From the NCBI RefSeq assembly GCF_040529335.1, contig NZ_CP159534.1:1798001-1862000 (forward strand): a stretch of 64,000 nt of DNA, in the 5' to 3' direction. The DNA comes from Streptomyces sp. HUAS MG91 (GTDB lineage: Bacteria; Actinomycetota; Actinomycetes; Streptomycetales; Streptomycetaceae). Below the pieces are notes generated by a model. It saw nothing but the letters and a program-made list of their open reading frames with translations, ran no database searches and was not told the DNA's origin. Of this stretch, positions 1 to 64,000 are shown piece by piece; position 1 is the first letter of the stretch; every line of letters begins with the position of its first letter. The translations under genes were made by a program, and so were the position numbers.

Positions 1-1
1 G

Positions 2-2863
2 GCCATCAACATGGGCGCCTCGCTGACGGTGGAGGGTTCGCACGATCCGGCGCGGCTCGCCGCCCACACCCGTGCGGCGCTCCGCCGGATGACCCGCATC
101 ATGATCCCGGTCTGCGCGCTGCTGTTCGCCCTCGCCCCGTACATCCTCCGTGTCTTCGGCGGGGAGTACGCGGACGCGGCGACGCCGCTGCTGCGCTGGT
201 TCGCCGTGGGCGCGGCCCTGCGGGTGGTAATGGAGACGTACTTCGCCGTGCTGCGGGCGCAGAGCAGGACCGCTGGACTCGCCTGGTTGCAGGGCCTGTT
301 GTGCGTGCTGGTGCTCGGCCTGACGCTGCTGCTCCTGCCGCGGCTCGGGCTGACCGGCGCGGGCATCGCGGAGGTCTCCTCGCTCGCGGTGATCATGACG
401 ATCGCGGCGCCCCGGCTGTGGCGCGTGGTGCGTGCCACGCCCGCGGCGCCGCACAGCGACAGCGTGGCGCCCGACGGCGACCTCGCCGATCTCGGGATAC
501 CGGTGGCACCGGCCGGCGCGGCGGGCGGGCGGGGCGCCAAGCGGGCGCTGCGCGGCGCGATGGACTCGGACACGCTGCAACTCGCGGTGCAGCTCAACCT
601 GGATCACCAGGAGCGGCGGCCCGATGTGCGGCCGGGCCCGGCGACCCCGCCGCGCGGCGCTCCCACCGCGCACCGGCCGGCCTGGGCGGACAGGACGCGG
701 GCGCCGGACACCGGGGCGCGGGCACCGGACACCGGGGCGCGGGCGCCGGACACAAAGACCTCGACGCCGGGCACGGGGACTTCGGCGCCGGACTCCGGGG
801 CGCCGGTCCCGGCCCCGGCCGCTCCCGCGAGGCCGCCGCGTGCCCGTCTCACCCCGTCCGTGGCCGTGCTGTCGCTGCTGCTGATCGCGGGGCTCGGCCT
901 GTACTGGGGTCCGGTGCTCGGCATGAGCGACGCCGATCTGGACGGCATGGGCGGACTCGGCCTGATCTCGGTCCTCTCCCCCGTGACGCTGCTCGGCGGC
1001 GCGCTGCTCATCGGCGTCTTCGCGACACTGCTGTGGTTCGACCACCCGCGCACCTGGCTGCTGTGGGCGACCCTGCTCGCCACCGTGGTGTCGCTGCACG
1101 CGCTGCCCGCCGTCCTGGAGACGGAGCCGCGGTTCGCGACCGCGTGGCAGCATCTGGGCTTCCTGGACTACATCGACCGCACGGGCTCGGCGGTGCCGGA
1201 CCTCGACGCCCGCTGGAGCTGGCCCGGCTTCTTCGCCGCGGCCGCCTTCGTCGCCCAGGCGTGCGGGATCAGCGATCTCGGCGAGGTCGTCCGCTGGTGG
1301 CCGCTGACGCTCCAACTCCTCTGCCTGGCACCGATGTTCCTGCTGCTGCGCTCGGTCCGGGCGAGCTGGAAGGCCAAGTGGACCGGCCTGTGGATCTTCG
1401 TGCTGAGCGGCTGGGTCGGCCAGGACTACTTCTCGCCGCAGGGCTTCACGTATCTGCTCTACCTGATGTTCGTGGCGATCCTGCTGGTCTGGTTCCGCGA
1501 GCCCGGGATGCGGCGGGCCGCGCTCCGCCCGGGTGAGGCGGAGCCCGAACCGGTGGACCGCCGCCGGCGCGTGGTGCTGCTCGTCGTGCTGATCGCGCTG
1601 TTCGCCGCGACGGTCCCCGCGCACCAGCTGACGCCGTTCGTGATGCTGGGGGTGCTCGCCGTCCTGGTCCTGGCCGGCCGGTCCGAACCGCGCGGCCTGC
1701 CGCTGCTGTTCGGCGTGGTCGTCATCAGCTGGCTGGGCTTCCTCGCCGAGCCGTACTGGTCGGGGCACTTCAACGACCTGTTCGGCGGGATCGGCGGTGT
1801 GGGCGGCAATGTCTCGTCCTCGGTCTCCGGCCGGATCCAGGGCGGCAGTTCGACCCACCGGCTGGTGCTGTACACCCGGGTGCTGCTGGCGGGCGGGGTC
1901 CTGGCATTCGCCTGCTTCGGCTGGTGGCGGCGCCACGACTGGAAGTACCGCGAGCGCTCGCTGGTGGTGCTGACCTTCGTGCCGTTCCTCGGCTTCGGCA
2001 TGCAGTCGTACGGCGGTGAGATGGCGCTGCGGGTCTTCCTGTTCGCGCTGCCCGGCGCCGCGCTCCTGGCGGGCCTCGGGCTCTTCCCGCGGACCGGCGT
2101 CACCGAGAAGGAACGCGACAGGGACCGGATCACCCTGGCTCCCCTGGCGGCGCTCCTGGCGGGCCTGCTGCTGTTCGGCGGCTTCCTCGTGGCCCGCTGG
2201 GGCAACGAGCCGTTCGAACGGATCCGGCCCGGCGAGGTCGCGGCGATGGACTACGTCTACGCCCATGACCGGCCGACGGTGCGGCTGCTGTGGATGAGCG
2301 ACGACGCCGTCGACAACGTCACCCCCTCGATGCCGTGGGGCGCGCGCGACATGGAGCGGGTCCAGTACGTGCCGACGCCCGCGCCCGCCGACCCGGTCCT
2401 GGTCGGCGGTCTGGTCAAGGCGCTCAAGGACGCGGGCCCGAACTCGTACCTGATGATCAACAAGAGTCAGGTGGTGTACCTGCAACTCGATGTCGGCTAC
2501 TCGAAGACGTGGTCCACGCGGCTGACGGGGAACCTGGAGCGGCGCACGGAGCTGCGGAAGGCCTACGCCAACGACGACGTGACCCTGTACCAGCTGCGCA
2601 CACCGCCGTCCGGCCCGGTCGAGAAGCCGGATCCGGGCCCGGCCGGGCCGCTGATCACCTGGACCCCGTGGTCGGTGGTGGGCGCCCTCGCCGCCGTGGC
2701 GCTGATCGTGCTGCTCACGGCGCGCGAGGTGGTCCGGGCGGCGCGCCCGCCGGGCGCGCGGCGGCTGCGCCTGCTGCAGAGCACGTTCTGGTTCTCGCTG
2801 CCGCTGCTCGCGGTGCTGCTGGCGTCGCTGGTCCACCGGTTCATCACCATGGGGATGGACTGA
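2..2863 (+). CDS. Polysaccharide flippase C-terminus fused to a large membrane domain (5' end outside window)
   Basis: The frame is open from the first bases, so the true start lies left of the window; position 11 is only the first visible Met. Residues counted from there fall into three parts. About 1-145 look like the last membrane helices of a MATE-fold (Wzx/MviN-like) lipid-linked oligosaccharide flippase. About 146-280 is a Pro/Ala/Thr linker with GARAPDT-type repeats. About 281-950 holds around a dozen hydrophobic helices and a soluble outer segment near 750-860, resembling membrane glycosyltransferase-like proteins, although no signature fixes a reaction. The gene converges on a GH39 gene with a shared terminator, which suggests a surface polysaccharide locus. 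Class fairly sure; substrate unknown. Confidence 0.75.
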   Translation, partial: AINMGASLTVEGSHDPARLAAHTRAALRRMTRIMIPVCALLFALAPYILRVFGGEYADAATPLLRWFAVGAALRVVMETYFAVLRAQSRTAGLAWLQGLLCVLVLGLTLLLLPRLGLTGAGIAEVSSLAVIMTIAAPRLWRVVRATPAAPHSDSVAPDGDLADLGIPVAPAGAAGGRGAKRALRGAMDSDTLQLAVQLNLDHQERRPDVRPGPATPPRGAPTAHRPAWADRTRAPDTGARAPDTGARAPDTKTSTPGTGTSAPDSGAPVPAPAAPARPPRARLTPSVAVLSLLLIAGLGLYWGPVLGMSDADLDGMGGLGLISVLSPVTLLGGALLIGVFATLLWFDHPRTWLLWATLLATVVSLHALPAVLETEPRFATAWQHLGFLDYIDRTGSAVPDLDARWSWPGFFAAAAFVAQACGISDLGEVVRWWPLTLQLLCLAPMFLLLRSVRASWKAKWTGLWIFVLSGWVGQDYFSPQGFTYLLYLMFVAILLVWFREPGMRRAALRPGEAEPEPVDRRRRVVLLVVLIALFAATVPAHQLTPFVMLGVLAVLVLAGRSEPRGLPLLFGVVVISWLGFLAEPYWSGHFNDLFGGIGGVGGNVSSSVSGRIQGGSSTHRLVLYTRVLLAGGVLAFACFGWWRRHDWKYRERSLVVLTFVPFLGFGMQSYGGEMALRVFLFALPGAALLAGLGLFPRTGVTEKERDRDRITLAPLAALLAGLLLFGGFLVARWGNEPFERIRPGEVAAMDYVYAHDRPTVRLLWMSDDAVDNVTPSMPWGARDMERVQYVPTPAPADPVLVGGLVKALKDAGPNSYLMINKSQVVYLQLDVGYSKTWSTRLTGNLERRTELRKAYANDDVTLYQLRTPPSGPVEKPDPGPAGPLITWTPWSVVGALAAVALIVLLTAREVVRAARPPGARRLRLLQSTFWFSLPLLAVLLASLVHRFITMGMD
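694..756 (+). repeat. Three 21-bp tandem repeats in the linker of the flippase fusion
   Basis: Three consecutive 21-bp units at 694-714, 715-735 and 736-756 differ at only a few bases and encode GARAPDT-type heptads. They lie in the low-complexity linker between the two membrane domains and probably vary in number between strains. Confidence 0.8.
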
Positions 2864-2866
2864 CGG

Positions 2867-2904
2867 GAGGCGCTGACACCACTTCCCCGCCGTGTCAGCG
2901 CCTC
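2867..2904. terminator. Bidirectional terminator between convergent genes
   Basis: GAGGCGCTGACAC (2867-2879) and its exact complement (2892-2904) form a 13-bp stem with a 12-nt loop. It sits 4 bp after the flippase-fusion stop. The GH39 stop codon (2895-2897) lies inside the right arm, so that gene ends within its own terminator stem. There is no clear T-run on either side. Confidence 0.7.
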
Positions 2905-4325
2905 AGCCACTTCACCTCGTAGCCCTGCATCTCGAACCGCCTGCCGTCGACCTTCGCGCTGATCGGCCGGTCCAGGGTGTTCACGACGAGGACGGCCCGG
3001 TCGTCGGCGAGGACCCGCACGTTGGGCACGTCGTCGGCGGCCACCGAGACCGTGGTGAACTCCGTGCCCGGGCCGAACTCCTCGTTGAACCTCGACACGA
3101 GCCCGTACATCGGCAGCGCTTCCCCGCCGTCGGCGCTGTGCGTGGGCCGCCACATGCAGCCGGCGCAGGAGCGGCCTCTCTCGTCCTCGGGGTTCCAGTA
3201 GAACCCCGAGGTCGCGCCGCCCTTGGCCAGGGCGATCAGTGCGGCGGCCTGCACGGCGACGCGGTGCGTCTCGCTCCAGCCGTCGCGCTTGTCCCTGTTG
3301 TCGGCGGGTTCCACGTAGTACTCGGCCCACCACAGCGGCAGATCGCCGGTCTGCCGTTCGATCCACCGGCTGACGGCCGTGAACTTGTCGGTGGCCGCGA
3401 ACTCGTCGGGCAGCATCTCGTCGTCGTGCGTGTAGCTCGCGCCGTCGACCACGACGAAGTCGGCGCCCGCCTTGTGCTCGTTCCAGTACTCGAAGGCGTC
3501 GACGATCCGCCGGTCCATGTGGCCCCACGGCCCCGCGACGACGTCCGAGGCGCCCTCGCTCCGCTTCGGGTCGAGGCTGTCCATCACCAGATAGGGGCCG
3601 CCGACCATGATGCGCTTGTCGACCTTCTTCAGGGCTTTCCGGACGAGGTTGTAGAACCGTGTGTAGCCCTCGTAGTCCCAGCGGCCCTTCTCGTCGTTCC
3701 AGAAGCCCTTGAACTCGTTCCACACGATGAAGTGGCGTACGTCCGGATAGCGCTTGGCGACGGTCGCGGCCAGGTTCGCGTAGTCCTGGTAGTGATCGGG
3801 GTCGGGGGCCTTCTCCAGGTTGTGCCGGCTCCAGTCCGTGCGGTCGACGCCCGCCTCGCCGCCCTTCATCCAGTCGGGCGCGCAGCACAGCGTGATCACG
3901 GGCGTACCGCCGGAGGCGCGGACGAAGTCGACGCGGCGGTCCAGCGCGTCGAAGTCGTAACGCCCCTTCACCGGCTCGGGGTTGTCCGCGCCCCAGCCCA
4001 TGATCGCCTGGTTCTGCGGCATCGGCCGCTCGCCCAGCAGCTTCTCCGTGCGGGTGACGGCGCTCCGCGCGCCCTCGTCGGCCGAGTGCTGGGTGTGCGT
4101 GAAGCCCCAGCCGACCTCGGGGCCCTCCTGCCGGGGCGGGCTCACCGGTGTGCCGTGGACCTTGTCGCCGTCGGGGGTGGTGCCGGCGATGCTGCCCGTG
4201 CCGCCCCTGCTGTCAGGGAGGGTGCCGAGCACCGCGAGCACCAGGGCCAGAGCGGCCATCCCCACCCCGAGCGCGGCGATCAGCCGCCATCGGCGTTCCT
4301 CCGGATTCCACCCGTGACATCCCAT
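2895..4325 (-). CDS. Membrane-anchored GH39-family glycoside hydrolase
   Basis: A 476-residue protein with a short cytoplasmic N-terminus, one hydrophobic anchor (about residues 10-33) and an outer (beta/alpha)8-type domain. HFIVWNEFKGFW carries the Asn-Glu pair expected for the acid/base residue of clan GH-A enzymes, and LPLWWAEYYVE fits the nucleophile region. GH39 members are beta-xylosidases or iduronidases, but streptomycete relatives next to polysaccharide genes may instead trim an exopolysaccharide. I chose ATG 4325 because the anchor follows directly; the frame stays open to 4421, but those extra residues look non-native. No good ribosome site is visible before 4325, so the start is uncertain. 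Divergent from the AAA ATPase gene. Confidence 0.75.
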   Translation of the reverse strand: MGCHGWNPEERRWRLIAALGVGMAALALVLAVLGTLPDSRGGTGSIAGTTPDGDKVHGTPVSPPRQEGPEVGWGFTHTQHSADEGARSAVTRTEKLLGERPMPQNQAIMGWGADNPEPVKGRYDFDALDRRVDFVRASGGTPVITLCCAPDWMKGGEAGVDRTDWSRHNLEKAPDPDHYQDYANLAATVAKRYPDVRHFIVWNEFKGFWNDEKGRWDYEGYTRFYNLVRKALKKVDKRIMVGGPYLVMDSLDPKRSEGASDVVAGPWGHMDRRIVDAFEYWNEHKAGADFVVVDGASYTHDDEMLPDEFAATDKFTAVSRWIERQTGDLPLWWAEYYVEPADNRDKRDGWSETHRVAVQAAALIALAKGGATSGFYWNPEDERGRSCAGCMWRPTHSADGGEALPMYGLVSRFNEEFGPGTEFTTVSVAADDVPNVRVLADDRAVLVVNTLDRPISAKVDGRRFEMQGYEVKWLRR

Positions 4326-4479
4326 CAAAGACAAGGGTATCCAGCGGAGTTGTGGAACGAGCGGGCCCCGCCACCCCTGCCTCGTCACGGCGGTCGAGGT
4401 GCCGGGCGCACCGTGCGGCACGGGGGACGCGGTGCGGAAATGCCGTGCGCACGGCCTCCGCTTGCCGGATCATGGCGGT

Positions 4480-5574
4480 ATGTCTGCGAACCCATTCGAC
4501 GCGCTGCCGGTCCGGCTGGGCGTCGACGACAGCGACTCGCCCTCCGATGTCGTCGACGCGCTCTTCCTCGGCCGCTTCGCCACGGGCGAGCAGCCGCACT
4601 CGCACGCGGTCAACATCGACCGGGTCCGGTCCGGTGCCACCCTGCTGCCGCCGGGCGCCCGCATCCTGCGCTCCGCGCGCGACGACGACCGCAGTGCGAC
4701 GCTCGCCGAGGGGGACGGCTGGACGCTGCTGATCTCCCGGTGGAACCGGGGCGCCGACGTCACGGTCACGGCGACCACCACCGAGCTGGCGGCGAAGATC
4801 CTCGGCCAGGCCACGGACGGCGCCGCCGACGAGCCCGAACCCCAGCCGGAGAACGTGACGATGGGGTTCTGGTACGTCTCGCCGCGGCGCGGGCCGCACC
4901 GCACGACCCGGCAGATCTCGGCGGGTACGTGGGACGAGGTCCGGCCCAACTACACGGCGCCGGTCGCCGAGGCGATGGACGGTCTCATGAAGACGCGGCC
5001 CGAGGACATCGCGGGCCGGCTGCTGCTGCTCCACGGGCCGCCCGGCACGGGCAAGACCTCGGCGCTGCGTACGCTGGCGCGGTCGTGGCGGGACTGGTGC
5101 CAGGTGGACTGCGTCCTGGACCCCGAGCGGCTCTTCTCCGACGTCGGCTATCTGATGGACATCGCGATCGGCGAGGACGACGGTACGGCGAAGGGGCGTT
5201 GGCGGCTGCTGCTCCTGGAGGACTGCGACGAGCTGATCCGGGGCGAGGCCAAGCACACCGCCGGGCAGGCGCTGTCCCGGCTGCTGAATCTCACGGACGG
5301 GCTGCTCGGGCAGGGCAGGAACGTTCTGGTGGGCGTGACCACCAACGAGGACCTGGAGCGTCTGCATCCCGCCGTGGTGCGGCCCGGCCGTTGTCTCGCC
5401 CGGATCGAGGTGGGGCCGATGACACATCGTGAGTCGGTGGCCTGGCTCGGCACCGAGGAGGGGATCGGGCGTGAGGGGGCGACTCTGGCGGAGCTCTACG
5501 CCCTCCGCCGGGGGGTCTCGCCGACGGCGGTGCCGGATCAGCGGGGCGGGGCCGATGCGGGGCTGTATTTGTAG
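4480..5574 (+). CDS. AAA-family ATPase (DUF5925 type)
   Basis: A 364-residue cytoplasmic protein. Residues 1-150 form the DUF5925-like N-terminal domain. The AAA core follows, with Walker A GPPGTGKTSA near residue 187, Walker B LLLLEDCDE near 243, and a sensor-1-like VGVTTNED followed by the arginine-rich HPAVVRPGRC. These AAA proteins remodel partner proteins, but no partner is known to me. The start MSANPFDALP (ATG 4480) matches the family N-terminus as I recall it; upstream in-frame codons from 4399 look non-coding. Transcribed alone, divergent from the GH39 gene, and followed by the large inverted repeat at 5601-5707. Confidence 0.85.
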   Translation: MSANPFDALPVRLGVDDSDSPSDVVDALFLGRFATGEQPHSHAVNIDRVRSGATLLPPGARILRSARDDDRSATLAEGDGWTLLISRWNRGADVTVTATTTELAAKILGQATDGAADEPEPQPENVTMGFWYVSPRRGPHRTTRQISAGTWDEVRPNYTAPVAEAMDGLMKTRPEDIAGRLLLLHGPPGTGKTSALRTLARSWRDWCQVDCVLDPERLFSDVGYLMDIAIGEDDGTAKGRWRLLLLEDCDELIRGEAKHTAGQALSRLLNLTDGLLGQGRNVLVGVTTNEDLERLHPAVVRPGRCLARIEVGPMTHRESVAWLGTEEGIGREGATLAELYALRRGVSPTAVPDQRGGADAGLYL

Positions 5575-5600
5575 GGTGCGCTGTCGAGTGCGGGTGGTGG

Positions 5601-5707
5601 GTGGCTGGTCGCGCAGTTCCCCGCGCCCCTGAAAGGCCTGCGGCCTTCAGGGGAGGCTGCGCGTCAGCGCATGCCTCAGGGGCGCGGGGAACTGCGCGAC
5701 CAGCCAC
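5601..5707. repeat. 32-bp perfect inverted repeat built from the genus-type intergenic element
   Basis: Positions 5601-5632 and 5676-5707 are exact reverse complements over 32 bp. Each arm contains the interspersed core GGGGCGCGGGGAACTGCGCG or its complement. The 43-nt spacer carries a second hairpin, AAGGCC-TGC-GGCCTT (5633-5647), which extends through flanking CCCCTGA/CAGGGG and so competes with the long stem. It lies between the convergent AAA ATPase and GntR genes and probably terminates both. Confidence 0.8.
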
Positions 5708-5733
5708 GACGAGAGCGGCAGACGAAGGACGGG

Positions 5734-6099
5734 TCAGGAATAAGCGGCCCGTACCGCGTCCCGGGCCGCCTCGAGCGCGGCCTCCTGAGAGAGACCGAGG
5801 CGATGAACCCGCTCGGCATAGACCTGGGCCGCGACAGCCGCCTCCCGAGAAGCCGCGTCCCGAGCGGCAGCGACGAACGTCCCGTTGCGCCCCCGCGTCT
5901 CGATCACCCCGTCCGCCTCCAGCGCCCGGTACGCCTTGGCCACGGTATTGGCGGCGAGCCCCAACTCCTCGGCGAGCCCGCGCACCGTGGGCAACTTGTA
6001 CCCGACGGGCAGCGTCCCGCCCCGGGCCAGCTCGGAGATCTGCGCCCGCACCTGCTCGTAGGGGGCCGCGCTGTCGTCAATCCGGATCTTCAGGGTCAC
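5734..6099 (-). CDS. GntR-family (YtrA-like) transcriptional regulator
   Basis: A short 121-residue regulator. The N-terminal winged helix (IRIDDSAAPYEQVRAQISEL, then LPTVRGLAEELGLAANTVAKAYRALEADGVIETRGRNGTFV) is the GntR DNA-binding domain. After it only about 45 helical residues remain, as in the YtrA subfamily, which lacks a large effector domain. GTG 6099 is preceded by GGGAGA at a good distance and begins exactly at the conserved first strand; the open frame extends to 6216 without support. YtrA-type regulators often control an adjacent ABC transporter, but none is present here. Divergent from the double acetyltransferase gene, with 70 bp between them. Confidence 0.85.
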   Translation of the reverse strand: MTLKIRIDDSAAPYEQVRAQISELARGGTLPVGYKLPTVRGLAEELGLAANTVAKAYRALEADGVIETRGRNGTFVAAARDAASREAAVAAQVYAERVHRLGLSQEAALEAARDAVRAAYS

Positions 6100-6169
6100 G
6101 GCCCGATTCTCCCGCAGCCCCGGAAAATGAGAGGCACCCGGGCAGGACCGGCGCGTACCGTCCGGCTCC

Positions 6170-7108
6170 ATGACTGTGATCGTCCGTGCCCTGCGTCCCG
6201 ACTCCCCGTCCGACACGGAGGGTTTCGCCCGGGTCCGCCGGGCCTGTGTGCCGGCGATGCTCGCGACCCCCGCCTCCGTCGCCCACGACCTCGCCCACGC
6301 CCACCCCGACGCCCACTACCGCCAGCTGATCGCGGTGACCGGCGACGGCACGGTGATCGGCACGGCCCAGGTCGGTATGGCGTACGACAGCCCCCGCCCG
6401 GACGCGGGCTTCGCCAACGTCTACGTCCACCCCGACCACGAGAAGCGCGGCGCGGGCACCCTGATCCTGCGTACGGCGGAGGCGCACCTGGCCCGGCACG
6501 GCGCGCGGGAGGTCTACTGCTGGGCGCTCGACGGGGAACGCAACCTGGCGTGGGCGGCGGCCCGCGGCTACCGCCCCACCCGCGGCGCCCACTTCCTGCG
6601 CCTCGACCTCACGCCGGACGACGCGCTGCCGCCCCGCGCCCCGCTGCCGCCCGGCGTGGAGCTGCGCACCGGCGCCGACTTCGCGGCCGACCCGTACCCC
6701 CTGTACGCCCTGGACGCGGAGACGGCGGCGGACGAGCCGGGCGATCTCGCCCTGCATCTCTCGGACTACGAGCAGTGGCTGGCGGACACCTGGCAGCACC
6801 CACTGCTCGACCTCGCGCTGACGACGGTGGCCGTGGTGGACGGCAGGCCCGCCGCGTTCACGGCGGCGCGCACCGACGGCGACGGCCGCTATCTGTCGGG
6901 CATGACCGGCACGGCCCGCGCGCACCGGGGCCGTGGCCTCGCCAAGCTCGCGAAGAACGACTCGCTGCACCGCGCCCGGGAGGCCGGGATCACGGTGGCG
7001 TACACGGGCAACGACGCCGGCAACGAGCCGATGCTCGCGATCAACACCTGGTTCGGCTACACGCTCGACGCGAAGGAGATCCGCCATGTCCGCACCCTCG
7101 GCGCCTGA
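6170..7108 (+). CDS. Tandem GNAT-domain acetyltransferase
   Basis: 312 residues with two GNAT folds. The first (about 1-150) has the acetyl-CoA loop in VYVHPDHEKRGAGTLILR. The second (about 165-312) has the degenerate TGTARAHRGRGLAKLAK, a usable Q/RxxGxG/A loop. Acetyl acceptor unknown; two-domain members include mycothiol synthase-like and antibiotic-modifying enzymes, but nothing here points to either. Its 3' end overlaps the start of the DUF402 gene by 23 bp, so the two are co-translated. Confidence 0.8.
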   Translation: MTVIVRALRPDSPSDTEGFARVRRACVPAMLATPASVAHDLAHAHPDAHYRQLIAVTGDGTVIGTAQVGMAYDSPRPDAGFANVYVHPDHEKRGAGTLILRTAEAHLARHGAREVYCWALDGERNLAWAAARGYRPTRGAHFLRLDLTPDDALPPRAPLPPGVELRTGADFAADPYPLYALDAETAADEPGDLALHLSDYEQWLADTWQHPLLDLALTTVAVVDGRPAAFTAARTDGDGRYLSGMTGTARAHRGRGLAKLAKNDSLHRAREAGITVAYTGNDAGNEPMLAINTWFGYTLDAKEIRHVRTLGA

Positions 7109-7583
7109 CGCGGTGCACGTGCGCCTGGTCAAGGCCGGGCGCACGAAGATCAGGTACCCGGCGGCGCTGCTGCGCGACGACGGCACGCACGCGGTGGTCC
7201 GCGCCGCCTGGGCGGGCGACGGCGTACGGGACTTCGGCTTCGTGCGGTTCGCGCCCGGCGACGTCTTCACCGAGCACTACTGGCGCGATCGCTGGTACGC
7301 GGTCAAGGAGGTGCGGACCGGCGACGGCACCCTGAAGGGCTGGTACTGCGACATCACCCGCCCGGTGGTCCGCGGCGCGGACGGCGATCTGCTCTCCGAG
7401 GACCTGGATCTGGACCTGTGGGTCTCGGCGGACGGCGCCGAGGTGATCCGGCTGGACGAGGACGAGTTCGCCGACAGCGGTCTCGCCGAGCGGGACCCGG
7501 CCGCCGCGCGGGAGGCGACCCGGGCGCTCGACGCCCTCGAACTCCTGGCCCGACAGGGCCGGTTCCCCGCGCTGCTCAGCTGA
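7086..7583 (+). CDS. DUF402-domain protein (Ntdp-like fold)
   Basis: 165 residues. The central segment DFGFVRFAPGDVFTEHYWRDRWYAVKEV...LKGWYCDITRPV matches the DUF402 family, whose characterised members are Mg-dependent nucleotide di/triphosphatases or ribonuclease-like barrel proteins; the acidic cluster SEDLDLDLWV provides likely metal ligands. ATG 7086 lies inside the preceding acetyltransferase gene, giving a 23-bp overlap. The stop overlaps the convergent methyltransferase stop by 8 bp, so this locus has no spacer at all. Confidence 0.8.
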   Translation: MSAPSAPDAVHVRLVKAGRTKIRYPAALLRDDGTHAVVRAAWAGDGVRDFGFVRFAPGDVFTEHYWRDRWYAVKEVRTGDGTLKGWYCDITRPVVRGADGDLLSEDLDLDLWVSADGAEVIRLDEDEFADSGLAERDPAAAREATRALDALELLARQGRFPALLS

Positions 7584-8220
7584 GCGCGACCACCGCGTAC
7601 CGCTCGTCGCGGACCGGTCCGCCCCACAGGCGCGCGTCCTGCGACAGAGGGGTGTGCCGGACCTCGCGGACGAGCGGCGCGAGGGTGTCCAGGAGGGTGC
7701 CGGCCGGGATGCCCACCGGGTTCAGCTCGCCCCACACCCCCTCGATCAGCACCAGCCGCCCCGCGGGCCGCAGCAGGGTCAGCCAGTGCCGCAGCACGTC
7801 CTCGGGGCCGGGCAGCGTCCACAGCACGTGCCGGACGAGCACCACGTCGTACGCGCCCGGCGGCACCGGCGGCGCCGCCGCGTTCCCCAGGCGGAACTCG
7901 GCGTCCCGGCCCGCCAGTTTGTGCCGGGCCCGCTCCAGCATGCGCGGGGCGCTGTCGATCCCCGTCACCCGGTGGCCCCGCTCGGCCGCGAGCAGCGACA
8001 GGCTGCCGGTGCCGCAGCCGAGGTCGAGCACCGCGCCCGGCTCCGCGGGCAGCCAGCCGTCGAGGCGGTCCGCCCAGGCCGCCCGTACGACGGGGTCCCG
8101 CAGCCCGTGGTCCGGCTCGTCGTCGAAGGTGGCCGCGGCCTCGTCCCAGACATCGGTCGAATCGCTGGTATCGGTCGTGCCGGTCCCGTCGCTCGTATCG
8201 GTCGTGCCGTTCGTGTTCAC
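7576..8220 (-). CDS. Class I SAM-dependent methyltransferase
   Basis: 214 residues. Motif I VLDLGCGTGSL (about 66-76) and post-I TGIDSAP bind S-adenosylmethionine; the DVVLVRHVLWTL region is motif II. The closest broad class is the UbiE/type-11 family; substrate unknown. The GTG start (8218-8220) overlaps the TGA of the upstream SMI1 gene as GTGA, so translation is coupled. The first 24 residues are a Thr/Ser/Asp/Gly low-complexity run encoded by near-identical DNA repeats, probably disordered. Confidence 0.85.
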   Translation of the reverse strand: MNTNGTTDTSDGTGTTDTSDSTDVWDEAAATFDDEPDHGLRDPVVRAAWADRLDGWLPAEPGAVLDLGCGTGSLSLLAAERGHRVTGIDSAPRMLERARHKLAGRDAEFRLGNAAAPPVPPGAYDVVLVRHVLWTLPGPEDVLRHWLTLLRPAGRLVLIEGVWGELNPVGIPAGTLLDTLAPLVREVRHTPLSQDARLWGGPVRDERYAVVALS

Positions 8221-10088
8221 GCGTGCTCCTTCGTCCCGGCCAGGTCGGCGGTGAAGCGGGTGCGCCACCAGGGGTCCTCGCGGTGCGGCAGGATCCAGCC
8301 GGCCGCCTGCCGTGCGGGCCGCTCGCACCAGGCCCGCACCGCCTGCGCCGCCTCCTCGCGCCGCCGCCAGCCGTGGAGGTCGTCCCAGGTCACCGGATGT
8401 CCGGCCAGCTCCTTGCCCTGCTCCCGCACGATGCCCGCCCGCTCGGCCGTCACGGTGCGCAGGCGTATCCCGAGCGGGGAGTCGTCGTCGACCGGGCCGC
8501 GGCCGTCCCCGGTGAGGGCGGCGGCCACCTCGGGATAGCGGTCGAGGCCGGTCTCCGCGGTGAACAGGGCGAGCTGGGCGGCAAGCGCGGTGCGCAGGGT
8601 GTCCGGGGCCGCCGCGTCCAGCAGCCCGGTCACGGACTCCGGCAGGAATCCGCCCCGGCCGGTGAGCGGTTCGAGCACCGGCAGGATCAGGGCGCTGGGC
8701 AGCGCGCCGTCGAGGGCGTCGGGCGGCAGGTCGATGCCGAGGGCGGCGGTGAGCGCGGCGCACACCTGGCGCAGGACCTCGCGGTGCGGGCCCGCGAAGC
8801 CGGGTGGGGTCGGCACGGTGACGTACCGGGGATCGGGGGCGGGCTCGGCGCTCACGTCGCCGCGCAGGGCGGGCCCCGGCGCGCTCGCGCGGAGCGGCTG
8901 TCGCGGCGTCGGGACCGCGGCGCCGAGCGGCCGCCCGAGGCCCGGCCGGGACGGCGGCTCGGTGCCGGGCCGCCCCGGCAGTCCGGGGAACACCTCGTAC
9001 GGGTCGCGCTCGTCGCTGCCGCGCGGCACGCCCCGGGTGTCGTGGAGGGTGACGCGGCGGCCGTCCTCGTACAGGGACAGCGCGGTGAATCCGGAGAAGT
9101 GCAGCGACACCGCGCGGGTGCCCCGCGACAGCCGGCGCAGCACGGCGTCCCGCGCGCCCTCGGCATGGCCCTGCTCGATGCCGAAGGCCCACTCCCCCGC
9201 CCGCCCGGCCCGTACGGTCGGCAGGTGGCCGCCGGTCCAGCGGGCGCTGTCCTCGACGGCGCCGACCCGGGTGCGCTCGGCGTGCGTGCCGGGCGACGCG
9301 CCGTACCGGCCGAGGAGTTCGTCCGGGCCGACGCCGTGCACGAAGGTGAGGCAGAACTCCGCGTACTCGCCCGCCCAGCCCTCTTCGGCGACCGGCCGGA
9401 ACCGCTCGTCGAAGGGTCCGGCCGGGGCTGGTGCGGGCTCCGCCGCCGCCCGCTCGAACAGGGAGAACGGCTCGGGCACGGGCTGCGGCTCGGGCTCCCA
9501 CAGCAGTTCGCCCGCGAAGGGCACGCCCACGTACTTCGCGATCCTCCCCACCGGTGTGCCGTTCTCCAGCGCGTCGGCGACCTCGGTCAGCAGCTCCGCG
9601 TACGAGGACCAGTGGCCGAAGCGGGTGCCCTCGCCGTTGAAGAAGTAGCCGACCGCCCCGAAGGTGTCGCCGGGGCGGCAGTCGAGCACCAGGCCGTCCG
9701 GGGTGTTGCCGCCGGTGAACATGACGTACCGGCGGTGCCAGTAGTCGCCGTCGAGCAGTCCGTCCTCGCCGTCCTCGCTGCCGTCGTCCCAGAGGTCGAG
9801 GTTCATCCGGGCTCCGTCGAGCAGTTCCGCGAGCGACAGTGGCGCCCCGCCGCCGGGGAAGGTGAACGCGTCCTGACGCGATCCGACCCCGTCGTGCCGG
9901 GTCAGGACGGCCACGAAGTCGTCGGGCAGGCGCAGACCGAGCTCCCGCTCCACGGCCGCGATCTCCTCCGGATCGACGGGCGGCCGCAACGTGGCGTACG
10001 TCACAGGGGCGTGTGCGCTCAGCCATGCCTCGATGCGCCCCCAGGCTTCCGGGACGGGAGGGACGGTGCTCACGGGTCTCTCGCTCAT
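8217..10088 (-). CDS. SMI1/KNR4-domain protein with DUF6461-like middle domain
   Basis: 623 residues from ATG 10088 (alternatives at 10097 and 10118). Residues about 10-190 are an SMI1/KNR4 (SUKH) domain, with EIAAVERELGLRLPDDFVAVLTRHDG near the front and the YFFNGEGTRFGHWSSY region near its end. Residues about 230-370 resemble DUF6461 (CLTFVHGVGPDELL ... GEWAFGIEQG). The last 200 are helical and unassigned. SUKH proteins are commonly immunity proteins against polymorphic toxins, but no toxin gene is nearby, so a housekeeping role is equally possible. Co-translated with the downstream methyltransferase. Confidence 0.75.
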   Translation of the reverse strand: MSERPVSTVPPVPEAWGRIEAWLSAHAPVTYATLRPPVDPEEIAAVERELGLRLPDDFVAVLTRHDGVGSRQDAFTFPGGGAPLSLAELLDGARMNLDLWDDGSEDGEDGLLDGDYWHRRYVMFTGGNTPDGLVLDCRPGDTFGAVGYFFNGEGTRFGHWSSYAELLTEVADALENGTPVGRIAKYVGVPFAGELLWEPEPQPVPEPFSLFERAAAEPAPAPAGPFDERFRPVAEEGWAGEYAEFCLTFVHGVGPDELLGRYGASPGTHAERTRVGAVEDSARWTGGHLPTVRAGRAGEWAFGIEQGHAEGARDAVLRRLSRGTRAVSLHFSGFTALSLYEDGRRVTLHDTRGVPRGSDERDPYEVFPGLPGRPGTEPPSRPGLGRPLGAAVPTPRQPLRASAPGPALRGDVSAEPAPDPRYVTVPTPPGFAGPHREVLRQVCAALTAALGIDLPPDALDGALPSALILPVLEPLTGRGGFLPESVTGLLDAAAPDTLRTALAAQLALFTAETGLDRYPEVAAALTGDGRGPVDDDSPLGIRLRTVTAERAGIVREQGKELAGHPVTWDDLHGWRRREEAAQAVRAWCERPARQAAGWILPHREDPWWRTRFTADLAGTKEHA

Positions 10089-10256
10089 GTCCCGCATCAG
10101 ACCACGCGGCACTGACAACGGGGGCTGCCGTCAGGGGGCGCACGCCCGCGACTTCCGTGACAACCGCCACTGACAAATGCGCTTCGATGGGCGAGGCTCC
10201 GGGAACAGGTCTACAACGGCACCACGTTGGAGACCGTGTAGGTACAGGAGGCACCC

Positions 10257-10394
10257 ATGCGCCGAGTGACCATGCACAAGCCCGTCGGGCAGAGCAGCAT
10301 CGCCCGCCGGTTGCGGGACGAGGCCGTCGAACGGCAGCGGGAGCGGCCCGAAGTGCGCAAGGACGTGCGCAAGACGTGGTGGCCGGACGAGTAG
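10257..10394 (+). CDS. Small basic/acidic protein of 45 residues
   Basis: ATG 10257 is preceded by AGGAGG with a 5-nt gap, a near-perfect ribosome site, and the frame closes at TAG 10392-10394. The product begins MRRVTMHKPVGQSSIARRLR and ends VRKTWWPDE; it is very rich in Arg, Glu and Lys with no Cys and no membrane segment, and is probably one long charged helix. I do not recognise a family. It stands alone between two leftward genes, the SMI1 gene and an acetyltransferase. Confidence 0.7.
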   Translation: MRRVTMHKPVGQSSIARRLRDEAVERQRERPEVRKDVRKTWWPDE

Positions 10395-10413
10395 GGGGTC
10401 CGGCCGATGCGCC

Positions 10414-10881
10414 TCAGAGCAGCTTGCGGTAGTGGATGCGGTCGTAGGGTCCGTCGGTCCGGCGCTCCATGACCTCGTATCCGTACCTCGGATAGATCTC
10501 CTGGTTCTCCCGCATCAACGCGTGGGTGTAGAGCCGGACTTCGGGCAGACCGAGGGCGCGCGCGTGCTCGTCGACGAAGCCGAGCAGGCGGCGGCCCACC
10601 CCTTGACCGTGGGCGTCGGGGTGGACCGCGATGCTGTCCAGGAACAGATGATCGGCCCGGGCCTCCACCACCACGAGCCCGATGACGTCCGGGTCCCCAA
10701 TGACGTGCACCAGGCCCGCCGCGACGTTCGCGGCGTGGTCGGCCTCCATCGGCTGCGGGACCAGGCCGATGCGGGCGATGTAGGGGCGGTACGCGGCGTC
10801 CGTGACGGCCTTGACTGCGGGGACGTCGGCGGCGACGGCCGGGCGGATCCCCGGATCCGTTGTACGTGCTTCTTCGTTCAT
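10414..10881 (-). CDS. GNAT-family N-acetyltransferase
   Basis: 155 residues with a complete GNAT fold. FLDSIAVHPDAHGQGVGRRLLGFV carries the QGVGRR acetyl-CoA pyrophosphate loop, and the C-terminal LYTHALMRENQEIYPRYGYEVMERR is the conserved beta6/beta7 region. ATG 10881 follows AAGGAGGC directly. Acceptor unknown. Upstream is the LPMO promoter region, divergent. Confidence 0.85.
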   Translation of the reverse strand: MNEEARTTDPGIRPAVAADVPAVKAVTDAAYRPYIARIGLVPQPMEADHAANVAAGLVHVIGDPDVIGLVVVEARADHLFLDSIAVHPDAHGQGVGRRLLGFVDEHARALGLPEVRLYTHALMRENQEIYPRYGYEVMERRTDGPYDRIHYRKLL

Positions 10882-11080
10882 GCCTCCTTGTCTACGCCAC
10901 CGCCCCCGCCCCGCACCATCGGGTTCCCGGCATGGCGGCGCCGTTCCTGATCCCCGGCTGAGCCGGGCCTTAAGGGGGCCATAAAGATCGTCCCGGGCCG
11001 CCCGGAAGGGGCGAACGGGCCGTTCTCGCGGGCTAACTTCCTTGGCACACCCCCACGTTCGACAAGCCCGAGGAGCCCCC

Positions 11081-12082
11081 ATGCCCACACGTCGCAGGCT
11101 GACCGCGCTCGCCGCCATCGCCACCGGCGCCGCCGCCCTGTCCGCCACCCCCGCGTCCGCGCACGGCACGCTCGGCGATCCGGTCAGCCGGGTCGCGGCC
11201 TGCTACGCGGAGGGTGCCGAGAGCCCCACCTCCGCGGCGTGCAAGGCGGCGGTCGCGGCGGGCGGCCCGCAGGCCCTCTACGACTGGAACGGCATCCGGA
11301 TCGGCGACGCGGGCGGGCAGCACCAGGCGAAGATCCCGGACGGCAAGCTGTGCTCGGCGAACTCCGAGGAGTTCAAGGGCATGGACCTGGCGCGGGACGA
11401 CTGGCCGGCGACGAAGGTCTCGGCGGGCGCGTACACCTTCAAGTACAAGGTGACCGCCCAGCACAAGGGCACCTTCAACCTCTATGTGACGAAGCAGGGT
11501 TACGACGCGTCGAAGCCGCTGGCCTGGTCCGACCTGGATCTGGAGCACCCGGTGGCGACGAAGACGGACCCGGTGGCGGAGGGCGGCTACTACACGTTCT
11601 CCGGCACCCTGCCCGAGCGCACGGGCCGCCAGCTGGTCTACGGCATCTGGCAGCGCTCGGACAGCCCGGAGGCGTTCTACTCCTGCTCGGACGTGACGTA
11701 CGGCGGCAGCGGCGGCTCCGGGTCCACGAGCGCGGCGGCACCGGCGGCCTCGGCACCCTCCGACGAGCAGATCGCCGAGGACGCCGACAAGTCGACGGTC
11801 GACCACAGCGGCATGGACATGGGCGACGGCGACGGCGCGACGGCCGCCCCGCACGAGGACCACGGGTCGGCGTCCCCGTCGACGGAGGCGGCAGCGGCGT
11901 CGACCGACGGCAACACCCCGTCCACCGACGGCAGTTCGGAGCGGCTGGCGGAGACCGGTGGCGACGCGTCCACCTCGTACATCGCGATCGGCGGTGCGGC
12001 CGCCCTGACGATCGGCGCGGCGGGCCTGTTCGCCTCGGTGCGGCGGCGCGCGACGGCGGGCGGCGGCCGGCACGGCCGCTGA
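11081..12082 (+). CDS. AA10 lytic polysaccharide monooxygenase with cell-wall sorting signal
   Basis: 333 residues. A signal peptide (1-27) ends ...PASA, so processing exposes His28, the first ligand of the copper histidine brace; His128 (TAQHKGTF) is the second. The catalytic domain (28-206) oxidatively cleaves crystalline chitin or cellulose. A Ser/Ala/Thr/Asp linker follows, containing DHSGMDMGDGDG and APHEDHG, which are His/Met/Asp-rich and could bind copper. The C-terminus has LAETG (289-293), a hydrophobic helix and RRR, a LAXTG signal of the type handled by class E sortases, so the enzyme is probably linked to peptidoglycan. Start supported by AGGAG before ATG 11081. Confidence 0.88.
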   Translation: MPTRRRLTALAAIATGAAALSATPASAHGTLGDPVSRVAACYAEGAESPTSAACKAAVAAGGPQALYDWNGIRIGDAGGQHQAKIPDGKLCSANSEEFKGMDLARDDWPATKVSAGAYTFKYKVTAQHKGTFNLYVTKQGYDASKPLAWSDLDLEHPVATKTDPVAEGGYYTFSGTLPERTGRQLVYGIWQRSDSPEAFYSCSDVTYGGSGGSGSTSAAAPAASAPSDEQIAEDADKSTVDHSGMDMGDGDGATAAPHEDHGSASPSTEAAAASTDGNTPSTDGSSERLAETGGDASTSYIAIGGAAALTIGAAGLFASVRRRATAGGGRHGR

Positions 12083-12107
12083 CCCGGCACTCGACTCCCC
12101 CTCCCGT

Positions 12108-12141
12108 ACGCCCCGGCCGGCCGAGCAGCCCGCCGGGGCGT
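12108..12141. terminator. Hairpin between LPMO and MarR genes
   Basis: ACGCCCCGGC (12108-12117) pairs exactly with GCCGGGGCGT (12132-12141) around a 14-nt loop. It lies between the convergent LPMO and MarR genes and has no T-run. Confidence 0.55.
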
Positions 12142-12158
12142 CGGCGTGCCGCCCCGGC

Positions 12159-12521
12159 TCACCAGATCGGCCTGACCGGCCCGCCGGGCGCGAGGGCCAG
12201 CAACTGGGCTGCCAGTGCCCGTACTTGTCCCTCACCGAGCCGCTCCACCCAGGGCAGCACGGCGTCCCCGGCGGCCTCCTCCGCCGCCCGGGTGCAGGCC
12301 CGTCCGCGCTCGGTGAGCACCAGGAGGCGGGCCCGCGCGTCATGGGGGTGCGGCTGCCGCTCCACGTACCCCTTGCGCACCATCTCGTCGACGAGCCGGC
12401 TCGCGGCCTGCTGGGTCACGCCGAGATGGGCGGCGAGTTCGGTGGCGGTGGCGTCCCCGGCGGACAGCCGCGAGAACGCGAAGCCGTGCACGGGCCGCAG
12501 CCCGTCGAACCCTCTGGCCAC
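12159..12521 (-). CDS. MarR-family regulator, N-terminally short
   Basis: About 120 residues. The winged helix is intact (ATELAAHLGVTQQAASRLVDEMVRKGYVER, then the wing with PHPHDARARLLVLTERG), but the protein lacks the 25-30 residue first dimerisation helix that MarR proteins have before the ARGFDGLRPVHGF segment. The only nearby start is GTG 12521, with GAGGG upstream. Beyond it the sequence becomes the antisense of the neighbouring cupin gene. Either a deletion removed the original start, or a shortened protein is made. MarR proteins normally repress a divergent gene in response to small phenolics or stress. Confidence 0.6.
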   Translation of the reverse strand: MARGFDGLRPVHGFAFSRLSAGDATATELAAHLGVTQQAASRLVDEMVRKGYVERQPHPHDARARLLVLTERGRACTRAAEEAAGDAVLPWVERLGEGQVRALAAQLLALAPGGPVRPIW

Positions 12522-12528
12522 GACGCCC

Positions 12529-12885
12529 TCGGAGGCCGTCGTCCACGAACCGCACGGCGCCCGCTTCGTTTCGTACGCCACTCCCCGCACCGGCAGCGCC
12601 CAGCTCGCGGCCTGGCGCGGCGAGATCCCGGCCGGCACCCGGGCCCCGGGCCACACGGTGAGCCACGAGGAGGTGCTGTACCCGCTCACGGGGACGCTGC
12701 GGCTGCCCCTCGACGGCGAGACCCACACGGTCGCGCCCGGTGACGCGGTGATCGTGAACGCGGGCTCGACGCTCGCGGTGGAGAACCCCACGGACAGCAC
12801 GGCGACGATGTGGGTGACGACGTCGGTCGGGCTGGAGGCGGAGCTGGCGGACGGTACGCGGATCACGCCGCCCTGGACGCACTGA
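12529..12885 (+). pseudogene. Cupin-domain protein lacking a normal start
   Basis: A clear single cupin barrel (EEVLYPLTGTLRLPLDGETHTVAPGDAVIVNAG) from about 12529 to the stop at 12885. No ATG, GTG or TTG occurs in frame near the domain start. The nearest upstream in-frame GTGs (12442, 12448) lie inside the antisense MarR winged helix, and the first downstream GTG (12658) would remove 40 conserved residues. Together with the shortened MarR gene, this suggests a deletion took both starts and the shared promoter. A CTG start at 12514, or the GTG at 12448, is the alternative if the gene still works. Confidence 0.55.
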
Positions 12886-12933
12886 GCACCCCGGGCCCCG
12901 GCCCGCCCGAGACCTTCTCAGTCCTCCGACTCG

Positions 12934-13401
12934 TCAGTCCTCCAGCACGAGTTCGCCGACCGTCTGCCCGCCGCTGGTCTCCCCGGTCGGCCGGAAGCCG
13001 AGGCCGAGGTAGAAGCCCTCAGGGCCGTCCGGGCCGGGGTGCCAGGTGACGAACATGCGGGTGCCGCCGCGGCGGCGCAGTTCGTCGGCCACGGCCCCGA
13101 CGGCGAAGCGGCCGTAGCCCCGGCCCTGCTCGCCCTCCGCGATGTTCAGTCGCCACAGACCCGAGCGGCGGTCGGTGCCGTCGCCGGTCCAGTCGATGTC
13201 GAAGAAGGCCATCAGGAACCCGACGGTCCGCTCCCCGTCGACGATCAGCCGGGGCCAGGCCACCCCGGGATGCACGTACGCCTCGGCCAGCGACTTCACC
13301 ACGGGCGCCACCAGATGCTCCTGATCCGGCCGCACCCGTACGCCGAGGGCGGCGTCGAAGGTGTCGGGGGTTATGGCGCACAGGCGCGGGTCGCTCGTCA
13401 T
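12934..13401 (-). CDS. GNAT-family N-acetyltransferase
   Basis: 155 residues. WRLNIAEGEQGRGYGRFAVGAVADELRRRG holds the QGRGYG acetyl-CoA loop, and the tail GPEGFYLGLGFRPTGE is the usual beta7 region. It resembles spermidine acetyltransferase-like GNATs by the pattern AFFDIDW, but the acceptor is not certain. ATG 13401 has AAGGTG upstream. Divergent from dnaE2; whether the LexA site also affects it cannot be told from sequence. Confidence 0.8.
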   Translation of the reverse strand: MTSDPRLCAITPDTFDAALGVRVRPDQEHLVAPVVKSLAEAYVHPGVAWPRLIVDGERTVGFLMAFFDIDWTGDGTDRRSGLWRLNIAEGEQGRGYGRFAVGAVADELRRRGGTRMFVTWHPGPDGPEGFYLGLGFRPTGETSGGQTVGELVLED

Positions 13402-13468
13402 GCGAGCACCTTAAGCCCCTCACCTCCACCACTTCGCATGCGATCAAATGTTCGAACACTGAGTTAGA

Positions 13469-13498
13469 GTGACCGTTGTTATCGAACGCGAGTACGAT
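13469..13498 (+). promoter_or_regulatory. LexA (SOS) box overlapping the dnaE2 -10 element
   Basis: TCGAACGCGAGTACGA at 13482-13497 matches the actinobacterial/Bacillus SOS consensus CGAAC-N4-GTTCG with one mismatch. It overlaps a candidate -10 TACGAT (13493-13498), with -35 GTGACC (13469-13474) 18 bp upstream. The position fits LexA blocking RNA polymerase. A separate perfect palindrome TGTTCGAACA lies at 13449-13458; its spacing is wrong for a LexA box. Confidence 0.75.
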
Positions 13499-13548
13499 TG
13501 ACTCATCGGACAGAAGCGGCGAAGGGGGCAAAGCGATGGAGGTGCGGC

Positions 13549-16500
13549 ATGACGGGCTTTGCTCATCTGCATGTCGCATCCGGCTATTCGATGCGCTACG
13601 GCGCCTCCCACCCCGAACAGCTGGTACGCCGGGCGGCACAGCGCGGCATACCGACGCTGGCGCTGACCGACCGGGACACCGTCACCGGCGCTGTTCGATT
13701 CGCCAAGGCGTGCGCGGCGGAGGGCATCCGGCCCGTCTTCGGGATCGACCTCGCCGTGGAGGCCCTCGCACCCCCGCCCCCCGCCCAGCGGCGCCGCACA
13801 CCGGCCCACGGCGGGGCGCACGTGATCGAGCCGCCGTTGCGGGTCGTCCTGCTGGCGGAGGACCGGGCCGGATGGGCCCGGCTGTGCCGGATCACCTCGG
13901 CGGCCCACGCCCGCACCCGCACCACGGCCACCGCGCCCGTCGTGCCGTGGGAGGCGCTGCGTGAGCACGGCGGCCCCGGCCTGACCGTGCTGCTCGGCCC
14001 CCTCTCCGAGCCGGTCCGGGCGCTGGCCGCGGGCCGGGAGGACGTCGCACGGAAGCTGCTGGCCCCGTGGCAGGAGGCCTTCGGGGCGGGGGTGCGGCTC
14101 GAAGCGGTTGCGCAGAAACGTTTCAGCACAGGTGCGGGCTCTCTCCGCCTGGCCGCCCGCACCCTGACCCTGGCCGACCGCACCGGCACCACCGCCGTCC
14201 TCACCAACGCGGTGCGGTACGCCGACCCCGACCAGCACCGCCTCGCCGACGTCCTGGACGCCGCGCGGCTGCTGCGCCCCGTCGACCGGCGCCGCCTCGA
14301 CAGCGGACAGCGCTGGCTCAAGGACGAGGCGGCCATGGCGGGCGTCGCACGGATGATCGCCGAGTGCGCCGGGGCCGGGCCCCGGCGGGCGGAGCGGCTG
14401 CTGGCGGACACCGCGGCCACCGCCGCCGCCTGCGCCGTGGACCCCGTGGCGGATCTCGGCCTGGGCACCCACAAGCTCCCCGAGCCCGGGCTGTTCGGCG
14501 CCTCGCCCCGGACCGGCGGCGCGGCCCGGCTGCTGCGCGAGCGGTCCGAGGCCGGTCTGGCCCGGCGCGGCCTGGACCGGGATCCGGCCGCCCTGAAGCG
14601 GCTGGACGAGGAGCTCGCCGTGATCTCCACGCTGGACTACGACGCCTACTTCCTCGCCATCGGGCAGGTCGTGGCCGACATCCGCGCGAAGGGGATCCGG
14701 GTCGCCGCGCGCGGCTCGGGCGCGGGCTCGATGGTCTGTCACGCGCTGGGCATCGCCACGGCCAACCCGCTGGAGCACCGGCTGCTGTTCGAACGCTTCC
14801 TGAGCGTGCGCCGGGCCTCGCTGCCGGACATCGACCTCGACGTGGAGTCCGCGCGGCGCCTGGAGTGCTACGACGTGATCTTCGAGCGGTTCGGCAAGGA
14901 GCGGGTGGCGGTCACCGCGATGCCGGAGACCTACCGGGCGCGCCGGGCGCTGCGCGACGTCGGGCTCGCCCTGGGCATCGAGCCCGCGGAGGTCGACAGG
15001 ATCGCCAAGAGCTTCCCGCACCTGCGCGCGTCCGACATCACCGGCGCCCTCGCCGAGCTGCCGGAGCTGCGCGGGCTCGCGGCGCAGGCGCACCGGTACG
15101 GGCCGCTGTGGGAGCTGGCCGAGGGGCTCGACTCCCTGGTCCACGGCATGGCCATGCACCCCTGCGGTGTGGTCATCAGCGACGCGACCCTCCTGGACCG
15201 GCTGCCGGTGCAGCCGACCCCGCAGGGCGACTACCCCATGGCGATGGCGGCGAAGGAGGAGATCGAGGCGCTGGGCAACATCAAGCTGGACGTCCTGGGC
15301 GTGCGGATGCAGTCCGCGATGGCCCACGCCGTCGCGGAGATCGAACGGACCACCGGCGACCACGTCGACCTGGACGACCAGGACCAGGTGCCGCTCGACG
15401 ACGTGTTCGCGTTCAAGCTCATCCAGGAGAGCCGCACCCTGGGCCTGTTCCAGCTGGAGTCCCCCGGCCAGCAGGACCTGCTGTCGCGGCTCCAGCCCCG
15501 TGATCCGCAGGACGTCATCGCCGACATCAGCCTCTTCCGGCCCGGTCCGGTCGCCGGCGGGATGCCCGAGCGGTACATCGCGGCCCGGCACGGCGGCACG
15601 CCCACGTACGCCCATTCCGACCTGGAGCCCGTGCTCGCGGACACCTACGGCGTGACCATCTGGCACGAGCAGATCATCGAGACGCTGTCGGTGCTGACGG
15701 GCTGCGACCGCGCCATGGCGGAGATCGCCCGGCGCGCGCTCGGCGACAAGGAGCGGCTGCCCCGTATCCGCGACTGGTTCCACGCCGCGTCGCGGGCGCG
15801 CGGCTACAGCGACGCGGTCCGCGAGGAGGTCTGGAGGACCGTCGAGGCGTTCGGTGCCTACGGGTTCTGCCGGGCGCACGCGGTCGCGTTCGCCGTGCCG
15901 GCGCTGCAGAGCGCCTGGCTCAAGGCGCACTTCCCCGCGTATCTGCTGGCGGGGCTGCTCGAACACGACCCCGGCATGTGGCCCAAGCGGGTCCTGGTCG
16001 CCGACGCCCGCCGGAACGGTGTGCCGGTGCTGCCCGTCGACATCAACCGCTCGCGCGTGCGGCACATCGTCGAGGAGACCGACGGGGAGCGGTGGGGGGT
16101 GCGGCTCGCACTGTCCGAGGTGCGCGGCATCAGTGAGGAGGAGGCCGCGCGGATCGAGGAGGGGCAGCCCTACGGTTCGCTGTCGGACTTCTGGCAGCGG
16201 GCCCGCCCCAGCAGGCCGACCGCCGAACGCCTCGCCGAGATCGGCGCCCTGGGCCCGCTGCACGACAGTCGGCTCACCCGCCGCGATCTGCTGCTGCAGA
16301 TCGCCGAGCTGCACCGGCAGTCCCGTACGCGCTCCGCGGGCGAGGGCCAACTCCCCTTCGACACCGGCGCGGTGGGCGGTCAGGATCCCAGCGGGCTGCC
16401 GGACCTGACCTCGCGGGAGACCATGAGCGCCGAGCTGAACACCCTCGGCCTCGACGTCTCCAAGCACCTGATGGAGCATCACCACCGGCTGCTGCGGGAG

Positions 16501-17004
16501 GTCGGGGCGACCGACGCGGCGCATCTGGCCGGGCTGCGCGCCGGGCAGCAGGTGCTCGTCGCCGGGGTCCGGGCCTCCACCCAGACGCCGCCGATCGCCA
16601 GCGGCAAGCGGATCATCTTCGTCACCCTGGAGGACGGCTCGGGCCTGGTCGACCTGGCGTTCTTCGAGGACTCCCACCCGGCCTGCGCGCACACCGTCTT
16701 CCACAGCGGGCTGCTCCTGGTGCGCGGCACGGTCCAGGTGCGCGGCACCCGGCGCACCGTGGTCGGCAGCATGGCGTGGGACCTGGACGAGATCGCCGCG
16801 GCCCGCCGGGACAACGGCCCCGAGGCCGCGCTCGCCCTGCTCGGCGCGAGCCGTCCGCAGCCGACGCCCGCCCAGCCGCGGCGCACCCTCGCCAACGGCA
16901 CCACGGGCGCCCGGCTGCACCCGTACGCCGATCTGCAGCCCGCGGGCAGCCGGTCGGCGGATCTGAAGAAGTTCGGCCACCGGAGTCCGGGGAGCGCGGG
17001 ATGA
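13549..17004 (+). CDS. dnaE2: Error-prone DNA polymerase III alpha subunit
   Basis: 1151 residues. An N-terminal PHP domain (HLHVASGYS, LTDRDT, in which the usual TDH histidine is Arg) precedes the C-family polymerase. The palm carries PDIDLDVES with two catalytic aspartates, and the third lies in IKLDVLGV. A helix-hairpin-helix region and an OB-fold (GVRASTQTPPIASGKRIIFVTLEDG) close the protein. The DnaE2/ImuC subgroup copies across damaged DNA and causes induced mutations, working with ImuB-type clamp adaptors. ATG 13549 follows GGAGG. It has a LexA box upstream, and its stop overlaps the next gene as ATGA. Confidence 0.93.
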   Translation: MTGFAHLHVASGYSMRYGASHPEQLVRRAAQRGIPTLALTDRDTVTGAVRFAKACAAEGIRPVFGIDLAVEALAPPPPAQRRRTPAHGGAHVIEPPLRVVLLAEDRAGWARLCRITSAAHARTRTTATAPVVPWEALREHGGPGLTVLLGPLSEPVRALAAGREDVARKLLAPWQEAFGAGVRLEAVAQKRFSTGAGSLRLAARTLTLADRTGTTAVLTNAVRYADPDQHRLADVLDAARLLRPVDRRRLDSGQRWLKDEAAMAGVARMIAECAGAGPRRAERLLADTAATAAACAVDPVADLGLGTHKLPEPGLFGASPRTGGAARLLRERSEAGLARRGLDRDPAALKRLDEELAVISTLDYDAYFLAIGQVVADIRAKGIRVAARGSGAGSMVCHALGIATANPLEHRLLFERFLSVRRASLPDIDLDVESARRLECYDVIFERFGKERVAVTAMPETYRARRALRDVGLALGIEPAEVDRIAKSFPHLRASDITGALAELPELRGLAAQAHRYGPLWELAEGLDSLVHGMAMHPCGVVISDATLLDRLPVQPTPQGDYPMAMAAKEEIEALGNIKLDVLGVRMQSAMAHAVAEIERTTGDHVDLDDQDQVPLDDVFAFKLIQESRTLGLFQLESPGQQDLLSRLQPRDPQDVIADISLFRPGPVAGGMPERYIAARHGGTPTYAHSDLEPVLADTYGVTIWHEQIIETLSVLTGCDRAMAEIARRALGDKERLPRIRDWFHAASRARGYSDAVREEVWRTVEAFGAYGFCRAHAVAFAVPALQSAWLKAHFPAYLLAGLLEHDPGMWPKRVLVADARRNGVPVLPVDINRSRVRHIVEETDGERWGVRLALSEVRGISEEEAARIEEGQPYGSLSDFWQRARPSRPTAERLAEIGALGPLHDSRLTRRDLLLQIAELHRQSRTRSAGEGQLPFDTGAVGGQDPSGLPDLTSRETMSAELNTLGLDVSKHLMEHHHRLLREVGATDAAHLAGLRAGQQVLVAGVRASTQTPPIASGKRIIFVTLEDGSGLVDLAFFEDSHPACAHTVFHSGLLLVRGTVQVRGTRRTVVGSMAWDLDEIAAARRDNGPEAALALLGASRPQPTPAQPRRTLANGTTGARLHPYADLQPAGSRSADLKKFGHRSPGSAG

Positions 17005-18005
17005 GCACACGACGACGGCACATCGCCCATCTCCACCTGCACGCGCGGCTGACCGAGGAACAGTACGGACACATAATCGAACTGGTGTCTGGAATCACGC
17101 CGCACGTACAGGCCGTCCCGCCCGACGCCGTCCAGCTGGACCTGACGTCGGCGCTGCGCTACTTCGACATGTCCCCGTACGAGGCCGTGCACATGGTGAA
17201 GATGCGCCTGAAGGCCCTCTACGACATCGACTGCAGCGCCGGGCTCGCGGGCAACCGCATGCTGGCGGCCATGGCGGCGGACGCCTCGGCGCCGGAGGCC
17301 ACCACCTGGGTGCCCGCCGAGCGCGCCGCCCAGTGGCTCGCGCCGCGCCCGGTCGCCGCCCTGCCCGGCATCGGCCGCAGCACGGCGGCGACGCTCGGCA
17401 AGTACGGACTGCACACCATCGGGCAGCTCGCGGAGCTGCCGCCCGCGACCCTGCAACGGCTCCTCGGCAGCGCGCAGGCCCGGCTGCTGGCCGAGCGCGC
17501 CCGCGGCCACGACCCGCGCCCGGTCGTCGCGGCCGAGCCCGCCGAGCACCTGAGCGTCGATCAGGTCCTCGACCGCGACTGCCTCGACCCGGCCGAGCAG
17601 CACCGCGCCGTCCTGGGACTGGCCGACCGGCTCGGGCAGCGGCTGCGCGGCCAGGGGCAGGCCGCCGGGCGGCTCACCCTCACCGTGCGGTACGCGGACC
17701 GCACTTCCACCACGCGCACCCGCACCCTGCCGGAGTCCACCGGGCACTCACCGGCCCTGGCCGGGACCGCGCTCGCGCTGCTGGCCGGTCTCGGGCTGCA
17801 ACGCGCGCGGGTCCGCGCCTTCACCGTCCGCGCCGACGACCTCCGCCCGGCCGCCGCGGCACACCGTCAGCTCTCGCTCGACCCGGGAGCCGACCGGGCC
17901 CGCGCCGTGGAGGCCGCCGCGGACAAGGCCCGCCGCCGCTTCGGCCCCGGCGCGGTGCGGCCCGGCACCCTCGCGGGGGCCGGGCCGCAGGTCACCGGTC
18001 GCTGA
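17001..18005 (+). CDS. ImuB-like, catalytically incomplete Y-family polymerase homologue
   Basis: 334 residues, co-translated with dnaE2 (ATGA overlap). The N-terminal 95 residues match only the later palm and fingers of DinB. The first metal aspartate and the SxDEA motif are absent: the equivalent segment reads VPPDAVQLDLTSALRYF. A complete helix-hairpin-helix (ALPGIGRSTAATLGKYGLHTIGQLAEL) and little-finger domain follow. QLSLD near the C-terminus fits a degenerate sliding-clamp motif. So it is probably a non-catalytic adaptor bringing DnaE2 to the clamp, like ImuB, but smaller. No ImuA gene is nearby. Confidence 0.8.
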   Translation: MSTRRRHIAHLHLHARLTEEQYGHIIELVSGITPHVQAVPPDAVQLDLTSALRYFDMSPYEAVHMVKMRLKALYDIDCSAGLAGNRMLAAMAADASAPEATTWVPAERAAQWLAPRPVAALPGIGRSTAATLGKYGLHTIGQLAELPPATLQRLLGSAQARLLAERARGHDPRPVVAAEPAEHLSVDQVLDRDCLDPAEQHRAVLGLADRLGQRLRGQGQAAGRLTLTVRYADRTSTTRTRTLPESTGHSPALAGTALALLAGLGLQRARVRAFTVRADDLRPAAAAHRQLSLDPGADRARAVEAAADKARRRFGPGAVRPGTLAGAGPQVTGR

Positions 18006-18045
18006 ACGCGGCGTCGGCGGTCACTGGTTGCTGAACGCGGCGTCG
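17991..18045. repeat. 26-bp direct repeat, period 29, across two convergent gene ends
   Basis: 17991-18016 and 18020-18045 agree at 24 of 26 positions. The second copy encodes the last residues and stop of the isomerase gene (AAFSNQ). The first copy holds the imuB-like stop codon (18003-18005). A tandem duplication of the isomerase 3' end seems to have supplied the C-terminus of the neighbouring gene. Confidence 0.7.
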
Positions 18046-19046
18046 AAGGACGCCTCGGGCAGCGGCCACAGCGCGTCCTTGATCCGCCCGACGGCCTCGG
18101 CGGCGCCGTGCAGCCGGTCCATGCCCGCGTCCTCCCACTCGACGGAGATCGGCCCGTCGTAGCCGATCGCGGCGAGGGCGCGGAAGGCGTCCTCCCAGGG
18201 CACGTCGCCGTGGCCGACGGAGACGAAGTCCCAGCGGCGGCGCGGGTCGCCCCAGGGCAGGTGGGAGCCGAGGATGCCGGACCGGCCGGTCTGCGGGCGG
18301 ACCCGGGTGTCCTTGCAGTCGACGTGGTAGATGCGGTCGGCGAAGTCGGTGATGAAGCCGACGGTGTCGACGCCCTGCCAGAGCATGTGCGAGGGGTCCC
18401 AGTTGAACCCGAAGGCGGGCCGCCGGCCGATGGCCTCCAGGGTCCGCACGCTGGTCCAGTGGTCGTAGGCGATCTCGGAGGGGTGGACCTCGTGGGCGAA
18501 GCGCACGCCCTCGGCGTCGAAGACGTCCAGGATCGGGTTCCAGCGGCGGGCGAAGTCCTCGTAGCCGTCGTCGATGACGGACTGCGGGACCGGCGGGAAC
18601 ATGGCCACGTACTTCCAGATCTTCGATCCGGTGAAGCCGACGACGGTGTCGGCGCCGAGCCTGCGGGCCACGCGTGCGGCGCGCTTCATGTCCTCGGCGG
18701 CGCGCTGCCGCACGCCCTCCTCGTCGCCGTCGCCCCACACCGAGGGGCGCAGGATCGCCTGGTGGCGGAAGTCGATGGGGTCGTCGCAGACGGCCTGGCC
18801 GCCCAGGTGGTGGGAGATCGCCCAGACCTTGAGCCCGTACCGGTCGAGGACGGCCTGCTTGGCGGGGAGGTAGTCGGGGTCCTCCTCGGCGCGGGCCAGG
18901 TCGAGGTGGTCGCCCGAGGCCGCGATCTCCAGCCCGTCGTAGCCCCACTCGCTCGCCAGCCGGGCGACCTCCTCGAAGGGCATGTCGGCCCATTGTCCGG
19001 TGAACAGCGTGACCGGGCGGCGGGCCGGTCGCGGGTGCTGGGTCAT
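18021..19046 (-). CDS. Sugar phosphate isomerase/epimerase-family TIM-barrel protein
   Basis: 341 residues of the AP-endonuclease-2-like TIM barrel (IolE/IolI/xylose isomerase-like). Metal ligands are suggested by EIAASGDHLDL, FAHEVHPSEIAYD, FNWDPSHMLWQ, HVDCKD and SVEWED. Such enzymes isomerise or epimerise inositol- or hexose-derived ketones. ATG 19046 has AAGGAGG upstream. Divergent from the Gfo/Idh/MocA gene across a 137-bp promoter region with an inverted repeat, which implies a shared catabolic role. Confidence 0.85.
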   Translation of the reverse strand: MTQHPRPARRPVTLFTGQWADMPFEEVARLASEWGYDGLEIAASGDHLDLARAEEDPDYLPAKQAVLDRYGLKVWAISHHLGGQAVCDDPIDFRHQAILRPSVWGDGDEEGVRQRAAEDMKRAARVARRLGADTVVGFTGSKIWKYVAMFPPVPQSVIDDGYEDFARRWNPILDVFDAEGVRFAHEVHPSEIAYDHWTSVRTLEAIGRRPAFGFNWDPSHMLWQGVDTVGFITDFADRIYHVDCKDTRVRPQTGRSGILGSHLPWGDPRRRWDFVSVGHGDVPWEDAFRALAAIGYDGPISVEWEDAGMDRLHGAAEAVGRIKDALWPLPEASFDAAFSNQ

Positions 19047-19081
19047 GGGGTGCCTCCTTGGCTCTGTTCGCGACTTTAGCT

Positions 19082-19098
19082 TAGTTTGAACAAAACTA
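19082..19098. promoter_or_regulatory. Operator-like inverted repeat in a divergent promoter
   Basis: TAGTTT (19082-19087) and AAACTA (19093-19098) are perfect 6-bp arms around GAACA. It is the most A+T-rich spot of the isomerase/oxidoreductase intergenic region. The size and A/T-rich arms fit a ROK-type regulator site, and a ROK gene lies 1.2 kb away. The link is inference. Confidence 0.5.
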
Positions 19099-19183
19099 GC
19101 GGCCAAGGATCTCTTCCGGGCCATACCTTTTGTTCGTGTGAGGCTTTGCTGAAGCCCCCTTGGGACAGGAAGACGAGGGCATC

Positions 19184-20290
19184 ATGAGTCAACTCCGTGT
19201 CGCGGTGATCGGAACGGGTTTCATGGGGGCGGTGCACACCCGGTCCGCGCGCGCGGCGGGCGCCGACGTGGTGGGGATCGTCGGGTCCACCCCGCGGAAG
19301 GGGCGCGACGCGGCCGAGCGGTTCGGCGCCGGGCGGGGCTTCGACTCGGTCGAGGACGTGCTGCGGGCCGGGGTGGACGTCGTGCACGTGTGCACGCCCA
19401 ACGCCTCGCACGCCCGGTTCGCCCGCGCCGCGCTCGACGCGGGTGTCCCCGTCGTCTGCGAGAAGCCGCTGGCCACGGACGCCGCGACCGCCCGGGAGCT
19501 GCACGAACTGGCGGCCGAGCGGGGGCTGGTGACCGCGGTGCCGTTCGTCTACCGGTACTACGCCTCGGTGCGCGAGGCCCGGCTGCGCCTCGCCCGGCCG
19601 GGGCAGCGGCCGCCGTGGCTGCTGCACGGCAGCTACCTCCAGGACTGGCTCGCCGATCCGGACACCGGCAACTGGCGCGTCGACCCGGCGGACGGCGGCG
19701 CCACCCGCGCCTTCGGCGACATCGGCGTCCACTGGTGCGACCTGGCGGAGTTCGTGACCGGGCAGCGCATCACGCAGGTGTCGGCGACCTTCGCGCGGAC
19801 CGCCGCGACCCGCCCGGCGGCCGACGGCACCCCGCGTCCCGTCGCGACGGAGGACGGGGCGGTCGTGCAGCTGCGGACCGACTCCGGCGCCGTGGGCTCG
19901 GTCGTCGTCAGCCAGGCCTCGGCGGGCTACAAGAACGCCCTGTCGTTCTCCTTCGACGGACCGGACGCCAGCTTCGCGTTCCACCAGGAGACCCCCGAGT
20001 CGCTGTGGATCGGCGACCGCGACGGCGCGCGGGTCGTCGTGCGCGACCCGGGCCGCGCCATGTCGCCGGCGGGCCGTTCGGCGGCGCTGCCCGCCGGTCA
20101 TCCCCAGGGCTACTACGAGTGCTTCGCGGACTTCGTCGCCGACGCCCACGCCGCCGTACGCGGTACGCCGGTCGAGGGGATGCCGACCTTCGAGGACGGG
20201 GTCCGGGCCGCGCACCTCGCCGAGGCGGTCGTGGCGTCCGCGCAGGACGGCGGCTGGGTGGACGTGAAGGAGACCCCCACGGCCCGGTGA
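19184..20290 (+). CDS. Gfo/Idh/MocA-family NAD(P)-dependent oxidoreductase
   Basis: 368 residues. The Rossmann start VAVIGTGFMGAVHTRSARAAG binds NAD(P); VCEKPLATDAATA contains the family EKP motif with the catalytic Lys; GGATRAFGDIGVHWCDLAEF supplies the active-site Asp/His. Members oxidise inositols or sugars. ATG 19184 was chosen by the Rossmann start. The stop is 10 bp from the convergent ROK gene. Confidence 0.88.
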   Translation: MSQLRVAVIGTGFMGAVHTRSARAAGADVVGIVGSTPRKGRDAAERFGAGRGFDSVEDVLRAGVDVVHVCTPNASHARFARAALDAGVPVVCEKPLATDAATARELHELAAERGLVTAVPFVYRYYASVREARLRLARPGQRPPWLLHGSYLQDWLADPDTGNWRVDPADGGATRAFGDIGVHWCDLAEFVTGQRITQVSATFARTAATRPAADGTPRPVATEDGAVVQLRTDSGAVGSVVVSQASAGYKNALSFSFDGPDASFAFHQETPESLWIGDRDGARVVVRDPGRAMSPAGRSAALPAGHPQGYYECFADFVADAHAAVRGTPVEGMPTFEDGVRAAHLAEAVVASAQDGGWVDVKETPTAR

Positions 20291-20300
20291 CCGGGACGGC

Positions 20301-21554
20301 TCAGGAGAGGTAGAGCGGCTCGGCGCTCGCCCGCTCGCGGGCGTGCGCGTCGCGCGGGCTGCCGTGGCGCAGCCATTCGCCGAGCATGTCGGGGTGCAGC
20401 AGCTCCTCGATGGCCAGCTGGGCCGCGCCCACGCCCTCGGCGCGGTCCGGGTCGGCCTCGGTGATGACGAGTTCGTCGGTGGCCAGCGGGAGGGCGCCGC
20501 GGGTGACCTGGTCGACGACCGGCTCGCGGAACACGTCACCGGCCTGCGCCAGCGTGCCCGCCAGATACACGGTCGACGGGTTGAACACGCTGACCAGCAG
20601 GGCCAGTTGGGAGCCGACGAGTTCCCCGGCCCGGGTGACCAGTTCGATGCTCACCGGGTCGCCGTGCGCGCAGCCGTCCAGGACCTCGGTGACGGTGAGG
20701 TGGTCGAGCCGTTCCTGGAGGAAGGCGCTGCGGCCGGCCAGGGCCGCGGCGCGGGCGTCCCGCGCGAGCGCCCAGCCGCCGGCGAGCGCCTCCAGGCAGC
20801 CGAACTTCCCGCACCGGCACCGGTGCCGGGACTCGGCCGCGACGATGGTGTGGCCCAGGTCGCCCGCCGCACCCCGGGCCCCGCGGTGCAGGCGGCCCCG
20901 GGAGATCAGGCCCAGGCCGATGCCGGTGCCGGCCTTGACGAGCAGGACGTTGTCGCCGGCCGCGACCCGGTCCCGGCTCCAGGCGCCCAGCGCCATCACG
21001 TTGGCGTCGTTGTCGACCCAGGCGGGGACGGCGAAGTGGGCCTCCAGGCGCTCGCGCAGCGGGAAGCCGTGCCAGCCCTCCATGATGGGCGGATGGACGG
21101 GGGTGCCCCGGGCAAAGTCGACCGGTCCCGGCACGCCCACGCACACACCCCACAGCCGGTCCGCCAGCTCCCCGGTGAGCAGCGCGGCGGCGGCCTCGAA
21201 CAGCGCGGCGAGCGACGCCTCGGGGCCCGCCTCGACGTCCCAGGGCAGGCGCCGGTCGGCCAGTTGCGTACCGTCCAGGTCGGTCACGGCGAGATGCAGG
21301 TGCGTGGCGCCGAAGACCACTCCGAGGACGGCACCGCGCCCGGCCGCGATGTGCAGGATCCGTGACGGTCTGCCGCCGGTCGACGGCGCGGGCTCGCCCT
21401 CGCTGAGCAGCCCGGCCCTGAGCGCGTGGTCGACCCGCTGCTGGATGATCGTCCGGCCCAGGCCGGTGTGCCGGCTCAACTCCGGCCGCGTCACCGCCAG
21501 GCCGCTCCTGATGGTTCTCAGGACCAGCGACAGCGTCTGGGTCTGTTCGGTCAT
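20301..21554 (-). CDS. ROK-family transcriptional regulator
   Basis: 417 residues. An N-terminal helix-turn-helix (VTRPELSRHTGLGRTIIQQRVDHALRAGLL) joins a ROK sugar-kinase fold. The ROK zinc site is present as HRCRCGKFGCLEALAGG, and the ATP-type loop as KAGTGIGLGL. ROK regulators (NagC/Mlc/XylR type) repress sugar genes until a sugar or sugar phosphate binds. It converges on the oxidoreductase gene, whose divergent promoter carries an operator-like palindrome, so local control is likely. ATG 21554 has GGAGA upstream. Confidence 0.85.
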   Translation of the reverse strand: MTEQTQTLSLVLRTIRSGLAVTRPELSRHTGLGRTIIQQRVDHALRAGLLSEGEPAPSTGGRPSRILHIAAGRGAVLGVVFGATHLHLAVTDLDGTQLADRRLPWDVEAGPEASLAALFEAAAALLTGELADRLWGVCVGVPGPVDFARGTPVHPPIMEGWHGFPLRERLEAHFAVPAWVDNDANVMALGAWSRDRVAAGDNVLLVKAGTGIGLGLISRGRLHRGARGAAGDLGHTIVAAESRHRCRCGKFGCLEALAGGWALARDARAAALAGRSAFLQERLDHLTVTEVLDGCAHGDPVSIELVTRAGELVGSQLALLVSVFNPSTVYLAGTLAQAGDVFREPVVDQVTRGALPLATDELVITEADPDRAEGVGAAQLAIEELLHPDMLGEWLRHGSPRDAHARERASAEPLYLS

Positions 21555-21703
21555 ACGGCGCAGTCTCCATGGGGTCGGTGAGGACGAGCTTATGGCGTGC
21601 CCGGGCCCGCGGGCAGGGCCGGGCGGACGCGGCGGCCGCCCCGGGGCCACTCGTTCGGTCCACCCCGACTGCAGGGAACGGTGCCCCGCCCGACGGTGGG
21701 GAC

Positions 21704-22738
21704 ATGAGATTCGCCGATCGATTCGCCCGGGAGTTCAAGGACGCCGTCACCCCGCGGGCCGCGCTGCTCGTCATCGGCGTCCTCGCGCTGCAACTGCTCT
21801 TCATCGCGTCCTACGTGGGAGCGCTGCACAGCCCGAAGCCGAAGGACGTGCCGTTCGGTGTCGTCGGTCCGACGGCGGCCGTGGCCCAGCAGACCGAGCA
21901 GCAGCTGGCGAAACTGCCGGGCTCGCCGCTCGACCCGCGCGTGGTCGCCGACGCGGCGACGGCGAAGCGGCAGATCATGGACCGGAAGATCGACGGCGCG
22001 CTGGTCCTGAACCCGCGGGGCACCACGGACACCCTGCTCGTCGCGTCCGGCGGCGGCACCGTCCTGGCCACCGCCCTGGAGAACCTGGCGGGCGAGATCG
22101 ACGCCACCCAGCAGCGCACGGTCCGCCCGGTCGACGTGGCACCGGCCTCGCCCAAGGACTTCGACGGCCTCTCCGCGTTCTACCTGGTCGTGGGCTGGTG
22201 CGTCGGCGGCTACCTGTGTGCCTCGATCATGTCGATCAGCGCCGGATCCAGGCCCACCAGCCCGCCGCGCGCGCTGATCCGGCTCGGCACGATGGCGCTG
22301 GTCGCGATCGCGGGCGGCATCGGCGGCTCGCTCATCATCGGCGACTCGATCCTGGGCGCGCTGCCCGGCTCCTTCTGGGGTCTGGCCGGGCTCGGCGCGC
22401 TCGTCACCTTCGCGGTCGGCGCGCTCACCCTGGCCCTGGAGGAGCTCACCGGCATCGTCGGGATCGGCCTGGCCGTCCTGGTGGTCGTCGTCGCGGGCAA
22501 CCCGAGCGCGGGCGGCGCGTTCCCGCTGCCGATGCTGCCCCCGTTCTGGAAGGCGATCGGCCCCTGGCTGCCCCCGGGCGCGGGCACCTGGGCGGCCCGC
22601 TCGATCGCGTACTTCGACGGCAACGCCCTGACGCAGTCCCTGCTGGTCCTCTCGGCCTGGGCGGTGGCGGGCGTGGCGGTGACGCTCCTGGTGTCGAGTC
22701 TGCGCCAGAAGAAGCTCAGGACGAGTACGGCCCCCTGA
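21704..22738 (+). CDS. Multi-pass membrane protein, ABC-2/YhgE-Pip-like
   Basis: 344 residues. There is one N-terminal membrane helix (about 20-42), an outer soluble domain (about 45-165, with the VPFGVVGPTAAVAQQTEQQL pattern of this group), then five or six helices in the C-terminal half. This is the topology of DUF3533/YhgE-Pip and ABC-2 permease-like proteins, which export drugs or lipids or anchor phages. No ATPase gene adjoins it. GGTGGGG precedes ATG 21704. Divergent from the ROK gene; the acetate-type transporter follows after the repeat element. Confidence 0.7.
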   Translation: MRFADRFAREFKDAVTPRAALLVIGVLALQLLFIASYVGALHSPKPKDVPFGVVGPTAAVAQQTEQQLAKLPGSPLDPRVVADAATAKRQIMDRKIDGALVLNPRGTTDTLLVASGGGTVLATALENLAGEIDATQQRTVRPVDVAPASPKDFDGLSAFYLVVGWCVGGYLCASIMSISAGSRPTSPPRALIRLGTMALVAIAGGIGGSLIIGDSILGALPGSFWGLAGLGALVTFAVGALTLALEELTGIVGIGLAVLVVVVAGNPSAGGAFPLPMLPPFWKAIGPWLPPGAGTWAARSIAYFDGNALTQSLLVLSAWAVAGVAVTLLVSSLRQKKLRTSTAP

Positions 22739-22767
22739 GGGGCGCGAGGAACTGCGCGAGCAACCAC
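22737..22767. repeat. Interspersed intergenic element, degenerate copy
   Basis: The sequence after the membrane-protein stop reads GGGGCGCGAGGAACTGCGCG and continues AGCAACCACC, the same core as at 5676 and 33127 with few changes. Copy 2 of 5 in the window. Confidence 0.7.
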
Positions 22768-22821
22768 CCACAACCAGCACTCGCACACGAAAGCGCACCC
22801 GGCAGACGAAAAGGCGCCCCA

Positions 22822-23475
22822 GTGAACCTCCCCAACAGATCAGGCCCGGCCGCCCAGGCCAGCTCCGTCAAACGGATGGAGCCCACGGCCCAGGCCCAGC
22901 TCGGCCCCCTCGGCCTGACGGGCTTCATCGTGGTCACGATGATCGCCACCGGCATCGACGCGGGCATCTTCCCCGACCGCCTCGCGGCGGCCGACGTGCC
23001 CACGGTCGGCTTCTTCATCGGCGGGCTGGCCCAGCTGCTCGCCGGTCTCTTCCAGGCCCAGCGCGGTGACACCTGGCACGCGACGGTCTTCGGGGGCTTC
23101 GGTCTGTTCTGGATGGCGAAGGCGCTGATGCTCCAGTGGATCGTGCCCTCGCTCGATCCGTCGCTGCGGGGCGACGCGATGGGCCTGTTCACGCTCCCCT
23201 GGGTCTTCGTGGTCTTCGTCCTGTGGCTCGCGAGCTGGCGCATCCATCTGGTGCTGCTGCTCACCTTCAGCTGTGTCCTGGTGGTGTTCGTCGCGATGAC
23301 CTGCAACGGCTTCACGGGCCTCGAAGGCTGGAACCGGGTCGCCGGCTGGTTCGGTCTGGGCGCCACGGCCGGGGCGCTGTATCTGCTCGCGGGGCAGGTG
23401 ATGGCCTCGACGTGGGGCCGCCCGGTGCTGCCGATGGGCCGCTTCCTGACGCCGCCGGAGCTCGCCGAGTCCTGA
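22822..23475 (+). CDS. GPR1/FUN34/YaaH (SatP-type) acetate transporter-like protein
   Basis: 217 residues with six hydrophobic helices. AQLGPLGLTGFIV near the start corresponds to the family NPxPLGL signature, and GGLAQLLAGLFQAQRGDTWHATVFGGFGLFWMA is the conserved second block. Family members carry acetate or succinate with protons. The start is GTG 22822 with a modest AAGG site. It converges on adhE, whose enzyme makes and uses acetyl-CoA, so a shared C2 metabolism is plausible. Confidence 0.85.
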   Translation: MNLPNRSGPAAQASSVKRMEPTAQAQLGPLGLTGFIVVTMIATGIDAGIFPDRLAAADVPTVGFFIGGLAQLLAGLFQAQRGDTWHATVFGGFGLFWMAKALMLQWIVPSLDPSLRGDAMGLFTLPWVFVVFVLWLASWRIHLVLLLTFSCVLVVFVAMTCNGFTGLEGWNRVAGWFGLGATAGALYLLAGQVMASTWGRPVLPMGRFLTPPELAES

Positions 23476-23498
23476 ACGCCCGTACGCGTACGGAAAAT

Positions 23499-23539
23499 GC
23501 GCGCCCCGTCACCGTAGTGCGAACGGTGGCGGGGCGCGC
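23499..23539. terminator. Terminator between convergent transporter and adhE
   Basis: GCGCGCCCCGTCACCGT (23499-23515) pairs with 23523-23539 over 17 positions with one G-T wobble, around a 7-nt loop. On the adhE strand the stem is followed by GCATTTTCC, a short T-run. Confidence 0.75.
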
Positions 23540-23558
23540 GTCCTCGTCGGGAGGCGGG

Positions 23559-26174
23559 TCACGCGGTGGGCGTGCCCTCCCGGTTCCCGTAGTACGCCTG
23601 CCGCATCAGCTGCTGCATGTCGTCGATCATCGGCATCCGCGGGTTGGCGGGCGCGCACTGGTCGGCGTAGGCGTTCATGGCCTGCTGGGGCAGCGCCCGG
23701 AGGAAGGCGCTCTCGTCGACGCCCTCGGCGGCGAACGAGGCGGGGATGCCGCACCGGTCGCGCAGTTCCTCGACGGCCCTGGCGTACGATTCCACGCCCT
23801 CTTCCGGGGTCGCGGCCGGCAGGCCCAGCATCTTCGCGATCTCCTGGAGCCGCTCGGGCGCCCGGTAGGTCTCGGCCTTGGGCCACGGGGTCGCCTTGTA
23901 GGACACCGTGCCGTTGTGCCGGATGACGTGCGGCAGCAGCAGGGCGTTGGTGCGGCCGTGGGCGACGTGGAAGGTGTTGCCGAGGGTGTGGGCCATGGCG
24001 TGCACCAGGCCGAGGAAGGCGTTGGCGAAGGCCATGCCCGCGATGGTCGACGCGTTGTGCATCTTCTCGCGCGCCTCGGGGGCCTTGGCGCCGTCCTTCA
24101 CGCACGCTTCCAGGTTCTCGAAGATGAGCTTGATGGCCTGAAGGCACTGGCCGTCGGTGAAGTCGTTGGCGTAGACGGAGACGTACGCCTCGGTGGCGTG
24201 GGTCAGCGCGTCGAAGCCGGAGTCGGCGGTGACGGTCGGCGGGAGGTTCATCGGGAGCATCGGGTCGATGATCGCGACGTTCGGGGTGAGCGCGTAGTCG
24301 GCGAGGGGGTACTTCTGGGCGGCCTCGGGGTCGGAGATGACGGCGAAGGGGGTGACCTCGGAGCCGGTGCCGGAGGTGGTCGGGATCGCGACGAGCTTCG
24401 CCTTCTCCCCCAGCTGCGGGAAGGTGTAGGCCCGCTTGCGGATGTCGAAGAACTTCTCCTTCGTGTCCGCGAACTCGATCTCCGGGTGCTCGTACATCAG
24501 CCACATGATCTTCGCGGCGTCCATCGGCGAGCCGCCGCCGAGCGCGATGATCGTGTCGGGGCGGAAGTCCCGCATGGCGGCGGCGCCCGCCTGGACGGTG
24601 GCCAGCTCGGGGTTGGGCTCGACGTTGTCGATGACCTGGACGGTGACGGGCAGCGGGCGGGCGTTCAGGATGTCGGTGATCTTCTGGACGAAGCCGATGG
24701 CGCCCATCGTCCTGTCGGTCACGAGGCTGACGCGGCTGACGCCGTCCATCTCGCCGAGGTACTTGACGGCGTTCCGCTCGAAGTAGATCTTCGGCGGGAT
24801 CTTGTACCACTGCATGTTGGTGTTGCGCCGCCCGATCCGCTTGATGTTGACGAGGTTGACCGCCGAGACGTTGTTGGAGACCGAGTTGTGGCCGTAGGAG
24901 CCGCAGCCCAGGGTCAGCGACGGGAGGAAGGCGTTGTAGACGTCGCCGATGCCGCCGAAGGTGGAGGGCGAGTTGACGATGACGCGGATCGCCTTGACGC
25001 GCCGGCCGAACTCCTCGGCCAGTTCCTCGGACTCGGTGTGGATGGCGGCCGAGTGGCCCAGGCCGTTGAACTCGACCATCTGCGCGGCGAGTTCGAGGCC
25101 GTGCTCGGTGTCGCGGGCCTTGAGCGCGGCGAGGATCGGGGACAGCTTCTCGCGGGTGAGCGGTTCGGCGGGGCCGACCTCGGCGCATTCGGCGACGAGG
25201 ATCGAGGTGTCGGCGGGGACCTCGAAGCCGGCCTGCTCGGCGATCCAGGTGGCGGGCTTGCCGACGACGGAGGCGTTCAGCTTGGCGCCCGCGCAGTCGG
25301 TGCCGTAGGCGGTCGTGCCGAAGACGAACTCCTCCAGCTTGGTCTTCTCGGCGGCGGTCAGCACGTGGGCCTGGAGCCGGCGCAGCTCGGCGATGCCGTC
25401 CTCGTAGATCTCCTGATCGAGGATGACGGCCTGCTCGGAGGCGCAGATCATGCCGTTGTCGAAGGCCTTGGACAGGACGATGTCGTGGATGGCGCGGCCC
25501 AGCTTGGCGTCCTTGGCGACGTAGGCGGGGACGTTGCCCGCGCCGACGCCGAGGGCCGGCTTGCCGCATGAGTAGGCGGCCCTGACCATGGCGTTCCCAC
25601 CGGTGGCGAGGATGGTGGAGACGCCCTCGTGGTTCATCAGGAAGCCGGTGGCCTCCATGGAGGGCTGTTCGATCCACTGCACGCAGTTCTCGGGGGCGCC
25701 GGCGGCGACGGCGGCGTCGCGCACGATCCGGGCGGCCTCGGCCGAGGACTTCTGGGCGCTGGGGTGGAAGGCGAAGACGATCGGGTTACGGGTCTTGAGC
25801 GCGATCAGCGCCTTGAAGACCGTCGTGGAGGTCGGGTTGGTGACGGGGGTCATCGCGCAGATGACGCCGACCGGTTCGGCGATCTCGGTGACGCCGTTGA
25901 TCTCGTCGCGCGAGATGACGCCGGCGGTCTTCAGGCCGCGCATCGAGTTCACGACGTGCTCGCTCGCGAAGAGGTTCTTGACCGCCTTGTCCTCGAAGAC
26001 CCCGCGCCCGGTCTCCTCGACGGCGCTCTTCGCCAGGTCGCCGTGGTGGCTCAGCGCCGCGAGGGACGCCTTCTTGACGATGTGGTCGACCTGCTCTTGG
26101 TCGAACGTCTCGAACCGGGCGAGCGCCTCCAGCGCGCCGGTGACCAGTTCGTCGACCATCCCCTTGGCATCCAC
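23559..26174 (-). CDS. adhE: Bifunctional acetaldehyde-CoA/alcohol dehydrogenase
   Basis: 871 residues, the usual AdhE length. Residues 1-440 are the CoA-acylating aldehyde dehydrogenase, with catalytic Cys in FDNGMICASEQAV. Residues 455-871 are the iron-dependent alcohol dehydrogenase: GGGSPMDAAK binds NAD, and DALTHATEAYVS plus HAMAHTLGNTFHVAHGR carry the iron Asp/His ligands. It converts acetyl-CoA to ethanol with two NADH, as a fermentative NADH outlet in an otherwise aerobic genus. The start is GTG 26174, with AAGGAG 8 nt upstream; ATG 26159 is internal. A perfect Rex operator lies 182 bp upstream. Confidence 0.95.
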   Translation of the reverse strand: MDAKGMVDELVTGALEALARFETFDQEQVDHIVKKASLAALSHHGDLAKSAVEETGRGVFEDKAVKNLFASEHVVNSMRGLKTAGVISRDEINGVTEIAEPVGVICAMTPVTNPTSTTVFKALIALKTRNPIVFAFHPSAQKSSAEAARIVRDAAVAAGAPENCVQWIEQPSMEATGFLMNHEGVSTILATGGNAMVRAAYSCGKPALGVGAGNVPAYVAKDAKLGRAIHDIVLSKAFDNGMICASEQAVILDQEIYEDGIAELRRLQAHVLTAAEKTKLEEFVFGTTAYGTDCAGAKLNASVVGKPATWIAEQAGFEVPADTSILVAECAEVGPAEPLTREKLSPILAALKARDTEHGLELAAQMVEFNGLGHSAAIHTESEELAEEFGRRVKAIRVIVNSPSTFGGIGDVYNAFLPSLTLGCGSYGHNSVSNNVSAVNLVNIKRIGRRNTNMQWYKIPPKIYFERNAVKYLGEMDGVSRVSLVTDRTMGAIGFVQKITDILNARPLPVTVQVIDNVEPNPELATVQAGAAAMRDFRPDTIIALGGGSPMDAAKIMWLMYEHPEIEFADTKEKFFDIRKRAYTFPQLGEKAKLVAIPTTSGTGSEVTPFAVISDPEAAQKYPLADYALTPNVAIIDPMLPMNLPPTVTADSGFDALTHATEAYVSVYANDFTDGQCLQAIKLIFENLEACVKDGAKAPEAREKMHNASTIAGMAFANAFLGLVHAMAHTLGNTFHVAHGRTNALLLPHVIRHNGTVSYKATPWPKAETYRAPERLQEIAKMLGLPAATPEEGVESYARAVEELRDRCGIPASFAAEGVDESAFLRALPQQAMNAYADQCAPANPRMPMIDDMQQLMRQAYYGNREGTPTA

Positions 26175-26355
26175 GGCAGGATCTCCTTCTTCACGGCCTT
26201 TTCTTCGACAGTTCGATTGCACACCTTTTCGGGTGGCACGGCGGGCGGAAAAGGGCCTCGGCTCGCGGGGCGAAGGTCCCAAGAAGATCACTCCCGGGCC
26301 AGGAAAACCCTCCCCCACCTGCACAGATACGGGAGGCCTTAAGCCCCTTGCGAGT

Positions 26356-26373
26356 TTGTGAAAACTTTCACAA
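26356..26373 (-). promoter_or_regulatory. Rex operator (ROP) upstream of adhE
   Basis: TTGTGAAAACTTTCACAA is a perfect match to the Streptomyces Rex consensus TTGTGAA-N4-TTCACAA. Rex binds when NADH is low and releases when NADH rises, so adhE should be induced by oxygen limitation. The site lies between adhE and the terminator of the upstream protease gene, leaving a leader of about 180 nt. Confidence 0.9.
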
Positions 26374-26389
26374 GAATTTCGCGGAAAAA

Positions 26390-26415
26390 GGGCACCCCGC
26401 GTGTGCGGGGTGCCC
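26390..26415 (-). terminator. Rho-independent terminator of the first protease gene
   Basis: GGGCACCCCGC (26390-26400) and GCGGGGTGCCC (26405-26415) form a perfect 11-bp stem with a 4-nt loop. Reading leftward it is followed by TTTTT. It lies 12 bp past the protease stop and isolates adhE from protease transcription. Confidence 0.9.
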
Positions 26416-26427
26416 CTCGAAAACCGG

Positions 26428-27510
26428 TCAGCCGATTTCCGCGCCGAACGTGGAGAGCGCTTCCGTGACCGGCTGGAAGAACGTCTCGCCGCCGGACGTG
26501 CAGTCGCCGCTGCCGCCGGAGGTGAGGCCGATCGCCGTGTCGCCGGAGAACAGCGAGCCGCCGCTGTCGCCGGGCTCGGCGCAGACGTCGGTCTGGATCA
26601 GGCCGTTCACGATGTCGCCGTTGCCGTAGTTCACGGTGGCGTCGAGCCCGGTCACCGTCCCGTCGTGCACCTGGGTGGTGGAGCCGGAGCGGGTCACCTT
26701 CTGGCCGACGGTCGCGTCACCGGCCTTGGTGATCTGCTGGGCGGACCCGTTGTAGAGGTTCACCTCGCTGGGGTGGGGGACGTCCGCGGTGTACTTCACG
26801 AGCCCGAAGTCGTTGTCCGGGAAGCTGGACTGCTCGTTCGTGCCGATCTCCTGGCCGCTGGAGTCGGACCAGGTGGAGATCGCCTCGGTGCAGTGGCCCG
26901 CCGTGATGAAGTACGGCTGGCCGCCCTTGACCACGTTGAAGCCGAGCGAGCAGCGGCCGCCGCCGCCCGAGATGGCGTCGCCGCCCGCGACGAAGGGCTT
27001 GAACTCTCCCTGGGTGCGCTGGAGTTCGGCCTTCACGCCGAGGCCGTCGACGACCTTGTTCAGCTTCTGCCAGTCGGCGCCCTTGACCGTGCGGTCGGCG
27101 GTGACGACGACCTTGTTGGTGGCGGGGTCCGTGGCCCATGAGGTGCCCGGGATCGAGGCGTCGCTCTTCAGGGTGGTCCGGGCGCTCTTCAGCGCGGCCA
27201 GGGAGTTCTGCACGATTCTGGCCTGCGCGCCGGCCGCCTTGACGGTCCGCGCGGCGTTCTCGCTGAGCACGTTGACGACGAGGTGCTCGGCCTTCGCGTC
27301 GTAGTAGCTGCCCGCCGCGTCCGCGCCGAGGTCCTTGTGCAGGGACGAGGCGAGGTTTCCGGCCTTGGCGACGGAGATGCTCTTCGGCGTCAGGTCCGGG
27401 GTGTCGGTGCTGGCGTTCGCAGTCTGGAAGGTGATGCCCGCGGCGGCCAGGGCGGCTATTCCCGCTCCGACCACGGCGACACGCCGCTTGGGTATGCGTC
27501 GGTGCTTCAA
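26428..27510 (-). CDS. Secreted S1 serine protease, streptogrisin type
   Basis: 360 residues: a signal peptide (about 1-38, [20 protein letters not shown]), an alpha-lytic-protease-type propeptide, then a mature chymotrypsin-like domain starting near [15 protein letters not shown]. The triad is His in ITAGHCT, Asp in DNDFGLV and Ser in PGDSGGS. The propeptide folds and then inhibits the enzyme before release. The start is TTG 27510, with AGGAGG 7 nt upstream. A possible promoter (-35 TTGTGT, -10 GATAGT, 18-bp gap) lies about 80 bp upstream. Confidence 0.93.
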
Positions 27511-27841
27511 CTCACGTCCTCCTGTGGGGGGTTGGGAACCAGGCCGACGTGGGGGACGGACCGGGTTCCGTGAGGCTGACGGGCCCACTATCCCGACCGT
27601 CACAGGGGACACACAAGGTCGACTTCAGGACGCTCGTACGTCAACCCACGTCCACACCTTCACCCTTATGTGCAGCACCCCTGTCGAGGTCGTCCACTCG
27701 CGATCCCCAAAGCAAACACTCCGTGCGCGCACACTTGGGCACAGGGTGAGGACTAGTCCTGTCCAGAAATCGCCCCGTCAGGGGGCGCGGGGAACTACGC
27801 GACCGGCCACCCACGCCCACACCCGGCACACCGCGGAAGCC
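27511..27841. other. 331-bp gene-free region
   Basis: Between the protease start and the band-7 gene stop. It holds the presumed protease promoter near 27590-27615, a 12-bp palindrome AGGACTAGTCCT at 27749-27760, and an interspersed repeat at 27771-27810. No coding region with a ribosome site was found. Confidence 0.6.
27771..27810. repeat. Interspersed intergenic element with adjoining hairpin
   Basis: CGCCCC and GGGGCG form a short stem, followed by the shared core with one change (GGGGCGCGGGGAACTACGCG). It sits just past the band-7 stop and probably acts in 3'-end formation. Copy 3 of 5. Confidence 0.7.
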
Positions 27842-28633
27842 CTACGGCGCGTCGCCCTCCTCGACGCGGGCCGCGGGCGTGGCCCGCTCCAGGAACCGCA
27901 GCAGCTCCACCGGAAACGGCAGCACCAGCGTCGAGTTCTTCTCGGCGGCGACCGCCACCACGGTCTGCAGCAGCCGGAGCTGAAGCGCGGCCGGAGTGTC
28001 CTCCATCTGCTGCGCGGCCTCGGCCAGCTTCTTGGACGCCTGCAACTCGGCGTCGGCGTTGATGACCCGGGCGCGCCGCTCCCGGTCGGCCTCGGCCTGC
28101 CGCGCCATCGACCGCTTCATGGTCTCGGGCAGCGACACGTCCTTGATCTCCACCCGGTCGATCTGCACGCCCCACCCGACGGCCGGGCTGTCGATCATCA
28201 ACTCCAGCCCCTGGTTGAGCTGTTCGCGGTTGGAGAGCAGATCGTCGAGGTCGCTCTTGCCGATGATGGAGCGCAGTGACGTCTGCGCCATCTGGGAGAC
28301 CGCGAACCGGTAGTCCTCGACCCGCACCACGGCCTCGGCCGGATCGACCACCTTGAAGTAGATGACGGCGTCCACCCGCACCGTGACGTTGTCCCGCGTG
28401 ATGCCGTCCTGCGCGGGCACCGGCATGGTGATGATCTGCATGTTGACCTTACGGAGCCGGTCCACGCCCGGCACGATCATCGTGAGCCCGGGGCCGCGCA
28501 CCGACGAGGTGAGCCGGCCGAGGCGGAACACCACCCCGCGCTCGTACTGTTTGACGACGCGGGCCGCCGCCGCGGCGTACACCGCTCCGGCACAGAGGAC
28601 GGCCGCTCCGGCCGCCACCATTTCCTCGACCAT
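27842..28633 (-). CDS. SPFH/band-7 domain membrane protein (slipin-like)
   Basis: 263 residues: one N-terminal membrane helix (about 5-24), then a band-7 domain (RVVKQYERGVVFRLGRLTSSVRGPGL ... QDGITRDNVTVRVDAVIYFKV ... SLRSIIGKSDLDDLLSNRE) and an Ala/Glu/Gln-rich coiled-coil stretch. Slipins form membrane rings or scaffolds and often work with an NfeD protein, but no nfeD gene adjoins. ATG 28633 begins the hydrophobic helix. Confidence 0.88.
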   Translation of the reverse strand: MVEEMVAAGAAVLCAGAVYAAAAARVVKQYERGVVFRLGRLTSSVRGPGLTMIVPGVDRLRKVNMQIITMPVPAQDGITRDNVTVRVDAVIYFKVVDPAEAVVRVEDYRFAVSQMAQTSLRSIIGKSDLDDLLSNREQLNQGLELMIDSPAVGWGVQIDRVEIKDVSLPETMKRSMARQAEADRERRARVINADAELQASKKLAEAAQQMEDTPAALQLRLLQTVVAVAAEKNSTLVLPFPVELLRFLERATPAARVEEGDAP

Positions 28634-28723
28634 CTCACGGCCCCCGGGGTCCGAAGTGGGCGCATCAGGCGCGCGGTTCGGGCGCGCCCTTCGACCGTAG
28701 CCCCGTGCGGGCCGGTACGGGAG

Positions 28724-28756
28724 AGCCCCCGCCCGGCGCACTGCCGGACGGGGGCT
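28724..28756 (-). terminator. Terminator-like hairpin after the second protease gene
   Basis: Positions 28724-28737 pair with 28743-28756 at 13 of 14 positions with a 5-nt loop. It lies about 70 bp past the protease stop and before the band-7 gene. No T-run. Confidence 0.6.
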
Positions 28757-28827
28757 TCCACTGGTGGCCGCGGTGCCGCACAGGCGTACTGCCGGTGCGG
28801 TTGTCGCAGGTGGTGCGGGTGGGGCGG

Positions 28828-29733
28828 TCAGAACACGTGGACGCCGTACACGCTGAGCGCCTCGGTGACCGGCTGGAAGAACGTCGTGCCGCCGGACGTG
28901 CAGTTGCCGCTGCCGCCGGAGGTCAGACCGTAGGCCACGCCGCCGGTGGAGTAGAGGGCGCCACCGGAGTCGCCGCCCTCGGCGCAGACGTTGGTCTGGA
29001 TCAGGCCGGAGACGATGTCGCCGCTGCCGTAGTTCACGGTGGCGTTGAGCCCGGTGACCTTGCCGCTGTGGATGCCCGTGGTGGAGCCGTCACGGTAGAC
29101 GGTGGCGCCCACGCTCGGCGTGCCCGCGCTCTTGATGTCCGTGTTGCCGGCGGTGCCGGACTTGGTGACCGAGCTGTTGCTGTACTTCACCAGCGCGTAG
29201 TCGTTGCCGGGGAAGCTGTAGCTCACGTTCGAACCCAGCACCGTGGTCTTCGCGGAGTTCGAGTACCAGGTGGAGGCGACCTCGCCGCAGTGGCCCGCGG
29301 TCAGGAAGTAGTAATTGCCGCTGTTGTCCTGGACGTTGAAGCCGAGGGAGCAGCGGTAGGCGCCGCCGTAGATGGCGTCGCCGCCGGCGATCAGCTTCTT
29401 GAAGGTGCCGTTCGTCCGCTCGATCCGGAGCGCGCCCGCGTTGCTGCCGGCCCGTTCCGTGATCTTGTTGATCTCGGCCTGCGACACGGTGCTGTCGACG
29501 GTGACGAGGACCTTGCCCGTCTTGGCGTCGACGGCCCACGCGGTACCGCCGATGTCGGCGGACTCGACGGCGTCGCTTGCGCGGGTGAGCTGGGCCGCAC
29601 TGAACGTCTGGACCTCCGCGGCCTGCGCGGAGGGGATGGTGAACGCCGCGGCCGCCAGCAGTCCGGTGCCCGCGGCGATCAGCCCGGTCCGTCTCGCCAT
29701 GCCGCTTCGGGGGGTGGTGCGCTTGATCCTCAC
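28828..29733 (-). CDS. Secreted S1 serine protease, streptogrisin type, short propeptide
   Basis: 301 residues. The signal peptide ends near SAQAAEV; a propeptide shorter than that of its neighbour runs to about residue 110, followed by the mature domain ([14 protein letters not shown]). The triad is His in LTAGHCG, Asp in GNDYALV and Ser in GGDSGGA. The C-terminal third is almost identical in pattern to the protease at 26428 ([16 protein letters not shown]), so the two are paralogues. GTG 29733 follows AGGAGG. Both are expected to feed on extracellular protein. Confidence 0.92.
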
Positions 29734-29990
29734 TGGTCGTTCCCTCCTGAGGGAAGTCGGGGGCCCGCGTGGGGTCGGGGCCCGGTGAGGCGCGGTCAGG
29801 GACATCGGTGGTCCGGATTCCGAACACGTCGTGACCCTGACAAGCGCTGTTCGGGAGTATTCGGTCTCTCAACTACCCCGCACAAGAGCGGCTTTCGGCC
29901 GTCCACGGGATCTCCGCGCACGACTACAGGCCCCGGCGGCTCGGCTCGTACGGTGCGTACGGCCCGCCCGCCGGGGCTCGGCTCGACCTG

Positions 29991-30743
29991 TCAGACGGTC
30001 CTCGGCGCCGCCAGGTTCCGTTCGCCCGCCTCGATGTCCACGGGGAGGGTGTTGCCCGGGGGCGGGAAGGGGCAGAGGAAGTGGTCGGCGAAGGCGCAGG
30101 GTGGCAGCGTCGCCCGGTTGAGGTCGACCGTCGTGCGGCCCTCGGCGTCGGGCGCGGCCGGGTGCAGGAAGCGGAACCGGTAACTGCCGCGACCGCTGGT
30201 GCCGTCGGCGAAGACGGCCCAGAGCCGGCCGTCCGCCTGCCGCGCCACCTGCAGTGTGTGCTCCTGCCCGGCGAGGGTGAAGGACAGCTCGCCCGCGAGC
30301 CCGAGCGCGCGCTCCCTGCCGTCGGCGTTCGCCACGCGGACGTCCGTGCTCCCGCCCGGGTACGGGGTGAAGCGGCCCTCGACCGCCCAGCGCGGGTCGT
30401 ACGGGGTGGCGTCGATGCCCGCCGAATCCAGGAACGCCGTGCGGGCGGGCGCGGCCGGGTCGAAGTCCCGTACGCCCCACAGTCCTTCGCGGACGATCAC
30501 GACGAGCCGTCGCTCGCCGAGCGCGACGGTGGCGTCGGCGCCGAGCCGGGTCTCCGTGCCGTCCAGGGTGCGCACGACGGCGTCACCGTCCGTCCGCCAG
30601 CTCCCGGGGATGGCCGGAAGTTTGCCGTCCGGATAGTCGTCGAGCCAGTGGGTGCCGGTGAGCGAGAGGGGCCCGTGGGGCGCGGAGACGGACGCGGTCC
30701 GCTCTTCGTGCCACTGCTTCCAGGCGTCGGCGGCGTCGGTCAT
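29991..30743 (-). CDS. DUF1684-domain protein
   Basis: 250 residues, cytoplasmic. The family core is visible: WKQWHEERTASVSAPHGPLSLTGTHWL at the start and PYDPRWAVEGRFTPYP, ATLPPCAFADHFLCPFPPPGNTLPVDIEAGE near the end. DUF1684 has no settled function. It is the last gene of the sulfur-type operon; its ATG overlaps the stop of the LLM monooxygenase gene (ATGA), so it is made with that enzyme and may act on its product. Confidence 0.85.
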   Translation of the reverse strand: MTDAADAWKQWHEERTASVSAPHGPLSLTGTHWLDDYPDGKLPAIPGSWRTDGDAVVRTLDGTETRLGADATVALGERRLVVIVREGLWGVRDFDPAAPARTAFLDSAGIDATPYDPRWAVEGRFTPYPGGSTDVRVANADGRERALGLAGELSFTLAGQEHTLQVARQADGRLWAVFADGTSGRGSYRFRFLHPAAPDAEGRTTVDLNRATLPPCAFADHFLCPFPPPGNTLPVDIEAGERNLAAPRTV

Positions 30744-32026
30744 GCGGTGAGGGTCCTTTCGGGAGTGCGCAGTCCCAGATGGGAGCGCAGGGTGGAGCCG
30801 GTGTATTCCGTGCGGAAGGCGCCGCGCTCCTGGAGCAGCGGGACGACCCGGTCCACGAAGGCGTCGAGGCCACCGGGCGTCAGGTGCGGGACGAGGATGA
30901 ATCCGTCGGCGGCGCGGCCCGCCACGAACGCGTCGAGTTCGGCGGCGACCGCCTCGGGCGTGCCGATGAACGACTGCCGGCCGGTCGTCTCGATCACGGT
31001 CTGCCGGATGGACAGGCCCTTGGCGCGGGAGAGCGCCCGCCACTTCTCGGCGATCTCGAGGACGTCGCCGCGCCGGGTGCGTCCCTGGGAGAGGGCGGAG
31101 TCGGGGACCGGGTCGATGTCGGGCAGCGGCCCGTCGGGGTCGTAGGAGGAGAGGTCCACGCCCCACACCTGCTCCAGGGCGAGGATCGCGGTCTGCGGGG
31201 AGACCTGCTGCCGCCGGATCTCGGCGGCCTGCTCCTGGGCCTCGGCGGCGGTGTCGCCGAGCACGACGGTGACACCCGGCATGATCTTGAGGTCGTCGGG
31301 TTCGCGCCCGTACGCGGCCAGCCGGGCCTTCACATCGGCGTAGAAGGCCTGCCCGGCCTCCAGGGTGCCGTGCCGGGTGAAGATCACGTCGGCGGTGGAC
31401 GCGGCGAACTCGCGGCCCTCGGCGGAGTCCCCGGCCTGGATGACGACGGGGTGGCCCTGCGGCGGGCGGGGCACGGTGAAGTCGCCCTCGACGGTGAAGT
31501 GCCGCCCTTGGTGGTGGACGGGGTGGTCGGTGCCCGCGTCCCAGAACTCCCGTGCCACAGCGACGAATTCGGCGGCGCGTGTATAGCGGTCGGCGCGGTC
31601 GAGGTAGCCGCCGCGGCGGAAGTTCTCGCCGGTGAAGGCGTCGGAGGAGGTGACCACGTTCCAGGCGGCGCGGCCGCCGCTGAGGTGGTCGAGGGTGGCG
31701 AAGCGCCGAGCGGTGTCGAAGGGCTCGTTGAAGGTGGCGTTGACGGTGGCGGCGAGTCCCAGGTTCCGGGTCACGGCGGCGAGCGCGTTGAGCACGGTGA
31801 TCGACTCGGGGCGGCCGACGACGTCCAGGTCGTGGATGCGGCCGCGCTGCTCGCGCAGCCGGAGGCCTTCGGCAAGGAAGAAGAAGTCGAACAGGCCGCG
31901 TTCGGCGGTGCGGGCCAGGTGCTCGAAGGAGGCGAAGTCGATCTGGGACTTCGAGCGCGGGTCGGCCCACACGGTGGTGTTGTTGACGCCCGGGAAGTGG
32001 GCGGCGAGATGGATCTGCCTGGTCAT
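30740..32026 (-). CDS. LLM-class FMN-dependent monooxygenase (NtaA/SnaA/DszA type)
   Basis: 428 residues, the length of the two-component NtaA/DszA group. Typical blocks: TVWADPRSKSQIDFASFEHLARTAERGLFDFFFLAEG, SGGRAAWNVVTS, PQGHPVVIQAGDSAEGREFAA, and IGTPEAVAAELDAFV. These enzymes use FMNH2 supplied by a separate reductase to cleave C-S or C-N bonds; the nearest functional relatives by context are the CmoO/CmoJ enzymes acting on S-substituted cysteines. ATGA overlaps on both sides couple it to the second LLM gene and to DUF1684. Confidence 0.88.
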   Translation of the reverse strand: MTRQIHLAAHFPGVNNTTVWADPRSKSQIDFASFEHLARTAERGLFDFFFLAEGLRLREQRGRIHDLDVVGRPESITVLNALAAVTRNLGLAATVNATFNEPFDTARRFATLDHLSGGRAAWNVVTSSDAFTGENFRRGGYLDRADRYTRAAEFVAVAREFWDAGTDHPVHHQGRHFTVEGDFTVPRPPQGHPVVIQAGDSAEGREFAASTADVIFTRHGTLEAGQAFYADVKARLAAYGREPDDLKIMPGVTVVLGDTAAEAQEQAAEIRRQQVSPQTAILALEQVWGVDLSSYDPDGPLPDIDPVPDSALSQGRTRRGDVLEIAEKWRALSRAKGLSIRQTVIETTGRQSFIGTPEAVAAELDAFVAGRAADGFILVPHLTPGGLDAFVDRVVPLLQERGAFRTEYTGSTLRSHLGLRTPERTLTA

Positions 32027-33081
32027 GAGCGGGCCCCCGGGGCGGCTGCGTACTGGCTGGCGGGCCGGGCGAGCCCCAGGTGTTCGCGCAGGGTGCTGCC
32101 CGGATAGAAGGTGCGGAACAGGCCGCGGTGCTGGAGCAGCGGCACGGTGCCGTTGACGAGGCGTTCCAGGTCGCGGCGCGGGTCGAGCGGGGTGAGGTGG
32201 AAGCCGTCGGCGGCGCCCGCCCGGTGCCAGGCGGCGATCAGCTCGGCCAGGTCGACGGGCCCGCCCCGGTAGAGCGGTCCCTCGCCGGTGGGCAGCGGTC
32301 CGCCGCCGTGGCCGGGCTGGGCGGCGTGCTCGCCGCCGCCGAGGTCGATGCGGAGCGCGGCGAGCACCCGCAGTTCGTCCGGGTCACGGCCGTGCTCGGT
32401 GGCGCGGCGCCGCAGCCCGGCCCGGGCGGCGGCTAGCTGGTCCGGGTCGGGGGCGCCGACGAGCGCGACGTCGGCGTGCCGGGCCGCGACGTCGTACGCG
32501 TACGGCTGGGTGGCGTCCACGACGACGACGGGCCGGCCCTGGGGCGGCCGGGGCACGATGGACGGGCCGCGCACGGAGAACGTCCGGCCCTCGAAGTCGA
32601 CGTAGTGCAGCTTGTCGCGGTCGATGAAGCGGCCGGTGGCGACGTCCCGGATCTCGGCGTCGTCCTCCCAGCTGTCCCACAACCTCGCCGCCACGTCGGC
32701 GACTTCACCGGCCTCGTGCCACAGGTCGGCGGGCGGCGCGGCCGTGTCCCGGCGTCCGAAGAGCCGCGACTCGTCGTCGCCCGGCGACACGTCGGGGCGC
32801 CAGCCGGCCCGCCCCCGGCTCACCCAGTCCAGGGTGGCGACGGCGGCCTGGACGTGGAACGGCTCGGTGTGGGTGGTGGTCACGGTGGGCACGAGCCCGA
32901 TCCGGGAGGTCTCCGGGGCGATCCTGGACAGCACGGCGAGGGCGTCGGGGCCGGGCGCCGCGAAGGTGTCGCGCAGGGTGACGAAGTCGAGCGCGCCGTG
33001 CTCGGCGAGCCGGGTGAGCTCCAGGTAGGGGGCGGGATCGTAGGTGTCGGCGAGGTCGACGGCGGCGGCGAGATGAAGCAT
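32023..33081 (-). CDS. LLM-class flavin-dependent oxidoreductase
   Basis: 352 residues, a second and shorter bacterial-luciferase-like barrel. It keeps LHLAAAVDLADTYDPAPYLELTRLAEHGALDFVTL, SRGRAGWRPDVSPG, and PQGRPVVVVDATQPYAYDVAARHADVALV. Paired LLM monooxygenases are a feature of organosulfur loci. The two differ in length and central sequence, so they probably act on different steps or substrates. It overlaps the next gene by ATGA. A gap of 111 bp with a hairpin-bearing repeat separates it from the binding-protein gene. Confidence 0.85.
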   Translation of the reverse strand: MLHLAAAVDLADTYDPAPYLELTRLAEHGALDFVTLRDTFAAPGPDALAVLSRIAPETSRIGLVPTVTTTHTEPFHVQAAVATLDWVSRGRAGWRPDVSPGDDESRLFGRRDTAAPPADLWHEAGEVADVAARLWDSWEDDAEIRDVATGRFIDRDKLHYVDFEGRTFSVRGPSIVPRPPQGRPVVVVDATQPYAYDVAARHADVALVGAPDPDQLAAARAGLRRRATEHGRDPDELRVLAALRIDLGGGEHAAQPGHGGGPLPTGEGPLYRGGPVDLAELIAAWHRAGAADGFHLTPLDPRRDLERLVNGTVPLLQHRGLFRTFYPGSTLREHLGLARPASQYAAAPGARS

Positions 33082-33112
33082 GGCGGGAGGAACCTTTCAT
33101 CGAGGGGGCAGG

Positions 33113-33155
33113 CCCGCGCCCCGAAAGGGGCGCGGGGAACTGCGCGACCAGCCAC
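33113..33155 (-). repeat. Interspersed element with tetraloop hairpin inside the operon
   Basis: CCCGCGCCCC (33113-33122) and GGGGCGCGGG (33127-33136) form a perfect 10-bp stem closed by GAAA; the shared core (GGGGCGCGGGGAACTGCGCG) starts at 33127. It sits between the binding-protein and LLM genes and may lower expression of the enzymes relative to transport. Copy 4 of 5. Confidence 0.75.
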
Positions 33156-33192
33156 GACGGCGTCGCGGCGAACCGAGGCACACACCGCCCGC

Positions 33193-34161
33193 CTACGTCT
33201 TGGGCAACCCGGCAGGGTTGACCTCCGACTTCGGCACGGCCTCACTGGACAGCCCCCACCGCTTCAGCACCCGGGCGTACGACCCGTCCTCGATGACATG
33301 GTTGAGCGCGGCCGCGTAGGCGTCGACGAGCCCGCTGCCCTTCTTCGTCGTCGCGGCGATCTCGCCCTGGACCTCGTCGCCGCCGCCGGAGATGGTGCCG
33401 ATGATCTGCGACTGTCCGGCGGACGCCACGTGGTAGGAGGCGGCCGGGCTCGGTCCCAGGTAGGCGTCGATGCGGCCGGACTGGAGCGCCAGGTAGTAGT
33501 CCGTGTCCTTCTGGAAGTACTTGATGGTGACGGGCTTGCGGCCCGCCTTCTCGTTGCGCTTGCTCCAGTCGACGAGGATCTTCTCCTGGTTGGTGCCGGA
33601 GGAGACGGCGATGGTCTTTCCCGCGACGTCCTTGGGCTCCTTCACCCGCCAGTTCGTGCCCTTCTTGGCCTCGAAGGCGATGTTGTCGAGCCGGTAGGTG
33701 GCGAAGTCGTACTTCTCCTTGCGCTCCTCGGTGACGGTGACGTTGGAGAAGACGGCGTCGAACTTGCCGCTGTCGAGCCCGACGAACAGGTTCTCCCAGC
33801 TCACCAGCTCCTGCTTGACCTTGAGCCCGAGGGTGTCGGCGACGAGGGTGGCGAGGTCGAGCTCGGAGCCGATGCGGGTCTTGTCGTCGGTGGCGAAGAA
33901 GCCGAGTGGCGGGGAGGCGTCGGCGCTGCCGCCGAGCCGCAGCGTGCCGCGCTCGCGCACGGCCGCGGGCAGCAGCGCGGCGATCTTGTCGACCTTCTTG
34001 CCGCGGATGCGGTGCTGGTCGGGGCCGATGTTGACGTTCCCGACCTTCTTCGTGCCGGCGGCGCCGGTGGTGGCGGCGTCGCTGTCCCCGCCGCAGGCGG
34101 TGAGCAGCGGGGACAGGGCGAGCGCGGCGACGGAGGCGGTCAGGGTGCGGCGGGACAACAT
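33193..34161 (-). CDS. Amino-acid-type ABC transporter binding lipoprotein (SBP family 3)
   Basis: 322 residues. The signal ends in the lipobox LLTAC-GGD, so the protein is lipid-anchored outside the membrane. The SBP_bac_3 fold is shown by LRLGGSADASPPLGFFATDDKTRIGSELDLATLVADTLGLKV and VSWENLFVGLDSGKFDAVFSNVTVTEERK. It is one of two binding proteins for this transporter. ATG 34161 has GAGGAG upstream; a TTG at 34176 is in frame but would hide that site. Family members bind cystine, histidine or related polar amino acids. Confidence 0.88.
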   Translation of the reverse strand: MLSRRTLTASVAALALSPLLTACGGDSDAATTGAAGTKKVGNVNIGPDQHRIRGKKVDKIAALLPAAVRERGTLRLGGSADASPPLGFFATDDKTRIGSELDLATLVADTLGLKVKQELVSWENLFVGLDSGKFDAVFSNVTVTEERKEKYDFATYRLDNIAFEAKKGTNWRVKEPKDVAGKTIAVSSGTNQEKILVDWSKRNEKAGRKPVTIKYFQKDTDYYLALQSGRIDAYLGPSPAASYHVASAGQSQIIGTISGGGDEVQGEIAATTKKGSGLVDAYAAALNHVIEDGSYARVLKRWGLSSEAVPKSEVNPAGLPKT

Positions 34162-34205
34162 CTTCGTACTCCTCAAAGCAGTTGTGGAAAGGGGGAGTTG
34201 GTAGA

Positions 34206-34967
34206 TCAGAGGACCTTGGAGAGGAAGGCGCGGGTGCGGTCCTCGCGCGGCGCGTCCAGTACGTCGCCGGGGGCGCCCCGCTCGACGATGCGGCCCTCGT
34301 CCATGAACACGACGGTGTCGGCGACCTCGCGGGCGAAGCCGATCTCGTGGGTGACGACGATCATCGTGGTGCCCTGGTGGGCGAGGTCGCGGATGACGTC
34401 GAGGACCTCGCCGACCAGTTCGGGGTCGAGCGCGGACGTCGGCTCGTCGAACAGCAGCAGCTTGGGCTCCAGGGCGAGGGCCCGGGCGATGGCGACGCGC
34501 TGCTGCTGGCCGCCGGAGAGCTGACGCGGATAGGCGTCGGCCTTGTCCGCGAGGCCGACGCGGTCGAGCAGCTTGCGGGCGCTGTCCACCACCTCGGCGC
34601 GGGGCCGCTTGAGCGCGGAGAGCGGCGCCTCGACGATGTTCTCCAGGACCGTCAGGTGCGGGAAGAGATGGAAGTTCTGGAAGACGAAGCCGATGTGCGT
34701 GCGCTGCTTGAGGATCTCCCGCTCGCGCAGCTCGTACAGCTTGTCGCCGGAGCGGCGGTAGCCGACGAGCTGTCCGTCGACACTGATCCAGCCGCTGTCC
34801 ACCTTCTCCAGGTGGTTGATGGTGCGCAGCAGCGTCGACTTGCCGGAGCCGGACGGGCCGAGGACGACGGTGACCTCGCCGGCCCGCACCTCCAGGTCGA
34901 TGCCGCGCAGCACCTCGACGGAGCCGAAGCTCTTGTGCACGGACTTGATGTCCACCATGGCGCTCAT
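34206..34967 (-). CDS. Polar amino-acid ABC transporter ATPase
   Basis: 253 residues with the full ABC set: Walker [11 protein letters not shown]-loop FQNFHLF, signature LSGGQQQR, Walker B LLLFDEP, and H-loop VTHE. This is the PAAT (GlnQ/TcyN) group that energises import. It is the only ATPase gene in the block and must serve both permeases. ATG 34967 overlaps the permease stop by ATGA. Confidence 0.93.
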
Positions 34968-35863
34968 CGGGTGGAACCTTTCGCGAAGTGACGCTCCACG
35001 TAGTACTGGAGTACGGAGAGCGCGCTGGTCAGGAGGATGTACCAGGCGGTGGCGACCATCAGCAGGGGCACCACGCGGCCGTTGCGGCCGTAGATGACCT
35101 GCACCTGGTAGAAGAGTTCGCCGATCGCCATGACGGAGACGATCGAGGTGCCCTTGAAGAGGGAGATGACCTCGTTCGCGGCGTTGGGCAGGATCGAGCG
35201 CATCGCCTGCGGCAGCACGATGCGGCGGATCTGCCGCAGGCGCGGGATGCCGAGGGCGGCCGCGGCCTCCAACTGGCCGCCGTCGACGGCGAGTACACCG
35301 CCGCGCACGATCTCGGCAGCGTACGCGGCCTGGTGCAGGGCGAGGCCGAGCACGGCCGCGCTCATGGCGCCGACGAGGCCCATCGTGTCGAAGGAGAAGA
35401 AGCCGGGCCCGAAGGGGATGCCGAACTGCAACTCCTTGTACAGGTAGGCCAGGTTGAACCAGAACAGCAGCTGCACGATCAGCGGGATCGAGCGGAACGC
35501 CCAGATGTAGCCGAACGCCACGGTGCGCAGGAACCGGCTGCTCGACAGGCGCATGAACGCGATGACGATGCCGAGCGCGAAGCCGAGCGCCGTGCCGTAG
35601 GCGGTGAGCTGGAGCGTGGTCCAGACGGCCTTGAGGATGACGTCCGCGGTGAAGAACTCCGCGAACACCTCCCATTCCCAGCCGGAGTTGGTGGCCAGGC
35701 CGTGCGCGAACTGGGCGAGCAGCACGGCGGTGACGACGATGGCCACCCAGCGCAGGGGATGGCGTACGGGGACGACCTTGAGGTGTGCGTAGGCGTCCTT
35801 CGGCGCTTCGGTGGCGGCGCCGGTGTCGGTGGTGCCCAGGGGCGGGTCACTGGTCAGAGACAT
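34964..35863 (-). CDS. Amino-acid ABC transporter permease (first)
   Basis: 299 residues. A 35-residue cytoplasmic N-terminus precedes about five helices. The EAA loop for ATPase docking is [29 protein letters not shown]. Most similar within the window to the permease at 37706, with which it probably forms a heterodimer, as TcyL/TcyM do. The next upstream gene ends 61 bp away. Confidence 0.92.
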
Positions 35864-35924
35864 GGGTGTCCTCGGAGACGGACGAACGGGGAGGAAGAGC
35901 GGGGCGGGACCGGCCGGGCCGGTC

Positions 35925-37709
35925 TCAGGCGGCGGTGGTGCGACAGGAGAGGTCGCGCAGCAGCGCGAGGACGGCGCGGGCCGTGGCGTCGTTCTGCCGG
36001 AACGACGGGCCGTTGGTGCGCGGCCGGGTGAAGGCGCCGGCGCCGCGCGCGTCGGTGTGCGGGCCGAGGGCGAAGCGGCGCGGGTGGGCGGAGCCGTCGC
36101 GGTACAGGACGCGCCCGTCGGACGGGTCGACGGCGAGCAGTCCGGCGTCGGTCGACCGGGCGCCCTCCTCGTGGAGGGTGCGCAGCAGCCGGTCCCGGGT
36201 GCGGGCGAGGGTCGGCTGCGGCAGCCGGGCCTCGACGAGCGCGCGGGCCTCGATCCGGACGCCGGGCGCGCTGGCGCTCGTGGCCCGGAAGACGCCGTCG
36301 CGTGCCTCGACCCGCATGTCGGCGCCGACGAACTTCACGACGCCCGCGCGGGACAGCGCGAGCAGTTGGCGCAGGCGCGGGCCGGGCGGCCCGGATGCCA
36401 GGTAGCTGAAGAATCCGTGCCACCAGGGGCCGACGTCGCCGAGCCGGACGAGCTGCCCGTACACGGAGAGCAGGCCGAGGAAGACGGCGAGGTCGGGGCT
36501 GTGCGCCGGGTCGTGGCGGCGCTCCAGGTCGTCGGTGATGTGGCCGCGCAGGCCGGCCTGGAGTTCCTCGTACGAGGCGTGGCGCACCCCGTCGAGCGGG
36601 CGGTCCAGGGCGGCGAGGTCGAGCCGGTCGGCGGGGTCGGGCACACTGGCGGCGACGAGCGCCTGCTGTTCGGCGCTGAGCGGCGCGGCGGCGGCGTACT
36701 TCTCCTCGAAGACGTCCCAGGCGACGCTGGTGCGCTCGGGGTGGGCGGTGAACAGCCGGTGGTAGTGCGCGAAGCCGAGTTCCTTGTCGATCAGCGGCCA
36801 CACCTCGCACCGGAAGTCGTCGGGCCCGAACCCGCCTTCCTTCGCGAGGAGTTCGTCGATCTGCGCGGGTCCGAGGAAGCGCGGCAGCGGCGGCCGCTCC
36901 CCCGCGTCCCAGTCGTAGCCGAGCTTGGAGTGGTAGGGCACTCCGCGCCGCGATCCGACGTGCAGCACCGGCTCCCGCCCCGAGGGCACATAGGTGTCCC
37001 CCTCGAAGCGTCCGCCGCGCCCCTCCGTCAGCAGCACCATCAGGTCGACGAAGGCGAGCCCGAAGCCGCGGACGAGCACGTCCTGGCCGGGCGCGAGCGC
37101 GCCGAGGTCGGAGTCGGCGGTGAAGTCGGGCGGCAGGTGCACGAGCCCGTGCCGCGCGGCGTACTCACTCAACTCCATCTGCTCGTCGTCGAGTTCGGCG
37201 TCCAGATGCCCCTGGGCGAGGACGACGGCGTCGGCGGACAGCGGCCGCGTCACCCCTTCGAGCCACACCTGCTGGCGGCCGTGGCGCGATCCGGAGACGC
37301 GCAGGGCGCGCCGGGGATGGTGGTGGACGGTGACCCCGTCGGGCAGCGCGGCGACGGCCCGCTCGTACACCCACCGCAGATAGCCGCCCTGCCGTCGCCG
37401 GTCGGCGAAGGTCCGCCCGTCGATCCCGGCCCACTCGTGCAGCACGGGCCCCGGCACCACGGGCCCGGCCAGCTCCACCGTGTCGTCGGTGAACATGGTG
37501 ACGTCCTGGGCCTGCGAGTTCATCCAGAGCAGCGGCGACTGCTCGCGCCGCCAGATGCGCCCGCCGCCCGGCGGATAGGGGTCGACGAGATGCACGTCGA
37601 GCGCCAACTCGCCGTAATCGTCACTGGTATTGGCGGCGAGACGCTCCAGGATACCGGTCCCCCGCGGCCCGGCCCCCACGATCACCAGGGACTGCCGTAC
37701 GGTACTCAT
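35925..37709 (-). CDS. FAD/NAD(P)-binding protein of the NAD_binding_9 type
   Basis: 594 residues. LVIVGAGPRGTGILERLAAN is the dinucleotide fold; DVHLVDPYPPGGGRIWRREQSPLLWMNSQAQDVTMF is typical of the FAD-NAD(P)-binding family (PF13454), and SADAVVLAQGHLD a second nucleotide segment. Reaction unknown. In this operon it could oxidise an imported thioether or amino acid, or relate to flavin supply for the LLM enzymes; the latter is weaker because these proteins are not known FMN reductases. It overlaps the second permease gene by ATGA, so it belongs with transport. Confidence 0.8.
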   Translation of the reverse strand: MSTVRQSLVIVGAGPRGTGILERLAANTSDDYGELALDVHLVDPYPPGGGRIWRREQSPLLWMNSQAQDVTMFTDDTVELAGPVVPGPVLHEWAGIDGRTFADRRRQGGYLRWVYERAVAALPDGVTVHHHPRRALRVSGSRHGRQQVWLEGVTRPLSADAVVLAQGHLDAELDDEQMELSEYAARHGLVHLPPDFTADSDLGALAPGQDVLVRGFGLAFVDLMVLLTEGRGGRFEGDTYVPSGREPVLHVGSRRGVPYHSKLGYDWDAGERPPLPRFLGPAQIDELLAKEGGFGPDDFRCEVWPLIDKELGFAHYHRLFTAHPERTSVAWDVFEEKYAAAAPLSAEQQALVAASVPDPADRLDLAALDRPLDGVRHASYEELQAGLRGHITDDLERRHDPAHSPDLAVFLGLLSVYGQLVRLGDVGPWWHGFFSYLASGPPGPRLRQLLALSRAGVVKFVGADMRVEARDGVFRATSASAPGVRIEARALVEARLPQPTLARTRDRLLRTLHEEGARSTDAGLLAVDPSDGRVLYRDGSAHPRRFALGPHTDARGAGAFTRPRTNGPSFRQNDATARAVLALLRDLSCRTTAA

Positions 37710-38566
37710 CGCCGCGTCCCGCGCGCGTAGTGCCGCTCGACGTAGTACTGGCCGACGCTGAGCAGCGAGGTCACCACGACGTACCAGAGGGTGGCGACGA
37801 GCAGCAGCGGGATGACCTGGTAGGTGCGGTGGTAGACGAGCTGCACCGAGTAGAGCAGGTCCTGCACGGCGATGATGCTGACGATGGAGGTGCCCTTGAG
37901 GGTGCCGATCAGCATGTTCCCGGCCGGCGGCACGATGGCCCGCATGGCCTGCGGCAGCACGATCCGGCGCCAGCGCCGGTACCGGCCGAGCCCGAGCGCC
38001 TGGGCCGCCTCCACCTGTCCCCGGTCCACGGAGAGGATGCCGCCGCGCACCACCTCGGCGGCGTACGCGGCCTCGTGCAGGGTCAGTCCGACGATGGCGA
38101 CGGTGACGGGCCCGAAGAGGTCGACGGTCTTCACCCCGAGGACGCGCGGGTACAGGGCGCCGATGTTGAACCAGAACAGCAGCTGCACCAGGATCGGCAC
38201 CGACCTGAACAGCCACACATAGCCCCAACTCACGGCGCGCAGCACGGGGTTGGCGGACAGTCGCATGACGGCGAGCAGGGTGCCGAAGGCGAAGCCGAGC
38301 GTCATGACGAGCGCGGTCAGCCACAGCGTGAGCCAGAGTCCGCGCAGCACGGAGGCGGTGGTGAAGTAGTCGGCGACCACGTCCCACTGGAACGCCTCGT
38401 TGCGCAGTACCGAGTTCACGGCGAGGCCGAGCAGGACGAGCACGACGGCCGCGGCCGTCCACTGTCCGGTGCGGCGGCGCGGGACGATGCGTGGGACGGC
38501 GGAGATCTTGCCGGGTGGCGCTTCGGCCAGGGGATCCGAGGGGGACGAAAGGGTGTCTGAGGACAT
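37706..38566 (-). CDS. Amino-acid ABC transporter permease (second)
   Basis: 286 residues. Five or so helices, with the EAA loop [29 protein letters not shown]. First gene of the leftward eight-gene operon. ATG 38566 was chosen for position and for the similar N-terminal tail of the other permease; the frame is open further upstream but crosses the presumed promoter. Forms the channel with the permease at 34964. Confidence 0.92.
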   Translation of the reverse strand: MSSDTLSSPSDPLAEAPPGKISAVPRIVPRRRTGQWTAAAVVLVLLGLAVNSVLRNEAFQWDVVADYFTTASVLRGLWLTLWLTALVMTLGFAFGTLLAVMRLSANPVLRAVSWGYVWLFRSVPILVQLLFWFNIGALYPRVLGVKTVDLFGPVTVAIVGLTLHEAAYAAEVVRGGILSVDRGQVEAAQALGLGRYRRWRRIVLPQAMRAIVPPAGNMLIGTLKGTSIVSIIAVQDLLYSVQLVYHRTYQVIPLLLVATLWYVVVTSLLSVGQYYVERHYARGTRR

Positions 38567-38672
38567 GGGAAGGCTCCGTGGGCTGGAATCCCGTCCAGTC
38601 GGTCCTGCCGTCACACCTGCTGCGCGTGTGTGTAGCGCTCGGGCCGAGCCCCTCAGCAGCGGTCCCGCACCG

Positions 38673-38703
38673 AGAGTACGGGGCCTGTCACGCCGTCTGT
38701 CAA
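38673..38703 (-). promoter_or_regulatory. Candidate promoter of the leftward transport/oxygenase operon
   Basis: On the minus strand TTGACA (38703-38698) and TACTCT (38678-38673) are separated by 19 bp, about 105 bp upstream of the permease start. The rightward leader has its own TTGACG at 38740-38745, so the two promoters lie back to back within 40 bp. Confidence 0.5.
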
Positions 38704-38774
38704 GGCTGTCCAGACTGTGAGCCGCGCGTCTCAAGTGAGTTGACGCCGAACCGTATGCCTGTTCCACTAAGCCC

Positions 38775-38846
38775 ATGCATCCGCAGCAGTGGCTGGTCAC
38801 CCGCTCCCACATCGACTTCGGTCGCGTGTGGTCCGCGTCCTGTTGA
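38775..38846 (+). CDS. Cys-terminated leader peptide (23 residues)
   Basis: ATG 38775 to TGA 38844-38846. The peptide ends RSHIDFGRVWSASC-stop, which fits the actinobacterial leader pattern RxHVDLxRxxSAxC found before sulfur-assimilation genes. The only Cys codon is the last sense codon. There is no Shine-Dalgarno sequence, and a -10-like CACTAA ends 5 bp before ATG, so the transcript may be leaderless. A hairpin with a T-rich tract follows. It points to cysteine supply as the regulating signal for the binding-protein gene at 39012. Confidence 0.8.
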   Translation: MHPQQWLVTRSHIDFGRVWSASC

Positions 38847-38855
38847 TGCCCTTCC

Positions 38856-38890
38856 GACGCCTCTGAGCGCGTCTTTTCTTCTTTTCTTTC
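38856..38890 (+). terminator. Candidate attenuator after the leader peptide
   Basis: GACGC (38856-38860) pairs with GCGTC (38869-38873), followed at once by TTTTCTTCTTTTCTTT. The same GACGC could instead pair with GCGTC at 38835-38839, inside the Ser-Ala-Ser-Cys end of the leader. So ribosome position near the Cys codon could decide which stem forms. The stem is short, so confidence is limited. Confidence 0.45.
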
Positions 38891-39011
38891 CCGGCGTTCC
38901 CGCCGTTCTTCGACGCGTCCCACTCCCTTTCCCGGTACGCGCCCTCACCCTGCTGCACGCTCCCCTCGCTCAGCCGGTTCCTCTTGCCATCGAAGGGCAC
39001 AGCTCTCAGCC

Positions 39012-39980
39012 ATGCGCTCCTCCACCCGTACCTCCCGCCTGTCCGGTTCCTCCGCACTCTCCGCTTTCGCCCTGATCACTGTCGCCGCTCTGGGGCTGAC
39101 CGCCTGCGGTTCGGGGGACGGTACGGACGACGCGGCGCCGGCCGGCGCCGCGAGCGACAAGATCCCGACGAAGGACGTGGTGTCGTCCGTCGCGAAGGAT
39201 CCCGCCTCGGCGAAACTCCTCCCCGCGTCCGTCCGCAAGAGCGGCAGCCTCACCATCGCGGTGAGCGTGGGCGGCACCCCGCCCAACTCCACGTACCTGC
39301 CCGACGGGAAGACCGTCGTCGGACAGGACATCGACTTCGCGAACGCGGTCGCCAAGGTCCTCGGCATCAAGCTGGACCAGCAGATCGCGAGCTTCGAGGC
39401 GATCCTCCCGGCCCTCGACAGCGGCAAGTACGACCTCGGCACCGGGAACTTCGGCGTCACCGACGAACGCCGCAAGACGATCGACTTCGTCACGTACATC
39501 AACGACGGTCAGGGCTTCGCCGTCCGCAAGGACAGCGACCTGAAGAAGGTCACCGACCTGACACAGCTGTGCGGCCTGAACGTCGCGACCGGCGCCGGCA
39601 CCACCTTCGAGACGACGCTGGAGGAGAACAAGGGCCTGTGCGAGAAGGCGGGCAAGAAGCCGTACGACGTGAAGACGTACGCGGAGTCGAGCGCGGTCTG
39701 GTCGTCGCTTCAGCAGGGGCGCAGCGATGTGGTGATGAGCACCATCAACGGGCTGCGCTACGGGGTGGCCCATCAGGAGGGGCTGCGGTTCCTCAATGAG
39801 TTCCATCGGCTGGATGTCGGTTTCGCGTTCAAGAAGGGGACGCCGCTGGCCCCCGCGTTCCGCTCCGCGGTGAACCGGCTCATCGCGGACGGCACTTACC
39901 GGAAGATCCTGGCCAAGTGGGGTACGTCGGAGTCGTCGATCAGCACGTCGCGGATCTCCCCACCGGAGATCAAGGACTGA
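39012..39980 (+). CDS. Amino-acid-type ABC transporter binding lipoprotein (second, SBP family 3)
   Basis: 322 residues. Signal peptide with lipobox LGLTAC-GSG. SBP_bac_3 fold: LTIAVSVGGTPPNSTYLPDGKTVVGQDIDFANAVAKVLGIK and FEAILPALDSGKYDLGTGNFGVTDERRKTIDF. It has an internal Cys pair (QLCGLN ... GLCEKAG) that may form a disulfide. Transcribed alone, divergent from the transport operon and behind the Cys leader peptide. With the protein at 33193 it gives this transporter two receptors, as TcyJ/TcyK do in Bacillus. Confidence 0.9.
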   Translation: MRSSTRTSRLSGSSALSAFALITVAALGLTACGSGDGTDDAAPAGAASDKIPTKDVVSSVAKDPASAKLLPASVRKSGSLTIAVSVGGTPPNSTYLPDGKTVVGQDIDFANAVAKVLGIKLDQQIASFEAILPALDSGKYDLGTGNFGVTDERRKTIDFVTYINDGQGFAVRKDSDLKKVTDLTQLCGLNVATGAGTTFETTLEENKGLCEKAGKKPYDVKTYAESSAVWSSLQQGRSDVVMSTINGLRYGVAHQEGLRFLNEFHRLDVGFAFKKGTPLAPAFRSAVNRLIADGTYRKILAKWGTSESSISTSRISPPEIKD

Positions 39981-39999
39981 CCGGCTTCGTTTCCCCCTG

Positions 40000-40080
40000 C
40001 CGGCCGGTGGGGGCTGGTCGCGCAGTTCCCCGCGCCCCTGAAACGAGCTCCGCTCGTCCAGGGGCGCGGCCACCGGCCGG
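40000..40080. repeat. Nested palindromic terminator carrying the interspersed element
   Basis: Outer arms CCGGCCGGTGG (40000-40010) and its complement (40070-40080) are perfect. Inside, CCGCGCCCCTG (40030-40040) pairs with 40059-40069, and an innermost ACGAG/CTCGT stem follows. The shared core lies in the left half, reversed. Located between the convergent binding-protein and cvnD genes. Copy 5 of 5. Confidence 0.8.
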
Positions 40081-40101
40081 CACCAGGAAGTGGTGCTCGG
40101 G

Positions 40102-40698
40102 TCACCGGGAGGCGGCGGCCACCCGGCGTCCCCGGACCCGCACCCCGATGACCTGATCCATCAGCGCCCCCAGAACATCCCGCACAGACGCCCGCGCCCG
40201 CGCATCACACTCCACGACCGGCACCGAGTCGCCCACCCCCAATGCCTCCCGGATCTCCCCGAGTTCAAAGCGCTCCGAGCCCTCGAACCGGTTCACGGCG
40301 AGCACGAACGGCGCCCCGTGCGCCTCGAAGTAGTCCAGCGCGGGGAAACAGTCCTCGATGCGCCGGGTGTCGACGAGGACGACCGTGCCGAGCGCCCCTT
40401 CCACCAGGTCGTCCCAGAGGAACGAGAACCGGTCCTGCCCGGGCGTGCCGAAGAGATACAGCGCGATCGTCGGATCGAGCGTGATGCGCCCGAAGTCGAG
40501 GGCGACCGTGGTGGTCGTCTTGCCCTCGACGCCCGCCAACGAGTCGACGCCCACCGAGACCTGGGTGATCGCCGCCTCGGTGTCGAGCGGCTCGATCTCC
40601 GAGACGGCCCCGATGAAGGTCGTCTTGCCGACCCCGAGCCCACCACTGACCACGATCTTCACGGCCAGCGGGGCGACGCGTTCAGAGCGCCCTGACAT
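40102..40698 (-). CDS. cvnD: Conservon Ras-like GTPase (CvnD)
   Basis: 198 residues. G1 is SGGLGVGKTTF, the switch-II region is LFGTPGQDRF, and AVNRFEG stands in for NKxD. CvnD/MglA-like GTPases relay the sensor state in actinobacterial conservons. Its start overlaps the DUF742 gene by 17 bp. Last gene of the cvnA-B-C-D set. Confidence 0.92.
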   Translation of the reverse strand: MSGRSERVAPLAVKIVVSGGLGVGKTTFIGAVSEIEPLDTEAAITQVSVGVDSLAGVEGKTTTTVALDFGRITLDPTIALYLFGTPGQDRFSFLWDDLVEGALGTVVLVDTRRIEDCFPALDYFEAHGAPFVLAVNRFEGSERFELGEIREALGVGDSVPVVECDARARASVRDVLGALMDQVIGVRVRGRRVAAASR

Positions 40699-41041
40699 GG
40701 TCCCTGATCCTTTCGAGGGTGTGGAGCGGCAGCTCCGCGGTGTGCGAACACGACAGCCGGCCGCCCACGACGAGGTCGGCGATGAGCACCTTGGCGACGC
40801 CGAGCGGCACCCCGATGGCCTCGGCCACATGGGCGACGGTGGTGGGTTCCTGACAGAGCGTCACGATGCGCCGGTGCTCGAAGGCGAGCGGCGCGCCGCC
40901 GTCCGGGGCGTCCACGTCCACCGCGACCACGAGGGTCTCGAGCCGCAGATCGGCCTGGGCGGGCCGCACCCGTCCGCCGGTGATGATGAAGGGACGCACG
41001 AAGGCTTCCGACGAGTCGCCGGGCTCGCGGGACTCGCTCAT
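40682..41041 (-). CDS. cvnC: Conservon DUF742 protein (CvnC)
   Basis: 119 residues. VRPFIITGGRVRP, then the winged-helix-like IVTLCQEPTTVAHVAEAIGVPLGVAKVLIADLVVGGRL, is the DUF742 signature. CvnC proteins bind the other conservon parts at the membrane. ATG 41041 overlaps the cvnB stop (ATGA). Confidence 0.93.
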   Translation of the reverse strand: MSESREPGDSSEAFVRPFIITGGRVRPAQADLRLETLVVAVDVDAPDGGAPLAFEHRRIVTLCQEPTTVAHVAEAIGVPLGVAKVLIADLVVGGRLSCSHTAELPLHTLERIRDHVRAL

Positions 41042-41466
41042 CGCGGCAGCGTCTCCCGCAGATCGGCGATGAGCGTCGGCGTGAGCAGGTCTCCGGCGCG
41101 CTCGGCGAGCACCGCCATCTCGTAGCCCACGAGGCCGAGTTCACCGCTGCTGTCCGCGAGCACCCCGAGACAGCTGCCGTCCCTGATCGCGGAGACCAGC
41201 AGGAAGCCGCGGCCCATCTCGATCATGATGAGTTTCACGCCGTCGAAGCTGTACCGCTTGGAGGCGCTGCGGGCGAGGCTGGAGAGTCCGGAGACGATGG
41301 CGGCCAGATGGTCGGCCTCGGTCCGCCCGAGCCCTTCGGAGACGGCGATGAGCAGTCCGTCCGAGGAGACCGCGACGGCGTCGCGCACCCCGTCGGTGTT
41401 GCGGACGAAGTTGGCGAGCAGCCAGTTGAAGGTCTGCGAGTCGCCCCGCGTGTCGACGGTGGTCAC
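41038..41466 (-). CDS. cvnB: Conservon roadblock/LC7 protein (CvnB)
   Basis: 142 residues of roadblock fold: FNWLLANFVRNTDGVRDAVAVSSDGLLIAVSEGL, then IMIEMGRGFLLVSAIRDGSCLGVLADSSGELGLVGYEM. Roadblock proteins act as GTPase-activating or docking partners of the CvnD GTPase. GTG 41466 overlaps the cvnA stop (GTGA). Confidence 0.93.
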   Translation of the reverse strand: MTTVDTRGDSQTFNWLLANFVRNTDGVRDAVAVSSDGLLIAVSEGLGRTEADHLAAIVSGLSSLARSASKRYSFDGVKLIMIEMGRGFLLVSAIRDGSCLGVLADSSGELGLVGYEMAVLAERAGDLLTPTLIADLRETLPR

Positions 41467-43820
41467 TTGTCGCCCTGCCCTTCGCCGGTGTTCTGCTCGG
41501 TGCCCTCGGGGGCGGTTTCCCTGGCGGCCCGTTCCCGCTCCACGCTGATGGATCCGCGCATGTGGGCGCTGCGCAGCCCGGACAGCATTCCGGAGACGTC
41601 CTCGGGGCTGCGCTCGACGGCGGGCCCCTCGGGTGCGGGCCTGGCGGGCGCGTCCGCCTCGGTCACGGCCTTCGCGATGGCGCTGCGCTGCGGGCGCTTG
41701 ACGAGCCCGTTGCGGGTGCGGGACGCCGACGACGCGGACCTGGGTGCCGCGGCCGCGGCGACGGTCTGCTCCCGGCGCGGGGCGGGCAGCACGGCCTCGC
41801 CGCCGCCGGTGCGTCCGGCCGTGACGGGCCGGGCCGCGGCCGCCTTCACGGCCCTCTCCCTGGGGGTCTCCCCCTGCGGCGCGGCGGGCCCGGCCGCCGT
41901 CGGCTCCGCCTCGGTGAGCAGCGTGGACGGGATGAGGACACGGGCCACGACACCGGCGGCGGGCGCCTCGCCGAGGCGGACCTCGATGCCGCACTTGCGG
42001 GCGAGCGCGCCGACCACGAAGTGGCCGAGGAACCGGGTGGGTTCGGCCATGAAGCTGGCGGTGCCGGAGAGCCGTACGTTGGCCTCGGCGAGCGCCTGGG
42101 TGTCCATGCCGAGCCCGTGGTCGACGATCGCGATGAGGTACCCGGCGCTGGTGCGCCGCCCCTCGATCTCCACGTCGGAGTCGGGCGGCGAGAAGCTCAG
42201 CGCGTTCTCCACCAGCTCGGCGATCAGGTGGGCGAGTTCGGCGACGACGGAGCCGGACACCTGGGCGGGCTCGACCCGGCGCAGGGTGACGCGGCGGTAC
42301 TCCTCGACCTCGGAGAGCGAGGCGCGCAGGACGTCGTTGACGGAGAGCGGGGTCGCCCAGGTGCGGGGGCTGGACTCCCCTGCGAGGACGAGCAGGGACT
42401 CGGCGTTGCGGCGCATACGGGTGGCCAGGTGGTCGAGTTCGAAGAGGTTGGCGAGGGTGTCGGGGTCGGCGTCCTCGTGCTCCAGCTTGTTGATGAAGCC
42501 GATCTGGCGGCGCACCAGGTTCTGGTTGCGGCGGCCGAGGCTGACCAGCGACTCGGTGGCGTTCCTGCGCAGCACGGCCTGCTCGGTGGCGAGGTCGAAG
42601 GCGGCGCGCTGCACCCGGTCGAAGGCGTCGGCCACCTCGCGCACCTCGGCGCCGGCGCGGGCGTCGAGCCCGAGCGGCGCGGGCGGCGCGGGCGCCTCGC
42701 CCCCGGCGGCGGACTGCACGTCGGCGACGGCCCGCGGCAGCCGCACCCCGGCGACCTCGCGGGCCTCCTGGGCGAGTCCGCTGAGCGGCGCGGACACGGA
42801 TCGTACGCAGTCGCGGGCGAGGGCGGCGAGGGCGCCGATCACGGCGAGCGCGAGCAGCACAAAGAGCAGCAGGTCCCGCTGGGCGGAGCTCTCCAGCTGG
42901 GCGGCGCGCGCCTCGACGTCGGAGCCGATGGAGATCTGGACGTCCCGCAGGCCGTTGATGGTCGAGGTCATCGTGTCCCACCAGGCCATGGGCGGGACGT
43001 CGGCGGCGGCGAGGCGGCCCGCGCCGTGCACGGCGACCGACTCGTAGGCGAGGGCGCGCTCGGCGTCGGGGGTGGCCAGCGCGGTGTCGAGCCGGCGCTG
43101 CTGCGCCGCGGTCGCGGTGCGCGGGAAGGAGGTCAGCGCGGCCAGCCGGCCCGACCTGATCTCCATGAACCGGCTGTAGTCGTCGCCGCGGAAGCGGCCG
43201 CCGGCCCGGACGGAGCCCAGCACGATGGCGCGCTCCTGCCCGAGGTACTCCTTGGCGGTGCCGAGGACCTGGAGCGACTGGTAGGCGTCGCGCAGCCGTG
43301 CGTCGTCGACGTCGCCGAGGCCGCGCCCGGCCTTGGCGAACTGGGCGATGGTGTTGGTGAAGTAGTCGAAGGTGGCCTTCACCTGCCCGGAGCCGTCGTC
43401 CGCGGCGGAGCGGATCCCGGCGAGTCCGCCGAGCCGCCCGAGCGCGTCGCGTGCCGCGCCGGCTCCCTCGCGCCGCGCGAGCGCGGTCTCCAGGGCGGTG
43501 CGGGCGGCGTCGGTGGCCTTGCGCTGGGCGGGGAGCTTGGCGGCGAACTGCTGGACGCCGCCGACGTACCCGGTGGTGAGGCCGCGCTCCTTCTGCAGCT
43601 CGTGGACGAGGCCCTGGAGGGTGACCTCCAGGCGTGCGTTGCCGGCGGTGGCGGACGCGCCGCGGTAGCCGGAGATCTGCTCGGCGGCGAAGACCCCGAG
43701 CAGGGCGAGGAGCACGGCGAGCGCGAGTCCGAGGATGCGCAGCAGCCGGGTCCGGATGGTCGTGCTTGTTCTGGGCCGGGGAAAAGCCCTCTTGAACTGA
43801 ACGGTCGACAGGAGTTCCAC
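41463..43820 (-). CDS. cvnA: Conservon sensor-kinase-like protein with nitrate/nitrite-type sensor domain (CvnA)
   Basis: 785 residues. Helix about 26-48, an outer NIT-type sensor domain (about 50-310, with HELQKERGLTTGYV), a second helix (about 312-335), a linker, and a HATPase domain: N-box AELVENALSFSPPD and G-box VDHGLGM. I see no clear phosphoacceptor His box, as in many CvnA proteins. The last 170 residues are disordered, rich in Ala/Pro/Arg. GTG 43820 with AAGG upstream. No cytochrome P450 gene (cvnE) follows the set. Confidence 0.92.
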   Translation of the reverse strand: MELLSTVQFKRAFPRPRTSTTIRTRLLRILGLALAVLLALLGVFAAEQISGYRGASATAGNARLEVTLQGLVHELQKERGLTTGYVGGVQQFAAKLPAQRKATDAARTALETALARREGAGAARDALGRLGGLAGIRSAADDGSGQVKATFDYFTNTIAQFAKAGRGLGDVDDARLRDAYQSLQVLGTAKEYLGQERAIVLGSVRAGGRFRGDDYSRFMEIRSGRLAALTSFPRTATAAQQRRLDTALATPDAERALAYESVAVHGAGRLAAADVPPMAWWDTMTSTINGLRDVQISIGSDVEARAAQLESSAQRDLLLFVLLALAVIGALAALARDCVRSVSAPLSGLAQEAREVAGVRLPRAVADVQSAAGGEAPAPPAPLGLDARAGAEVREVADAFDRVQRAAFDLATEQAVLRRNATESLVSLGRRNQNLVRRQIGFINKLEHEDADPDTLANLFELDHLATRMRRNAESLLVLAGESSPRTWATPLSVNDVLRASLSEVEEYRRVTLRRVEPAQVSGSVVAELAHLIAELVENALSFSPPDSDVEIEGRRTSAGYLIAIVDHGLGMDTQALAEANVRLSGTASFMAEPTRFLGHFVVGALARKCGIEVRLGEAPAAGVVARVLIPSTLLTEAEPTAAGPAAPQGETPRERAVKAAAARPVTAGRTGGGEAVLPAPRREQTVAAAAAPRSASSASRTRNGLVKRPQRSAIAKAVTEADAPARPAPEGPAVERSPEDVSGMLSGLRSAHMRGSISVERERAARETAPEGTEQNTGEGQGDK

Positions 43821-44016
43821 GGAAGTGCCTTATGGAGAGGGCGAGTTGACGGGGCAGAAACGCTGCTTCTGCGCCCGCCCAACGACCCCTCTCAGGCTCC
43901 GGTCACCGGATCATGTGTTTGTTTTACGCCCCGGAAACAGCGTCTTCGCGGCCCCGCAGGTGGAACCGCGGCCCCGGTCCGGCGCCCACGTCTCCGTATA
44001 CAGGGCCAGCGCCTCA

Positions 44017-45318
44017 CTAACCGCAGTCACAGCACGAGCAGCATTCGCAGCACTCACAGGCCTCGCAGCACGAGCAGTCGGGACAGTCGCAGTCGCAGTT
44101 GCTGCAACAGCCCTCCCGCTTCTTGCGCGACCAGGGGCCCTCGAACTCGTCGGCGCAGCAGACCTTGCAGGTGCAGCAGAGCCCGATCGCCACGGCGCAC
44201 CCGGCGAGGAGCCCGCGCTTGCCGGGCTTGGGCGGCTGGAACGACGGCCCGCCGCCGAAACCACCGGGCCCACCCGGCCCTCCGGGACCGCCCGGGTTGC
44301 CACCGCCGTACGGATTGCCGCCCCCGTACGGATTGTTGGACTCGTACGCGCCCGATCCCGTCGGCGCGTAGGGGCTGCCCGGGGCCCCGGTCGGCACCCA
44401 GCCGTCCTGCCCGTCCCGTCCCGCCGACGCGGTCCCGGTGTGCCCGCACGTCCCCGTCACCCCGAACACCCGGTCCACGGACCGCCCCACCTCGTGCGCG
44501 AGCAGCAGATGCGCCAGCTTGCCGTCCACGAAGTCGACCTCGCGCAGGGCGAGCCGGATCCCGTGCACGGCGTCGTCGGCGAGCCGGCGCGCCTCGGCGA
44601 GGCCGGTGCCGGTCGCGGCGAGCGGGTTCCACGCCTCGGACGCGGCGTCCTCGGCCAGGTCCTCCACGGCGTCGAGGAGGTGCGCGAGCCGCCCGAAGAG
44701 GCGGCCCGCTTCGGCCAGCGGCTCGGCGTTCCGCGGTCGCCCGGCGAGTCGCGCGGTGTGCGCGAACGCGGCGGCGGTCGCGGTCTCCGTCGGCTCGGTG
44801 ACCGTGAGCAGGGCGGTGCCGGGCCCGGCCAGCGCCTCGATGCCGACCTGCCGTTCGACGGCGTCGAGCAGCACGGCGGTGTCGAAGCCGACGTCGGACC
44901 CGGTGCGGGTTCCGGCCCGGCCCCAGCTCGCCGCGACCCTGCGGGCGGCGAGGGCGACCGGTCTGCGGGCGAAGAGCCCGTCCCGGTCGTCGACGTGGTC
45001 GCGCACCTTCGCGGCGGCGAGCACCAGGGAGACGGCGGCCGCGAGCCGGGCCCCCTCGCCCTGGGCGACGGACGCGGTCCGCATCCCGCGCAGCGGGCAG
45101 GGCCCGGCCTGGCGCCGCCAGGCTCCGGCGGTGCCGGGCCGCTCGGCCTGAGCCTCCGTCAGAACCGAGATCAGCAAACCGTCATAGTTCGTGACGACCC
45201 GGGCGAACTGCCCGTGGTCGCCGCGCAGTGCCAGACAGAGGCCGCACAGGTGGGCCATCCACTGGGTCTTGAGGTGCTCTCCGAGCCGATGACTGCAGGG
45301 CCGGACAATTCCGAACAA
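44017..45318 (-). CDS. DUF5685-family protein with Cys-rich C-terminal tail
   Basis: 433 residues. Residues 1-290 are the helical DUF5685 domain, with conserved Cys and His (FGIVRPCSHRLG, WMAHLCGLCLALRGDHGQF). A Gly/Pro/Asn-rich linker carries NPYGGG repeats, followed by one hydrophobic segment with Cys (GLLAGCAVAIGLCCTCKVCC). The final 30 residues contain 16 Cys in CC, CxC and CxxC patterns separated by Asp, Glu and Ser, like a metallothionein. Function unknown; metal binding at the membrane is inference. Start TTG 45318 with GGGGGAG upstream, at the family N-terminus. Confidence 0.82.
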   Translation of the reverse strand: MFGIVRPCSHRLGEHLKTQWMAHLCGLCLALRGDHGQFARVVTNYDGLLISVLTEAQAERPGTAGAWRRQAGPCPLRGMRTASVAQGEGARLAAAVSLVLAAAKVRDHVDDRDGLFARRPVALAARRVAASWGRAGTRTGSDVGFDTAVLLDAVERQVGIEALAGPGTALLTVTEPTETATAAAFAHTARLAGRPRNAEPLAEAGRLFGRLAHLLDAVEDLAEDAASEAWNPLAATGTGLAEARRLADDAVHGIRLALREVDFVDGKLAHLLLAHEVGRSVDRVFGVTGTCGHTGTASAGRDGQDGWVPTGAPGSPYAPTGSGAYESNNPYGGGNPYGGGNPGGPGGPGGPGGFGGGPSFQPPKPGKRGLLAGCAVAIGLCCTCKVCCADEFEGPWSRKKREGCCSNCDCDCPDCSCCEACECCECCSCCDCG

Positions 45319-45686
45319 GGCGACTCCCCCGTGCGCCGGATGACGAAGCGTCAACCAGGGCGGTCAACCTCGTCCGCATGACGCGCCGCCGCCCAAGTGA
45401 CCGTGAACGACGGGCATCGTATCGAGCCTTCGTCCGCCTTCTCGTTCACCCGTACGCACCCCCGATCACCCAAACGCCGCGAAGAATCATATTTCACTCA
45501 CCGTCAGCAGCTCGGGCCCGTACAGCCCTTGGGAACGCCGGGGCAACACCGTGTTGACTCTGCACCAGTACCGTCACGAAAACCCCGCGCGGCGACTATC
45601 CACTTGGCGCGGCATCCGCATCATGGATGAACATGGGGATGCAGGACATGCGGAACGCAGAGGAACCGCGGTGAGAGGAGGCGTCC
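45319..45686. other. 368-bp gene-free region
   Basis: Between the divergent DUF5685 and sepF-like genes. It includes a comparatively A/T-rich stretch (45480-45500, AATCATATTTCAC) and presumably holds both promoters. A 58-codon frame from ATG 45379 has no ribosome site and non-coding composition. Confidence 0.5.
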
Positions 45687-46133
45687 ATGGGATCGGTGCG
45701 CAAGGCGAGTGCCTGGCTTGGCCTCGTCGACGACAACGATGACGAGCGTTACTACGACGACGACTACGACGAGGGGCCCGAGCCCCCTGCGGGCGGCGCC
45801 GCCTGGGTCACCGACCCGCGCGTGAAGGTCGCCGAGGACAAGGCCGAGGAAGAGGGCCGGCGGATCGGCACCGTGACCCCGGACAGCTTCCGCGACGCAC
45901 GCCGGATCGGGGAGATGTTCCGGGACGGGGTCCCGGTCATCATGAACCTCACGTCGATGGAGCCCGCCGACGCCAAGCGCGTCGTCGACTTCGCGGCCGG
46001 GCTCATCTTCGGTCTGCGCGGTTCGATCGACCGGGTCGCGACCCGGGTGTTCCTGCTGACCCCCGCGGACACGCAGATCGTGTCCGGCCGGGAGGCCAAG
46101 GTTCAGCAGGACGGTTTCTTCAACCAGAGCTGA
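45687..46133 (+). CDS. SepF-like cell division protein
   Basis: 148 residues. The SepF core ([66 protein letters not shown]) follows an acidic Tyr/Asp-rich linker and a short amphipathic N-terminus ([14 protein letters not shown]) suited to membrane binding. SepF links FtsZ to the membrane. Streptomycetes carry one sepF in the ftsZ cluster plus stand-alone paralogues (SflA/SflB) that affect hyphal tips and septation. This solitary copy is such a paralogue, likely SflA, from memory. AGAGGAG precedes ATG. Confidence 0.9.
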
Positions 46134-46140
46134 CCGTCGG

Positions 46141-46166
46141 GTGGGCGGTGCCGCAGCCCCGCCCAC
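46141..46166. terminator. Hairpin between sepF-like and MFS genes
   Basis: GTGGGCGG (46141-46148) pairs with CCGCCCAC (46159-46166) around a 10-nt loop, in the 50-bp gap between convergent genes. Confidence 0.55.
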
Positions 46167-46183
46167 TCGATGGTCGGACGGCC

Positions 46184-47800
46184 TCAGACGACGGAAGACT
46201 CGGCGCGGGACGGCCTGCGCGGGGCGGCGACCCCGGACGCCGGGCCCTCCTCCTCGCACTCCATCCGGCGCGGCAGCCACAGGGCGGCGAGCGCGCCGAG
46301 GAACAGCAGCACCGCGCTGACGATCAGGGTGACGTGCAGCCCGTGCACGAAGGCGGTGCGCGCGGCGTCGCGCAGAGCGGCGCCCGCCCGGCCGCCCAGA
46401 TCGCCGGCGATCTCGTACGCCTCCCCCAGCGAGTGTCCCGCGGCCCCGCTGGTCTTCCCGGAGACCCCGGAGACATGGTCGAGGCCGGGCGCGTACGCGG
46501 CGTTCATGACCGAGCCGAGCAGCGCGATGCCCATGCCGGCGCCCAGCTGGTAGGAGGTCTCGCCGATGGCGGCGGCGCCCCCCGCGTCATCGGCCGGCGC
46601 CTCGGTGAGCATCGACTCGTACGCCCCGAACAGCGTGCTCTGGAAACCGAAGCCCAGCAGTATGAAGCCGAAGCTGAGCAGCCACGGCCGGTCCTCCTGG
46701 CCCATCAGGCAGAGCAGCAGCACCGCGCAGGCCGTCAGCGCGAAACCGGACGCCACCATGCCGCGCGGCCCGAAGCGGCGCAGATTGGCGGAGCCGAGCA
46801 CCCCCGCGGCCATCGCGGCGAAGGTGAGCGGCAGCATCCGCAGGCCGGTCTCCAGCGGGCTGAGCCCGAGCACCAGCTGGAGGTACTGGACGGCGATCAG
46901 CTCCAGGCCGACCAGCGCCAGCATGGCGATGACGATGCAGCCGACGGACGTCGAGAACGCGGCCCGCGCGAACAGCCGCATGTCGATCAGCGGGTGCTCG
47001 CGCCGCCGCTGGCGCCGTACGAACAGGATCAGGAGCGCCACTCCGGCCAGGAACGGCAGGACCGCCTCCGGGGCGAGCAGGTCCCGCTCGGTGCCCCACT
47101 GCTTGATGCCGTAGACGACACCGAGCACGCCGAGCGCCGCGAGCAGCGCCCCGGCCAGGTCCCACGGCCCGTCCGAGCGGCCCTTGGACTCGGGTACCAG
47201 GATCCGGCAGAGCGGCAGCATGACCGCCATCAGCGGGATGTTGATGAGGAAGACGGATCCCCACCAGTAGTGCTCGACGAGGAAGCCGCCGAGGACGGGT
47301 CCGGTGGCGGCGCCGATCGCGGCGACGGCGGTCCACACGCCGATGGCGACGGCCCGCTCGTGCCGGTCGGGGAAGACGTCCCGCAGGATCGACAGTGTCG
47401 CGGGCATGATCATCGCGCCGCCGATGCCGAGCAGGGCGCGGGCCGCGATGAGCACCTGGGCGGTGTCGGAGAAGACGGCGAGCGCCGAGGCCGCGCCGAA
47501 CAGGGCGTACCCGAGCAGCAGGATCCGGCGCCGGCCGACTCTGTCGCCGAGCGTGCCGAAGAGGATCAGCAGCGAGGCGCAGACCAGCGGGTAGGCGTCG
47601 CCGATCCACAGCAGCTCGACCGAGGTGGGCTTCAGGTCCTCGGTGACCGAGGGCAGGGCGACGTAGAGGATGGTCGAGTCGAGCGCGACCAGGAGCAGGC
47701 TCGTGCACAGGACGACGAGGACGACCCAGCGATTGGTGCGGGCGCGCGTCGCGGCGAGCAGTCCGCGCAGCCGCCCGGTGGCCGTGCTCGTCCCGGACAT
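46184..47800 (-). CDS. MFS drug exporter, 14-helix DHA2 type
   Basis: 538 residues with 14 predicted helices. Motif A is GTLGDRVGRRRILLLG, motif C is IGAATGPVLGGFLVEHYWW, and LVALDSTILYVALPSV is the DHA2 first-helix pattern. These proteins export lipophilic drugs with protons. ATG 47800 follows GGGAGG. No local regulator gene is seen. Substrate unknown. Confidence 0.92.
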   Translation of the reverse strand: MSGTSTATGRLRGLLAATRARTNRWVVLVVLCTSLLLVALDSTILYVALPSVTEDLKPTSVELLWIGDAYPLVCASLLILFGTLGDRVGRRRILLLGYALFGAASALAVFSDTAQVLIAARALLGIGGAMIMPATLSILRDVFPDRHERAVAIGVWTAVAAIGAATGPVLGGFLVEHYWWGSVFLINIPLMAVMLPLCRILVPESKGRSDGPWDLAGALLAALGVLGVVYGIKQWGTERDLLAPEAVLPFLAGVALLILFVRRQRRREHPLIDMRLFARAAFSTSVGCIVIAMLALVGLELIAVQYLQLVLGLSPLETGLRMLPLTFAAMAAGVLGSANLRRFGPRGMVASGFALTACAVLLLCLMGQEDRPWLLSFGFILLGFGFQSTLFGAYESMLTEAPADDAGGAAAIGETSYQLGAGMGIALLGSVMNAAYAPGLDHVSGVSGKTSGAAGHSLGEAYEIAGDLGGRAGAALRDAARTAFVHGLHVTLIVSAVLLFLGALAALWLPRRMECEEEGPASGVAAPRRPSRAESSVV

Positions 47801-48048
47801 GTGCGTACCTCCCAGTGGTCCTCGCGTTCGGCGGATCCGGGGGCTGGGGATGTCCCTCGGTCTCCGGTCGGGAGGAGTCGGCTCCCGGCCCCGCAGCGAT
47901 CAGGCGAGTGAGCCGTCAGAGTACGCGAGTTCGGGCCGGTCAGAGGTGGCGGGGCTCTCACGGAACGGGCTCACGCGTGTGGTGTGCGCCACTCGCGCGG
48001 GACGGGTGGCGTCCGGAGCACGGGAGGCGACCGCCGATAATCGGGGCC

Positions 48049-49188
48049 GTGACGGACGATGATCGACAAGACCGGCCCGGGCCGCGACGGGCGGCCCCGG
48101 CCCTCCTCGGGTACGCGGCCGTGCGCGCCCTCGGTGTGCTCGTGCTGGCACTGTGGAGCGCCGCCGAGGGCAAGAGCTGGCTGACGCTGCTGACCGCCCG
48201 CTGGGACTCGCTCTGGTACACGCGGGTCGCCGAGCACGGCTACGGCTGGTCGGTGACGCTGCCCGACGGGAGCGTGCACTCCAACCTCGCGTTCTTCCCG
48301 CTGCTGCCGTGGCTGGAGCGGCTGGTGTCGGCGCTCACCCCGCTCTCGTACGGCACGGCGGGCATGGTGGTGAGCTGGCTCGCCTCGCTGGCGGCGGCGT
48401 GGGGGATCTACGCGGTCGGGGCCCGCGTCGCCGGCCACCGGGCCGGGGTCTGTCTCGCGGTGCTCTGGGGCGCGCTGCCCATCGGGATCGTGGCGTCGAT
48501 GGCGTACAGCGAGGCCCTGTTCACGGCGCTCGCGGCGTGGGGACTGTACGCGGTCCTGCGGCGCCACTGGGTGACGGCCGGTCTGCTCGCCTCGCTGGCG
48601 GGGCTGACCCGGCCGATCGGCGCGGCGGTCGTGGCGGCGGTGTGGGTGGCGGCCGCGCTGTGGGTGCGGCGGGAGCGGCGGGTGCCGTGGCGACTCGTGG
48701 CCGGGGTGCTGCTCGCGCCGGTGGGCGCGGCCTCGTACGTGCTGTGGGTCGGGCACCGCACGGGCGGCGGGCTCTTCGGCTATCTCGACGTCCAGGGGCA
48801 GTGGGGCAACGGCTTCGACGGCGGTCTGGCGTTCGCCCGGTTCGTCGCCGACAAGTTCACCTCGCTGCCCGGCGCGCTCGCCGGGACCGGGCTGATCGTC
48901 GGGGTCGTGCTCGTCCTGTGGCTGTACGTGACCGGGGTGCGCCGGGGCCAGCCGGTACCGCTGCTCGTCTACACGGGGATCGTGCTCGCGCTTGCCCTGT
49001 GTTCCTCGGGGTACTTCGGTTCGAAGCCCCGGCTGATGCTGCCCGCGTTCCCGCTGCTGCTGCCGCCGGCGGTGGCCCTGGCCCGGTGGCACACCCGCCG
49101 ACCTGCGGCGGCGTGGGTGCTGGGCGGGCTCGCGCTGATCTCGGCCGGGTACGGGGCGTTCTGGCTGAACGGCTCGGGGCCGCCGTGA
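48049..49188 (+). CDS. Multi-pass glycosyltransferase-like membrane protein (PIG-V/mannosyltransferase type)
   Basis: 379 residues, about ten helices. LTARWDSLWYTRVAEHGYGW near residue 45-65 is the WDxxWY motif in the first outer loop of PIG-V-like GT-C enzymes, which use lipid-linked mannose. GSKPRLMLPAFPLLLPPA near the end is also typical. GTG 48049 is preceded by GGGGCC only, so the start is approximate. Transcribed alone, divergent from the MFS gene. Confidence 0.8.
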   Translation: MTDDDRQDRPGPRRAAPALLGYAAVRALGVLVLALWSAAEGKSWLTLLTARWDSLWYTRVAEHGYGWSVTLPDGSVHSNLAFFPLLPWLERLVSALTPLSYGTAGMVVSWLASLAAAWGIYAVGARVAGHRAGVCLAVLWGALPIGIVASMAYSEALFTALAAWGLYAVLRRHWVTAGLLASLAGLTRPIGAAVVAAVWVAAALWVRRERRVPWRLVAGVLLAPVGAASYVLWVGHRTGGGLFGYLDVQGQWGNGFDGGLAFARFVADKFTSLPGALAGTGLIVGVVLVLWLYVTGVRRGQPVPLLVYTGIVLALALCSSGYFGSKPRLMLPAFPLLLPPAVALARWHTRRPAAAWVLGGLALISAGYGAFWLNGSGPP

Positions 49189-49412
49189 CCGGTCCCGTCC
49201 GCCCCTGACCGGACGGAGAATTCCGTGCCAGCACGCGGTGAACGCATTCAAAAGCGAACTAAAACCGGCCTGTTTAAACGATCACCGAATTCACGGGAAC
49301 AGGGCTCTCCGGTAATCGGAATCCGGGGAATAAACTCCGGGCTGAGATCAATCCCACATCACATCGTCATCACAAAGCCCCTGTTTCGAGCCGGTCCGCC
49401 ACTCACCCGCTG

Positions 49413-49426
49413 TAGCGTCGATTGGG
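49413..49426 (+). promoter_or_regulatory. -10 element of a probable leaderless PAP2 transcript
   Basis: TAGCGT (49413-49418) ends 7 bp before GTG 49426, and no Shine-Dalgarno sequence is present. Transcription would start at or next to the start codon. The 200 bp upstream are unusually A/T-rich for this chromosome (for example GTTTAAAC near 49273). Confidence 0.5.
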
Positions 49427-50415
49427 TGCGTACCGAACCAAACCTGACCCGCCGGGTCGAGCGGGTCTTCGCCCGGCTCGACCGCGAGCCCGAACGGCCG
49501 GTGCATGTGGGGATGCCCCACATGAGCCGGCACCGCGTCGTGCTCTTCGGGCTGACCCTGTCCTTCTACCTCGCGATCGTGGTGGCCGTGCTGGCCACGT
49601 CGCGGCTGGTCGCGTTCGACTGGCAGGTCATGTTCTTCCGGCCCTACCAGCAGTGGCCGGAGATCCACGCGTTCCTCGACTACTGGGTCGTGCTCGGCCA
49701 GCGCGGCCCGACGGCCGTGATGGTGACGGCCTGGCTGGGCTGGCGCTCGTGGCGCCAGCACACCCTGCGCCCCCTGCTGATGTTCGGTACCGCCCTGCTG
49801 CTGCTCAATGCCACGGTGGGCGCCGCCAAGTACGGCATGGGCCGCGCGGGCCCGCACTACGCCACCATGATCGGCTCGAACGAGATGTGGCAGGGCGGCG
49901 ACATATTCCCTTCGGGCCACACGGCGAACGCAGTGGTGACGTGGGGCATCCTCGCCTACCTCGCCTCCACCCCCCGGGCCCGCCGCTGGCTGTCCGCCGT
50001 CTCCGCGGTGATCTCCCTCAGCGTCGGCCTGACCACCGTCTACCTCGGTACGCACTGGCTGAGCGACGTCCTCCTGGGCTGGGCCGCCGGCCTGCTGATC
50101 CTGCTCGCGCTGCCCTGGCTGGAGCCGCCGGTCGCCAAGGTCGAGGCGCGCATCCTCGCGGTGCGCGACCGCCTGTGGGCCCGCCGCACCGACTCCGGGA
50201 CGGCCGCCGAGCCGCTCCCGGCCCCCGCCCCCGCACGCACCCGCGAGCCGGTCGGGACGCCGAACCGCCCGGGGAGCCGCCCCTCGGCGCTCCTCCCCCA
50301 GGGCCCGCACACCCCGCGGGGCGAGCGCACCCCGGTCACCCCGGCGGGCAGCAGACGCCCCGCGAACACCCGGGGATCGACCCGGGCGGGCACAGCGGAC
50401 CCGCAGCGGGCCTAG
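49426..50415 (+). CDS. PAP2-superfamily membrane phosphatase
   Basis: 329 residues with six helices. The three PAP2 motifs are KYGMGRAGP, FPSGHTA and YLGTHWLSD (catalytic His in PSGH and in THWLSD). Likely acts on undecaprenyl or phosphatidate phosphates outside the membrane. The last 95 residues are Pro/Arg/Thr-rich and disordered. The start at GTG 49426 suits a leaderless message; ATG at about 49513 is an alternative that still keeps the first helix. Confidence 0.87.
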   Translation: MRTEPNLTRRVERVFARLDREPERPVHVGMPHMSRHRVVLFGLTLSFYLAIVVAVLATSRLVAFDWQVMFFRPYQQWPEIHAFLDYWVVLGQRGPTAVMVTAWLGWRSWRQHTLRPLLMFGTALLLLNATVGAAKYGMGRAGPHYATMIGSNEMWQGGDIFPSGHTANAVVTWGILAYLASTPRARRWLSAVSAVISLSVGLTTVYLGTHWLSDVLLGWAAGLLILLALPWLEPPVAKVEARILAVRDRLWARRTDSGTAAEPLPAPAPARTREPVGTPNRPGSRPSALLPQGPHTPRGERTPVTPAGSRRPANTRGSTRAGTADPQRA

Positions 50416-50461
50416 GGTCCCCGAGAGCAGCGGGGCCGGTACGCACAACCACCCCGCACGA

Positions 50462-50499
50462 CGAAGGCCCCCGGAGCCGACCGGCTCCGGGGGCCTTCG
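50462..50499. terminator. Strong bidirectional terminator
   Basis: A perfect 17-bp stem (50462-50478 with 50483-50499) and a GACC loop, CGAAGGCCCCCGGAGCC on the left. It serves the convergent PAP2 and I78 inhibitor genes. Confidence 0.85.
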
Positions 50500-50523
50500 C
50501 GTACGCGCGGCGCGTCGGGGGCG

Positions 50524-50727
50524 TCACCCCTTCCAGCAGCGCGTCACCGTGCCGTCCCTGACCTCGAAGTTCAGCCGGCCCGCGCGGTACTCCATGGTGA
50601 CGATCGCGCCCGGCGGCAGCTGCCGGACGGTCGACCAGCCCCGGTCGTGGGCCTGCCGCTCGGCGTGCTCGGCATCGAGACCGACGTAGCCGTCGGGGGT
50701 GTCCTGTGCGTCCTGCGTGGGTGCCAT
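50524..50727 (-). CDS. I78-family peptidase inhibitor-like small protein
   Basis: 67 residues. The second half, WSTVRQLPPGAIVTMEYRAG, then RLNFEVRDGTVTRCWKG, matches the potato-inhibitor-like I78 fold, in which RxxxPGxxxTxxYxxxRLNxxxD is diagnostic. No signal peptide, so it is probably cytoplasmic. ATG 50727 was chosen for length and a GGTGG site; the frame extends to 50802 without support. Confidence 0.8.
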   Translation of the reverse strand: MAPTQDAQDTPDGYVGLDAEHAERQAHDRGWSTVRQLPPGAIVTMEYRAGRLNFEVRDGTVTRCWKG

Positions 50728-51175
50728 GCCGCCACCGTAGGCCGTGTCCGCGGGTGGCGCCAGGCCCGCCCGAATGCCCCCGTCGGACTGTCCTACTGTC
50801 ACGCTTCCGTCACAAGATCACGACGAATCGCGACGCCGAGTTTCCGTCTTTGTTCCTCACACGTTCGAGGGGTTCCTGACTTCTTACGCACTTCTTACGC
50901 GCCCTCGTCGCGCCCGGGGAAGCGCTCCCGGGACACGGAATTCCGGCGCCCCGCGCAATGAGCGCGGCACCGGCTTCAGGACAATTTCCGGGACGCCTTC
51001 CGACCATTCCCGAGCAATTTCGAATCTCCCGGCGACACCGGCGAGTTGAGGCTGTCCGACAATTGCCTGTCCATGCCAGAAACCGGTGCACGCCCTCTGT
51101 CGCGGGGGTGGCGGCGCGAGCATCATGGCCTGAGTTCGAAGCAAGCCCGGACGCGGTGCGGCGAGGGGGCAGGCG
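50728..51175. other. 448-bp gene-free region upstream of ctaD
   Basis: Between the divergent I78 inhibitor and ctaD genes. It contains A/T-richer patches (50860-50900) and a palindromic GAAGCGCTCCC near 50920, but no coding frame with a ribosome site. It probably holds a long ctaD 5' leader. Confidence 0.5.
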
Positions 51176-52891
51176 ATGGGAACGACCGGGGTGGCGGCCG
51201 GACCGCGCACGGCGGGACGGGCCCGCGAGCGGCAGCCGGGCCGCATCGTGGTGGACTGGCTGACCACGACCGACCACAAGAAGATCGGCCACCTCTACCT
51301 GATCACGGCCTTCGGCTTCTTCCTGGTCGGCGGCGTGATGGCGCTGCTGATGCGCGCCGAGCTGGCCCGCCCCGGACTGCAGATCCTCTCCGAGGAGGAG
51401 TACAACCAGCTCTTCACGATGCACGGCACGATCATGCTGCTGCTCTTCGCGACGCCGACGTTCGCCGGGTTCGCCAACGAGATCATGCCGCTCCAGATCG
51501 GCTCCCCCGACGTCGCGTTCCCGCGGCTGAACATGCTCTCGTACTGGCTGTTCCTCTTCGGCGGCCTGATCGTGCTGGGCTCGCTGATGGTGCCGGGCGG
51601 GGCCGCCGACTTCGGCTGGTTCGCGTACGCGCCGCTGAACAGCCTGACCCGGTCGCCCGGTGTCGGCGCCGACATGTGGATCATGGGGCTCGCGCTCGCC
51701 GGGTTCGGCACGATCCTGGGCTCGGTGAACTTCCTGACGACGATCATCGGGATGCGGGCGCCCGGCATGACGATGTTCCGGATGCCGATCTTCACGTGGA
51801 ACACGCTGTTCACGTCGATCCTGGTGCTGCTCGCCTTCCCGGTGCTGGCCGCCGCGCTGCTGGTCCTGGAGGCGGACCGGCGGTTCGGCTCGGTGGTCTT
51901 CGAGCCGGAGAACGGGGGCGCGCTGCTGTGGCAGCACCTGTTCTGGTTCTTCGGCCATCCCGAGGTCTACATCATCGCGCTGCCCTTCTTCGGCATCATC
52001 AGCGAGATCATCCCGGTCTTCAGCCGCAAGCCGATCTGGGGCTACACGATGCTGGTCGGCGCGACGATGGCGATCACCGGCCTGTCGGTGGTCGTGTGGG
52101 CGCACCACATGTTCGTGACGGGCGGGGTCCTGCTGCCCTTCTTCTCCTTCATGTCCTTCCTCATCGCGGTCCCGACGGGCGTGAAGTTCTTCAACTGGAC
52201 CGGCACCATGCTCAAGGGCTCGCTCTCCTTCGAGACACCGATGCTCTGGTCGGTCGGCTTCCTGGTGACGTTCCTGTTCGGCGGGCTGACCGGTGTCATC
52301 CTGGCCTCGCCGCCGATGGACTTCCACGTCTCGGACACGTACTTCGTCGTCGCGCACTTCCACTACGTCGTCTTCGGCACCGTCGCCTTCGCGACGTTCG
52401 GCGGCTTCTACTTCTGGTGGCCGAAGCTGACCGGGAAGCTGCTCGACGAACGGCTCGGGAAGATCCACTTCTGGACGCTGTTCATCGGCTTCCACACCAC
52501 GTTCCTGGTGCAGCACTGGCTGGGCGCGGAGGGCATGCCGCGCCGGTACGCGGACTACCTGGCGGCGGACGGCTTCACGGCGCTCAACACGATCTCCTCG
52601 CTCGGCGCGTTCCTGCTCGGCCTGTCCACGCTGCCGTTCCTCTACAACGTCTGGCGGACGGCCAAGTACGGCACCAAGGTCGAGGTCGACGATCCGTGGG
52701 GGTACGGCCGCTCGCTGGAGTGGGCGACGGCGTGCCCGCCGCCCCGGCACAACTTCGTCACGCTGCCCCGGATCCGCTCGGAGTCCCCGGCGTTCGATCT
52801 GCACCATCCGGAGTTCGCAGCGTTCCAGGAGCGTCCCCCGGAGCCGACGACCGCCGTAGCGCACGGTCCAGACGGTCCCGCACCGAGCTGA
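51176..52891 (+). CDS. ctaD: Cytochrome c oxidase subunit I, orphan copy
   Basis: 571 residues with 12 helices. Heme and copper ligands are present: FTMHGTIML (low-spin heme His), FFGHPEVYI (CuB His with cross-linked Tyr and the D-channel Glu), WAHHMF (CuB) and VAHFHYV (heme a3/a His). It lacks neighbouring ctaC, ctaE and ctaF, so it is a second copy or must share subunits from the main aa3 cluster. ATG 51176 has GAGGGGG upstream. The 3' end overlaps the WYL regulator gene by 134 bp. Confidence 0.93.
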
Positions 52892-53810
52892 GGGTGTCGG
52901 TGAGCGCGGCCGGCTCGACGACCTCGAACTCGAAGCCGGTGGACGCGATGTGCCAGACCATCACATCGAGGCTGGCGGCGCCGGTGCGCAGCAGACACGT
53001 CCGCGCGCTCTCGGCCTCGAGCGTCCCGGCCGTCGGCGAGATCCGCTGCCGCGCCTCGTCCACCGGCACCAGGAGCCGCACCACGGCCTCGGTCGCGTAC
53101 GCGCGTGTGGAGACGCCCCGGGACACGTACGCGGCGAGGTCGTCGGCGGGCGGCGTACGGGGCGGGAAGCGCGGCCCGTGCGGGGGTGTCGGCGTGATCC
53201 GGTCGACGCGGAACGTCCGCCAGTCGTCCCGCTCGACGTCCCAGGCCACGAGGTACCAGCGCCGCTCGCTGCACACGAGGCGCAGGGGTTCCACGGTCCG
53301 CCGGCTCGGCTCGCCGTCGTGGCCCACGTACGCGAACCGCAGCCGCTCCGCGTCCCGGCACGCGGCGGCGACCTCGCTCAGCAGCCCGGGGTCGACGGCG
53401 TCGGCACCGGCGCCGCGCAGCATGGGCACGGTGTAGGCGTTCAGGGCGCCGACCCGGCGGCGCAGCCGGTGCGGCAGCACCTGCTCCAGCTTGGCGAGGG
53501 CCCGCACCGAGGTCTCGCCGATCCCGGCGATGCCCTGCCCCGCCGCCGTCCGCAGCCCCACCGCCACGGCGACGGCCTCGTCGTCGTCGAGCAGCAGCGG
53601 CGGCAGTTCGGCGCCCACGCCCAGTTGGTATCCGCCGCCGGTGCCCGGGCTCGCGTGCACCGGGTACCCGAGCTCGCGCAGCCGGTCGACGTCCCGCCGC
53701 ACGGTGCGCGCGCTGACGCCGAGCCGCTCGGACAGCTCGGGCCCGGACCACTCGCGGTGGGCCTGGAGCAGGGAGAGCAGCCGCAGCAGCCGGGCAGAGG
53801 TCTCAAGCAT
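52758..53810 (-). CDS. DeoR/WYL-type transcriptional regulator
   Basis: 350 residues. The N-terminal HTH ([39 protein letters not shown]) is followed by a WYL domain ([36 protein letters not shown]). WYL domains bind nucleic-acid-like or small ligands. The last 45 residues are encoded antisense to the end of ctaD and look unnatural, so the original stop was probably lost. A CACAAT hexamer 7 bp before ATG 53810 with no Shine-Dalgarno sequence suggests a leaderless transcript. Confidence 0.85.
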
Positions 53811-53849
53811 GCGCCCGATTGTGCCCGGCGCGGGAGCACGGGGAGGCCC

Positions 53850-54686
53850 TCAGGGCGTGACGGCGCGCACCACCACGGCGAGATCGTTGTCCCCGGTGTA
53901 GTAGGGCTCGGCGGTCAGGTCCCGGCCTGCGGCGGCGACCGGGGTCACCGGGTAGGCGAAGATCTGCTTCTTGTCGGCGATGTCGTCGAGCAGCCGGGCC
54001 ACCCGCACCTCGGGGCCGTCCTCGCCGCCGGGCCGCACCCACAGGTCCCAGCGGCCCTCGGACAGCTCCTCGTAGGCGATCCGCAGGGTGAACTCGGGCC
54101 CGTCCACGTCGACTTCGCCCCGGAGCACCGGTCCCTCGCCGCCGCGCGCCCGCACCTCGGCGCACGCCTTGGCCGTGACGGGCGTGCCGTAGACACGGCC
54201 GCGCACGCTCAACTCGGTTCCGGTGATCAGGAGTTCCCCGGCCTCCGCGTGCGGTGCGCGCCGCCAGCTGCGCACCGACAGGTTGCCGTTCTTCGTGGCG
54301 TACGGGATGCGGACCGCGACGTGGCCGCGCGATCCGCTGGGCGCCCGGTCCACCAGGGACCGCAGGTCGTTCACGCCCGGCATCAGCCGGACCGGCTCGT
54401 CCCCGGCGACCTCGGCGAACGCGTCCCAGCGCCCCTCGGCCAGCTCGACCCCTATGGGCAGCGAGGCCCGCAGCCGTCCGTCGCCGACCGGGGCGAGCGG
54501 CAGCCGGACCTCCTGGCCGCCGGCGCGCTCGACCAGCACGAGATACGCGGAGCCGGCCGCTCCGTGGTCGGTGACGTCGAAGGTGAGACCTCCGGCGGAG
54601 TCGGCGATGCAGTCGGCGCGGGGTGCCATGAGGACGGTCCTGTCGTCAGACTCGAACGTCGGTGCGGGCGTGGCCAGCGGCGTCAT
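53850..54686 (-). CDS. Duplicated-domain protein co-translated with a glycosyltransferase
   Basis: 278 residues, not assigned to a family I know. Two halves of about 110 residues repeat one another: GVELAEGRWDAFAEVAGDEPVRL then DLRSLVD matches YEELSEGRWDLWVRPGGEDGPEVRV then LLDDIAD. Alternating hydrophobic strands suggest two beta-sandwich (Ig-like) modules. No signal peptide or helix. The ATG overlaps the GT4 stop (ATGA), so the two are made together; a substrate-binding or anchoring role in cell-surface glycan assembly is inference. Confidence 0.7.
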   Translation of the reverse strand: MTPLATPAPTFESDDRTVLMAPRADCIADSAGGLTFDVTDHGAAGSAYLVLVERAGGQEVRLPLAPVGDGRLRASLPIGVELAEGRWDAFAEVAGDEPVRLMPGVNDLRSLVDRAPSGSRGHVAVRIPYATKNGNLSVRSWRRAPHAEAGELLITGTELSVRGRVYGTPVTAKACAEVRARGGEGPVLRGEVDVDGPEFTLRIAYEELSEGRWDLWVRPGGEDGPEVRVARLLDDIADKKQIFAYPVTPVAAAGRDLTAEPYYTGDNDLAVVVRAVTP

Positions 54687-55942
54687 GCGGTGCGCCCCTT
54701 CCCCGGGGACCGGAACAGGGCGCGGCTCGCGTCCCGGACGACGTAGGCGCCGCCGAGCAGAGAACCGCGGGCCCGGTGCAGCAGGTTCACGGAGCCGCCT
54801 CGTCCGGTCAGCGAACCGAAGAGCGCCTCGTAGCGCTCGGCGATCCGGGCCGGGTCGAACCGCTCGGAGCTGGTGAGGGCACGCGCCGCCATCTCCTGGC
54901 GCCGCTTGTCGTCGTTGATGAGTTCCAGCAGGCCGCCCGCGATCGCGTCGACATTGCCGACCTCGACGAGGCGGCCGTCGATCCCGTCGTGGATGATCTC
55001 GCCGGGCCCGTGCGGGCAGTCGGTGGCGACGACCGGGAGCCCGCAGCGCATGGCTTCGACGATGGTCATGCCGAACGACTCGAAGGTCGAGGTCACGGCC
55101 GCGACGGAACCTTTCGCCCATTCCGGCTCGATCGGGTTGGCGGGACCCATGAGGAAGACGTGGTTGTAGAGCCCGAGCTGGTCGATGAGGGTGCGCAGTT
55201 TGTCCTTCTGGCGGCCCGAGCCGTAGATCCGCAGCCGCCAGTCGGGGCGCTCGGCGCGCACCTTGTCGAAGGCCTTGATCAGCAGGTCGTACCGCTTGAC
55301 GGGGGCGAGCCGCCCGGCGGCCACGACCCACTTGGCGTCGCCGTCGGCGGGGCTGATCCCCGGGGCGGGCACCGGGTTGGACATGGCCTCGATCCGGACG
55401 CCGGGCAGCCGCATGCGCTCGCGGTAGGCGCGGGCGTCCGCCTCGGTGGTGGTGGTGAGGGCGTCCAGGCGCGGGTAGACCTTGCGCAGCTGGCGCAGCA
55501 GGCCCGGCGTGTGGGTGTCGAGCGTCAGGTGCTCCTGGCCGACGCGCAGCGGGCCGCGCCGGGTCTCCGTGGCGAGGTGCACATTGAGCCCCGGCCGGGT
55601 GCCGACGACGACGTCCGCCTCGACGCTCGCGAGGTGCTCGGCGATGCGCCGGTCGGTGAGCGCGCTGTACTGCTCGTAGCGGCCCTCGTGGAGCGGGAAG
55701 ACCGCCGCGGGCTCCTTGGACGCCGGATCGCCGCCCTCGTAGCCCGGGGAGTCCTTGCGCAGGTCCACCAGGTGACGCAGCCGGACGCGCTGGTCAGGCG
55801 CGAACACCGGCTCGTCGCGGTGCCGGAAGACCGAGACGACCTCCACGTCGTGCTGCTCCGCCAAGGTGTTGGCGAGGTTGTACGTGGTGCGGATCGTCCC
55901 TCCGATCCCGTACGCGTTGTGAATCAGGAAAGAAATCTGCAT
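54683..55942 (-). CDS. GT4-family glycosyltransferase
   Basis: 419 residues of GT-B fold. The N-domain starts ISFLIHNAYGIGGTIRTTYNLA; the C-domain has WVVAAGRLAPVKRYDLLIKAF, and the donor site TFESFGMTIVEAMRCGLPVVATDCPHGPGEII (the EX7E-type motif here is E-S-F ... E-A). It transfers a sugar from a nucleotide donor, probably to teichoic acid or another wall glycan, given its partner. ATG 55942 begins the first strand, with GGGGA upstream. Confidence 0.9.
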   Translation of the reverse strand: MQISFLIHNAYGIGGTIRTTYNLANTLAEQHDVEVVSVFRHRDEPVFAPDQRVRLRHLVDLRKDSPGYEGGDPASKEPAAVFPLHEGRYEQYSALTDRRIAEHLASVEADVVVGTRPGLNVHLATETRRGPLRVGQEHLTLDTHTPGLLRQLRKVYPRLDALTTTTEADARAYRERMRLPGVRIEAMSNPVPAPGISPADGDAKWVVAAGRLAPVKRYDLLIKAFDKVRAERPDWRLRIYGSGRQKDKLRTLIDQLGLYNHVFLMGPANPIEPEWAKGSVAAVTSTFESFGMTIVEAMRCGLPVVATDCPHGPGEIIHDGIDGRLVEVGNVDAIAGGLLELINDDKRRQEMAARALTSSERFDPARIAERYEALFGSLTGRGGSVNLLHRARGSLLGGAYVVRDASRALFRSPGKGRTA

Positions 55943-56237
55943 GCGTCCCCGTATCCCACCATTCCGCGCGGACAGTTCGGACCGTCGGTTCTGTCGGTTC
56001 AATCCGTGTCCTCCGCCTACCAGATGGTTAGACAGAGATGCCCGGCCGAGGGTTGTTCATCATCATCATCTTGTTCCAGAACAGTTGCCTTATTGGTAGG
56101 CAATATGAGGAACCATTTGGCCACTTTGTCCATCAGGGTCACGTCATGGCTGGTAGGGCGGCTGCGGAACGTCAAAGCACGTGCCGTTCATGTCACCGCC
56201 CTGGGTGACCGGTCCGCGACCCTCGACGGCCGGCGCC
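55943..56237. other. 295-bp A/T-richer intergenic region
   Basis: Upstream of the glycosyltransferase and downstream of the lipoprotein gene. It contains four CAT triplets in a row (about 56058-56069) and an inverted TTGCC/GGCAA pair (56085-56103). It probably holds the glycosyltransferase promoter. No gene recognised. Confidence 0.5.
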
Positions 56238-56756
56238 TCAGCAGCCCGGGCCCGGGGAGTGGTTGCCGCTGAGCCGCACCAGCGCGCAGAACGTCCTGAC
56301 GGACACCTTCCACACGCCGTCCTCCTCTACGGAGGCGCCCTTGGCGTCGGGGAGCATGGTGGCGCCCTTGAGGGCGAGCGAGTACGTCACGTCGGCGGTG
56401 GTCGCCGAGGTGAAGGCGACCTTCGAGACCTCCGCCCGCACCTGCCCGCCGCGCCGGTCCCCGTTGAAGCGCTCCAGGACCTTCTGCATCACCGACCCGT
56501 TCTCCAGGAGCGCCGCCTTCTGGTCGAGCGGCACGTTCGGGTCGAAGAACTTCTTCCAGTTGGCCTTGATCTGCCGCTCGGCGGCGGCCGGGTCGGCCGG
56601 CGCGGTCGCCGTCGCCGATGCCGATGCCGAAGGGCGGTGCGTCGTCGGGGTCGACGAGCTGCCGTCCGAGCCGCCCGATCCGCCGCACGCCGTCAGCCCG
56701 GGCCCGAGGGCGAGCACCGCGGCGAGGGCCGCGCCCCGCCCGTACCGGACCGTCAC
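56238..56756 (-). CDS. Putative lipoprotein, NTF2/Mtb12-like
   Basis: 172 residues. The signal ends in lipobox GPGLTAC-GGS, followed by a Ser/Thr/Ala linker. The rest resembles the low-molecular-weight antigen Mtb12 fold: IKANWKKFFDPNVPLDQKAALLENG, then a strand-rich tail with two Cys. Function unknown. GTG 56756 follows AAAAGGATC; an ATG further upstream would precede the signal by 10 residues. Confidence 0.75.
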   Translation of the reverse strand: MTVRYGRGAALAAVLALGPGLTACGGSGGSDGSSSTPTTHRPSASASATATAPADPAAAERQIKANWKKFFDPNVPLDQKAALLENGSVMQKVLERFNGDRRGGQVRAEVSKVAFTSATTADVTYSLALKGATMLPDAKGASVEEDGVWKVSVRTFCALVRLSGNHSPGPGC

Positions 56757-56969
56757 GATCCTTTTCCCGAACATCAACTGGATCACCACCGGATGTCGGT
56801 CCGGGCCTCAACCGCGCCCGGAGCTTTCAGGGTTGGCCTCCAGAAGGCATAGTGCTAGCGATCGGTCGACAAAGCCATACAGAGCCGGACACCTCCGGAT
56901 ACGACCGAAAACCGGTCGTCCGGAACGGCTTCGGCGGACACCCGACACGACGACGGTGGGGAGCCACCC

Positions 56970-58375
<1,406 letters not shown>

Positions 58376-58481
58376 CTAAGCAGCGGTTCCGTGGCGGCCC
58401 GCCGTGCCGCGCCGCGCGGACCGCGGCCCCACCCGGTCGGCGGACCGAGCGGGCGGGGCCACGGCGCACCACCCTCCGCGG

Positions 58482-59491
<1,010 letters not shown>

Positions 59492-60265
59492 GTGCCGCGC
59501 TTGCTCGACGTCAGTGACGACGTACGCGCCGAGATCGGCGACGAAGAAGCCGACCGGCTGCTCGCCGGGGACAACGCCCCGGGCAGCTACGACTGCACGT
59601 CCTGCCGCACCGCGGGGGACTCGGAACAGGAGCGCACCAGCACCGTCCTGTTCGTCGGTGACGAGACCGCCGTGCTCGCCTTCGCCCACGCCGTCTGTCT
59701 GCCCTCGCAGGTCGTCCGGGTCGCCGAGGACCAGCTGCAGGGCGCCGTCCGTTCCGTCGCCGCCCCCGACGAGATCCCCGGCGCCGCGCCGTCCCAGGCC
59801 GTGCTCGGTGTGACCAGCGGCCTCGTCCTGATCGCGGGCGACCTGCACCCCGCGCTCGTCGTGGAGCCCACCGGGCCCATCGCCCGGCCCGGCGCCGACT
59901 CCGGCGACGACTTCCTGCCGCTCCTGATCGAGCAGGGCTACATGCCGGTGACCAGCCTGGAGGAGGCGCCGCGCGGCCTCGACGGCTGGTCGGTGCTGCT
60001 CGCCATGGGCCAGCTGCACGCCGTCCTCCAGCCCGGCACCGGCGGCGCGCCCTCGCAGGTCGCCTGGTGGCAGGCGCACCAGCCGCTGCTCGTCACCGAG
60101 GGCTGGCGGGCCGCCGCCAACAAGACGCAGAAGGTGCTCGTCTTCGCCACCCCCGCGGGCTCGATCGGCCGCCAGCCGCGCGAGGACCTGCTGCGCGACG
60201 CCCTCGACAAGGCCGCGGCGAACGGGCGGCTGGTCGCCGCCGCGCTGCCGCTCGCGGGCACCTGA
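59492..60265 (+). CDS. Conserved hypothetical protein
   Basis: 257 residues, cytoplasmic, no membrane segment. It begins LLDVSDDVRAEIGDEEADRLLAG, has a single CTSC near residue 35, and alternates strands and helices (TSTVLFVGDETAVLAFAH ... GLVLIAGDLHPALVVEPTGP). I do not recognise a domain; from memory it is conserved in streptomycetes. GTG 59492 with GAGGAG upstream. Function unknown. Confidence 0.75.
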   Translation: MPRLLDVSDDVRAEIGDEEADRLLAGDNAPGSYDCTSCRTAGDSEQERTSTVLFVGDETAVLAFAHAVCLPSQVVRVAEDQLQGAVRSVAAPDEIPGAAPSQAVLGVTSGLVLIAGDLHPALVVEPTGPIARPGADSGDDFLPLLIEQGYMPVTSLEEAPRGLDGWSVLLAMGQLHAVLQPGTGGAPSQVAWWQAHQPLLVTEGWRAAANKTQKVLVFATPAGSIGRQPREDLLRDALDKAAANGRLVAAALPLAGT

Positions 60266-60390
60266 GCCCGCCCGCACCCCGTAGAGCCGACGACCCGGAC
60301 CCCCACGCATGCGCCGGTCACCCTCCTGACGCCCCGCAAAAGCCGAGGCCAAGGGCGCATCCGTAGCGGATCCGGGTCGTTGGCACTCAC

Positions 60391-60792
60391 GTGCACCCAT
60401 ACGACCCCACCATGTCCGGACGGCGTCAGCCGTACCCGAGCCAGATCCCGTCGATGCGCCCCGCGGAGGACCACCAGGGCAGCCACGCGAGCGGCCACGC
60501 AGGCGGCCACGCGACCGGCTATCCGGGCGGCTACTCGGCCACGCCCATCTACGACGCCCTCTACGCGGAGTACCGCAGGTCGTTCCGGGCGCTGCCCGGC
60601 GACCGCACGGGCGAGGAGGATCTCGGGTTCACCGGCTTCGGCTCCGGTCCCTACGGCGCACGCCACCACACCCCGCACTACCCGGCGGCGCACCAGCACC
60701 AGTCCTGGCAGCCACAGACGAACGGGCGGCAGCACGGCCAGGGACATCACTTCCCGGCCGCGCTGCCGCCCGCTCCGCGCCGCGAGCACTGA
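60391..60792 (+). CDS. Small disordered Gly/His/Pro-rich hypothetical protein
   Basis: 133 residues with low complexity: HASGHAGGHATGYPGGYS near residue 32-48, then a more ordered block TPIYDALYAEYRRSFRALPGDRTGEEDLGF, then a His/Gln-rich tail. The ordered block is the likely functional part. No ribosome site precedes GTG 60391 or ATG 60412; a leaderless start at GTG is possible. Converges on der with 33 bp between. Confidence 0.6.
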   Translation: MHPYDPTMSGRRQPYPSQIPSMRPAEDHQGSHASGHAGGHATGYPGGYSATPIYDALYAEYRRSFRALPGDRTGEEDLGFTGFGSGPYGARHHTPHYPAAHQHQSWQPQTNGRQHGQGHHFPAALPPAPRREH

Positions 60793-60825
60793 GGGCCCCC
60801 GGCGCGACCGCTTCCGCGGCCCCCG

Positions 60826-62301
60826 CTACTTCTTCTTGCCGCGCTTCTCCCGCACCCGGACGGAGATGTGGATCGGCGTCCCGTCGAAGCCGAACTCCTC
60901 GCGCAGCCGGCGCTCCACGAAGCGGCGGTAGCCCGCCTCGATGAACCCGGAGGCGAACAGCACGAACCGCGGCGGCTTCGTACCGGCCTGCGTCCCGAAC
61001 AGGATGCGGGGCTGCTTGCCGCCGCGGACCGGGTGCGGGTGGGCGGCGACCAGCTCGCCGAGGAAGGCGTTCAGCCGCCCGGTGGGGACGCGGGTCTCCC
61101 AGCCGGCCAGCGCCGTCTCGATCGCCGGGACCAGCTTCTCCATGTGGCGGCCGGTGCGCGCCGACACGTTCACCCGGGGCGCCCACGCGATCTGACCGAG
61201 CTCGGTCTCGATCTCGCGCTCCAGGTAGTAGCGGCGCTCCTCGTCGAGGGTGTCCCACTTGTTGAAGGCTACGACGATCGCGCGGCCCGCCTCGACCGCC
61301 ATCGTCACGATCCGCTGGTCCTGGATGGAGATGGACTCGGAGGAGTCGATCAGGATGACCGCGACCTCCGCCTTCTCCACGGCGGCCGCGGTGCGCAGCG
61401 AGGCGTAGTAGTCGGCACCCTGCTGGAGGTGGACGCGCTTGCGGATGCCCGCCGTGTCGACGAACTTCCAGGTGACGCCGCCCAGCTCGATCAGCTCGTC
61501 GACCGGGTCGCGGGTGGTGCCCGCCAGCTCGTTGACGACGACGCGGTCCTCGTTCGCCACCTTGTTCAACAGCGACGACTTGCCGACGTTCGGTCGGCCG
61601 ATCAGCGCGATGCGGCGCGGGCCGCCGGCGCCGACGCCGCCGAACGTCTGCTGCGGCGCCTCGGGCAGCGCCTCCAGGACGGCGTCCAGCATGTCGCCGG
61701 TGCCGCGGCCGTGCAGCGAGGAGACCGGGTGCGGCTCGCCGATGCCGAGCGACCACAGGGCGGTGGCGTCGGCCTCGCCGGACGGGCCGTCGACCTTGTT
61801 GGCGCAGAGCACCACCGGCTTCTTGGCCTTGCGCAGCAGCCGGACGACGGCCTCGTCGGTGTCGGTGACGCCGACCGTGGAGTCGACCACGAAGACGACG
61901 GCGTCGGCGGTCTCGATCGCGTACTCGGCCTGCGCGGCCACCGACGCGTCGATGCCGAGCACGTCCTGCTCCCAGCCGCCGGTGTCGACGACCTTGAAGC
62001 GGCGGCCCGCCCACTCGGCCTCGTAGGTGACGCGGTCGCGGGTGACGCCCGGCTTGTCCTCGACGACCGCCTCGCGGCGGCCGATGATGCGGTTCACCAG
62101 GGTCGACTTGCCGACGTTCGGGCGGCCGACGACGGCGAGCACGGGCAGCGGGCCGTGGCCCGCCTCCTCGATGGCGCCCTCGACGTCCTCGATGTCGAAG
62201 CCCTCTTCGGCGGCGAGCTCCATGAACTGCGCGTACTCCGCGTCGCCGAGCGCCCCGTGCTCGTACTCCGGGGAGTCCTCGGGCTGGATCTGGTCGTTCA
62301 T
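60826..62301 (-). CDS. der: Ribosome assembly GTPase Der (EngA)
   Basis: 491 residues. Two G domains in tandem: [19 protein letters not shown] in the first; [20 protein letters not shown] in the second. A C-terminal KH-like domain ends [10 protein letters not shown]. Der is needed for 50S subunit maturation. A 50-residue acidic N-terminal extension is typical of actinobacteria. Part of the leftward run with plsC and cmk, 80 bp after plsC. Confidence 0.97.
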
Positions 62302-62381
62302 GAAGTCCGTACCTCGTCGTTCATTCGTGGTGATCGGTGCGCCGTCTCGGTCGGAGGCCGGTGCACTACTGAAAGTCTCGC

Positions 62382-63029
62382 TCAGCGCCCGGTCAGGCGC
62401 CTGGCGTCCGCCAGGTGGCCGGTGAGCCGCTCCTGGATGCGCACGGTCGCCTCGTCGAGCGCCTTGCGCGTACGCCGTCCGCTGCCGTCGCCCGCCTCGA
62501 AGGGGTCGCCGAAGACGACGTCGACCCGGCTGCGCAGCGGGGGCAGCCCCTTTATCAACCGTCCGCGCTTCTCCGTGCTTCCCAGGACGGCCACCGGGAC
62601 GATCGGTGCCCCGCCGCGCACGGCGAAGTACGCGAGGCCGGCGCGCAGCGACGCGAAGTCGCCGTCGCCTCGGGTGCCCTCGGGGAAGATGCCGAGCACT
62701 CCCCCGTTCTTCAGCACGTCGAGGGCGCGCGTGATGGCGGTCCGGTCGGCGCTGGTGCGGTCGACCTTCAGCTGCCCGATGCCTTCGAGGAACGTGCCGA
62801 GCGGCCCGATGAACGCCTCCTGCTTGATAAGGAAGTGCGTCGGGCGCGGGGCGACACCCATGACCATGGGGCCGTCCACGTTGTGGGAGTGGTTCACCGC
62901 GAGGATGACCGGGCCGGTGGCCGGAACTCGCCACGCCCCGAGGACGCGCGGCTTCCACAGCCCGTACATCAGGCCGACGCCGATCCGCCGCCCGACCTCG
63001 GCACCTCGCACGGAGGGCGCATCGGTCAC
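62382..63029 (-). CDS. PlsC-family lysophospholipid acyltransferase
   Basis: 215 residues. The HX4D motif is NHSHNVDGP and the lysophosphatidate-binding motif is IFPEGTRG. It acylates 1-acylglycerol-3-phosphate to phosphatidate at the membrane. GTG 63029 overlaps the cmk stop (GTGA), so it is translationally coupled to cytidylate kinase, as in many actinobacteria. Confidence 0.92.
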
Positions 63030-63706
63030 TTGGCGGCCCGCTTCTCCTCGACCAGCGTCACGACGCACTCGATGACCTGCTGCAGCGTGAGCTCGGTGGT
63101 GTCCACCTCGACTGCGTCGCCGGCCTTGGCCAGCGGCGACGTCTTGCGGCTGGAGTCGGCCTTGTCGCGGGCGACCAGGGCCTCCTGGGTCGCCTTGACG
63201 TCCGAGCCCTTCACCTCGCCGGAGCGGCGGGCGGCGCGGGCCTCGGGCGAGGCGGTGAGGAAGATCTTGAGGTCGGCGTCGGGCAGCACGGTCGTACCGA
63301 TGTCGCGGCCCTCGACGACGATGCCGACCTCGGCGCCCTTGGCGATGGAGCGCTGGAGGTCGGTGATGCGGGCGCGCACCTCGGGCACCGCGCTGACGGC
63401 GGAGACCTTCGAGGTGACCTCGGTGGTGCGGATCGGGCCGGCGACGTCCGTGCCGTCCACCGTGATGGTGGGCGCGGCCGGGTCGGTGCCGGAGACGATG
63501 TCGGCCTTGCCGGCGACGGCGGCGATCGCGGTCGGGTCGGTCAGGTCGATGCCGTTGTTCACCATCCACCAGGTGATGGCGCGGTACTGGGCGCCGGTGT
63601 CCAGGTAGCTCAGACCGAGCTGCGCGGCGACGGCCTTCGAGGTGCTGGACTTGCCCGTGCCGGAGGGTCCGTCGATCGCGACGATGACAGCTGCCGGGGT
63701 TTCCAT
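63026..63706 (-). CDS. cmk: Cytidylate kinase
   Basis: 226 residues. P-loop [24 protein letters not shown] and [29 protein letters not shown] are the CMP-binding and lid segments. It phosphorylates CMP and dCMP. Located in the usual tyrA-cmk-plsC-der order; 90 bp separate it from tyrA. Confidence 0.97.
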
Positions 63707-63796
63707 GGGTGACGGACACCTTTCTCAGTGCACGGGGGCATGCGTACGGGGCGCGGACACGCCCCGCACAAGGTTACTGGCTCTGGCAGGCGCCTT

Positions 63797-64000
63797 TTAC
63801 TGGCGCATGGCCCAGCCCCGCTCGCGCAGGGACGCGGCCAGTTTCGGGGCGGCGGCGGGCTGCACCATGAGCTGCACGAAACCGGCCTGCTGCCCGGTCG
63901 CGTGCTCGATGCGGACGTCCTCGACGTTGACCCCGGCCGCGCCGGCGTCGGCGAAGATGCGGGCCAGCTCGCCGGGCTGGTCGGAGATGAGCACGGCGAC
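63797..64000 (-). CDS. tyrA: Prephenate dehydrogenase, C-terminal ACT domain (5' end outside window)
   Basis: Only the last 67 residues are visible, and the frame is open to the window edge. VLISDQPGELARIFADAGAAGVNVEDVRIEHATGQQAGFVQLMV is an ACT regulatory domain, as found at the C-terminus of actinobacterial TyrA, where it senses tyrosine. The position directly before cmk supports TyrA; without the catalytic domain another ACT protein cannot be excluded. Confidence 0.8.
   Translation of the reverse strand, partial: VAVLISDQPGELARIFADAGAAGVNVEDVRIEHATGQQAGFVQLMVQPAAAPKLAASLRERGWAMRQ

Follow-up and report, generated by a model that had tools for sequence, protein, structure and literature searches.

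The window analysed here, a 64,000-nucleotide stretch of DNA from Streptomyces sp. HUAS MG91, carries nine genes at 29991-39980, encoding a DUF1684 protein, two luciferase-like monooxygenases (LLM-A and LLM-B), two family 3 solute-binding proteins (SBP-A and SBP-B), an ABC ATPase, two permeases and a FAD/NAD(P) protein; this inventory, given in the initial annotation, was borne out by profile matches. Eight of the genes run leftward, with SBP-A running rightward, divergent from the others. Four of the seven leftward junctions are 4 nt overlaps (30740-30743, 32023-32026, 34964-34967 and 37706-37709), meaning the earlier description of overlaps joining most of these genes barely holds, and the remaining three are gaps of 111, 29 and 61 nt. 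As the nine genes have a conserved order, being identically arranged in 10 of 103 loci (counting the window among the ten, in a sample including three duplicate pairs), their arrangement is more than chance. LLM-B is absent from 50 of the 103 loci, and the importer genes from approximately 40, some contigs being short; therefore neither is indispensable to whatever retains the FAD gene. The host of the locus is a soil bacterium.

The two solute-binding lipoproteins, which have lipobox-like starts (LLTACGG and LTACGSG), are SBP-A (39012..39980, + strand; PF00497, 93.9 bits), behind the leader described below, and SBP-B (33193..34176, - strand; PF00497, 86.3 bits). They retain the Arg of their TDERR and TEERK motifs, respectively, and are both missing the Asp aligned with that of AncQR, as are three of the eight other family 3 binding proteins of this genome. 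The best NCBIfam matches of the importer were all below equivalog cut-offs: the ATPase (34206..34967, - strand; PF00005) was closest to the cystine protein TcyN (326.6 bits, cut-off 406), permease 2 (34964..35863, - strand; PF00528) to a cystine permease (136 bits, cut-off 300), and permease 1 (37706..38566, - strand; PF00528, BPD_transp_1) to EhuC (152.5 bits), with a cystine permease next (142 bits, also below cut-off). Judged by these profiles, the importer leans towards the cystine type, and both lipoproteins would deliver to a single system composed of the two permeases and one ATPase.

Upstream of SBP-A is a 23-amino acid open reading frame ending in Cys (38775..38846, + strand; MHPQQWLVTRSHIDFGRVWSASC), which was not among the features initially listed. 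It matches the NF042936 family of Ms4527A Cys-rich leaders (E 3e-5) with a score of 23.5 bits, the curated cut-off being 45. The leader core occurs in 100 of 103 loci. Among 97 distinct contexts, its codons GGT and TGT, both non-preferred, are fixed in 96 and 97, respectively. Across the genome, the search, in which 150 of 244 first-look candidates were scored, identified 14 places at E<=10, and of the best 11 of these, which were examined, 10 were outside the locus. Seven of those 10 precede a sulfur-type gene, as assigned by family, with nitrite/sulfite reductase, sulfatase, SsuE, SsuC-like, SsuD-like and cysteine synthase genes represented; the leader family also gives weak matches in 9 of 14 control genomes. 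The proposed sulfur acquisition function is therefore well supported, because a Cys-ending leader precedes SBP-A and the same leader type stands before other sulfur-type genes of this genome, and it is very probable that the locus serves this purpose.

We infer that the leader acts through attenuation: under cysteine shortage, the Cys-ending frame would be translated slowly, which would allow transcription to continue into SBP-A. A conserved UUCG hairpin, whose stem 99 of 100 leaders can form, lies within the leader frame (38807..38831, + strand), and a terminator-like hairpin with a T-rich tail lies 3' of the stop codon (38856..38883, + strand), a weak signal, with one found against 0.3 expected from shuffles; the folding energy of the leader alone was not significant (z -0.98). 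For the 36 of 100 leaders with no binding-protein gene within 3 kb downstream, simple attenuation of SBP-A is not an explanation. The mycobacterial Cys leader peptides of the Ms4527A family (Canestrari et al. 2020, as cited in PMC9031893) are likewise short Cys-ending frames upstream of sulfur-type genes, but have contiguous Cys codons, whereas the leaders at this locus usually have one or two. Unlike that family, the leaders here also have a conserved hairpin-forming sequence, score below the NCBIfam cut-off, and are retained even where the binding-protein gene does not follow. Such leaders could be a marker for locating the cysteine regulon of Streptomyces.

Both LLM genes lie on the - strand, and had been interpreted as encoding Cmo-type enzymes. 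This is upheld for LLM-B (428 aa, 30740..32026; PF00296), a CmoJ/NtaA/DmoA-type FMN monooxygenase and the presumed catalytic subunit, which exceeds the TIGR03860 cut-off (409 bits against 279.7), and has YtnJ/CmoJ as its best PDB match (290 bits), with NtfO2 close behind (286) and lower scores for 3sdo (255) and EmoA (171.8). It retains seven of the eight FMN contacts of NtfO2, with an Arg in place of the latter's essential His. LLM-A (352 aa, 32023..33081; PF00296), the presumed partner subunit, scores below the TIGR03860 cut-off (234.5 bits), and seven of its eight FMN contacts are replaced. Its predicted model (pLDDT 84.5) matches BdsA, CmoJ and both NtfO chains; the best PDB match in a single-sequence search was the sulfone monooxygenase DszA/BdsA, whereas a 20-sequence profile instead favoured 3sdo, at the top, and YtnJ/CmoJ. 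A pairing of CmoO with CmoJ was not supported, as both proteins lean to TIGR03860, on the CmoJ side, and LLM-A is without FMN contacts.

The sequence of LLM-A decays in loci missing LLM-B: its identity to the window's protein was 71.8% where LLM-B was present (n=47) and 62.7% where it was absent (n=29; p 2.6e-6), with no such change in the FAD and DUF1684 proteins. LLM-A and LLM-B are probably the subunits of one heterodimeric enzyme. A likely analogue is NtfO1-NtfO2, described as a heterodimeric luciferase-like monooxygenase (7e36; PMC8027225), in which adjacent short and long TIGR03860-like proteins similarly include one without FMN contacts, while the long protein retains the contacts and is without a segment retained in the short one; this segment may correspond to the side loop tail of the NtfO paper. 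However, NtfO1-NtfO2 homologues are described as hydroxylating a polyketide (PMC8027225), the dimer of LLM-A and LLM-B is a predicted one, and LLM-A, with 352 residues, exceeds NtfO1 in length (324). If correct, this would be a luciferase-like monooxygenase of primary metabolism split into subunits with and without a flavin site.

The 594-aa FAD/NAD(P) protein (35925..37709, - strand; PF13454, 126 bits) is, by family and alignment, a class B FAD/NADPH monooxygenase, with one PDB relative at E<=1: the L-aspartate N-hydroxylase 8cp2, matched over its full length (E 1.3e-89), and reported from Streptomyces sp. V2 (PMC10404684). Nine aligned locus enzymes retain R13, N62 (over the flavin), R577 and R593, but differ from the N-hydroxylase in their aspartate-recognition residues, and in their placement in a sulfur-type locus. 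All nine have replaced N413 (by G), R416 (by V, I, L, T, H or P) and R276 (by P or A, in a gapped part of the alignment), whereas a paralogue in the same genome, L060, retains the three. These are entry-chamber residues, and the aspartate pocket is lost with them. The 250-aa DUF1684 protein (29991..30743, - strand; PF07920, 134.5 bits, cut-off 25) retains a Cx7C Cys pair near its C terminus, the motif proposed as a thiol relay in Haloferax (PMC9426492). It shares its fold, family and Cx7C with the haloarchaeal protein HVO_1043 (4dlh, 2lok, 2lnu), but is approximately 60 residues longer and co-localised with organosulfur-type enzymes.

As originally noted, the nine genes include no acetyltransferase, and a GNAT search of the window gave no match. 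This does not hold for the type of locus: in 6 of 103 loci a GNAT gene sits between the leader and SBP-A or immediately precedes SBP-A, and 39 of 99 genomes from another genus (around G053; Pfam-supported) have one next to the FAD gene or fused with it; in two loci the GNAT and the FAD protein form a fusion. The acetyltransferase gene, on the evidence of these relatives, belongs to the locus type and is absent from the window. Every breakdown of S-modified cysteine so far described is stated to depend crucially on acetylation (PMC12757645).

We favour a model, with a probability of roughly 60%, in which S-substituted cysteines serve as a sulfur source by way of import, S-oxygenation, C-S cleavage and sulfenate reduction, in that order. 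Counting against it are the loci without LLM-B or importer genes, the missing deacetylase, the Arg of LLM-B at the NtfO2 His position, the missing AncQR Asp in both binding proteins, and, for the leader, its score below the cut-off, the weak matches of its family in control genomes, its unremarkable folding energy and the cases with no binding-protein gene downstream. Such cysteines are a somewhat better than even prospect as the substrate class, and may include N-acetylated ones, such as the mercapturates generated by mycothiol detoxification. The FAD enzyme would oxygenate the imported compound in CmoO's place, most likely at sulfur, although its assignment as an S-oxygenase falls a little short of even odds. 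LLM-B would then act like CmoJ in cleaving the sulfoxide C-S bond, LLM-A being a partner without catalytic function. The sulfenate so formed may be reduced by DUF1684 through its Cx7C pair, a more tentative and rather unlikely step. The FAD enzyme and DUF1684, initially annotated as having no role in the Bacillus pathway, can each be given a candidate role. The model would provide testable functions for two groups without roles, DUF1684 and the non-aspartate branch of the N-hydroxylase family.

Sulfur might instead be taken, by the same ABC system and enzymes, from another organosulfur class, such as aromatic thioethers or sulfones, sulfonates or methionine-like compounds. This is improbable, but the strongest of the alternatives: it would fit the DszA/BdsA match of LLM-A, the missing AncQR Asp in both binding proteins, and the many substrates of TIGR03860 enzymes. 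Yet the ATPase and permease 2 lean to cystine, the LLM-A profile favours other structures over DszA, the genome already has separate SsuC-, SsuD- and SsuE-like genes, likewise behind a leader of this type, and related loci carry GNAT genes, which to our knowledge have no part in sulfonate or DBT routes. The degradation of an aminopolycarboxylate or other non-sulfur compound, as in nitrilotriacetate/EDTA monooxygenase systems, is very improbable. LLM-B does belong to the NtaA/DmoA family, and the structure heading the LLM-A profile matches, 3sdo, is titled nitrilotriacetate monooxygenase; however, LLM-B scores higher with CmoJ than with either 3sdo or EmoA, and the leader family is common to sulfur-type genes.

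Alternatively, the FAD enzyme could N-oxygenate the imported amino acid at its alpha-amine, with the oxime or nitro compound then losing a thiol by beta-elimination. The relationship to 8cp2 and the four retained residues are consistent with this chemistry, but the replaced entry-chamber residues oppose it, N-acetylation, as in relatives, would leave the amine blocked, and we know of no nitro or oxime chemistry associated with the nine gene families. This is therefore doubtful, and slightly more so in the specific form of an S-substituted cysteine being N-oxygenated, with elimination freeing the thiol and an LLM pair with one flavin-site subunit acting in the route, which would represent a C-S cleavage not described for the Bacillus pathways consulted.

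The recovery of sulfur from S-substituted cysteines would make this locus an actinobacterial counterpart of Bacillus salvage, as initially proposed. The sulfur context, cystine-leaning importer and CmoJ-like LLM-B uphold that comparison, whereas the CmoO/CmoJ pair finds no support, and the lack of an acetyltransferase does not hold as a property of the locus type. As in the Bacillus subtilis CmoO/CmoJ (ytn) and scm (yxe) clusters, a C-S cleaving FMN monooxygenase of the CmoJ/ScmK class, here LLM-B, occurs in a sulfur context; Bacillus S-alkylcysteine salvage also uses an amino-acid type ABC importer, and shares its acetyltransferase with relatives of the Streptomyces locus. Unlike the Bacillus clusters, the window encodes neither an acetyltransferase nor an M20 deacetylase, and family-profile leaning revealed no separate LLM of the CmoO type. 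Its additional parts are an FAD monooxygenase of class B, a partner LLM devoid of FMN contacts, DUF1684 and a Cys leader. Streptomycetes would accordingly be able to salvage damaged or plant-derived cysteines using oxygenation and thiol-handling parts that differ from those of Bacillus. The absence of a deacetylase from the window was confirmed, as it contains none of the genome's nine M20_dimer matches (E<=1e-10), the best of which lies elsewhere, beside another ABC set.

The nine-gene inventory that the initial annotation had placed at 29991-39980 was borne out by open reading frames and family profile matches. Eight genes run leftward (permease 1, an FAD/NAD(P) protein, permease 2, an ATPase, the binding lipoprotein SBP-B, the luciferase-like proteins LLM-A and LLM-B, and a DUF1684 protein), with 4-nt overlaps at 4/7 of their junctions, and that of the binding lipoprotein SBP-A is the sole rightward gene. 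The accompanying proposal, that this is the counterpart of the Bacillus organosulfur salvage set, holds in part: the locus appears to work like the Bacillus S-alkylcysteine pathways, as a variant of such salvage, but is not itself a member, because neither an acetyltransferase nor a deacetylase gene was found in the window.

The locus is tied to sulfur, on the evidence of gene neighbourhoods, through a short leader found upstream of SBP-A (38775-38846, plus strand), which has 23 codons, with Cys as the last before the stop. It weakly matches the NCBIfam Cys-rich leader family, as do sequences in 9/14 control genomes, hence leader E-values are by themselves insufficient for this link. When the strain's own genome (8.6 Mb, two contigs) was searched with this family, 150 of 244 first-look candidates were scored and 14 sites reached E<=10; the best 11 were inspected, one being the nine-gene locus itself. 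Genes starting within about 0.5 kb downstream of the other ten encode a NirA-type nitrite/sulfite reductase, a sulfatase, SsuE (above cut-off), an SsuC-like permease, an SsuD-like LLM, a cysteine synthase (cysKM above cut-off, preceded by a small ORF), a TIGR03860 LLM (below cut-off) and, less clearly, a GST-like protein, an NMT1-like protein and a dicarboxylate-type symporter.

Conservation was assessed across 103 loci: the window, 22 from relatives, and the best 80 of at least 586 stretches encoding a relative of the FAD protein, these 80 coming from Streptomyces and close kin. The set contains three duplicate pairs, and its 80 loci were taken from a scan of species genomes, such that prevalence is not derivable from it. 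The FAD gene, as the query, is in 103/103; with short contigs included, LLM-A is in 88/103, DUF1684 in 70, permease 1 in 66, the ATPase in 63, SBP-A in 61, LLM-B in 53, permease 2 in 18 and SBP-B in 17, and the complete nine-gene order in 10.

The leader core was found in 100/103 loci and is conserved at the nucleotide level, with GGT fixed in 96/97 distinct contexts and TGT in 97/97; both codons are rare across the nine genes (14/282 Gly and 1/8 Cys codons, respectively). A UUCG- or CUCG-loop hairpin is possible in 99/100 leaders, the folding energy of the leader is not unusual (z -0.98), and a terminator-like hairpin lies downstream of it in the window. A conserved C-rich block about 115-140 nt past the core start would fit a Rho site, such as might serve the Rho-dependent control proposed for mycobacterial cys leaders by Seliverstov et al. 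2005 (PMC1262725). A binding-protein gene lies within 3 kb of 63 of the 100 leaders; 36, counting both members of the duplicate pair L032/L088, have none at 1e-4, and one is on too short a contig. These 36 are conserved about equally to the 63, and could reflect either a leader RNA or peptide working in trans, or an element that also serves the FAD operon as DNA. Loci L035, L089, L104 and L131 are examples with leader ORF, hairpin and C-rich block; the leader of L043 is directed toward the FAD gene instead; and in four genomes of this kind (G011, G014, G031 and G036) the best permease-1 relatives are 45-55% identical and located elsewhere.

The FAD protein is, by sequence, a class B monooxygenase, with L-aspartate N-hydroxylase its sole PDB relative at E<=1. 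The aspartate site of that enzyme comprises R13, R276, N413, R416 and R577, with N62 above the flavin (PMC10404684). The nine locus enzymes aligned retain R13, N62, R577 and R593; in 9/9, N413 is Gly and R416 and R276 are replaced, hence the substrate is probably other than aspartate. A paralogue in the same genome (L060, G000:C1:2648100-2667900, 9010-10836) retains all three of these residues. S-oxygenation is the preferred role, by analogy, because CmoO takes that step in Bacillus (PMC10863075) and neither LLM of the window was recognised as CmoO-like, with N-oxygenation as a possible alternative.

Subsequent C-S cleavage would fall to the two LLMs. LLM-B scores above the TIGR03860 cut-off, has CmoJ/YtnJ (290 bits) and NtfO2 (286 bits) as its best matches, and keeps 7/8 of the FMN contacts described for NtfO2 (PMC8027225), the exception being Arg for His151, shared by 40/49 LLM-B sequences. 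LLM-A scores under the cut-off and keeps 1/8; at five of its seven replacements, an identical residue occurs in 41 to 50 of 50 LLM-A from LLM-B-bearing loci, and it keeps a segment, W.S.EDDA..RD..TGRF, missing from LLM-B and NtfO2. Structure prediction for LLM-A (pLDDT 84.5) gives a barrel that matches BdsA, CmoJ and the two chains of NtfO. LLM-A identity to the window was compared among LLM-A-containing loci of at least 19 kb, a set that excludes the window and L051-L053 and includes two duplicate pairs. It was 71.8% in the 47 loci that have LLM-B and 62.7% in the 29 that lack it (Mann-Whitney test, p 2.6e-6, indicative since related sequences are not independent); FAD (p 0.68) and DUF1684 (p 0.72) showed no such difference. 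We read LLM-A as a putative partner of LLM-B, like NtfO1 to NtfO2. In two loci of genus g7 (L210, 4550-5731; L211, 4240-5373), a third LLM, nearest TIGR04036 (CE1758 family) but below cut-off, lies between SBP-B and DUF1684.

DUF1684 has a conserved Cx7C pair, with which it may reduce the sulfenate product. This role is proposed because a Haloferax DUF1684 gene was assigned to a thiol relay group for its Cx7C motif (PMC9426492), and because the CmoJ product is a sulfenic acid that is subsequently reduced (PMC10863075). A fold search returned haloarchaeal DUF1684 structures, one titled as a mercury complex. The family occurs in 36/149 genomes of the phylum, hence it is not bound to this locus.

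The acetyltransferase noted initially as missing is indeed absent from the window, but not from the locus type. The GNAT ORF overlaps the SBP-A start by 4 nt in 6/103 loci, all Streptomyces (L040, L041, L050, L051, L052 and L165), occupying the leader-to-SBP-A space in L040 and L041, and the FAD protein of L053 ends in a GNAT domain (PF00583, 4.7e-12). Among 99 genomes drawn around G053, 39, which all belong to one genus, have the GNAT coding sequence with the FAD relative: in 37 the two adjoin on one contig, with match ends no more than about 200 nt apart, and in two, G053 and G109, they are fused (L209 being a single 854-aa frame); GNAT and FAD relative are on separate contigs in G078, and G101 has GNAT and no close FAD relative. 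N-acetylation is therefore part of the locus type, and we infer that the step was lost in the window version. This absence fits substitution by a different GNAT, such as that of the second locus, and also fits uptake of already N-acetylated compounds, for instance mercapturates, which arise from mycothiol conjugates. The T[DE]ER motif retains its Arg in SBP-A and SBP-B, but both lack the Asp seen in AncQR, a residue with a role in binding the amino group; this Asp is present in 5/10 family-3 SBPs of the genome. Such residues would be compatible with N-acetylated ligands, though weakly so, because the Asp is likewise absent from 3/8 other SBPs.

The second locus, L204 (G000:C1:7790000-7809900, 10033-16021; C1:7.80 Mb), is a paralogous organosulfur-type set of GNAT, leader, LLM-A' (44%), LLM-B' (62%), second leader and GST-like protein. 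An ABC importer adjoins LLM-A' and LLM-B' in L206-L208, with a GNAT additionally in L207, and genes of both locus types are apparently side by side in L051 and L052. Four genomes (G001, G003, G017 and G020) have the first locus without LLM-B, yet have LLM-B' (64-66%), which could explain the loss; G037, also without LLM-B, had no LLM-B' match at 1e-30. At L205 (G000:C1:8172000-8191500, 7312-11979), a window-like ABC ATPase, permease and binding protein adjoin the genome's best M20 peptidase match, making this a possible third locus or source of deacetylase.

Upstream of permease 1, a conserved block at about 38695-38725 contains a minus-strand TTGACA that may be the -35 element of the leftward genes; a promoter scan found no site. 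By eye, two leftward ORFs with GDSGG motifs (26428-27612 and 28828-29805) resemble secreted serine proteases, and 40102-43820 holds a conservon-like leftward set including GTPase-like and histidine-kinase-like proteins.
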